DNA of 64,000 nucleotides from contig CAWUHX010000012.1 of NCBI GenBank assembly GCA_963922205.1, positions 1,984,001-2,048,000 of the forward strand. Reading direction: 5' to 3'. This document shows positions 1-64,000 of the stretch, one piece after another (positions within the stretch are counted from its first letter, which is position 1; each line of letters opens with the position of its first letter). The notes below the pieces were generated by a model. That model was not told the origin of the DNA. It did no database searches and was given only the letters and a program-made list of their open reading frames with translations. This DNA comes from Romanomermis culicivorax. Its lineage: Eukaryota; Nematoda; Enoplea; Mermithida; Mermithidae. A program made the translations under genes and the position numbers.

Positions 1-712
1 ACCACAAATATTACATACATATGCGCCACAAATGTTGCATTCACCATAAACGTCGCATGCGCTATACATGTTACACACACCTAATGTGCTACAGCTGCCA
101 CATGGGCTGCAATTGCTACAAACGCCACATGCATCATAAATGCTCTATGAACCACAAATGTGACATGCACCGCAAACGCCTCATTCACCACAAACGCCTC
201 ATGCGCCACAAACGCCCCATGTGCCACAAACGCCTCATGCGCCACAAACGCCTCATACGCCACAAACGCCTCATGCGCCACAAACGCCCCATGCGCCACA
301 AACGCCCAATGCGCCACAAACGCCTCATGCGCCACAAACGCCCCATGCGCCACAAACGCCTCATGCGCCACAAACGCCCAATGCGCCACAAACGCCTAAT
401 GCGCCACAAACGCCCCATACGCCACAAACGCCTCATGCGCCACAAACGCCCAATGCGCCACAAACGCCTCATGCGCCACAAAGGCCCCATACGCCACAAA
501 CGCCCCATGCGCCACAAACGCCTCATGCGCCACAAAGGCCCCATACGCCACAAACGCCCAATGCGCCACAAACGCCTCATGCGCCACAAAGGCCCCATGC
601 GCCACAAACGCCCCATGCGCCACAAACGCCCCATGCGCCACAAACGCCTCATGCGCCACAAACGCCTCATTCGCCACAAACGCCTCATTCGCCATATGCG
701 CCATGAACGCCT
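1..712. repeat. 18-bp minisatellite array
   Basis: Head-to-tail copies of an 18-base unit, consensus GCGCCACAAACGCCTCAT, with the last codon-like triplets varying between CCTCAT, CCCCAT and CCCAAT. Copies are nearly perfect from about 180 to 705 (about 29 units) and decay towards position 1, so the array may continue outside the window. Because 18 is a multiple of three and the unit has no stop in several frames, long repetitive reading frames exist on both strands (e.g. repeated MRHKRL, APQTPH, WRMRRL). These are by-products of the repeat; nothing supports a protein. Confidence 0.95.
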
Positions 713-920
713 CATGAAACAACACTTACAGAATGATAAATTCAAAACTTTTAACACTATAATGCAAAACATAGTAGTAGGCTAACAGAGTTGGGCCGAG
801 TAACTGCTCAGAAACAAAATTTGTCGAAATTGGTTTAGAAAATCCCGAACTTTGACTTTCAAAATCTGATGCACTTTTTTTGCTGAATTAATATCACCAT
901 TGTGGTCAGATATGTAACTA

Positions 921-1165
921 TAATCTGTTTTTTATAAAATGCTTCCAAATAATGAATCTGGAAAGCAAGTACTATTTTACACTTTCAGCATTTTCTACCA
1001 AGCCGTACGTCATACGAAGCTTAAATTTAGTGACGAAACTCAGTCAACACTCGGAAATTTTTTGAGTGGAAAAATTTACAGTAAAAGCTTCATGTGCAGG
1101 ATTTTCAAGTTACCTAATATTTGTGTCATTTTTCATTTTAGTAGCATTTTATAAAAAACAGACTA
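921..1165. mobile_element. Tc1/mariner-like MITE, family A, copy 1
   Basis: A 245-bp element bounded by inverted repeats of about 25 bp, TAATCTGTTTTTTATAAAAT at the left and its near-complement at the right, ending CAGACTA. TA flanks both sides, as for TA-target elements. Reversed, its interior aligns with a second 245-bp copy at 4921-5165 (shared GACACAAAT, TTACTGTAAA and TTACTTTCC-type blocks). There is no coding capacity. Confidence 0.8.
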
Positions 1166-2990
1166 TAGTTTATTAGAAAATTCCCCGATGGGGCAGAAAA
1201 AAGAATACACTTGCTTGGATAGTTGCCAAGCTAGAAAAAGGAGTGGAGTAGATTTTTGAGAACTTGGATTAAAGTTTGAAAAATCCACATTTGTTATATT
1301 GGATTTTTATTCTTTCTCATTAAAAAATGTTTTGTGTCCGTGATAAAGTATATTCTGCAGCTTCGTGTATTTTGTCCTCCAACTCTAGCTGAAAAATGAT
1401 GAGTGACTGGCTATTATAGTTATTTTGTTTTTTTCAACTTATACCTGTGATTGAAAAGGCGTCGTTAAGAACATAAAAAATCTGGGATTAGTTGCACTAA
1501 CCCAATCTGCGAACAATCTGAGCGTCCGAATTAGATTTCTGATCCTCAGTCGTGCCTCATACTGAGTACCCAAGTATTTTGGGTACCTACCCAGGTCAAT
1601 TTCAAAAATGAAATATGGGTACTACAGGTATTCAGGTGACCTGTTCACCCAAATTTCTAACGAGATATTCTATGGGTAAAACACTTATATACTTCAATGT
1701 CCAAGTACTTAAGAATAGTACTCAGGTTAGGTATGCAAAATACCAGGGTAACATGAGTACTGTAAAGACTGGTTACCAAGGTCATAAGATTTTCAAAGTG
1801 TGAAGCACTAAAGCACTAATCTTCAGTTTCAGCTAACCACAATGTCAAGATTATTTTCTTGCAGAACTAGCAATAATCACATAAGGCTTAAAATTAGCTA
1901 ATACTAATGTGTAAGCCCAGGTTCAGGAATTGCAGTGTTGAAATGCAAAAATTTAAGAAAATATTGCAACTCAACAATTCGAGATGGAGATAATCCGAAG
2001 AAATCGAGATTATAGCAAACACTGACATGTGCAACTGCTGAAACTGAGGGGATTGCTTTCTTGCTCGAGATTATCTTTGAACTCGAGGTAAAACCTTTAG
2101 TAGATATGGGCATTGGTTACAGTCATTTCGGACTCTCTGCAAACAGGGCAACAAGATAAAGCATACAGAAATGCCTTTAAAAAGTTTTTGATTCAGCCAT
2201 GCACATACTACCTTGAAGCAATTATCATCATCAAACTTATGTCTCTAAATGGATGCATGTTTGATTTTGTATGAAACAAAATTTTATCAGGCGCCCAAAT
2301 ATGAAACACTATTCACTACTTACTCCCCTATCTCTGTTAAAGTGATAGCAAACTTGCTCATGTTTCCTGTCAATCTTATATTTGAATTTCAGATATTTTC
2401 CTCATCTGTAAAAGCTCAGTGCAGTTGGAAGCATACATGTGCGAGGATAAAATGGGGATATTCGCCCACAGAGTTTTGAAATTTGGAAGTCCTTTCCTGT
2501 ATGGAAAAATTTTTTAGTAAACTTTTTGGGATTTTCGTCTCAAAAAATCAGGATCCACCCCTTCTGTAACAACCCTTCCCCCAAATTTCAGAGCTGTGCA
2601 TGTATGATTGGAAGTAGCGATGCATGTGAAAAATTTTCGAGAGGAAGAGTTAAAAAGCAAAAAATGGATTTTCCCAAAATTTCATTTCAATTCATTATAA
2701 AAAAATTTGTTTTTCCATGTGTTGTAGATTTTGAAAAAGTCCCGGAGGAGTCAATCGACTTTCTCCAGAGGCCAGCCAGAGGTACCTAGAGTCTCAGTGA
2801 AAGTGTTTACTCCTCCACCCCATGTGCATCAATGGTTGGTAGGTGTGCTGGTGCAGTCAGCTGCAGAATATACTTTTCCACGGACATGAAACACTTTTTA
2901 TGAGAAAGAATAGAAATCCAATATTACAAAGTGGATTTTTCAAACTTTAACTCAAGTCCTCAAAAATCTAGTCCAGTCCTTTTTACCTCC
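1166..2990. mobile_element. long-TIR element, family B, degenerate copy
   Basis: The left end (from TAGTTTATTAGAAAATTCCC) and the inverted segment ending near 2990 are diverged copies of the ~215-bp TIRs of the element at 62101-63162. Interior blocks also match: around 2070 (CGAGATTATCTTTGA) with 62549, and around 2415 (GCAGTTGGAAGCATACATGTG) with 62762. It is longer than the other copy by extra sequence around 2500-2830 and by another element near 1547-1812. Its right terminus is lost. No transposase reading frame was recognised. It starts directly against MITE A. Confidence 0.7.
1547..1812. repeat. decayed foldback element
   Basis: The right end AAAGTGTGAAGCACT (1796-1810) is the complement of the end of a 64-bp foldback at 52058-52121 (AGTGCTTCACACTTT). 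The left end (CAGTCGTGCCTCATACTGAG) is a poor partner. The interior holds several GGGTAC-type palindromes. It probably belongs to the same short inverted-repeat family and was inserted into family-B sequence. Confidence 0.4.
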
Positions 2991-3655
2991 ACCTTGTGTG
3001 TCACAGAGCCTATCGCATAATGTGACTGCCCATAGCAATCCTAGTCCTGGAAAGGGTCTTGTGAAGAGCTATAATCTTAGTCCTAATGGGAAGTACCATG
3101 GAAAGAGAAACCTGATAGGAGACTGAAGGGGTGAACCGACATTGTGGAGTAGGAGAGAGAAGGAGCTGGGGCGCATGGAGAAGACTTACTGGAACAATAT
3201 TCAAATTAATTATTTATTAATATATAATAAAGACAACGATGGCGTAAGGTGCTTCAACTTGATCCGAACTCTGTAGTGTTGAAATAGGAGTTTGGTGGAA
3301 CAAACTCGGTATTTATGCTAGCTGGAGTAGGAGTGTCAGTAGCTCCTGAGTACGGTAGGAGGCAGTGACTACAGTAATCGTTGATGCTTCTTGAAGGAGA
3401 AGAAGGTCGAGGTGAAGGCCAAAAATAGCTGGCGCTGGCCTTTCTTAGGCAAGAATGAGCCAGCATGCGTGCATTCCTGTAGAGACACAGGAAAGGTTTT
3501 CTGGAAGGACGCCAACTTTGTTTGCTAAAGTCGTTTGTCAAGTACAGAAATAGTTACAAAAACACGCGAACATGAAAGCATGAAAATACATTAATAGATG
3601 AGGATACTGTACGAGATTAAAGTTATACTGTAATATCACTTGAGCGGCTGTCCCT
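2991..3655. other. unassigned intergenic sequence
   Basis: No gene, RNA or repeat boundary can be supported here. A minus-strand frame over 3254-3541 shows no recognisable motif. The compositional shift around 3200-3540 may be another mobile-element fragment, but no second copy is present in the window. Confidence 0.4.
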
Positions 3656-4010
3656 GACAACACAAAGAAAAATTTTTTGGGTAAAGTGACTGCGTTTATT
3701 GAATTCCCCATGGTCAGTAACCCCTTCCCTAAAAATTGCGAAAATAAGTTTGTTCACACTCAGGATATTTTTTGGTGCGATATGACTGCATCCATTGAAT
3801 TCTCCATAGCCGAAAACCCCTCCCTCCAATAATGGCAGAAATGCATTTGTCTTTGCGAATATATGCTTGTTTACACACAGAATAACTTTTTTGTGTATAG
3901 TGACCGCATCCATTGAATTTCCTGTGGTCGAAAACTCCTTCCACTAAGAAATCACGAAAATACACTTGTTTACACCAGGGGATAATGTTTTTGTGTAAAG
4001 TGCAAAGCCC
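3656..4010 (-). repeat. ~98-bp minisatellite, short array
   Basis: About three degenerate units, each holding GACYGCRTYCATTGAATTYC, a YGGTCGAAAACYCCTTCC-like block, and GTTTACAC followed by GGATAAT. The anchor ATTGAATTC recurs near 3698, 3794 and 3912. It is the reverse complement of the larger array at 61190-61940 (GAATTCAAT anchors every 97-99 bp there). Confidence 0.75.
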
Positions 4011-4120
4011 AAGTATATTATAGTTTGACACTACTGCACTACCTATGATTGTTAGGTAAGATTTATTTTTCGCCATTAATTCTAACTTTGACAGTGAACA
4101 AAATTTACGTCATTTCAAAT

Positions 4121-4825
4121 GTAATATTTAAGAAACAATTTCTGTAAGAATTAACCGAGGCCTTTAAGTGTGATAAGTAAAAAATTAATCATACCTCAAA
4201 AAAGCACATTTTGTACCGTTTTTTGCGCTGAACAACATGCCAATGTTTGTTTGATCTAAAAATCAAAATTCGCATTGAAAAATCAATCCAAAGGTTGAAA
4301 TTTTTTTCAATTCTCAAAATTTTAGGTCACCAGGTATGCAATGTGGATCAATAATTATTTGTCAGTGTATCTAGCAATGCTTAGTGTATATGCTTGGCAC
4401 ATGTACTTATATGTAGCATCAAAATTATGGTTTACACTACACTTTAAATTTCAGTTTTCAGCAGTTATCAATGACTCAAATTAACACATTTTTGTACCCC
4501 GTAAAGTCAAATAATGAGTCTCATTGATCAAGCTCCACTATGTTATGGCTGGTACCCTTGGAGGCATACCCACAAAGTTTTATCAAAATTAAAAAAACCA
4601 TTGAGTGTGCCACAGTGAAACAAGTGGAAGCCATTTTTGAATCAAATTATGGAATTTTTTGTTTAAATATGCACTCATTCACTCAAATATGTAATAATCT
4701 AACTAAAACCTTTACGCATTGTAGGCCGACCTCTTGACTATATACCAATAAAGCTCGATCATAATGTCCTTATCCCTTACATGGGAAATTATACAAAGTA
4801 AAACATGTTTTTAACATTGATGATA
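4121..4825 (+). repeat. left terminal inverted repeat of the split DNA transposon
   Basis: Matches the reverse complement of 21537-22247 over nearly its whole length, with scattered substitutions and small indels. Paired blocks include TGATTAATTTTTTACTTATC near the outer end and GGGAAATTATACAAAGTAAA at the inner end (about 4787-4806). Confidence 0.85.
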
Positions 4826-4920
4826 AAACTTATGATGCAAATTTGTGTTCCATTCATTTAAACTATCACTATATCAAATCACAGTATCTTAACTTCAATG
4901 AATGAAATGAAGCCCACCAG

Positions 4921-5165
4921 TAGTCTGTTTTTTATAAAATGCTTCTAAACAGAAAAGTGACACAAATCAGTACTGTCATCAAAATCGTTTACATGGAGCT
5001 CTTACTGTAAAGTTTTTCACTAGAAAAATTGTTAGAGGTTAGCTCAGTATGCTCATAAATTTACGGTCCTGTATGATATATTGTTTATCAGAAACTCGTG
5101 GTAATCTGAAATACTACTTACTTTCCATTTTCATTTTCTAGAAGCAATTCTAGAAAAGCAGACTA
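4921..5165. mobile_element. Tc1/mariner-like MITE, family A, copy 2
   Basis: 245 bp, starting TAGTCTGTTTTTTATAAAAT and ending AAAAGCAGACTA, in the opposite orientation to copy 1 at 921-1165. TA flanks are present. It lies between the left TIR and the transposase-like remnant of the large DNA transposon. It has no coding potential. Confidence 0.8.
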
Positions 5166-5229
5166 TAGCTTTAAGCCATATCCCTCCGCTTTGTATACTA
5201 GATTATTGTACAGCTACTACAAGGAATGG

Positions 5230-5569
5230 TTTCCATGTACATGGTTTGGATTTTTTTACTTTTACTGTGGGATGGAAGCTATTGACATGTTAACCAAAGT
5301 TGTTAAAGCAATGGGAGTGCAAATGGGACTCACATGGAGACAAAAAACTACATCAAAGCCAAAAGAAGCTAAATTGTATTTAAAAGGCGATTATCAACTG
5401 CACATAAAATCAAAATCACATGTTTCTGATCATAGTTCATTGCGTGCTTTAAGTGATTCAATCCATCCGAAGTTACAAGAGAAAGGTACAAATTACATTC
5501 ATGACATGGATTGTGACGATGGTGAGCAGTTAAAGAGGATACTGAGAGACATCCAAGAAGCAGTGACTT
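5230..5569 (+). pseudogene. transposase-like gene remnant, 5' part
   Basis: An open stretch reads as MEAIDMLTKVVKAMG, then KGDYQLHIKS, HSSLRALSDSIHPKL and a Cys/Asp-rich HDMDCDDGEQLKRIL segment. It stops abruptly where the gypsy LTR begins at 5570. The pattern (basic DYxLH, ALSD, D/C-rich HDMxC, LKxIL) fits a large uncharacterised protein family that I recall from cnidarian and other invertebrate genomes. The family name is not claimed. The reading frame continues after the insertion at 19640. Upstream codons are not recognisable. Confidence 0.6.
5566..5569. repeat. target site duplication ACTT, left copy
   Basis: ACTT directly precedes the 5' LTR and recurs directly after the 3' LTR (19640-19643). 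A perfect 4-bp duplication is normal for Ty3/gypsy integrases. Confidence 0.9.
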
Positions 5570-6048
5570 TGTTGGGGTGGCGCCAGGTGCACGTGTTCAG
5601 CTTCCGGCGTCGGTGCGCAGGCGGTTGGACGCGGCGAAAAGTGGCGAGAAAAGAATGATAAATTTGCATAGGTTATTTCTGCCACTGTTTCGCGTTTTTG
5701 CTGTCTTTTTATTAGTGTGAAAAAAGACTTGTTTATGGAGCGTCGCCGCCATCGTCTTTATTATAAGATTTTTGTTTATTATTTTATATTGGCGTCGCCC
5801 TTCGTCACCCAATACAACTTGGACCTGTAAGTTGTTTTGTTTTGTGAGCGTAGTGGAAGGAGTCTTTAAGATTAGGAGTGGAGACTTGGGTAGGAACTCC
5901 TGAGGTACGTGCCAAGGTGTTCTGCCTGAGGTTTAGTGAAAGTTCTGGTGTATATCTGGTGAAACGTCTGGGAGAGTTTGGTGTTTATTGTTGTTGTTAG
6001 CCTGTGGTCAGAACTGTTGCTTAATTGTGACCCCACAGCAGCCTAACA
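5570..6048 (+). repeat. 5' LTR
   Basis: 479 bp, beginning TGTTGGGG and ending CCTAACA (TG...CA ends with a short inverted repeat). It appears identical to 19161-19639. It contains AT-rich stretches that could serve as promoter and a strong donor-like GTAAGT at 5827. No AATAAA was seen. Confidence 0.97.
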
Positions 6049-6132
6049 AGTGGTGGCCTCTTAACGCCTCTCACGACGGATAACCGGAGAACCACCAGAA
6101 AAATAACTAAACCTCCTGGGTTTTATTTGCAG
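5827..6132 (+). promoter_or_regulatory. possible leader intron or subgenomic splice signals
   Basis: CCT/GTAAGT at 5827 in the LTR is a near-consensus donor. TTTTATTTGCAG at 6121-6132, just upstream of gag, is a good acceptor. Together they could define a leader intron. Alternatively the same donor could serve a spliced ORF3 message. Inference only. Confidence 0.3.
6049..6070 (+). promoter_or_regulatory. primer-binding-site candidate
   Basis: TGGTGGCCTCTTAACG starts two bases after the 5' LTR. The leading TGG complements a tRNA CCA end, as expected of a minus-strand primer site. The matching tRNA was not identified. Confidence 0.4.
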
Positions 6133-6156
6133 TCACATACCGGAAAAATTAAAAAG

Positions 6157-9100
6157 ATGAGTATTCTGGTAGGAAAAATGTTGAGGACTCCTCCTAGGTC
6201 ACATGAACCTAGTGTTTCGAATCTGGACTCTGCTGAAGAACACGCAGCGGTAGAAAAGGTTCAAGCACAGGCGCCTGAGACTGAAGGAAGGAGAGAGAGT
6301 GGAATTGCCGAAATGGCAAGAGTTGAAGAAGAGTTGAGGAGAAGTAGTTTTGAGATGGCTAGGAGAGCCGAGATTGAAACTACTGTAAGTGGTAGTGTCA
6401 GAGGTCAGCAGACCTTTGAGAAGGAGAGACCGACGTCGCCCTCGAAGTTGGTCCATCCGATGGCCGAGACGCTGGAGGAGATTAGACGGAAATCGAAACC
6501 GGCGTGGAGGTCAAACATGGTGGACATGAATTACGACGAATATTACGAGGACGCGCCGGCCGATTTATACGACGACAAATATTCGAGGCGATACGACCCC
6601 GAAATGGCGAATTTTATTCGGCAAGAGGAGAAGAGGGATCGAGTCGATCCCAAGGACGTACGAATTAACGCACTGGAGAAGAAGGTCGAATTATTGATCA
6701 AGGTTATCGAAAGCGCGCAGATCAAGGAAAAGGAGTCGGAGGATGATCAACGGAGGAAGATAGGTGAGTCTTCTTACCTTGAGAATAGAGTTGAGAGAAT
6801 TAGTGAACCGAAGAGAGAGGTTCATTCAGAAGTTTATGTCAGGTCTCAAGAGGACAGAGACAAATATTCGGCTAGAGACAGAGGTTGGACTGAGGAGCCG
6901 CAGAGTTCGAGGAATGCTGAACAAGCACAATCGAATGCCTACGGTTACTCAGAGAATAGGAGGTCGAGGGAAAGGAAGGTGACTATTTGCGACGAATCGT
7001 CCCAGGGAGAGGATAGGTTTTCTCGTCCTACTCCTTGGAGAGATACCGCAAATAGAGCTGACCTTAGCCCTGAGAGGAGAAGAAAGAGAAAGTCAAAGAG
7101 TCGAAAGAGATCTCACAGATCTAGAGCTAGGAGTAGACATTACTCAGATAGTGATAACAGCAGTTCATCTACTTCGAACTCTAGCTCAAGTGTTGAAGTT
7201 GATGTGAGAGATGTGGTAAAGGCCTTGAAACATAGACCTTTGCATGATAGTATAAAGCCAACGGAGGCTTTGAAGTTTTTTACTGATCTGGAAAGTGAGT
7301 TTCTGGAGAATACGGCTGATAAAGTGAAGAAAGAGTGTTTGAGAAGGTTGTCTCAGAACACGGCAAGGAGGATAGCGAGAACATCCTCAAGTTATACAGA
7401 AGCGCGGAGGAATATTTTAAAGTATCTCGCGCCGACTTATGATTTGACGATGCTTAAAAGAGAGTTATTTAATATGAAACAGGAAGAAGGCGAGTCAGCC
7501 TTAGAGTTTTTAAAGAGATTGAGTAATCATGTGGATCTGGTCTATGCAGATCAGAGTGATCAAATAAGGCAAGAGAATATTATTAATGCCTTCATTTATA
7601 AGAGTAGTCCGTTGTACCAGACGGAGTTGCAGGATGTATTGCCATCAATGAAAACTTGGCAAGACCTTGCATACGCCGTAACTCAGATTGATAAAAAGTA
7701 TAAGAATGTGTTTACTACTTTTGGAGCCAAAGATAAACCGATTGTAGTGAATCAAGTTGTAGCGGAGGAGGTATGCCCGGAAATTGCTTTTGTCGGGAAT
7801 GCTCCGTATGGAAGTACTAAAAAGTATAACCAAACGAAGTCAAGACCACAAAATCAGTTGCAAAAGGCAGTGGAAGAGGAGAGAAGTGAGGAGAATGCGG
7901 AAGAGATGATACCTGGTCCGTCGCCTCGTGATGTCAAAAAGTCTAACGAGGAGCAGGCCAAGGAGTCTTTTCTAGCTATTCTCTCAAAGGAGTGGCTACA
8001 ATTGGTTCAGAAAGTAGACAAATTACAAGTTACTCAGAGTGAAGCCTTAAAAGAGTTGACTACTGTGAAGGCTGCGTCTGCTGAAAAGCAGAAGCAGTTG
8101 AAGCAGCAGAGACCCTATTGCATTTATCATAAGAATAATACGCATGCTACGGAGGAGTGTAAGACATTAGCATACCGGCGTCAGCAACAGCAGCGCGGTG
8201 GATTTAACCGTGGCATGTCTAATCAATATTATGGTGGTGATAGGAATGCTTCATATAGAGGAAGTTTTAGAGGTAGAGGTGGACCTCAATTTGGATTTAG
8301 AGGAAGAGGAAGAGGTGCCTATTATGTAGGATTCCCCGAAGAAGATCAAATGTACGGGTATGACCCAGAGTTTGAGAGATACAGGGAATTCTGCAGACTT
8401 AGGGAGCAAGGCATCCAGTTGCAGAGGCAACCTCAGTTGATGCTACCTGCACCAACTAGTCAACCTGCTATTCAGGGTAGTACCGTCCAGGATCAGTCTG
8501 GATCATTTGTTTCGAACCAGTCGCAACCTAGTTCGCATAACGTAATGGTGACAAGCCGTACGGATGTGGATGATGAAAGCGAAAAGAGTAGAAACAAATC
8601 TTCTAGTTTGGTTCTCGGAAGTATTATTCACCTGGATAAGGTGACACCTCTAGAGAAAGTGAAAGAAAGAGATTTGGCTCATGTGAAATATGGAAGAAAA
8701 GCAACGGACGTAGAGAGAAGGTTGTTGGAAAATTATCCGAAAACGGTTCCGTTCTATATAAATGTGGTTATTAAAGAAACGGCTACCAGAGCTTTAATTG
8801 ATACAGGAGCTCAGTGTACAGTCATGTCTTCTAAGCTTCTGAAAAGGGCATTAGACGTTGATTATACAGTGTACCCTCGTATCCTTAAAGTGACTGTAGC
8901 TGATGGAAAAGTTGTGCATGCCTATGGGTATGTACCAGTTTGTATGAAGACTGAATTCGGAAGTTTTCCAGTCAATGCTATAGTGTTGCCAGATGCAGGT
9001 GAGGACCTGATCTTGGGCACAGATTTTTTGGCACACCCAGATTTAGGTGTAGTGATTGATTTCAAAAGAAATGCCATGACGATACAGGGCATTGAGAGAA

Positions 9101-9843
9101 AGATTGACGTAGTTCAAGTTCCTTCTGTAACTACTGTGCAAACGGTAATGGAAGAAGTAACTAAAGTCAGTGTGGCGTCGACTGATTGCATAAGTCAAAT
9201 TGTTTATCCAAAAGTTTGTCTACTAAAGACAACTGTTGCAATTGTTGCATGTAGTAAAACCTACATTCCATATGGAACAGATGTTTTGATGAAGGCAAAA
9301 CTTTGGGATCAACATGGAGATGCCACATTGAACGGAATTATTGTCGAATCAAAGGATTCTGAAAGGAAGTTCAGAATGGAGAAAGCGGTTGTAGACGGAT
9401 CACAAGAGGAGTTTGTAGTACTAATCTCCAATACCACAGGTTCTGGATGTCGGTTTGAGAGAGATCAAATCATTGGCTATACAGAATCTATACTTATTGA
9501 AGATGATGATACGTACAACAAAGTGAAGGAAATGAAAAAGATAAAGGAGGAAGAGGAATATCAGACCTGCATGGTAAAGGAAGGAATGCCTGCATTATCA
9601 AAAGCTGATTCTGTAGAGTTCTATACTTCACTATGCAAGATGATATCAAAGGCAAAAATTTCGGAAGAGAAGAAAACGGAAGCTATAGAGTCTTTCTTGA
9701 AGTACAGAGATGTCTTTAGCTTGCCTGGTGATCCGGCTACTACAACCCCAGCTCTGACATGCAAGATAGATACAGGGGATGCAAGACCTGTAGCAAAGAG
9801 ATATTACAGAGCTTCAATTAATAGTCGGCCAGGAGTAAGGTGA
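6157..9843 (+). CDS. gag-pro: Gag-protease polyprotein, frame ends at TGA inside pol
   Basis: The start is taken at ATG 6157; an in-frame run upstream to 6127 lacks ATG. Order seen: charged N-terminus; an Arg/Ser-rich tract near 7070-7190; a retrotransposon-gag capsid-like region (about 7200-7700); a Cys-His knuckle of CX2HX4HX4C form (8118-8160); an RGG-rich stretch (about 8190-8330); an aspartic protease with ALIDTGAQC (DTG at 8800-8808) and the second-loop motif LILGTDFL (about 9008-9031); then the start of the RT module. It packages element RNA and supplies the protease. Translation stops at TGA 9841-9843, and the next ATG-led segment continues in the same frame. The break is either a point nonsense mutation or a readthrough site. 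Confidence 0.93.
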
Positions 9844-12807
9844 CACATAAAGGAGATGTTGGATCAAGGAGTGATCGAGCCCTCGAAGTCACCGTGGGCT
9901 GCACCCTTGTTCCTGGTTGGAAAGAAAGATGGAACTACGAGACCCGTAGTGGATTTTAGAGGTATAAACGAAGTGACTAAGGATGATAAATATCCCATCC
10001 CGAGAATGGATGACTATTTAGATTGCCTTGGAAGAGCGAAGTTCTATACGACTCTAGATTTGAAGTCGGGATATTGGCAGGTCCCGATGGAGGAGGAAAG
10101 CAAGGAGAAAACGGCCTTTATATGCCAAGAGGGCTTATTTCAATTTAAAGTGATGCCGTTTGGGTTGAAGAATGCACCTGCTGAATTCCAAAGGATGATG
10201 GAGAGAATCCTTGGGGATTTAGTATGGAAAATTTGCCTAGTGTATATAGATGATATTATCATCTTCTCGAATACGTTCGAGGAACACTTAGAGAATATGA
10301 ACTTGGTGCTAGAAGCGTTGAGGAAGGCGAAGTTGACTCTTAAGCCAGAGAAATGTGAATTTCTTCCCGAGAAGGTGCACTTTTTAGGACACATCTTGGA
10401 TGCGAATGGAATTTCTCCGGATCCTAAGAAGGTCAAGGCGATAACGGAATTTCCATTCCCGGATTCTGTTAAGAAAATGCAGAGATTCCTAGGTATGCTA
10501 CAATGGTGTAAGAAATTTATACCGGACCTAGCAGCACTAGCCGAACCTTTGTACAAATTAACAGGCAAGAAGGGAACATGGAATGTAACGGAGTTGCATT
10601 ACACAACTTTTGAGAAGCTCAAAGTAGCATTGACCTCAGTACCTTTCTTAAGACATCCAATTTTAGATGGATCTGCACGATTCATTCTTCAAACGGATGC
10701 CAGTGGAATTGCATTGGGAGCAGTGTTATGTCAAGAGACTGACTCGGAACGTTGGGTAGTTGCCTACAATAGTCGGATATTGCGGGCAGAAGAAAGGAAA
10801 TGGTGCGCCACCGAAAGGGAATGCTTAGCTGTGGTTTACAGCCTAAAAATTTATAAACATTATCTTTTGGGCCAAAAGGTCAGGATTCAAACTGACCACA
10901 AACCATTATTATCAATGAGGGTGAATACACAGACTAATGACAAACTCAAGAGGTGGAACGCATTCATTTGCCAGTTTAATCACAAGTTGGAGTATGTGCC
11001 TGGCAGACAGAATGCCATGGCAGATTTCCTCTCAAGGAAGGAGGAACCGGATGAGCAGAAAGAGAAGTTGCCACCAAAATGGGAACTTATCTTTCAGAAA
11101 GAAGAAGTGAAATCTCTTACTGAAGACGAAGTCCTTAACCAAAACCACAAAGTTTTAGTGAAACAACTTCGGGAACTCAGAGGAGATGAAGTGGATGAGG
11201 CTGTAGGAGTCTTCACTCCGGTGAAGATGGCCACAGCTTCAGTGGCTTCAAAGTATAGTGTTAGTGATGAAACTCAACTTAATATTTCTCCAGAATTTGA
11301 TAATTATCGAACGCCTGAGAAATATGAAATTGAGGCGGTAGTCACTAGACAAATGGCAAAAAACTTGCGGCAGGAGGAAAAAGGACATCCTCCTGGGCAA
11401 GCAAAACCTAAGGAAGAGGTGAAGAGAATTTTTGAACCGAAGGAGAAGGAGTTTGAAGAAGCCCCAGAGATTGAAGATGGTAGATCGAAAGGGCTTATCT
11501 CAAACGCCTTGATGTCAAAGTTGCAAGGAAAGGATAAAGATCTAAAAGTGATCTTCGAGAAACTAGGTGCTAGTAGTAGCACTAAGTCTCAAAGTAGCTT
11601 TTATATCGATCAAGGGATACTATATAGAGAGACTTTTGGCGAGGCAGAGGATCAAATTGTTGTCCCCTCTGTTCTCAAAAAAGTTGTCCTGCATCAGTAT
11701 CATGGAGCAGTGATGATGACGCATCAAGGATTCAAGAGAACCCTTGCTATTATTAAGAAGCGGTTCTGGTGGCCGAGCATCGAAAAGGATGTTCGGAGCT
11801 GGATCAGTTTTTGTCCGATATGTCAAATTGCGACTCCAGGAAAGGCTACAATTCCGCCATTGAATCCAATCATTCCTAGAGGACCATTTGACATAGTCTC
11901 TGTAGATATTGTGGGAATATCTCCCATGAGCGAGAAAAGACCGTATGTGATAGTATTTCAAGATTACTTTACAAAATGGGTGGAAGCAGAAATGATCCCG
12001 GATCAATCTGCTGTAACCATTGTGGACAGTTTTCTTCGGAATATTGTGTTCAGGCATGGAACCCCGGTGAAATTGTTGAGTGATAACGGTTCATGCTTTA
12101 CAGCTGATTTGATGACGTCAGTCTGTAAATTGTTGGAGTGTCAGAAGATTTTCACAACTGCCTACCATCCACAAGGAAATGGAATGGTTGAAAGGTTTAA
12201 CCAAACCTTGATCAAGCAGTTGCGAAAGGTTGCTATAGAGGATTCAGATAAGTGGGACAGATATTTGCAATCTGTCGTTTTTGCATATAATGCCACACCT
12301 CATACCTCAACGAGATGTTCTCCATTTGCCTTATTGAGAGGTCATGAGGCAAATTTTGGCATTAGTATTGGTGTTGCTAGAAACATAGTTCTGCCAATGA
12401 ACTATGAGGCTTATAAGCATATACTAACCGAAAGTTTAGTAGAAACTTATGAGACCATTGCTGAGAATATCAGGAAGGCTGCGGAGAGCAGTAAAAAGTT
12501 TTTCGACCGTAAAGCAAAAGCTCATGATTATTCCGTCAATGATTGGGTTTTGCTGAAAGTCGATAAACAGAAAAAACTGGGTCTTCCGTGGCAAGGACCG
12601 TATGTTGTTACTGATAATAGTAGATTATCAGAGAATGTGCTTGAAATCGCTCACTGGAGAGAGCCGCTGAAAAAGCAGGTGGTATCCGTGAGCAGGTTAA
12701 AGCACTTTCGCTACGAGACCGGCAGATGGCTGCAGTCTAACGACGTGTCATCTAAGGACACGCAGTTTACTGTAGATTCAAAAATTGATAATTATAAACT
12801 GCCGTAG
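9844..12807 (+). CDS. pol: Pol: reverse transcriptase, RNase H, integrase
   Basis: In frame with gag-protease, directly after the TGA; the first ATG is at 9856. RT: IEPSKSPWAAPLFLV, LDLKSGYWQV, MPFGLKNAPAEFQ and catalytic YIDD at 10243-10254. RNase H: QTDASGIALGAV near 10690 and a TERECLAVVY block. Integrase: HHCC zinc finger (HX3H and CPIC, about 11690-11825) and a DDE core with aspartates in SVDIVGI and LSDNGSCF and glutamate in MVERFNQT. The C-terminus has a GPY-type module (LPWQGPYVV). This encodes cDNA synthesis and integration. All catalytic residues checked are present and no other stop or frameshift was found. Expression would need suppression of the TGA or internal initiation. Confidence 0.95.
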   Translation, partial: HIKEMLDQGVIEPSKSPWAAPLFLVGKKDGTTRPVVDFRGINEVTKDDKYPIPRMDDYLDCLGRAKFYTTLDLKSGYWQVPMEEESKEKTAFICQEGLFQFKVMPFGLKNAPAEFQRMMERILGDLVWKICLVYIDDIIIFSNTFEEHLENMNLVLEALRKAKLTLKPEKCEFLPEKVHFLGHILDANGISPDPKKVKAITEFPFPDSVKKMQRFLGMLQWCKKFIPDLAALAEPLYKLTGKKGTWNVTELHYTTFEKLKVALTSVPFLRHPILDGSARFILQTDASGIALGAVLCQETDSERWVVAYNSRILRAEERKWCATERECLAVVYSLKIYKHYLLGQKVRIQTDHKPLLSMRVNTQTNDKLKRWNAFICQFNHKLEYVPGRQNAMADFLSRKEEPDEQKEKLPPKWELIFQKEEVKSLTEDEVLNQNHKVLVKQLRELRGDEVDEAVGVFTPVKMATASVASKYSVSDETQLNISPEFDNYRTPEKYEIEAVVTRQMAKNLRQEEKGHPPGQAKPKEEVKRIFEPKEKEFEEAPEIEDGRSKGLISNALMSKLQGKDKDLKVIFEKLGASSSTKSQSSFYIDQGILYRETFGEAEDQIVVPSVLKKVVLHQYHGAVMMTHQGFKRTLAIIKKRFWWPSIEKDVRSWISFCPICQIATPGKATIPPLNPIIPRGPFDIVSVDIVGISPMSEKRPYVIVFQDYFTKWVEAEMIPDQSAVTIVDSFLRNIVFRHGTPVKLLSDNGSCFTADLMTSVCKLLECQKIFTTAYHPQGNGMVERFNQTLIKQLRKVAIEDSDKWDRYLQSVVFAYNATPHTSTRCSPFALLRGHEANFGISIGVARNIVLPMNYEAYKHILTESLVETYETIAENIRKAAESSKKFFDRKAKAHDYSVNDWVLLKVDKQKKLGLPWQGPYVVTDNSRLSENVLEIAHWREPLKKQVVSVSRLKHFRYETGRWLQSNDVSSKDTQFTVDSKIDNYKLP

Positions 12808-14080
12808 CGCGTAGCGCTGTTTTTCGCGTGTGTGTGTGCGTATGAATACCCCCCCATATTTTTTCGTCCCGAATTGTGTATTTAAGTACAAATTGTAATT
12901 AATTGTATTTATTTATGTATTTATCGTGTATTTATCATGTATTTTTAAATTTTTCTCGCGTAAATCTTTAAATTTTCAAAAATTCTTGGTAAAAAACCAC
13001 TCTTCGCAAAAACCTAAAATTTTAAAAACTTTTTTCGCGGCCTAAATCGTAAATTTCCCCGAGTCCGAGTAATTTTTTTGGAGGAAATAGTTAGTTGTTG
13101 CCCCCCAATTCTGTGAATATTGGAAGAATTGGGAAAACCGCTGAGTTTTAGAGTGAAAATAGACAAAAAGTAGCGAAAGCGGAAAATTTGTCGATTTTTC
13201 AGCTCATATTAAACAATTTTAAAAAAAAATTTTGCAAAAATTGATAGCGCCGAATTATTAGAATTCGAAAAAGAAGCGGAAGGAATGTCCAGGCCCCCCA
13301 ATGGATGCCGGACGAAACAGTATTTGGTCACGGACCCCCACGTGACCTACAGACAGCCGCAGGTGCGGCAAAACAATCGGTATTTTTTAGTCGATGGTAA
13401 GCGACCTAAGTTTTAAACTTAGTTAATCTAAAAATTAATTGGGCAAAGCAGGATGTCATAGCCCACGGGTGTCTAGACGAAGGCCTAGACAATTGTAAAA
13501 GTTTAGTGGGAACAAAATTGTTCTGTCAGCTTGAAAAAGTGTGGCAAAGCTGCCCATAGCGCGAAGTTTGGACTTTTTGCGAAACTACATCATTCCTCTA
13601 CACACATAGCGAGTTGAATAAATTCGTCTATGTGATGGGGAAGAAGTGGAGTGTAGCAACTAGTCGACTAGGGGTAGATATTTTCAAAATTTATTTAAAT
13701 TTCTAAATTCCATCTTTACTTAATTTTCTACGAATTTCCACATTTTGGGTAAATTAGTAAATATATTTTTAAATTTCTTCTTGGAAATTCTTAATTTATT
13801 AGTTGGATAGGCCGTTTTGGGCGTTGGATTGAGATGGCATGCAGTCGATTGATGGAAGACGCAGGTGGTCTGTGCGTGTACTCCCGTATAAGGTAGAAGT
13901 CGGGGCCGCACTTGTGTTTAACTATCTGCCAACACTAACCCAATATATGTTTGGTACCTTATTTTCCCCTGCTTGCAATTTTCTCTTCTTCTTTCCTATT
14001 TGTGCTTACTATCTGTGGTGAAGGTAGAATTTAACCGATGTTTGTCCGCTTTGGGAAAAATTTTCATTAAAAAGTTGTAA
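12808..14080 (+). other. internal spacer between pol and ORF3
   Basis: 1.27 kb without a credible reading frame. It includes AT-rich and C-run segments, and a GGTAAG donor-like site near 13396. A T-rich tract ending TTTTTTAG (about 14095-14102) lies just upstream of the ORF3 coding sequence and looks like a splice acceptor, as expected if ORF3 is made from a spliced message the way env genes are. Confidence 0.6.
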
Positions 14081-14137
14081 ACATTTCGCCTGAATTTTTT
14101 AGACTACAATGTCAAGCGCATTGTTAGAGTCGGCGAA

Positions 14138-17100
14138 TTGGAACGATGGTTTGCAACGACGTTCGGAAGATTTCCGTTGGAACTAACAGAACCGAAATTG
14201 GTCGAAATAGGTAAGGTGGCTGAGATGGTCGAAACCTTGAAGGACAGTAGGTTTCGAGGACAGCCAGTTATCGGTTTTGATACCGAGAAAGTTACTCAAG
14301 AGTATGTGAGTAAGGTTTTCGCGACTTCTGGGGTTGATAACCCAAAAGGGAAGGAGTTCGCGAGAGTCATTAGCTTCTCGACGGTGACTGGAGACACCTT
14401 TGTTGTAGATACTACGACAATCATGCCGAAGGAATGGACGCTCATTCATGAGCTCTTAGATTCGGACATGCTTCTCGTTGGATACAACTTGGTTACAGAT
14501 CTGGTTGCCATCTGGAATGTTAATGGCGCAGGCAGAAATCACCAGGATGTTGATCTGACAGCAGAGATCAAGTATAGAATTACATCTTCGTATGGCCGTT
14601 ATTATGACGTAGCCAAGGTAGGAGATCAATTGAATGGAAGATTTTTGGCAATGTCCAGGAAGTTGGGACTTTGCCCGGAAACTTTTAAGCTGAAAGGGTT
14701 GTTCACGGAGCTGTATCTGGCGGACGTTGGTTATTTCCAAATCGATTTCCGTCAGAGAGCGCAACGTGAACGATTCTGTAGGCACACGTTGACGCAGTTT
14801 GAAATCAGGTATTCAGCACTGGACGCCTACTACTCATTGTTGGTTTTCTTAGCGTTTTTCCACTATGAGTTAGCTATGGAAGTCGAGGTCGGATTCCAGT
14901 ATTTTCCGCATGATTTGATGAAAGCGGATCAAATCCAGATAATGTCGTACAGGTTGTACAGGTTTTTTAATATCATACATGGAGAGAATTTTCCGCAGAC
15001 TTTTTGTGGAAGTCCGGAAGTAGAGGAGCCGCAGTCGTCGGCTATTTACCACGTAATGAGACAGGAAGCGTATGCCCGTATGGCTGCCCAAATGGACACC
15101 TCATTTGGAGGCTATGTGGAGTACAGCTTCCCTCATTACGAGGCAAATCCGAAGAGAGGAAGAGACGTGAGTATACCTAAAGGAATTCATCCTGATTATA
15201 CCGTTAAAGAGAAAAGTAAGAATGTAGACGGTAACGATACGGTAAGTGAGGACGAAGAGTTCGAAGAAGCTTTGTCGGAAAAGCAGATTAGAACTCGAAT
15301 AATGAACAAGGTGGTAGATATGGTTAATCGAGGGAAGAGTTTCAGTAGACTCGATGAACCAGTATCTATGGTTTTATACGAGAATTATCTAAGGTATAGA
15401 AAAGAAACGAAGCAGTTATTGGAGATACCAACTCTGGAAGTTGATTACCACGAGTATGAACCGGTCAGAATTTCGAACGGTAAAGACTCGTATGTAAGGC
15501 AACACTGGAGTATGGATATCGCTCCTTATTCTGAAATATTGATCGAAGACAATTTTAAGAATCTGGAGTCAGTGTGTAATAAAGTTCCGCTCACGTTTCA
15601 TTTGTTTTGGCCAGCTTGCAGAGAGGAAGCGGAGGAGTACCTTACCTCTCTCCTTGACCACAACTATTTAAGATCCTTTAGCCCTGAGGGAAAGGAACAA
15701 CTCTTGAAGATGTTGTGGAGGGGAGATAGGTACGGTCAGTACTTATCATTTTTGAATAGTCTTCCAGTAACAGAGGTACATACGCCAACCAAGGGCGATT
15801 CTATTACATGTTGGGGAAATCGTTTCGGATTTCTGCCGATCCGATTTTGGCCTAAGACAAAGTCATGGGAGCAAAGACCGGAAGATAAAAGGAAGCATTT
15901 GGCGGAGTGTCCGCAGTACAAAGATAATCCGTACTGCTATCAGAGGTTTTACTTCCGCCAGATAGCTGTTAGAGTTCCAGGTTTGCGATACCCAATAGAT
16001 ATGAGTGAGGACGCAACGAAGGAGAACCAGAAAAAGAGCGTCTTAGCGTATCAACCGGAATACGTTCCAGGTTATGAGCCGCCATTTTTTGAGCCGATAT
16101 TGCCGTCCGATGCTCCAGGTTTTACGATTACGCATATTGGCGATAAGGTTGTAGTGACGCCGATAGGTAAGCAGCCAGCAGTGCCGGTTACAGGCACTGA
16201 GGTAAGCACAACGGTGACTCAACAATCTGGAGTTGATATGAGTAGTTTGGATCAGGTGCAGGGGATGCAGGCTGAGCCTGTTGCGGCGAAAGCACAGCAA
16301 CAGGTGATACCTGCAGACCTCAACACCCCCATAGACTTGAATCAGGTAGGAGACGATTTAGAAGTGGACAATGAGGTCACTGTTGAATCGTTGATACAGC
16401 CTGATCAAGAAACACAGGTAACTTCTTTACTAGATCAGACAGAGAGTTTACTTTCTGGAATGGATGTCAGGGCAGAGCCGATGTTGGATGAAAGCAGTCT
16501 GATAACGATTGCTGCAAGTCCAGCAATAGAGGAAATTGAAGCAAGGCTCAGGGAGCAAGCTGAAAAGGAAATCAAGAGACAGAAGGAGATTTTTACTAAG
16601 CAGCTTGCGGAGCAGAAAGCGAGATTAGATCAGCAGCAGAAGCAGCTGGAACTAGTATTGGCTGGTTTTACGGCGCAGCCGACGCCTCTGGCAGCGCCTA
16701 CAGTCGTGCAAGCTCCAGCCAAGCCGCCTACTGCTTATCATATCCCGAAATTGCCGGTGCAACCTTCTAGTACGCAGGTCATCCAGCCTGCGGTCAGCAA
16801 GGTTACGCCGACAGTTCAAGTAGCGCCCAGAGATCCAAGTATGGACGGTGGTATACCAGGTATGTATACTGCCGAAGAGGTCAGAAAGTTCAGAGCAGAA
16901 GGTCGTACAGACGAACAAATTAAAAGACTAGGAAGACGAAAGTTAGCCCGAAGGGCCAATAGGGCTAAAAAGAGAGATGAAGAGGATGTTATTGAAATCA
17001 GTGATGGTGAAGGAGAACAGACAGGGAGTTCTACGTCTGTGGATTTGAAGTTTGCAGGATCTACAACTTTATTAACGGATTCAACCAAATCCAAGACTGG

Positions 17101-18418
17101 AACTACGCCGACAAGCCTGATGCCTGGAACCAAAAGTTCTACGAGTCAGGTGCAGTCGACGGTTGCTTCGGCTAAAGTACCTAGTAAATCGTCTGCATCT
17201 CAGGTAAGTGCAACGACGAAAAGTACTTTGGCTAAGCCCTTGTCTAAGGTCGATAAGACTTCTCAGCAGGACCAGAGCAGCGCTTCAGGGAAAAAAGTTG
17301 TTTCTAAACCCTCTACGTCGGAACCAACAAAATCGGTCAAGAGAAGTAGAGATAAGGAAGTAACTTTGGAGTACCTAAGTTCTGTTTTGAGGGACTACTG
17401 GGATGTCCATAAGAAGTTTCCCTTGGTGAAGAAAAGGATAGATTTTTCGACACCGGAGGTGATCGAATTCTTTGCTCAGGATATGCCAGATGATAATAGG
17501 AATCAAATCATTTGGGCATTAGTGAATAATGGAGTAGAGGAGCTTTACGAGAACTACGGGGATCACTTTGATGTTCAAGGTGGTTTCCTGTATGATCATG
17601 TAAACGTTCCTGAGCCCATTTGGGAGTATATTTGGCTCAAGTTTATGCCAAATTGGTTTCATCATTTTGATGCGGAAATAGTGATGGCAGCCGTGAGATA
17701 CTTATGTACCATGGTGTTGCTAAAATTAGAACAACAGCAGTTGGGCCCGAGACATATTGGTGCAATTGATGCACGGGCCAAGTCATTTGTCACAGAAAGG
17801 TATTATTCTATCTACCTGCGGGGAGAAGGTAGTACTGCATTCAGGGAAGCGTACGCCAACCGAATGCAGGAGCACCAACAAACTGCAGTAGATATGGCAG
17901 CAAAGAGAAGGTTGGCGGACATGGTTCAGAAATTTTCTGGTAAATTCCAGAAGGCCGAGGATGAGGAGGGGCAACCCTTCAAGATTCCAATGTTAACGGA
18001 AAGACAACCTAGAGATGCTTCCAGGACTAGGAGCCAGCACTCGCGACAATCGTCTCACTCGCAGGGTCGGCACCAGCCTGGAGTGTTCAAATTACCGTAT
18101 GCGAATCAACAAAGTCAAGGTAGGTCCACTACCTCAGCTTCAGGAGTATCTTCCGTAAGTTCCACTCAGGGCTCGTACCAGAGGGGAACTGGAGGGGGAT
18201 ATGGCCGGGGCTGGGGTCAGGGACAGGGTCAAGGTAGACCCTTTAAGATGGTTAATCCGCAACCGTATAGAGGACAGGCGATGGGCGGACCCCCTCGTGC
18301 AGCCCAACCTCGAGGAGTTTTTGGGGGATTCCTCAGGGGTCGTGGAGCTCGAGGTGGTCCCTACCCTCGCCGTGGTAGCTTCCAATACGGCGGTTATGGT
18401 GGCGGCGGGCAACAATAA
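14138..18418 (+). CDS. ORF3: DEDDy 3'-5' exonuclease-RGG protein
   Basis: About 1,426 codons from a non-ATG (TTG) codon; open upstream to 14081; first in-frame ATG at 14225 (residue 30). Exonuclease domain at about residues 40-250: ExoI VIGFDTE (D48, E50), ExoII GYNLVTD (N117, D121), ExoIII RYSALDAYY (Y225, D229), so all DEDDy residues are present. Next come an unrecognised region rich in aromatics (about 400-640), a Gln/Pro/Thr linker with a coiled coil (about 795-850), a basic RRKLARRANRAKKR tract, a predicted helical domain (about 1070-1270) and an RGG/GGY-rich tail (about 1345-1426). It has no signal peptide or membrane span, so it is not an envelope gene. Known relatives of this fold trim RNA or ssDNA 3' ends (WRN and Egalitarian type). 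A role in RNP or cDNA-end processing is inference. Confidence 0.9.
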   Translation: MERWFATTFGRFPLELTEPKLVEIGKVAEMVETLKDSRFRGQPVIGFDTEKVTQEYVSKVFATSGVDNPKGKEFARVISFSTVTGDTFVVDTTTIMPKEWTLIHELLDSDMLLVGYNLVTDLVAIWNVNGAGRNHQDVDLTAEIKYRITSSYGRYYDVAKVGDQLNGRFLAMSRKLGLCPETFKLKGLFTELYLADVGYFQIDFRQRAQRERFCRHTLTQFEIRYSALDAYYSLLVFLAFFHYELAMEVEVGFQYFPHDLMKADQIQIMSYRLYRFFNIIHGENFPQTFCGSPEVEEPQSSAIYHVMRQEAYARMAAQMDTSFGGYVEYSFPHYEANPKRGRDVSIPKGIHPDYTVKEKSKNVDGNDTVSEDEEFEEALSEKQIRTRIMNKVVDMVNRGKSFSRLDEPVSMVLYENYLRYRKETKQLLEIPTLEVDYHEYEPVRISNGKDSYVRQHWSMDIAPYSEILIEDNFKNLESVCNKVPLTFHLFWPACREEAEEYLTSLLDHNYLRSFSPEGKEQLLKMLWRGDRYGQYLSFLNSLPVTEVHTPTKGDSITCWGNRFGFLPIRFWPKTKSWEQRPEDKRKHLAECPQYKDNPYCYQRFYFRQIAVRVPGLRYPIDMSEDATKENQKKSVLAYQPEYVPGYEPPFFEPILPSDAPGFTITHIGDKVVVTPIGKQPAVPVTGTEVSTTVTQQSGVDMSSLDQVQGMQAEPVAAKAQQQVIPADLNTPIDLNQVGDDLEVDNEVTVESLIQPDQETQVTSLLDQTESLLSGMDVRAEPMLDESSLITIAASPAIEEIEARLREQAEKEIKRQKEIFTKQLAEQKARLDQQQKQLELVLAGFTAQPTPLAAPTVVQAPAKPPTAYHIPKLPVQPSSTQVIQPAVSKVTPTVQVAPRDPSMDGGIPGMYTAEEVRKFRAEGRTDEQIKRLGRRKLARRANRAKKRDEEDVIEISDGEGEQTGSSTSVDLKFAGSTTLLTDSTKSKTGTTPTSLMPGTKSSTSQVQSTVASAKVPSKSSASQVSATTKSTLAKPLSKVDKTSQQDQSSASGKKVVSKPSTSEPTKSVKRSRDKEVTLEYLSSVLRDYWDVHKKFPLVKKRIDFSTPEVIEFFAQDMPDDNRNQIIWALVNNGVEELYENYGDHFDVQGGFLYDHVNVPEPIWEYIWLKFMPNWFHHFDAEIVMAAVRYLCTMVLLKLEQQQLGPRHIGAIDARAKSFVTERYYSIYLRGEGSTAFREAYANRMQEHQQTAVDMAAKRRLADMVQKFSGKFQKAEDEEGQPFKIPMLTERQPRDASRTRSQHSRQSSHSQGRHQPGVFKLPYANQQSQGRSTTSASGVSSVSSTQGSYQRGTGGGYGRGWGQGQGQGRPFKMVNPQPYRGQAMGGPPRAAQPRGVFGGFLRGRGARGGPYPRRGSFQYGGYGGGGQQ

Positions 18419-19160
18419 TTTCATATAGCCGCTTACTTTTTGGACCAAAATTCGTTATTTCGTACAAATTTTATTTCAAAAATATAAAAATACAAAAACA
18501 AAAATAAAATACAAAATACAAAAGAAAAATATATTATCTCGTTTTATTGTTGCTTTAAATTTTAAAAAATTTTCTCATTTCCGGTGCTCAAACATTGCCC
18601 GGCAAAATTCGTTATTTCCGTCCATCTTATTTCGGGCGTGTATATAGCCCTCGTATTTTTTCTCGTTTACTTTCAGGGCCTGAAAAAGATGAAGACGTGA
18701 AATTTTATTTTGCGTTTATAAATTTATTTCGTAAATCTGAAATATTTTATAGAAAATATTTTTTACTGAGTAGATTTGTATTGGACGGAGCGATGTGGCG
18801 AGCGGCCGACCGGGGAGGAAGCGCACCTGGGGCACCTCATCACCGAGGTTGTAAAAACCAGGAAATGGGAGAAGAGGAACGGCGACGCCCCGGATCTAGG
18901 CACAGATCGACGTCAAAGTCCAGGCCGAACTACGTTCGTGATCGTTTCCGGTAGCCCGAAAGGGAGTGCCCTGCCGAATGGATTGGTCAAGGTCGCCGTC
19001 ACCTGAAGGACCTGGTAGGGGCTGGATCACATCTTGGAGGGGGTAGCCCCAAAAATTTGTTTTCCGAGGGGAAAACTGTTATGCAGTCGGGGCCTCAGTA
19101 TGAGACTCAGGCTGCAGAAAGGTTTTCACCTCCCGTTGGTCGGTTTTGAGGGCCGAGGGA
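18419..19160 (+). other. 3' untranslated part of the gypsy element
   Basis: An AT-rich tract (18430-18780) is followed by a GC-richer block (18780-19160). A 119-codon frame at 18595-18954 has no recognisable motif and is probably chance. The last bases before the LTR, GAGGGCCGAGGGA (19148-19160), are the polypurine-tract candidate, although interrupted by CC. Confidence 0.6.
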
Positions 19161-19639
19161 TGTTGGGGTGGCGCCAGGTGCACGTGTTCAGCTTCCGGCG
19201 TCGGTGCGCAGGCGGTTGGACGCGGCGAAAAGTGGCGAGAAAAGAATGATAAATTTGCATAGGTTATTTCTGCCACTGTTTCGCGTTTTTGCTGTCTTTT
19301 TATTAGTGTGAAAAAAGACTTGTTTATGGAGCGTCGCCGCCATCGTCTTTATTATAAGATTTTTGTTTATTATTTTATATTGGCGTCGCCCTTCGTCACC
19401 CAATACAACTTGGACCTGTAAGTTGTTTTGTTTTGTGAGCGTAGTGGAAGGAGTCTTTAAGATTAGGAGTGGAGACTTGGGTAGGAACTCCTGAGGTACG
19501 TGCCAAGGTGTTCTGCCTGAGGTTTAGTGAAAGTTCTGGTGTATATCTGGTGAAACGTCTGGGAGAGTTTGGTGTTTATTGTTGTTGTTAGCCTGTGGTC
19601 AGAACTGTTGCTTAATTGTGACCCCACAGCAGCCTAACA
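19161..19639 (+). repeat. 3' LTR
   Basis: 479 bp, TGTTGGGG to CCTAACA, with no difference seen from the 5' LTR. It is followed by the target duplication ACTT. Confidence 0.97.
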
Positions 19640-19643
19640 ACTT
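19640..19643. repeat. target site duplication ACTT, right copy
   Basis: Matches 5566-5569 exactly and marks the right border of the gypsy insertion. Confidence 0.9.
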
Positions 19644-21121
19644 AATCCCAATTTGCAAACCAAATTGATAAATTTGAAGCCAAATATTTAGCTGACGAAA
19701 GTATCAATAATGCATTGGAATCACATCAACACCTGCTCAGATCAAATCCACTAAGATGTAGCATGGGAAGGATCCTCCTTCCAGGAGAATCATGTTTACC
19801 TCTGGCTTGATTGTGCAATGAAATTTCTGCCTTCCAGTAGATAGGGAGACTGATCAACCTGGCTTAGTAAACGTGGTTTGCTATGGCACATCATATATGC
19901 CACTGTGATGAAAAGTAGATGCTACACCACTGCACATTTGTCCATGCTTTTGACTTGCTTGCACAAGACAGTTATGCAATTATTGGAATACTGACTGATA
20001 CGTTGACAAAAATAAAGGCAGAGCAACCTGTGATTGACACAGCTTTTGTGCAATCTGACAATGCTGGATGCTTTTTCGCCAACCTTATTCATTTTTCCAA
20101 CAATATCTCAGAAAACAGTTATGACTATCAAGAACTGGGACTTCTCTGAACCTCAATTTGGTTAAGGCACATGTGACAACTGCTGCACTAATAAAGAGGT
20201 ACGTTTAAGTGTTTATAGTTAAAATTAATCGATGTACAACTGCTGAAGAATTCATCATGTGTGCTGTGACACATGGAAAAATCAAGGGAACATCATTCAT
20301 CACTGGCAACCTCAAAATGCCACACAAGAAGATGAACTTTAAAGCAGTTTGTATCAGGAGCTACTTCAATTTCTAGTTCACATCTGCTGAAATTAAGGCA
20401 ACTATAGCTTACAAGGTTGGCACCAGAAGCATATTCAGGACGAAAATTTGAAGTTTGAGTAGTTATCAAAGCTTGAAATCCACCATGTGCTTCGTGAAGA
20501 CCAGCCAGATGTTGCACCCCTTCAAACATAAAGTTCTGGATTGCTATTAATCCAAAAATCACAATCACCAGCATCGAAGACGAATCTGAAGATCTTCCAG
20601 CTGCCACTGATGAGCCATATAAAATGGAAAGTTGTGCCTCCAACTGTCCCGGAGAAGGCTGTATGAAGGCCTCTGTACTTCATCACACTTTGTTGCAGCA
20701 TCTTATTCAGAGTAACCACAATCTAATGTTACAGGGAATAAGTTTGCATAATCTGGCAATACAAAGCTATAGTAGAACACTAGAAAGCGTTCAATTGACT
20801 GGTGGCTTGCCGACTTGTTTGTTGTTACGGAAAAAAGTTTGGCTTTAAGGAAGCATAAGATATGTCATCCCTTGACAGAAAAACATCAATATTTGCTAGA
20901 AAAATACAACAGTGACATTGTATATCATCAAAAATCAATGCTGAAGTTGTCACTGAAGAAATGAGAAGAAACCTATCTTTTGCCAGATCTGACTTCCTCA
21001 CACCGCAGCAAATTACCGAATTCTGGGCTAGGGAAGTCAGTCCTCGTCAGAAAGAACCTACTACATTCTATAGTGGCAACCTTAAAGGAGAATGTGGTCG
21101 TGAAGATGGAGGAGAGCCCTA
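19640..21121 (+). pseudogene. transposase-like gene remnant, 3' part
   Basis: Continuation of the gene broken at 5569. Recognisable blocks in shifting frames are LDCAMKFLP and LSKRGLLWH (about 19808-19900), FDLLAQDSYAIIGIL and SDNAGCFFANL (19919-20090), WDFSEPQFG (about 20137-20163), AEEFIMCAVTHGKIKGT (about 20245-20290) and, at the end, EVVTEEMRR, SDFLTPQQITEFWAREV and a TAA at 21119. At least five stops or frame changes separate them. The Asp-bearing DCAMKFLP and SDNAGC motifs suggest a DDE-type nuclease, which with the flanking TIRs argues for a transposase (inference). A minus-strand frame over 20293-20643 is a shadow. Confidence 0.6.
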
Positions 21122-21536
21122 AAAAAATCTAGCGATGTTTGATCCTCATTTAGAATATGAAAGTAAACTACTGAAAACAGATTGTTTTGAATAACTGTTT
21201 CAGTAATTAGTATGTAGATCAGACTTTTTGAAACATTTTATTTGGTTTAGAGCAAAAATTTCTATTGGATCTGAATGGATTTTACTTTGAGCTCTTATCA
21301 TCCGAAAATGATATAAAGGATGCCAGTTCTTGTTGAAAATTTGAACAATCTTTCATCCTATGGTTAACCAATAGAACGCGGATTTTCTAGTTTTTTAATA
21401 CACAACAAGCATCAAGATTTTGAAGCAACGTAGCAGGTATGTAGCCACACACTCTGGCTGCAATATAGCCGATTTAGCCTTGAATTAATATTTTGACTAA
21501 ATTGAACATAAATTTGCACCTGAAGTTTTTTCAATA

Positions 21537-22247
21537 ATATCAAAAATGTGTTTTACTTTGTATAATTTCCCATATATGGGAAAGAGATACTATGACCAAA
21601 CCTTATGGGTATATAGTCATGAGGTCGCCCTACTATTCATAAAAGTTTTAGTTGGATTATTGCAATTATGAGGGAATGAGTGCATTTTTAAACAAAAAAT
21701 TCCATAATTTGATTCAAAAATGGCTTCCGCTTGTTTCCCTGTGGCACACTGGTTTTTTTAATTTTGATAAAACTTTGTGGGTATGCATCCAAGGGTTCCA
21801 GGCCACAACATAATGGAGTTTGATCAATGACACTCATTATTTGACTTTACGGGATACAAAAATTGTGTGAATTTGAGTAATTGATAACTGCTGAAAATTG
21901 AAATTTAAAGTGTAGTGTAAACCATAATTTTGATGCTACATATAAGTATATGTGCCAAGCATATACTCTAAGCATTGCTACACACACTGACAAAGTTTTA
22001 TTGATCAACATTGCACACCTTATTACTTATAGGCCTTCAATCATTGTGGCCTAAAATTTCGAAAATTGCAAAAAAAATTTGAACCTTTGGATTGATGTTA
22101 CCACGCGAATTTGAAATTTTAGATCAACGAATACTGGCATGTTGTTCAGCACAAAAAACTGTACAAAATATGTTTTTTTGAGGTATGATTAATTTTTTAC
22201 TTATCACAACCTTGGTCGAGCCTAAGAGAAATTGTGTCTTAAAAAGT
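21537..22247 (-). repeat. right terminal inverted repeat of the split DNA transposon
   Basis: Reverse complement of 4121-4825, about 0.7 kb with moderate divergence. The outer end is near TAAGAGAAATTGTGTCTTAA and the inner end near 21540. Confidence 0.85.
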
Positions 22248-23228
22248 ACTATACTTTTATCTTATGTTTGTTATGTGAGAGAGAAAAAATTTGTATAGTT
22301 CGATTCTCACGACCCTAGCATTACAAACATGCAAACTCGCGACATTGTACAAATTAGGTCAGAGTACATGTGCGATTCATTAGTCATTTTTGCTCACGAG
22401 AATAAGTGATTCCGGTGGACCAAGTAGTCAAAGCTAAGTTTAAAGCTACAGAAAAGCAACAGAGAAAAGAAGGAAAACAAAAAATTCGCAAAATACCAGA
22501 AGAAAAATAAAATTCGAGAAACGATGTACGAAATTAACTGAGAAGCAGGTAGAGCGAATGAACAAAATTGAATTGAAAGAGACTATATGAAAAAAGGAAA
22601 ACAATAAGCTTGAAGAAAGCGCAGTAAAACAATTAAAAAACAAAAAAGCAACATAGATAGTCAAAGACTTGACACGATGATCAAAGTAGCAATAAATTCC
22701 AATGAGACAACATTTTTTGAAAAACCTGCAGTGCACGTAGTCTCATTTGGAAAAAATGGTGTATAAAGCTGTGCAAGTTTATTCACTTGAATGAACATCT
22801 TTTTACATCGCCAGGATGTACACAAGAGCATCTGCAATTCTTTTTGGCAAATTCAAAAAGCAGTTTTTGCGGGAAAAACAAGTTCAAGTCATTACGAGTT
22901 GGATGGAAGCACTGTAAGAATAAGCGCACGTAAGAGTGCATCCTCATCGCAAAACCGGAGTAGGACTTCAGGCAGAAAAAGCATGGTTATTTTAGCGTCG
23001 GATATGAAAAATTGAGGCTAGTAGATACGGAGTCGATTTTTATTGCTCACAATTTGTGAAAAAGCCAATGACATCATTTCTTTACTCTATCATCCTGCCA
23101 ATCTCGAGCTATGTTCTTCTTCCTCCAAAGAATCTTCAAATTCTGTCAATACAAGCGGCTGATGGTCAGCTAATCACCTCATGTGTCGTCTTCGTAACGT
23201 TTCCCTCCGTTTGACCACCACGAAAATA
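22248..23228. other. intergenic, downstream of the ARL4-like gene
   Basis: AT- and A-rich sequence without a supportable gene or repeat. It includes the 3' flank (and probably the 3' UTR) of the minus-strand ARL4-like gene. No consensus poly(A) signal could be assigned with confidence. Confidence 0.5.
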
Positions 23229-26200
23229 TCATCGAAAATTCATACCTTTCGACGAAGAAGTCGGGGCCGTTAACGTCCCAACGATCGATTTATTCTTCAT
23301 TTTTGCACTTTTCCGACTTTTGATTATTAAATCGTAAATTAAATCGAAGAAATCGTCCAAACCGTCGCCGCTAACGGCGCAACAAGGCACGACGGTCAAC
23401 GAGTGACCGTTCAAAAGAAAATTTTCTTGACCGGCAGTCAAACGTTTTTCAATTTCCAATTTAGATTTGGCCAATGGTAGATCCTGTTTATTGGCCAACA
23501 GAACGATCGGGGCTTGACTGGAAATTTCGTTCGAACGAATCAAATTGGATAATTCGACTTTAGCTTCTATAATCGAAAGTGAAATGAATACGAGAAACTA
23601 CGAAAAAAGTAACGAAAAGCAGAGAGCAACTACAAGGACTAATTTACTATAGCGCTTGAAATGAGAGACACAACGACAGCCAAATAATTTAAATTCAGTT
23701 TGACAAACAATTTTTTCGTACAGGGCGTCCAGCGCTTTTCCCAAATGAAATTCCCTGACTTTCTCAAGTCATTTCGCCAAAATTTTACAGATTTTTCCGG
23801 ACCAAAATTAATAATTCCTACATGAAATACGGAAATATGAGCAATGTGCCAATGTTTAATCAGCAAGATAATGCTGTTAAAAAACTATAAAACCAAAACC
23901 ATCAGCTAGAAATCAACCATTTTTCCTAAAATTGGTCAAACCAGCAGACATTAAATGAGTTTTGGACTGAAAGAGGCAACTAAAATTCAACCAAGCAAGG
24001 ATTAATATTATTCCACCAGCAAAAACTTCTGTCATTGCCCAGTACTGACCAAAGGTTGTAAACACGTATAAAATTTAGGGTTGTCTCGGGGCAGACATTT
24101 TAGCCAGGGCCGGGGCAGCTGCCAGGGCAGACATATAACGTACTGACATATACGTCACCAGTGGTAGCATACTTCACGTATCATTCATGAAAAAATTTTT
24201 AAGTTTATTTTTTTTCTTTTCTTTTCATGTCAGCTATCATAATGCATTGATTGATATGTTAGAAAGAGTTTGAGTATTTTAGTCAAAAAAAATTTTATTT
24301 TTAGGATAACTTATTTCTAAGTATGAGGAAGCTCATTTTTTCCCAAAGAAACTGCGTTGCACACATACCTGGACACTTCTATCGATTCATCCGCAAGGTT
24401 TTTAGCACGGTGCTAATGGAATCAGAGCTGCGCTAATTGAAATTTTTGAACGTTAGCATGCATGCTAATGACTGAAAGGTAAAAGTTTTTGGAAAAAGTT
24501 CGAAAATAAAGTTAAAGATATAAAAAAAATTGAACAATTGTATGTTTTCTGAAAAAATCAATCAAGAACCTGTATTGAAGTTGAAGTGGAGTTCCAGATA
24601 CAATGAAAGCATGTTAACTTTTATCCAAGTCGAACGTGAATATCACGATTCCTAAAAGTATTACTGTCAAACTATCTACTGAATATTCACTTGTCATATT
24701 CTAAACTTCAATTCTATTATAAATCGAGCTTGTTTTACTACCAAAACTGCTCGTTTTATGTAGTCTTGCCCCGAACCGGGGCCGGGGACAACCCTAATAA
24801 AATTATAAAACAATAGAAATAAATCAAAAAAAGATAAAAAATCCTATTTGATTGATTTCAAAATATTTTCACAACATTTTTTCGATCATAAGATTTTTAA
24901 GCTCAACAATTTTTTCCAAAAATAAATTTTCTTTAGTGTCACAGTGTTTATCTTTCAACAATTTAATTCAATCTGCCGCATTTTTTAGGTTTTAGTAGCT
25001 GTATATTTCTCTTAGAGTAATTCTGTTTCAACTCTTGGACGGCTTTTTTGTGCCGGGAATGGTTGCTCTTGCACGAACTTATTTCCACAATTGTTTAAAG
25101 CATCTAAATTTTTTCACAAATGAGAAAATTGTTTGAAAACACGTTTCTATTAAAAAAGCTTAATATATAGTTACTGTTTGTGTACAAGTTAAAGTAATAA
25201 ATGCTTATTGTGTTGATAATGATGTTTTGAGCGGTGAACACATAAGTACCTCAAGGAGGGTTTTAGGACCTGTTTTATTCTACATAAAAATTTATTTATT
25301 GAAAGACAACATTAATGTTAAAATGTCAATGTTTGCTGATAATGTTAAAATCTATTAGGCGAATAATTTAAGCATCTACAACATAATGTACTCTAAATCT
25401 AGCTAAATTTCAACTAAATCTGTTATAAAATGCATTTCGGCAGAAATAATCCGAAATATGGGTGTAGCATTAATGATAAATTCACGCAAAGATAGTGATA
25501 TCAGCAGCAAAGTTGAAATCCTAATTACTATTGCAAAAAGGTTAAATATTAATAGTTGAAGGTGAAATAGAACCACGGATGCACAAAAATAATTGAATGT
25601 TGATTGAGTGATGGTACTAGACTACCTCAGAACAACACTTTGGCCAAACCCAAATAAATAATCACACGCTGAATTTCTCCATGCCAATTAGGAGGCCAAA
25701 GTTACATCAAAAATCTGCTTACCTATTGTTGCCTTGGATAGAACTAATTTTCAGTTAGCCTGTTTGTCTTTCACGTGCGACATGTTCTTTAAAATTGATT
25801 ACAGTAATAAGCTTATCAGTTTTTCCGTATTGAGCTTACTTTCATGGTTTCGGCAAACATACCATTTCAGAATAAATAGACTATAAAAGCGCTTGTAAAA
25901 ACGTATGATTAAAGTCAAGGAAGTTTCAGAGAAGACAATTAAGTGACAAGAAAAATGAAAAAAGCAGGCGAAACAGAAAAGTCAAAAACTGTGAAAGATA
26001 GGAGTGATTCAGGTAACGACACTCAAGAGACTACTGCTATTACGGTAGCCGTTATGTAAATATATCACATTCAAGTGTTTAACATGAATGAATTTAAATA
26101 AAAATAAAACGATATAAAAATTTTGAGTGAGACAAAAGAAGCAAAATATAGTACCGTTAAAATCCACATTTTATTTGAAGTTGGCAAAAAGAAATAGTGA

Positions 26201-29200
26201 CTTTAGAAATGTTGTTTACATAAAGTTTCTACAATAGAATTTTTCATACAAAATGTGTTGAATGGTGAGATGGTTTGACTCACAAATTTTCAGTTTCATT
26301 AGAAGAAGATAACGAAAATATAAAATGGTACAGGTTATTAGGGATGCTACGGGTAGTGAATTTCCATTTATTCAGGTTTGGGTTCGCGGATTGATATTGA
26401 AATTTCCTCGGGTTAGGGTAATTCAGTAAACATAGGTCAACTTTTTTCTTGTATTACTGCATTGCAATATGCATACTTGTACATGGGTAATGTTGATTGT
26501 GTCAATGCTTCTTATATAATGAAATATCGGCACTTTTGTTGACACGATTTGTGATTGTGTAGCGGGTGGCCGACTGTGCCGTCTGGCCGACTGTACCGGG
26601 TGGCCGAATTCAATTTGAAATAGTTTATATGTAAGTCGAACCTTATGTAAAACGTTTTCGCACGACATGTGAATAAAATGTTGCTAAATATAGGTTTCAC
26701 TGCACAAGATATCATCAAAACATGCATGAGCGACGCAAAAATATGTCCTTCATAATTTTTTAATTCATTGTAAAAGCCTAGATTGGTTGATTCTATTGAC
26801 TTTGTCTAATATTTTTGTGCAAAAAACTATGAATAAAATATGTTAGAACTTGGCAAAAAATAGAACTTTCAATAAAGATAGAACAACAACGGAATTTCGT
26901 CTTTACTTGAGTAAATTATCTAAGGGTCGTTCTCTGGAATGTCACTGGCTCATTACTTTTTTTCGATATATGAGTTTAGCTGTGGTAAAAGCCATGGGGC
27001 CTTCACATTTGTGGAATACCAAGAAGGTGCTTTTATTTGAAAAGAATATTGGTGAATTTTTCGCATTTTCTGTTCATGAAAATTGAAAATAAGTACTCCA
27101 AAATTAAGATTTTCTTGTGAATAAATGCCAAGTACGACCCTGAATAAAAATAGATTCAATAAAACGTTTTAAATTCAAATGTTACAGAGCTCAAAACTAC
27201 AAACCAGCTCTCAACAAGTGGGCCACGTGAGCTAGAAACGAGTTTCGCACTTGAGCAACGTCGAATTTCCATGAACTGTCAACAGATATTCTGCAGCCCC
27301 AAAATCCTTTTCAACAAATATACTCAACGGAGTGAACGGATACGAAGGGAAAATATTGTTTCAAAATGAAAAACTTTTGAATTCAAAGGTATCGTGGTGT
27401 GTTTTTGCTTAATTAGCATATTCTTGCGTCGCTCTTGCATTTTTTGATGATATCTTGCACATAGAAACCTATATTTAGCAACATTTTATTCACATCCCGT
27501 GCGAAACATTTACATAAGGTTCGACTTATACATATAAACTAATTCAAAACGAATTCGACACCCGGGACGGTCGGCCATATGCTACAGTCGGTCATATGCT
27601 ACAGTCGGCCATGTGCTACAGTCGGCCAAGTGCTACAGTCGGCCAGTCGCTACAGTCGGCCACCCGGTCCACAACGCGATTTGTGAAGGTATAGAGAAAC
27701 GATTTGGGAACATAGAACAGTATGAGTAAGAAAAAATTACAGTAGATTGAATAGTTGAGCACAAGTTATAAAGGAGTAATGTCATTTCAGAATGCACATT
27801 GTCACAATATTCATTGATATATGTTACAAGAATAAATTTTTTCCCCAAAATTCGACCGTAACACTGACGACCAGTTTCGTCAGCAAATACAGTGAACAAA
27901 GTGCAATAGATATAGAACCACAGGCAATGGAGAAACGAAACAAAACAAAACGATCTGCAACTTCCGCAGGCTTGAGTATGGAAGACCTTGCTCATTAATC
28001 AGATAGCAGTTCAGAAGAAAATACTCAACAAGCCAATACACTTATGCTTAATATGGTAACCTTGAACATGCTCCCTCAATCATATATACTTTAATTTAGC
28101 TTTTTCAGGAAATTGAAAATTACGGAAAGAAGAAACTACTTCGGATTCATGAAGACCCTTTTGATTGGTAACCAAAAAACCTTTCTGATTTTGGCGCGTG
28201 TTGTAAGGAGATATTTGGCACCACCACCCAGATCAGTGAACTTAGAAAGATTGTTTAGCCATGCTGGTCTAATTTATGAACTAAGTTGAAACAGAATGAA
28301 GGGTGAAATCGCTGAAAAATTATTGTTTGTCAAAATTAATTCGGTAAAATGCAATTACAAATATTGATAAGTAAATTTTGTTGTTGATGAATTGATTTTC
28401 CAGTATATAGGTGCTCTAAAGTCTCCTATAAACCAGAATAAAACGGTTCGGGTATTTGAGAGAAGCATTTTATTCGGGTTCGGTTCGGGTAGCTGAAAGC
28501 CCGATATTCAGGTTCGAGTTCGGGTACCCATTGCATCCCTATAGGCTATTGCATAATGATTTGCCCTACCCCAACAGCTATTTGTGTGAGTGTAACATAA
28601 ATGTGCAATATACCTCCTTGTAGAGAATTCAATTGTGCGCTTATCACTGCACATTATATGGTTTGAAAATTCAATCAGCTTTACACAGAACCAAAAAAAG
28701 AAAATTGTTATAGAATTCAGTAAAATATTTTTTATTTTCCTTGTTAAAATAAGTTTTGACTCAGAAACTGCTCGCTCTATTGACCGAATTCAGACCTCTG
28801 CATTTTACCAAGAAAAGTTAGCTAGAGCAACACTTATTTCCATTAATGGGGTCGCAAACAAGCTTAAGATCAAAACGTTGAATTACGCGGAATTGGAGGA
28901 AAAACCCCGCGATTAAATTGTGGTCACAGCGAAAGCTTATCGCAAGATACGAAGAACATTATCGAACAAAGTTATTGTTATCAGCCAGGTAGTTTTCGTG
29001 AATTGTCGAAAGGAATTTCAGCAAAAAGGGGACTTTTTTCCTTTTTTTCTTAAATTTTTTAACCAATTTTGTTTTTGAACAATAAAAAGTTTTTTGTTGA
29101 GGGTAATATTTTAAAAATCGGTCCATTAGATGCGGAATCAAATTCACAAGACGATAATTTGATCGTTCATGTTGCACTTGAAAGTATAGCTGTAGGGGTA

Positions 29201-32077
29201 GAGAAAATCATTATGAAACACCCTGTTACTTGGTTTGCAATTCAATAATTTTAAATCATCTTGAAAAAAGACACTATAAAACTTTAGAAATCTTCGGCAA
29301 GAAAGTTAGCTTCAAAATTAGACATTTGCTCAATTTTGGCACCATACCTTACATGCGTGAAATATGTGTTTAAACACATCGTGTAGGAATAGTTCGATAA
29401 ATAGATTTCCAGTTAAATGTACCTACAGTAGACAACTATCAGATCATTAGATTCTCAGCCCAACTATAAATACATGAAAAAGACGTGCCAGCCACTTCGA
29501 AATTTTGATCATGTGGGAATGATAATTTCGAATTTTACTCCAAACGATATTCTAATGACTTATGTTGATTCCTTTCTTAAAGCTCACATGAGACACAATT
29601 CTACAAATTGAAGGTTAAATGAAAGTTTTGCTCATGAAACTACTAAAATTTTGACACTGAACGCACAAAGTCGCAATTTTATAATTTGGCCCATTTTTGT
29701 TCAAAACAAAAAGCTGAATATGAATCGATTCATTGGCCACTCTACTAAGGAAAAATAATAAAAGAAAAACGACTAAAAATAGGAAAATGATATCAATCTA
29801 AATGACAAAATTTTTCAAATACCTTCGAATCTTTCTTCATCGCTGGAATCAACGACGAATAAAATGGCGTGCGTATGACGGATATAGCCTGCAAAATGAT
29901 AGTATATTCAGTTTTTGGGACCGAAATGATAGTCGTAAATCACAAGAAAAGGTCTTATCGTCAGGCGTCGAGCTACCTCTGCGTCGTTTCTACCAGACAA
30001 AAATATTTTGCCCAATTCTAGAAAGATGTCCCGAGGTCAGCACACAAAGGCGATGATAGATGACGGCAAATCCATTTCAATTTGGGGCGGGTTTCTATTT
30101 TTGTAGAATATAAGAAACGGGAGCAACTAGGATGATGAGGAAATCGCTTACAAGCCTATGAAATTTCCTACCTCTATGTACAACTATATTTCATACCGTA
30201 AATTTTTCCAGCTCAATCAAGCCACAAGTTCTAGCATACCAACAGTCCATTCTTTCCAAGACTACAGATGACCAAAAAACGACTAAGAAATAAACCTTTT
30301 CTAATCTGCATAATTCAGTATTCAATTGTTTTATTTGCAAAAAACAAGATATCTTCTATCGAATTTCTATAAATTCCATATTCCAACACTTTTTGGGGAG
30401 AAGATATCAGCTTCATTCTTTCATTTCAAACATCAGAAGGATTTATGATGCAATTTTTTATTAGCGCACCGGTACCACCAATAATTTATTACCTTGCATC
30501 ATATCTTTTCAATGATTGATAATTGATGATTAATCTGGCAGTGTGTGGCACATTAGTAACAGATATGAAACAGATTTCGACAGATAACATTGAAGAGTAT
30601 TCATCGAATCAAAATTTAACAGAATGAATCGGTGATTCGTTTTCATTGAATACCTGGTCGAAGATAACAAACGATAAACCCTACCGAAATGCTAATTTTT
30701 GAACACCGCTTGAAAATTTGTGAATCACTTCGCTCCAATACGAATACGTTAATGATTAAAGCAAAACCACAGTCATGGGGGCAGTAGGCTTGACGTCACC
30801 AAAAAAATTTAGTCATGGCGACCGTACTGTGGTTTTGAAGATCTGTTTCTCAACTATACTGTTCAACTTAAGGACGTTAAGCACTTTTTGAAAATGAAAT
30901 TTTTAGTTTTGTGCCTGATGATCAATCAAAACAGCTACGGATTTACGTCTCTGCATAGATGGAACTGACGTCAAAAACCTTTAACTGGAAAACCTTTCCA
31001 AAAATTGATAAAAACAGAACGTTCCCCGAAAAGCGATGCCCTACAGTCCAAAATAAATTCCAATACAATTGTCTTTTCAATACAGGTTACATATCTAATA
31101 AAAGTCACAAACTTTAGATTCAAACCCACGATACTTTGAAGTTACGAGCTGACTTTCAGCAATATGACCTGTTTTCTGGTACTGATAAAAGGATATTTAT
31201 GCCGTTAAGCTGACTGTGCGAAGTTTTTTGATTGCGATTCACTGTGAATTTTGCTGCGCCACTATTCGATTCTACTTTACGCGAAGTATAAAATTTCATT
31301 ATTTTGGATTTTTCATTTTAAAGCTCGCATAATAAAAACAAAATTCCCAGTAAGGCGAACTTGATGAACTGTGAATACAAGTTTTGGGACAGTTTTATTA
31401 AATTCATCTTCATGGATCATAAAAACAAGTTCTGATAGTAACGGATCGTTAGCTGTAAAAAAAGGCTCACAAAATGAAGATCAACTTTTCATCATTCCAA
31501 TAAACAACATTTATTCCGAAGCGCTTCAGACAACCCGTCCACATTGAAAAATTTTGTATTGTACTACCTTACAAGTAAATATGTGCTTGACTACAGCAAC
31601 TAGATATAATCTCATCATGCATGAAACATCCGTGAGAAACACTTAATTAAGACATTCAATTACAGTCCATAAAACATCTGACATTACAAAAGAGATCTGA
31701 ATGACCCTTGACCCGCACAAAACACCTGTACATGTTCTTTTCCTAGAGTATACTCACTTTTCCACAACGGTCGAATTTTATCTTGACCACCGACGTCCCA
31801 TAAGGAAAACGAAATACCTTTAGCCGTACCGTAAGACGGTCTGATCTACAAAAATGAACAAAAGCAAATTTGAGTGATCGGTGATCAATCTAGCACGAAC
31901 AACTTCTTGCTTTACTTTTTCGCAGTTGAATCCAATAGTGGGCATAGTCGTGACGTACCGGCCCAGTTTTAGACGGTAGAGGATGGTCGATTTTCCCGCG
32001 TTGTCTAAACCAACGATCACCATTTGCATATGACCGGGTTGGAAGAAGTCGCCAAAAGTCGAAATTTTGTTACCCAT
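23229..32077 (-). CDS. ARL4-like: ARL4-like Arf-family small GTPase, four exons
   Basis: Exons in order: 32077-31916, 31845-31758, 29888-29823, 23566-23229. All junctions are GT-AG, phases 0, 1 and 1 agree, and 217 residues result. Seen: MGNKIS with the Gly2 myristoylation position; P-loop GLDNAGKS; switch [21 protein letters not shown] in [10 protein letters not shown]; and the SAK-type loop as [23 protein letters not shown] and a basic tail ([13 protein letters not shown]) resemble vertebrate ARL4 rather than ARF or ARL1-3. ARL4 proteins are membrane-recruited GTPases that bind cytohesins and act at the plasma membrane and nucleus (known for the family). The tail runs about 20 residues past the basic block. 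TTTTTTTAG directly precedes the start codon, implying an unseen 5' UTR exon upstream. Intron 3 (6.3 kb) is filled with transposons. Confidence 0.92.
24068..24804. mobile_element. hAT-type MITE, family C
   Basis: Element 24076-24796 (721 bp) flanked by a perfect 8-bp duplication ATAAAATT (24068-24075 and 24797-24804). Ends are TAGGGTTGTCTCGGGGC and the inverted GGGGCCGGGGACAACCCTA. Subterminal CCGGGGC repeats are GC-rich within an AT-rich core. An 8-bp duplication and TAGGG termini mark the hAT superfamily. It has no coding capacity and lies in intron 3 of the ARL4-like gene. Confidence 0.93.
25245..25358 (+). pseudogene. non-LTR retrotransposon RT relic
   Basis: One frame reads [16 protein letters not shown], then [15 protein letters not shown] and a stop. 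This matches the palm motifs of CR1/Jockey-like RTs, where the catalytic tetrad FADD is normal; the last Asp is Asn here. Only about 38 codons survive. It is embedded antisense in intron 3 of the ARL4-like gene. Confidence 0.7.
26546..27686. mobile_element. MULE-like TIR element nested in hAT D, family E
   Basis: Element 26555-27677 with TIRs of about 200 to 260 bp (TTGTG, GGGTGGCCGACTG, then GTTCGACTTA and TTGCGTCGCTC blocks in inverse order) and a 9-bp duplication GATTTGTGA (26546-26554 and 27678-27686). The right end carries about five tandem copies of a ~20-bp unit containing CTACAGTCGGCCA; the left has about two. A 9-bp duplication and long TIRs are typical of Mutator-like elements. No transposase is present in its ~1.1 kb. 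Confidence 0.75.
28109..28340 (+). pseudogene. hAT transposase C-terminal dimerisation domain, broken
   Basis: After a TTTTTCAG acceptor, [20 protein letters not shown] is read and then TAA. In another frame, 28191-28340 gives [19 protein letters not shown], an internal stop, and [10 protein letters not shown]. This is the hATC dimerisation signature (YLAxPxxSxxxERLFSxAG and EKLLFxKxN). At least one stop and one frameshift make it a pseudogene. Upstream transposase exons were not recognised, partly because element E interrupts the copy. Confidence 0.85.
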
Positions 32078-32173
32078 TGCTAAAAAAATTAAATAAGCGG
32101 AAGTAAAAAAACTAAGGTCAGAATAGGTATAATCGTTCAATTTGTTCAGAAATAGGATATTTGCCCAGAACAC

Positions 32174-35100
32174 GACTTCAAGTCGTGTCTAAAATATTTG
32201 TCATAATGAAACATCAAGTCCCAAAGTTCAATATTACAGAAATGCTAGGATTTTTCACTTTTAAGTTCCAATTTTTCACCCCTGTTCAGAAATTATATGA
32301 ATATAAATCTGGCTATGGAATTCATTTCGGAAAAATTAGAAAACGTTCTTTAAGATACTGTAGCTACTGATATGAAAACATTTCACGATGAATTGTTGTT
32401 AAAAGGCTGTCTATCCCAAACTGCTCTAGCAGAACTTTATGTGGTAACAAAAATTTTTCAATGATCATATTTGGAAAAAGTTTCAATCTAACTCATTTAA
32501 TTTAGGACGTGTTTTCTCTATTCCAAATTTTAATCAGGTTCAAAATTATTAATTTAAGACTTCTGCACCCGAAAAAAAATTGAAAATTCCTATTCGGATA
32601 AAAACTATCATTTAAAAACACGAAACTCTGACTAAACTACGACCAAAATTTGGTTAAGAGTTTAAAATAAATTCATTAAATCTTGTTTTCTTCTTTTTTG
32701 GTCCAGAAATCGTTATTGATGTTTTGAGGACATGAGTAATGCAAGAGACGATTGTGAAATTGCAGTAAACATCTTGCAAGCAAAAGTAAATATAAAATCC
32801 ACCTACTGACGAGAAGACAGGGCACAATCAGACTAGCGCAGGAGAATATGATTTACGTAATTAGCTATTCAACAAAACTTATACAATCATGCAGCTAATA
32901 ACAAGAGATAAAAAATGACGCAAAACAAAAACAAGAATAGAATCAAATTTGGCTACAACAATATTCAGTCAATTCATCAAGATTGTCAAAAAACAGGAAA
33001 GCTAAAATCTCCAACTAGAAACAAAAAAGATAAATGATCAATAAAATTAAGCGATTTTGCATTGATGAGACTCCCTTCTTCCCAGAAGTTCCGAGTATAA
33101 ATATTTTGTAGATGATGGAGAAAAAATACAGAAATAAGTCAAAATGTCATCCATAGAAAAGCAAAAACACTATTTGCTGCAAAGCGCAACAGACGGTAAA
33201 TCAGTTGATACAAAGAGATTGATCCGAAAATTCCATCATTTGACTGAATTAGTCGATATAGAAGTTTTAATTGACAGTTGACCACTGGTCACCGAAAAAT
33301 CGAAAAACCTTCTCACCTTAAGAGAGGAGAGACGGCAGTTGTTCGACGAGGAAAAATGTTTTACCAAAAATCGCTGTTGTACAAAAATTTTCTTCCTATC
33401 TTGAAAAATTGGCGCCAACTGTTGTCGAACAGTTTATTCTTTGTTTCTTCCTAGCTTTCAAGTTGGACTGATGAGAAAAATGCCATCCAAAAACACGAAA
33501 GAAGATGAACGGCGTCTCTTGCTCCCTTCGGCAGCCGCCTAAAATATTTAGATTGCTCCCAATTGGCTTAGAAAACGGACATTTCTCTTCTATGGTTTTT
33601 GCGTCGGAAAATCTCTAAAACAAAAAAGCTATATTTCTACAGAAAAATGAAAAAAGAAAAAAATACACTGGCATACATCGATTTTGATTATAAAGAAAAG
33701 AGTCAATAACAAGTTAGTTTCAGTACTGTAGACTGAAAACTAGTTAAAAATAATCGTACGCGTGTACGATAATAGAGGAAAATCTTTTCGTTCAATAAAA
33801 TCCTCACAAATGATTGACGAGATTGAGGAAAACTGCGAACATATTTATAATGGAAGCCTTGACAGACAAACTCGAAAAGAAAATGGTTGAATGGCCGACA
33901 AAAAGTGTAGAAAAAATGTGAAACGACAAGTAAATACTAAAGATGGAAGCTGAATGTGGTCCAAAATAGTTTTCATACAGCCAACTGCTCATTTGAGCCA
34001 CTGAATGTATTCTGGAACCATGCTGAATGAGAGAACATTTTTTCGCAAATTGACTGTAATAGCCCACAGCCTGAGAAATACAGATTTGCACGTGCATTGC
34101 ATGTTTTTCACAACTATGTTCCTGGTCTTATCTTGAAATAGATGAACTATAGATGAGTTGCCATTTACAGGCATTATTATTTCATCCACCAGCGTCACTA
34201 TAACGACTAAATTGATATAGGAGCTGCGGTACAGAACAGGTCCACATTCTTTGTGATTTACGATTTGCTTCAGCTCACGATCAAAGTGAAAACGAGACGA
34301 GAGAAATCTTGAAAATATGAACACACGATGCCTAACAATCAAAAAGCTTGGTGTTTAGTCAAATGATAAGCAAAAAAATAAAAAAAATCAAAAAGTTTTG
34401 TCAGCTGATTTACTCATGAAAAAAAGTTTTTGGACTAAACTTTGAAACGGGAAGCACAAAATAAAATGCATAAAAGAAGAATGTCCATGAAATAATACAG
34501 CATCAATCAAAACTTGATTTATCAAATACACTATTCCCAGCAAATCCCTCTTTACCGGCATCTAGCTTAAATAAAAAAATTCTAAATTGAAAATAAAACA
34601 AAAAAATAATAAAAATGAAAAGATTTAATCGTGAGTAATAGCAATTTTTCACCGACCCCGGTTAGTTTTCTTTTGCGAATAGGGCCTTCAGTGAAATAAG
34701 CACTAGAAAAAGTCAGACTTCATCCACATTCTTCAGTAATAAAAACAAGTGACGTCAGCTTCTAAAAACAAATGCAATTTTTTCTTGAAAAAAGTGGGGC
34801 ACCCAAAGCATGTAAAAAGGAAGTTATCAGCACAACTAATCCTATTGTGCTTTGAAAAATAGGTACTAAATGACCCCTTCTGGTAGAAAGCAATATCCTG
34901 ATCAAATTTGTCAACGAAAAACATGCAAGCAGCACTGCTGCGAAATCAAACTAGGTACAAAAGAAAACAGTATATAACATGACAATGGCTCATCACCCTA
35001 TAAAAATCTACTTAGTCTAATAAAGTGACCTTGATAATGGTAAATCGCACGGCCAATTTTGGAGAAATGCCATTTCTACCCACATACTGCGTGGTACGAG

Positions 35101-35586
35101 ATCCATCGCTCTTGTACATAAAAGGTGCATATTCTCGCGAGACGTACCGTAGCACGGTTAGTATACGGTCTACGAGCTTCACAATTTGGATTAATTCCAG
35201 AAAAGTTACCGTGTTTTTTCACATTGTGTAGGTCAGGCTTTCTCACGAATATTATAAACAATTTTATTACAGACAAAAATTTTGAAGAAAAAAGCTGCAT
35301 GTTCGAACACGGAGAGAAAATATAAACTTCCCGTTTTGTACGTAACAAAACCGCATAGCTGCTAAATAAATAATTCACAGAAAATGATTATCACAACGTA
35401 CATATACTGCGTAAATATTTAAATGAAGGAAAAAATTCCAGAAGATAGAAATATATGAAATTACGGGCGATTTGTGACTTTTTTATAGGAAATAAACAAA
35501 AAGCTACAAATCTGGAAAACAACAACAAAGAATATCAGAATATACCTACAGATACAAGGAATAGAAATGTACGTATATAAACGGAG
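32174..35586. other. intergenic between the ARL4-like gene and fatty acid synthase
   Basis: 3.4 kb of AT-rich sequence with no protein motif in any frame examined. It should hold the promoter and non-coding first exon(s) of the ARL4-like gene and the 3' UTR of fatty acid synthase, both on the minus strand. No element boundary was found. Confidence 0.5.
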
Positions 35587-60673
<25,087 letters not shown>

Positions 60674-61189
60674 CTAGCGAAAAGAAAATCATAGGTGGCG
60701 CGACAGCGTCAACCAATAATATACTTGGCCCCCAAATTTCATGCCCCCCCCCCCCTAGAGCCAAAACGGTAAGAGCTAGAACCTTCGGGTTTTTTGCATA
60801 ATATCGGGCATAGGGGCAAACTATGGGGTGCCTTTTGTCATTTCGCCTCTATCTGCAAGTGGTGCTCGGTGGGGCCCCAAAAACACGCAAAAAACGCACT
60901 TTTTAAGGCCCCCCAGTTCCACCATGCCCAGCAATTGGTGTGCCATATCCAACCTCCATACTTCGGTCAAAGCATCTTGGGGGTCTAATCTCAAATGCGA
61001 ATTTTTCTTTTTTTGAAATATGGCCTCAATTCAATTGTATGGTTGTCCAAAGTCCCGGAAAACGCCAAATTCCCCAATTTTGTTATATAATACTTATGGG
61101 TTCAAAAAAAATAATTTTTTGCAGCATAATGCACTACTAATTTTTTTGCAGTTTCAAATAAACCTGTAGCCTTATTGCGATTTTTGGAC
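60674..61189. other. FASN intron sequence with C tract, nothing coding
   Basis: Includes a run of about 12 C near 60748 and GC-rich blocks (GGTGGGGCCCC, AAGGCCCCCCAG). No splice-compatible FASN exon and no element boundary were found. Confidence 0.5.
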
Positions 61190-61940
61190 TGCAAGGGTTT
61201 TCGACCATTGGGAATTTGATGGACGCGGTCACTTAAATTATCCTTGGTGTAAACAAGCGTATTTCCGTGACTTTTCAGTGGAGGGAGTTTTCGACTGCGG
61301 GGAATTCAATAGACGTCCTCACTTTACACAAAAAAATTATCCACATTGTAAACAAGCGTACTGCCGTAATTTTCTTGAGGAGGGGATTTTCGACCACGAG
61401 GAATTCAATGAATGTGATCACTTTACACCAAAAGTTATCCCGTGTGTAAACAAACGTATTTTCGTGATTTTCCGGTGAACGGGGTTTTCGATCACGGAGA
61501 ATTTGATAAACGCGATCATCTTACAAAAAAAACTATCGCGGGTGTAAACAAGCGTATTTTCGTGATTTTTTATGGAAGGGGCTTTCGACTGCTGGGAATT
61601 CAATGCATGTGTAACTTTACACAAAAAAATTATTCCGGATTTAACCAAGCCTGTTTTCGTGAGCTTTTTGAGGGAGGGGTTTTCGACCACTGGGAATTTA
61701 ATGAAAGTGATCACTTTACACACTAATTCATATTGAGTGTGTAAACAAATGTATTTCTACGATTTTTGAGGGAAGATGTTTCTGACCATGGGGAATTCAA
61801 TGGACGGAGTCAGTTTACACGAGAAAAGTCATTTGTGTAAACAAAGGTATTTCTGCGATTTTTTGAGTTGAAGTATTCTGAACCATGAGGAATTCAATAG
61901 ATATGGCCACCTTTCAGTATCTTTACAACGTTTTTTAAGT
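61190..61940 (+). repeat. ~98-bp minisatellite, main array
   Basis: About 7.5 units. The anchor GGAATTCAAT (or variants) occurs near 61210, 61300, 61399, 61497, 61594, 61692, 61791 and 61889, spacing 90-99 and mostly 97-99 bp. Units contain GTGTAAACAAGCGTATTT, CGTGATTTT, a GGGG-TTTTCGACCAC block and CACTTTACAC. The same family in inverse orientation is at 3656-4010. Short open frames through it are repeat artefacts. Confidence 0.92.
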
Positions 61941-62100
61941 ACAATGCGGTTTACACATGCTTCACTTTTGCTGGAGGTGAGAATTCGTTGATTGAAGTTT
62001 TTTTATTGTTTTTTTGAAGTGCAGATGACATAATTTAAAACTTCAATGTGCTTCTATGAAAGTTTTCGTGCATGGTTGAGGCCCACTAAAAAGAAGTGAA

Positions 62101-63162
62101 CTAGTTTATTAGAAAATGCCTCGATGGGGCAGAAAACAGGAGAATATACTTGCTTCCATAGTTGCCATGCTAGAAAAAGAAGTGGACTAGAATTTTGAGA
62201 ACTTGGGTCAAAGTTGGAAAAAATTCACTTTCTTTATATTGGATTTTCATTCTGTCTCAAAAAAATTTTCCATGTCTGTGAAAAAGTATATTCTGCAGCA
62301 TCGTGCACTTTGTCCTTCCCATGGCATCAACCACAGTAACATTTTTCTATATGAAAATAATATGGCTCATGACTTCAAATGTAAAAAAATGGTAAACCAA
62401 TGGCATTCTATCTCCCGACCGATTCAAAACTTCTGCCTCTCACACCAGCTGAAAAATGGTGAGGGAGACATATTATAGTTATAATTCCGACAAGTCCTGA
62501 TGACATTCAAATTGTACTGAACCTGAAATCAAACCGAGTCGTCTTTTTGTTCGAGACTATCTTGACTGGAGCTTAAACCCTTTTAGTGCAACTGTTCCTT
62601 GGTTACTTATGGAGTGCATTTCATAGGATAACACAATCGATTTAGTTCTAAGAAGACTTTGTGCTGTAGCATTTTCTAAAAAACCTGAGTGGGATTTCAT
62701 GTGTCACCTTCTCAGAGTTGATTCCTGTCTTATTGACACTAAATTTAGAAAAAAAAGCTCATGCAGTTAGAAACACTCATGTGTGAGAGGGAGGACATGG
62801 GGAGTACAAACTTCGCCAAGGGTTTGGAAACTGGAAGATTTGTTATGAAGAATAGTTTTTGTTCAACTTTTTTTTTAATTTTGTCAAAAAAAACGCCAAA
62901 AATTCCACCGCTGTGCCCTCCTAAAAATTTCGGAGATGCACATGTTCGGTTGGAAAGTGTGTTGATGCACTCAGCTGCAGAATATACTTTTTCACTGACA
63001 TAGAAAATTTTTTTGAGACAGCAATATAAAGAAAGTGAATTTTCTCCAACTTTGACCTAAGATCTCAAAATTCTAGTCCACTTCTTTTTCTAGCATGGCA
63101 ACTATGGAAGCAAGTATATTCTCCTGTTTTCTGCCCCATCGGGGCATTTTCTAATAAACTAG
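62101..63162. mobile_element. long-TIR element, family B, well-kept copy
   Basis: 1.06 kb with ~215-bp TIRs that are nearly identical over their outer 130 bp: CTAGTTTATTAGAAAATGCC at the left and the inverse GGCATTTTCTAATAAACTAG at the right. TA at both borders suggests a TA target. The ~0.6-kb interior shows no transposase. A degenerate relative is at 1166-2990. Confidence 0.88.
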
Positions 63163-63863
63163 TAATAAAATATACAAGGCAGCAGAAAACAATCACTGTT
63201 CAAGAAATTTATGGAAAGTATCGGCTACACTAACATCACTACTGAGAGTTTGGGAGGTTGGACCTTGCATCATATGCCAATAAGGTCGAGTTGCCAAATG
63301 GGGTTAAACTATGATCTTGTTTGTGATAAGTTTTCTCGGTTCTAATTCAACTCAGTCTAAAAAATTAATCAAAAATTACCAAGTTTTTAGAGAGACCTCA
63401 ACGAATACTCCAAAGTGCAATGAAATTTGCTATGACGAATAAAATCGGCAACCTTTAGTGAACTAATTTCAAGACCCAAGGTAGGGGTAATGCGCTCCTC
63501 GCCCTTCACTATGCTATTGTATGCATGCCTTAACCTATGATAAGTGAAAAAACTAATTGATACATAGGCAAAGATCTAATTTCTAGCTTACGGAGCTCAT
63601 GGGTGCTGCGTAACCCCCTTGTTTAAAATTCCAAATCAAGTATTAATTTTTTTGGAAATACTTCTAATCCTTTTTTTGAGGTGTGGACGACTTAAACCTT
63701 CATCAAAATTAACAAAATTTGGGCAATATCTCAACATTTTCTCAATTTTTGGACACTACAGATCACAAAAAACTGTCGGAATCATATGTCTAAATTTGCA
63801 CGGAAAATGCGAAAACTCCCTATTTTGATCTGCGTAATCGCGTAATCTAGCGGTAGAGTTCGC

Positions 63864-63888
63864 CCATGTGTGAACTAATCACACATGG
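63864..63888. other. perfect 10-bp hairpin
   Basis: CCATGTGTGA and TCACACATGG separated by five bases (ACTAA). It follows a short tRNA A-box-like sequence (TAATCTAGCGG at about 63843) without a B box. The meaning is unknown. Confidence 0.5.
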
Positions 63889-64000
63889 ACATGAGATGTC
63901 GAATTTTATCTCAAATTGAGAACCGGTATAATATATTTTCATGGAAACCAAAAGTGGCATATCTTATATTTTACCTAACACCAAACATCAAAGATATCTC

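What the first reader, a model, noticed from the sequence alone, without database searches (positions are those of the whole stretch)
14138..18418. A young gypsy retrotransposon carries a complete DEDDy exonuclease as a third gene
ORF3 has D48-x-E50, N117-x3-D121 and Y225-x3-D229 in the right order and spacing for a DEDDy 3'-5' exonuclease, in the position where env normally sits. It has no membrane features. From memory, DEDDy ORF3s were reported in LTR and Penelope-like elements of bdelloid rotifers; a giant version fused to a coiled coil and an RGG tail, in an element with identical LTRs, seems new or little described. The enzyme may trim primer, RNA or cDNA 3' ends (inference).
Basis: partly seen in the sequence, partly recalled or inferred. 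Interest (0 to 1): 0.92.

Follow-up and report, generated by a model that had tools for sequence, protein, structure and literature searches.

The report
Nematode retrotransposons carrying an exonuclease gene
A jumping gene multiplied in the genome of a mosquito-killing nematode carries an extra gene for what looks like a working enzyme that trims the ends of RNA or DNA, and relatives in the same genome keep such an enzyme under strong selection, although no one yet knows what it trims.

Summary
Confirmed and widened. The window matches the Romanomermis culicivorax v2 assembly (359.1 Mb, 595 scaffolds). The element is a 14-kb Ty3/gypsy retrotransposon with identical 479-bp LTRs and a 4-bp target duplication. 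ORF3 looks like a spliced gene: a 37-codon exon at 13285 joins in frame across a 706-bp intron, as in a relative with 41% identical exonuclease, giving about 1475 aa. Its N-terminal domain is a DEDDy exonuclease: D48, E50, D121, Y225 and D229 are invariant among families 26-42% identical to it; N117 is not. Of 33 copies found, 31 are uninterrupted and 32 keep all five residues. Changes shared between copies show strong purifying selection (exonuclease: 4 nonsynonymous, 27 synonymous). A distant Ty3/gypsy lineage in the same genome also carries DEDD-type exonuclease ORFs after pol, with dN/dS 0.04-0.09 in eleven comparisons. DEDDy ORF3s are published for bdelloid rotifers (PMC5408684), so this is a new variant of a known kind. 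Substrate and role are inferred; no structure, RNA or activity data. This copy has a stop codon in gag-pol.

The parts
5566..5569 (+). target-site duplication ACTT, left copy
   Evidence: repeated at 19640-19643; matching 4-bp duplications in 23 of 26 copies with complete LTR pairs
5570..6048 (+). 5' LTR, TG...CA, 479 bp
6127..9843 (+). gag-protease frame (first ATG 6157); protease 8758-9036; ends at an in-frame stop 9841-9843 between protease and RT in this copy
   Evidence: no stop just before the same place in 10 of 10 other copies looked at
9856..12807 (+). pol: RT 9919-10398, RNase H 10672-10977, integrase zinc domain 11662-11832, integrase core 11881-12171
13285..13396 (+). ORF3 exon 1, coding part: 37 codons plus one base; acceptor AG at 13201-13202, donor GTAAGC at 13397
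   Evidence: same peptide end RQNNRYFLVD and same phase in L067
13397..14102 (+). predicted intron of ORF3, 706 bp
   Evidence: acceptor TTTTTTAG (32) or TTTTCTAG (1) in 33 of 33 copies, donor GTAAGC in 31 of 33
14103..18418 (+). ORF3 exon 2 with stop; full protein about 1475 aa
14225..14917 (+). DEDDy exonuclease domain (residues 30-260); D48 14279-14281, E50 14285-14287, D121 14498-14500, Y225 14810-14812, D229 14822-14824
14918..16477 (+). middle region of unknown fold (residues 261-780); 261-600 under strong purifying selection
   Evidence: no Pfam match for the piece 14960-16480
16478..16717 (+). Glu/Gln/Leu/Ala-rich probable coiled coil (residues 781-860)
   Evidence: composition and heptad pattern by eye
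17378..17977 (+). conserved C-terminal domain of unknown function (residues 1081-1280)
   Evidence: 6 nonsynonymous and 35 synonymous shared changes
17978..18415 (+). Gly/Gln/Arg-rich RGG-type tail (residues 1281-1426)
19148..19160 (+). polypurine-like stretch before the 3' LTR
   Evidence: by eye
19161..19639 (+). 3' LTR
19640..19643 (+). target-site duplication ACTT, right copy

Best explanation
ORF3 is a genuine third gene of a recently active Ty3/gypsy family in the nematode Romanomermis culicivorax. It encodes an accessory protein of about 1475 aa with an N-terminal DEDDy 3'-5' exonuclease domain. It is read from a spliced mRNA (an upstream exon joined to 13203, then the intron 13397-14102 removed), so the unspliced genomic RNA serves gag-pol and the spliced one ORF3. 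The exonuclease is kept catalytically competent by selection. Most likely the coiled coil and RGG tail hold it in the element's RNA-protein particle, where it trims 3' ends of RNA or cDNA during replication. Shown: gene, copies, LTRs, conserved catalytic-type residues, conserved splice signals, purifying selection. Inferred: splicing in vivo, activity, RNP association, substrate. My confidence is about 0.9 that it is a selected DEDDy exonuclease gene and about 0.4 that it acts on the element's own 3' ends.
For: 33 full-length ORF3 copies found, all aligned over 4281 nt without indels, 31 of 33 without premature stop, 32 of 33 with D, E, D, Y and D intact. Shared changes over ORF3: 38 nonsynonymous to 153 synonymous, 0.10 of the neutral ratio; exonuclease 4 to 27, ratio 0.065. 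Five residues invariant in three families at 26-42% identity to the window. A relative family (L067) with pol 64-66% identical and exonuclease 41% identical, 47 copies found, 37 of 47 without a stop in the 966 aa searched, has the same exon-intron junction and phase in the one copy read. Splice sites conserved in 31-33 of 33 copies. A1 versus A2 profiles: probability 92.6%, E=4.5e-7, against a maximum of 3.5% in 100 column shuffles; A2 matches WRN exonuclease E=7.6e-8 and a mut-7 homologue 4.1e-6. A DEDD-type ORF directly after pol in a distant Ty3/gypsy lineage.
Against: The window domain alone stays under the Pfam cut-off (21.3 against 23.6 bits). The profile of its own clade finds no solved exonuclease significantly: best hit is a ribosomal protein at 0.042, surely chance, then EXD2 at 0.48. 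The window sequence alone does not match A2 (probability 2.7%). Among single-copy changes the exonuclease is less constrained (21 nonsynonymous, 17 synonymous; ratio 0.54), which I read as decay after insertion. No RNA or enzyme data. One copy has D229N (L031). pol and gag were not tested for selection in the same way.
Confidence: 0.72

Rival explanations
1. The exonuclease is a counter-defence protein: it shortens or destroys small RNAs or double-stranded RNA aimed at the element, as some 3'-5' exonucleases act in RNA silencing (recalled: ERI-1, MUT-7, arenavirus ExoN).
For: Under selection in the window family and in clade B, whose one element read in full (L066) belongs near a distant Ty3/gypsy lineage. 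L066 has no RT match yet keeps an intact exonuclease ORF, which suggests a use not tied to its own reverse transcription. The best-matching solved structures of clade B include a mut-7 homologue.
Against: No data on substrate. I found nothing on small RNAs of this species in the one paper looked at, where its name occurs only in the reference list. Rodriguez et al. (PMC5408684) mention a mut-7-like silencing role and doubt that self-limiting elements would survive.
Confidence: 0.25
2. Catalytically inactive DEDD fold used for RNA binding, like Maelstrom or EXD1.
For: PMC5408684 names these precedents and reports the motif DEDD changed to DEED in bdelloid ORF3s. In the second lineage L083 has Ser in place of the Tyr, L074 has Glu for the first Asp and L077 is frame-shifted.
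Against: D, E, D, Y and D invariant across three families at 26-42% identity and kept in 32 of 33 copies; by eye also kept in 11 of 13 clade-B pieces, L066 included.
Confidence: 0.1
3. An env substitute used for cell-to-cell movement.
For: It sits where env sits.
Against: No clear membrane segment (maximum 1.58); RGG-type tail and nuclease domain instead. A signal peptide was not tested.
Confidence: 0.03
4. Chance motif in a long unknown protein, with no exonuclease.
For: A loose motif occurs in 19% of shuffles of ORF3; profile scores are borderline for the window alone.
Against: Invariant residues across families; link to the WRN-like clade; tighter motif, written after seeing the sequence, in 0 of 5000 shuffles.
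Confidence: 0.05

Closest known systems
Bdelloid rotifer LTR retrotransposons Juno and Vesta with DEDDy-type ORF3 (Rodriguez, Kenefick and Arkhipova 2017, PMC5408684; abstract, passages and sections 3.4 and 4 seen)
   Same: DEDDy-type exonuclease as ORF3 downstream of pol in LTR elements, in more than one lineage of one genome; no transmembrane domain; ORF3s described there as typically expressed from spliced messages.
   Different: Nematode, not rotifer. There the motif DEDD reads DEED (the authors call the residues intact) and no coiled coil is reported; here the full DEDDy set, coiled-coil-like and RGG regions, about 1475 aa. [quoted passage not shown] I saw no such test of the exonuclease ORFs. 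Homology to the rotifer ORF3s could not be tested directly.
Terminons, Penelope-like elements of bdelloids (PMC6431247, passages seen)
   Same: DEDDy 3'-exonucleases as accessory ORFs of retroelements.
   Different: Not LTR elements.
Dada DNA transposons of Laccaria and Ectocarpus (PMC3706591, passages seen)
   Same: DEDDy exonuclease encoded by a mobile element, catalytic residues kept.
   Different: Inside a DDE transposase of a DNA transposon.
WRN exonuclease and MUT-7 homologue; EXD2
   Same: WRN and the mut-7 homologue are the nearest solved relatives of clade B; EXD2 is the only exonuclease listed for the window clade, not significant (E 0.62 and 0.48).
   Different: Host proteins; the window ORF3 is too diverged for a significant direct match.

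Membership tests
DEDDy (DnaQ-like) 3'-5' exonucleases, Pfam PF01612 | ExoI DxE, ExoII Asp, ExoIII Yx3D in order | tested here: met
   invariant in A1; 32 of 33 copies
DEDDy (DnaQ-like) 3'-5' exonucleases, Pfam PF01612 | profile score over the curated cut-off | tested here: not met
   window domain 21.3 bits against 23.6; L067 17.4 bits; sister clade B 41.7 bits, over it
DEDDy (DnaQ-like) 3'-5' exonucleases, Pfam PF01612 | significant profile link to accepted members | tested here: met
   indirect: A1-A2 probability 92.6%, shuffles at most 3.5%; A2-WRN E=7.6e-8; directly A1 finds none
DEDDy (DnaQ-like) 3'-5' exonucleases, Pfam PF01612 | DnaQ / RNase H-like fold | not testable with these tools
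   structure prediction switched off
DEDDy (DnaQ-like) 3'-5' exonucleases, Pfam PF01612 | metal-dependent 3'-5' activity | not testable with these tools
   needs the bench
Ty3/gypsy LTR retrotransposon | LTR pair, short target duplication, PR-RT-RNH-IN order | tested here: met
Bdelloid Juno/Vesta DEDDy-ORF3 group | ORF3 homologous to the rotifer ORF3s | tested here: inconclusive
   protein searches with ORF3 and with its first 321 residues found no rotifer relative, the latter only three R. culicivorax proteins; rotifer sequences were not in hand
env-carrying retrovirus-like element | transmembrane anchor in ORF3 | tested here: not met
   maximum hydropathy 1.58

The most novel reading that the evidence does not exclude
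R. culicivorax Ty3/gypsy elements share an old, dedicated pool of transposon-borne DEDDy exonucleases that passes between element lineages, is needed for their spread (kept even by an RT-less element), and acts outside reverse transcription, for example against small-RNA silencing; it may be the same pool as the rotifer ORF3s, making TE-borne exonucleases a general counter-defence or replication module of invertebrate retroelements.
Probability: 0.25. Interest if true: 0.85.

Novelty: new variant of a known kind. Interest (0 to 1): 0.62.

Why it matters
For bdelloid rotifers it remained open whether extra ORF3s do anything for their elements: the authors saw no significant departure from neutrality in the extra ORFs they tested (env-like and GDSL-like, by the passages I saw) and had no activity data (PMC5408684). 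Here an exonuclease ORF3 appears in another phylum, in at least two distant Ty3/gypsy lineages of one genome, in 80 copies of two families (33, 47) plus 18 further pieces, with selection that points to a used enzyme. That makes the question testable: the domain is intact and multi-copy, and its host belongs to a phylum where small-RNA biology is well studied.

Tried and rejected
Env reading: rejected for lack of a membrane segment. Relation of ORF3 to gag (both have RG-rich tails): blastp of ORF3 against gag and pol printed no hit at E 10. Chance motif: rejected. ORF3 starting at the TTG: rejected for the spliced exon. Full-length ORF3 protein search: 0 of 5582 candidates at E 0.001. Solved structures with whole ORF3: one irrelevant match at E 1.6. 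NCBIfam and PHROGs: no useful match. IMG/VR scans with both exonuclease profiles: none. A stop between protease and RT as a family trait (read-through): rejected, 0 of 10 other copies have one there (the window line printed in that script was in the wrong frame, so the window's own stop rests). Of two contexts looked at for L066-like exonucleases, only L066 showed an LTR element; 4 kb upstream of the C313 copy (L089) held no pol-like frame of 100 aa or more. Flanks of the other 11 L066-like pieces were not fetched. LTR pairing failed by my criterion in 7 of 33 copies; of the 26 pairs, L009, L011 and L033 lack a matching target duplication, and L011 (44 mismatches, 5' piece cut by the contig end) looks mispaired. 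Codon comparison of L083 with L066 gave no alignment, and dS for L082 was saturated, so both are outside the dN/dS range; L077 is inside it although it carries a frameshift; all eleven share one reference, so they are not independent. One search ended with an error after printing the splice-site counts; its last part (exon 1 changes) was redone: 4 nonsynonymous and 8 synonymous in 32 copies.
Full report
What and where. The window is part of G000, 359,112,060 bases in 595 contigs. That equals Romanomermis culicivorax v2 (359.1 Mb, 595 scaffolds; PMC10879605 Table 1, passages seen), and the only protein relatives found with the first 321 residues are three R. culicivorax models named by UniRef (3 of 765 candidates at E 1), which match parts of ORF3 at 57-92% identity. 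It is a mermithid nematode parasitic in mosquito larvae.

The element. LTRs 5570-6048 and 19161-19639 are 479 bp, identical, TG...CA, with the target duplication ACTT. Between them lie a gag-protease frame, RT, RNase H and integrase, then ORF3. In this copy a stop codon at 9841-9843 separates protease from RT; 10 of 10 other copies examined, of 32 others, have no stop in the 40 codons before that place, so this copy's pol is interrupted while copies without that interruption exist.

The family. A search with ORF3 gave 33 full-length copies at 98-100% identity, a lower bound since 33 of 4612 candidates were scored. All 33 align without gaps; 31 of 33 have no premature stop; 32 of 33 keep all of D48, E50, N117, D121, Y225 and D229, one having D229N. 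By my criterion 26 of 33 have complete LTR pairs, 11 of 26 identical and 23 of 26 with a matching 4-bp duplication. The family moved recently.

ORF3 is probably a spliced gene. The frame is open upstream of 14138 to a TTTTTTAG acceptor ending at 14102. An exon with ATG at 13285 ends at 13396 with GTAAGC, and the join is in phase. In the window family, acceptor 1 (13202) is kept in 32 of 33, the ATG in 32 of 33, the donor GTAAGC in 31 of 33 (one GC donor, one lost) and acceptor 2 in 33 of 33; 30 of 33 gave an in-frame exon join by an automatic reading, the three others failing on the literal strings searched. Exon 1 shows 4 nonsynonymous and 8 synonymous changes in 32 copies. The relative L067 has the same junction: its exon 1 also ends in RQNNRYFLVD, followed by GTAAGC, and resumes after CTGAATTTTTTAG (one copy, read by eye from the printed sequence). 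Two families with pol 64-66% identical and exonuclease 41% identical thus keep one exon structure. The full protein is about 1475 aa. Splicing itself is inferred; no RNA was seen.

Is it an exonuclease? The domain alone matches only PF01612 in Pfam, E=2.5e-4, 21.3 bits, cut-off 23.6. phmmer against the PDB puts EXD2 first but at E=0.62. Own-genome relatives give the better test. A1 (window; L067 and L086 of one family; degenerate L078; 26-42% identity to the window) has D48, E50, D121, Y225 and D229 among its invariant columns, while N117 varies. Clade B, the 608-aa frame of L066 and its relatives, is over the Pfam cut-off (41.7 bits), and its profile finds WRN exonuclease (7.6e-8) and a mut-7 homologue (4.1e-6), with EXD2 at a non-significant 0.42. 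A1 and A2 align over 217 columns with probability 92.6%; 100 column shuffles gave at most 3.5% and the reversed profile 0.2%. The window sequence alone does not reach this (2.7%), and the A1 profile finds no solved exonuclease significantly.

Selection. Among 33 copies, changes whose rarer form is carried by two or more copies number 38 nonsynonymous and 153 synonymous, 0.10 of the neutral ratio; exonuclease 4 and 27 (0.065), residues 261-600 6 and 35, residues 1081-1280 6 and 35, residues 601-1080 and the tail weaker (0.17-0.33). Single-copy changes are laxer (116 and 152; ratio 0.32; exonuclease 21 and 17, ratio 0.54), which I read as decay after insertion. In clade B, eleven comparisons with L066 give dN/dS 0.04-0.09 at dS 0.46-2.1; a twelfth (L082) is saturated and L083 did not align. 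Four L067-family comparisons give 0.11-0.23. The pattern says that the exonuclease is used.

How widespread in this genome. PF01612 matches 119 places at E 10, 95 of 119 over the cut-off by my count of the printed rows; the window's place is not among those rows, so they are incomplete, and host genes are among them to an unknown extent. Of 20 pieces fetched (chosen to span scores and frame lengths, not at random), 12 are like L066 (69-95% identity), 1 is at 33% (L083), 4 are L067-type, and 3 are diverged relatives of the window clade (23-26%). Of the 13 clade-B pieces with L066, 11 keep D, E, D, Y and D by eye; L074 has Glu for the first Asp and L077 is frame-shifted; L083 has Ser for the Tyr. 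A search with the L067 ORF3 listed 47 copies (47 of 3952 candidates scored), 37 of 47 without a stop. L066 lies between LTRs at least 445 bp long and 99.8% identical and has a zinc knuckle, an RNase H match and an integrase zinc-domain match just under its cut-off, but no RT match, with the exonuclease ORF between integrase and the 3' LTR. Upstream of L083 stands an uninterrupted RT-RNase H-integrase frame (L088; the protease is by eye only). L066's RNase H and integrase parts are closer to L088 (48-49% and 39%) than to the window (24-27%). In an RT tree of 123 sequences, 120 of them the window pol's own best hits, the window, L067 and P0001 form one clade (support 1.0), while L088 sits in another (0.93), their common ancestor being the midpoint root of all 123. 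So two distant Ty3/gypsy lineages in one nematode carry DEDD-type exonuclease ORFs after pol. Whether by exchange, common descent or two captures I cannot tell; the domains share a short FG-R/Q-LPL-like stretch ahead of ExoI, seen by eye.

Mechanism. Most likely an accessory nuclease trimming 3' ends of the element's RNA or cDNA within its particle; a silencing-suppressor role is the main rival. Neither is shown. The RT-less L066 keeping the ORF hints at a use beyond its own reverse transcription, or at trans-complementation.

Known and new. DEDDy ORF3s in LTR elements (Juno, Vesta) and Athena elements of bdelloids are published (PMC5408684; abstract, passages, sections 3.4 and 4), as are DEDDy domains in Terminons (PMC6431247, passages) and Dada transposons (PMC3706591, passages); a review calls the DnaQ-like domain a well-known accessory of LTR elements (PMC6338049, passages). 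The rotifer paper reports no significant departure from neutrality for its extra ORFs; [quoted passage not shown] The searches listed no paper that by title and start of abstract describes such ORFs in nematodes; open-access text only. New here, as far as those searches go: the nematode occurrence, the large spliced multi-domain form, and clear purifying selection on the exonuclease.

Noticed in passing
window 4169-4866 and 21488-22208: Inverted repeats of about 700 bp, 85% alike, flank the LTR element; without the element they would be about 2.5 kb apart, so it looks inserted into an older long-inverted-repeat element.
   Followed up: no
window 9841-9843: In-frame stop between protease and RT in this copy, absent from 10 of 10 other copies examined, although this copy's LTRs are identical.
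   Followed up: yes
L066 (C69:273200-282200): LTR element with RNase H and integrase remnants, no RT match, yet an intact 608-aa exonuclease ORF and 99.8% identical LTRs: apparently a non-autonomous element that keeps the exonuclease.
   Followed up: partly
L089 355-1296 (C313, upstream of an exonuclease copy): Frames resembling a TREX/RNase T-type DEDDh exonuclease (PF00929 24.3 bits on the first; no match for the second) next to a DEDDy copy.
   Followed up: partly
G000:C158:182213, 187991 and 193769: Three PF01612 matches spaced exactly 5778 bases apart, apparently a tandem array of an exonuclease-bearing unit.
   Followed up: no
window 36729-60848, minus strand: Exons of an animal-type fatty acid synthase or polyketide synthase (ketoacyl synthase, acyl transferase, zinc dehydrogenase, thioesterase); an Arf GTPase exon at 31823-32188.
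   Followed up: partly
window 1-770: Tandem array of an 18-bp unit, open in several frames on both strands.
   Followed up: no
window 42603-42674: tRNA-Ser (anticodon GGA by ARAGORN; tRNA by Rfam) within the synthase region; anticodon not checked further.
   Followed up: no
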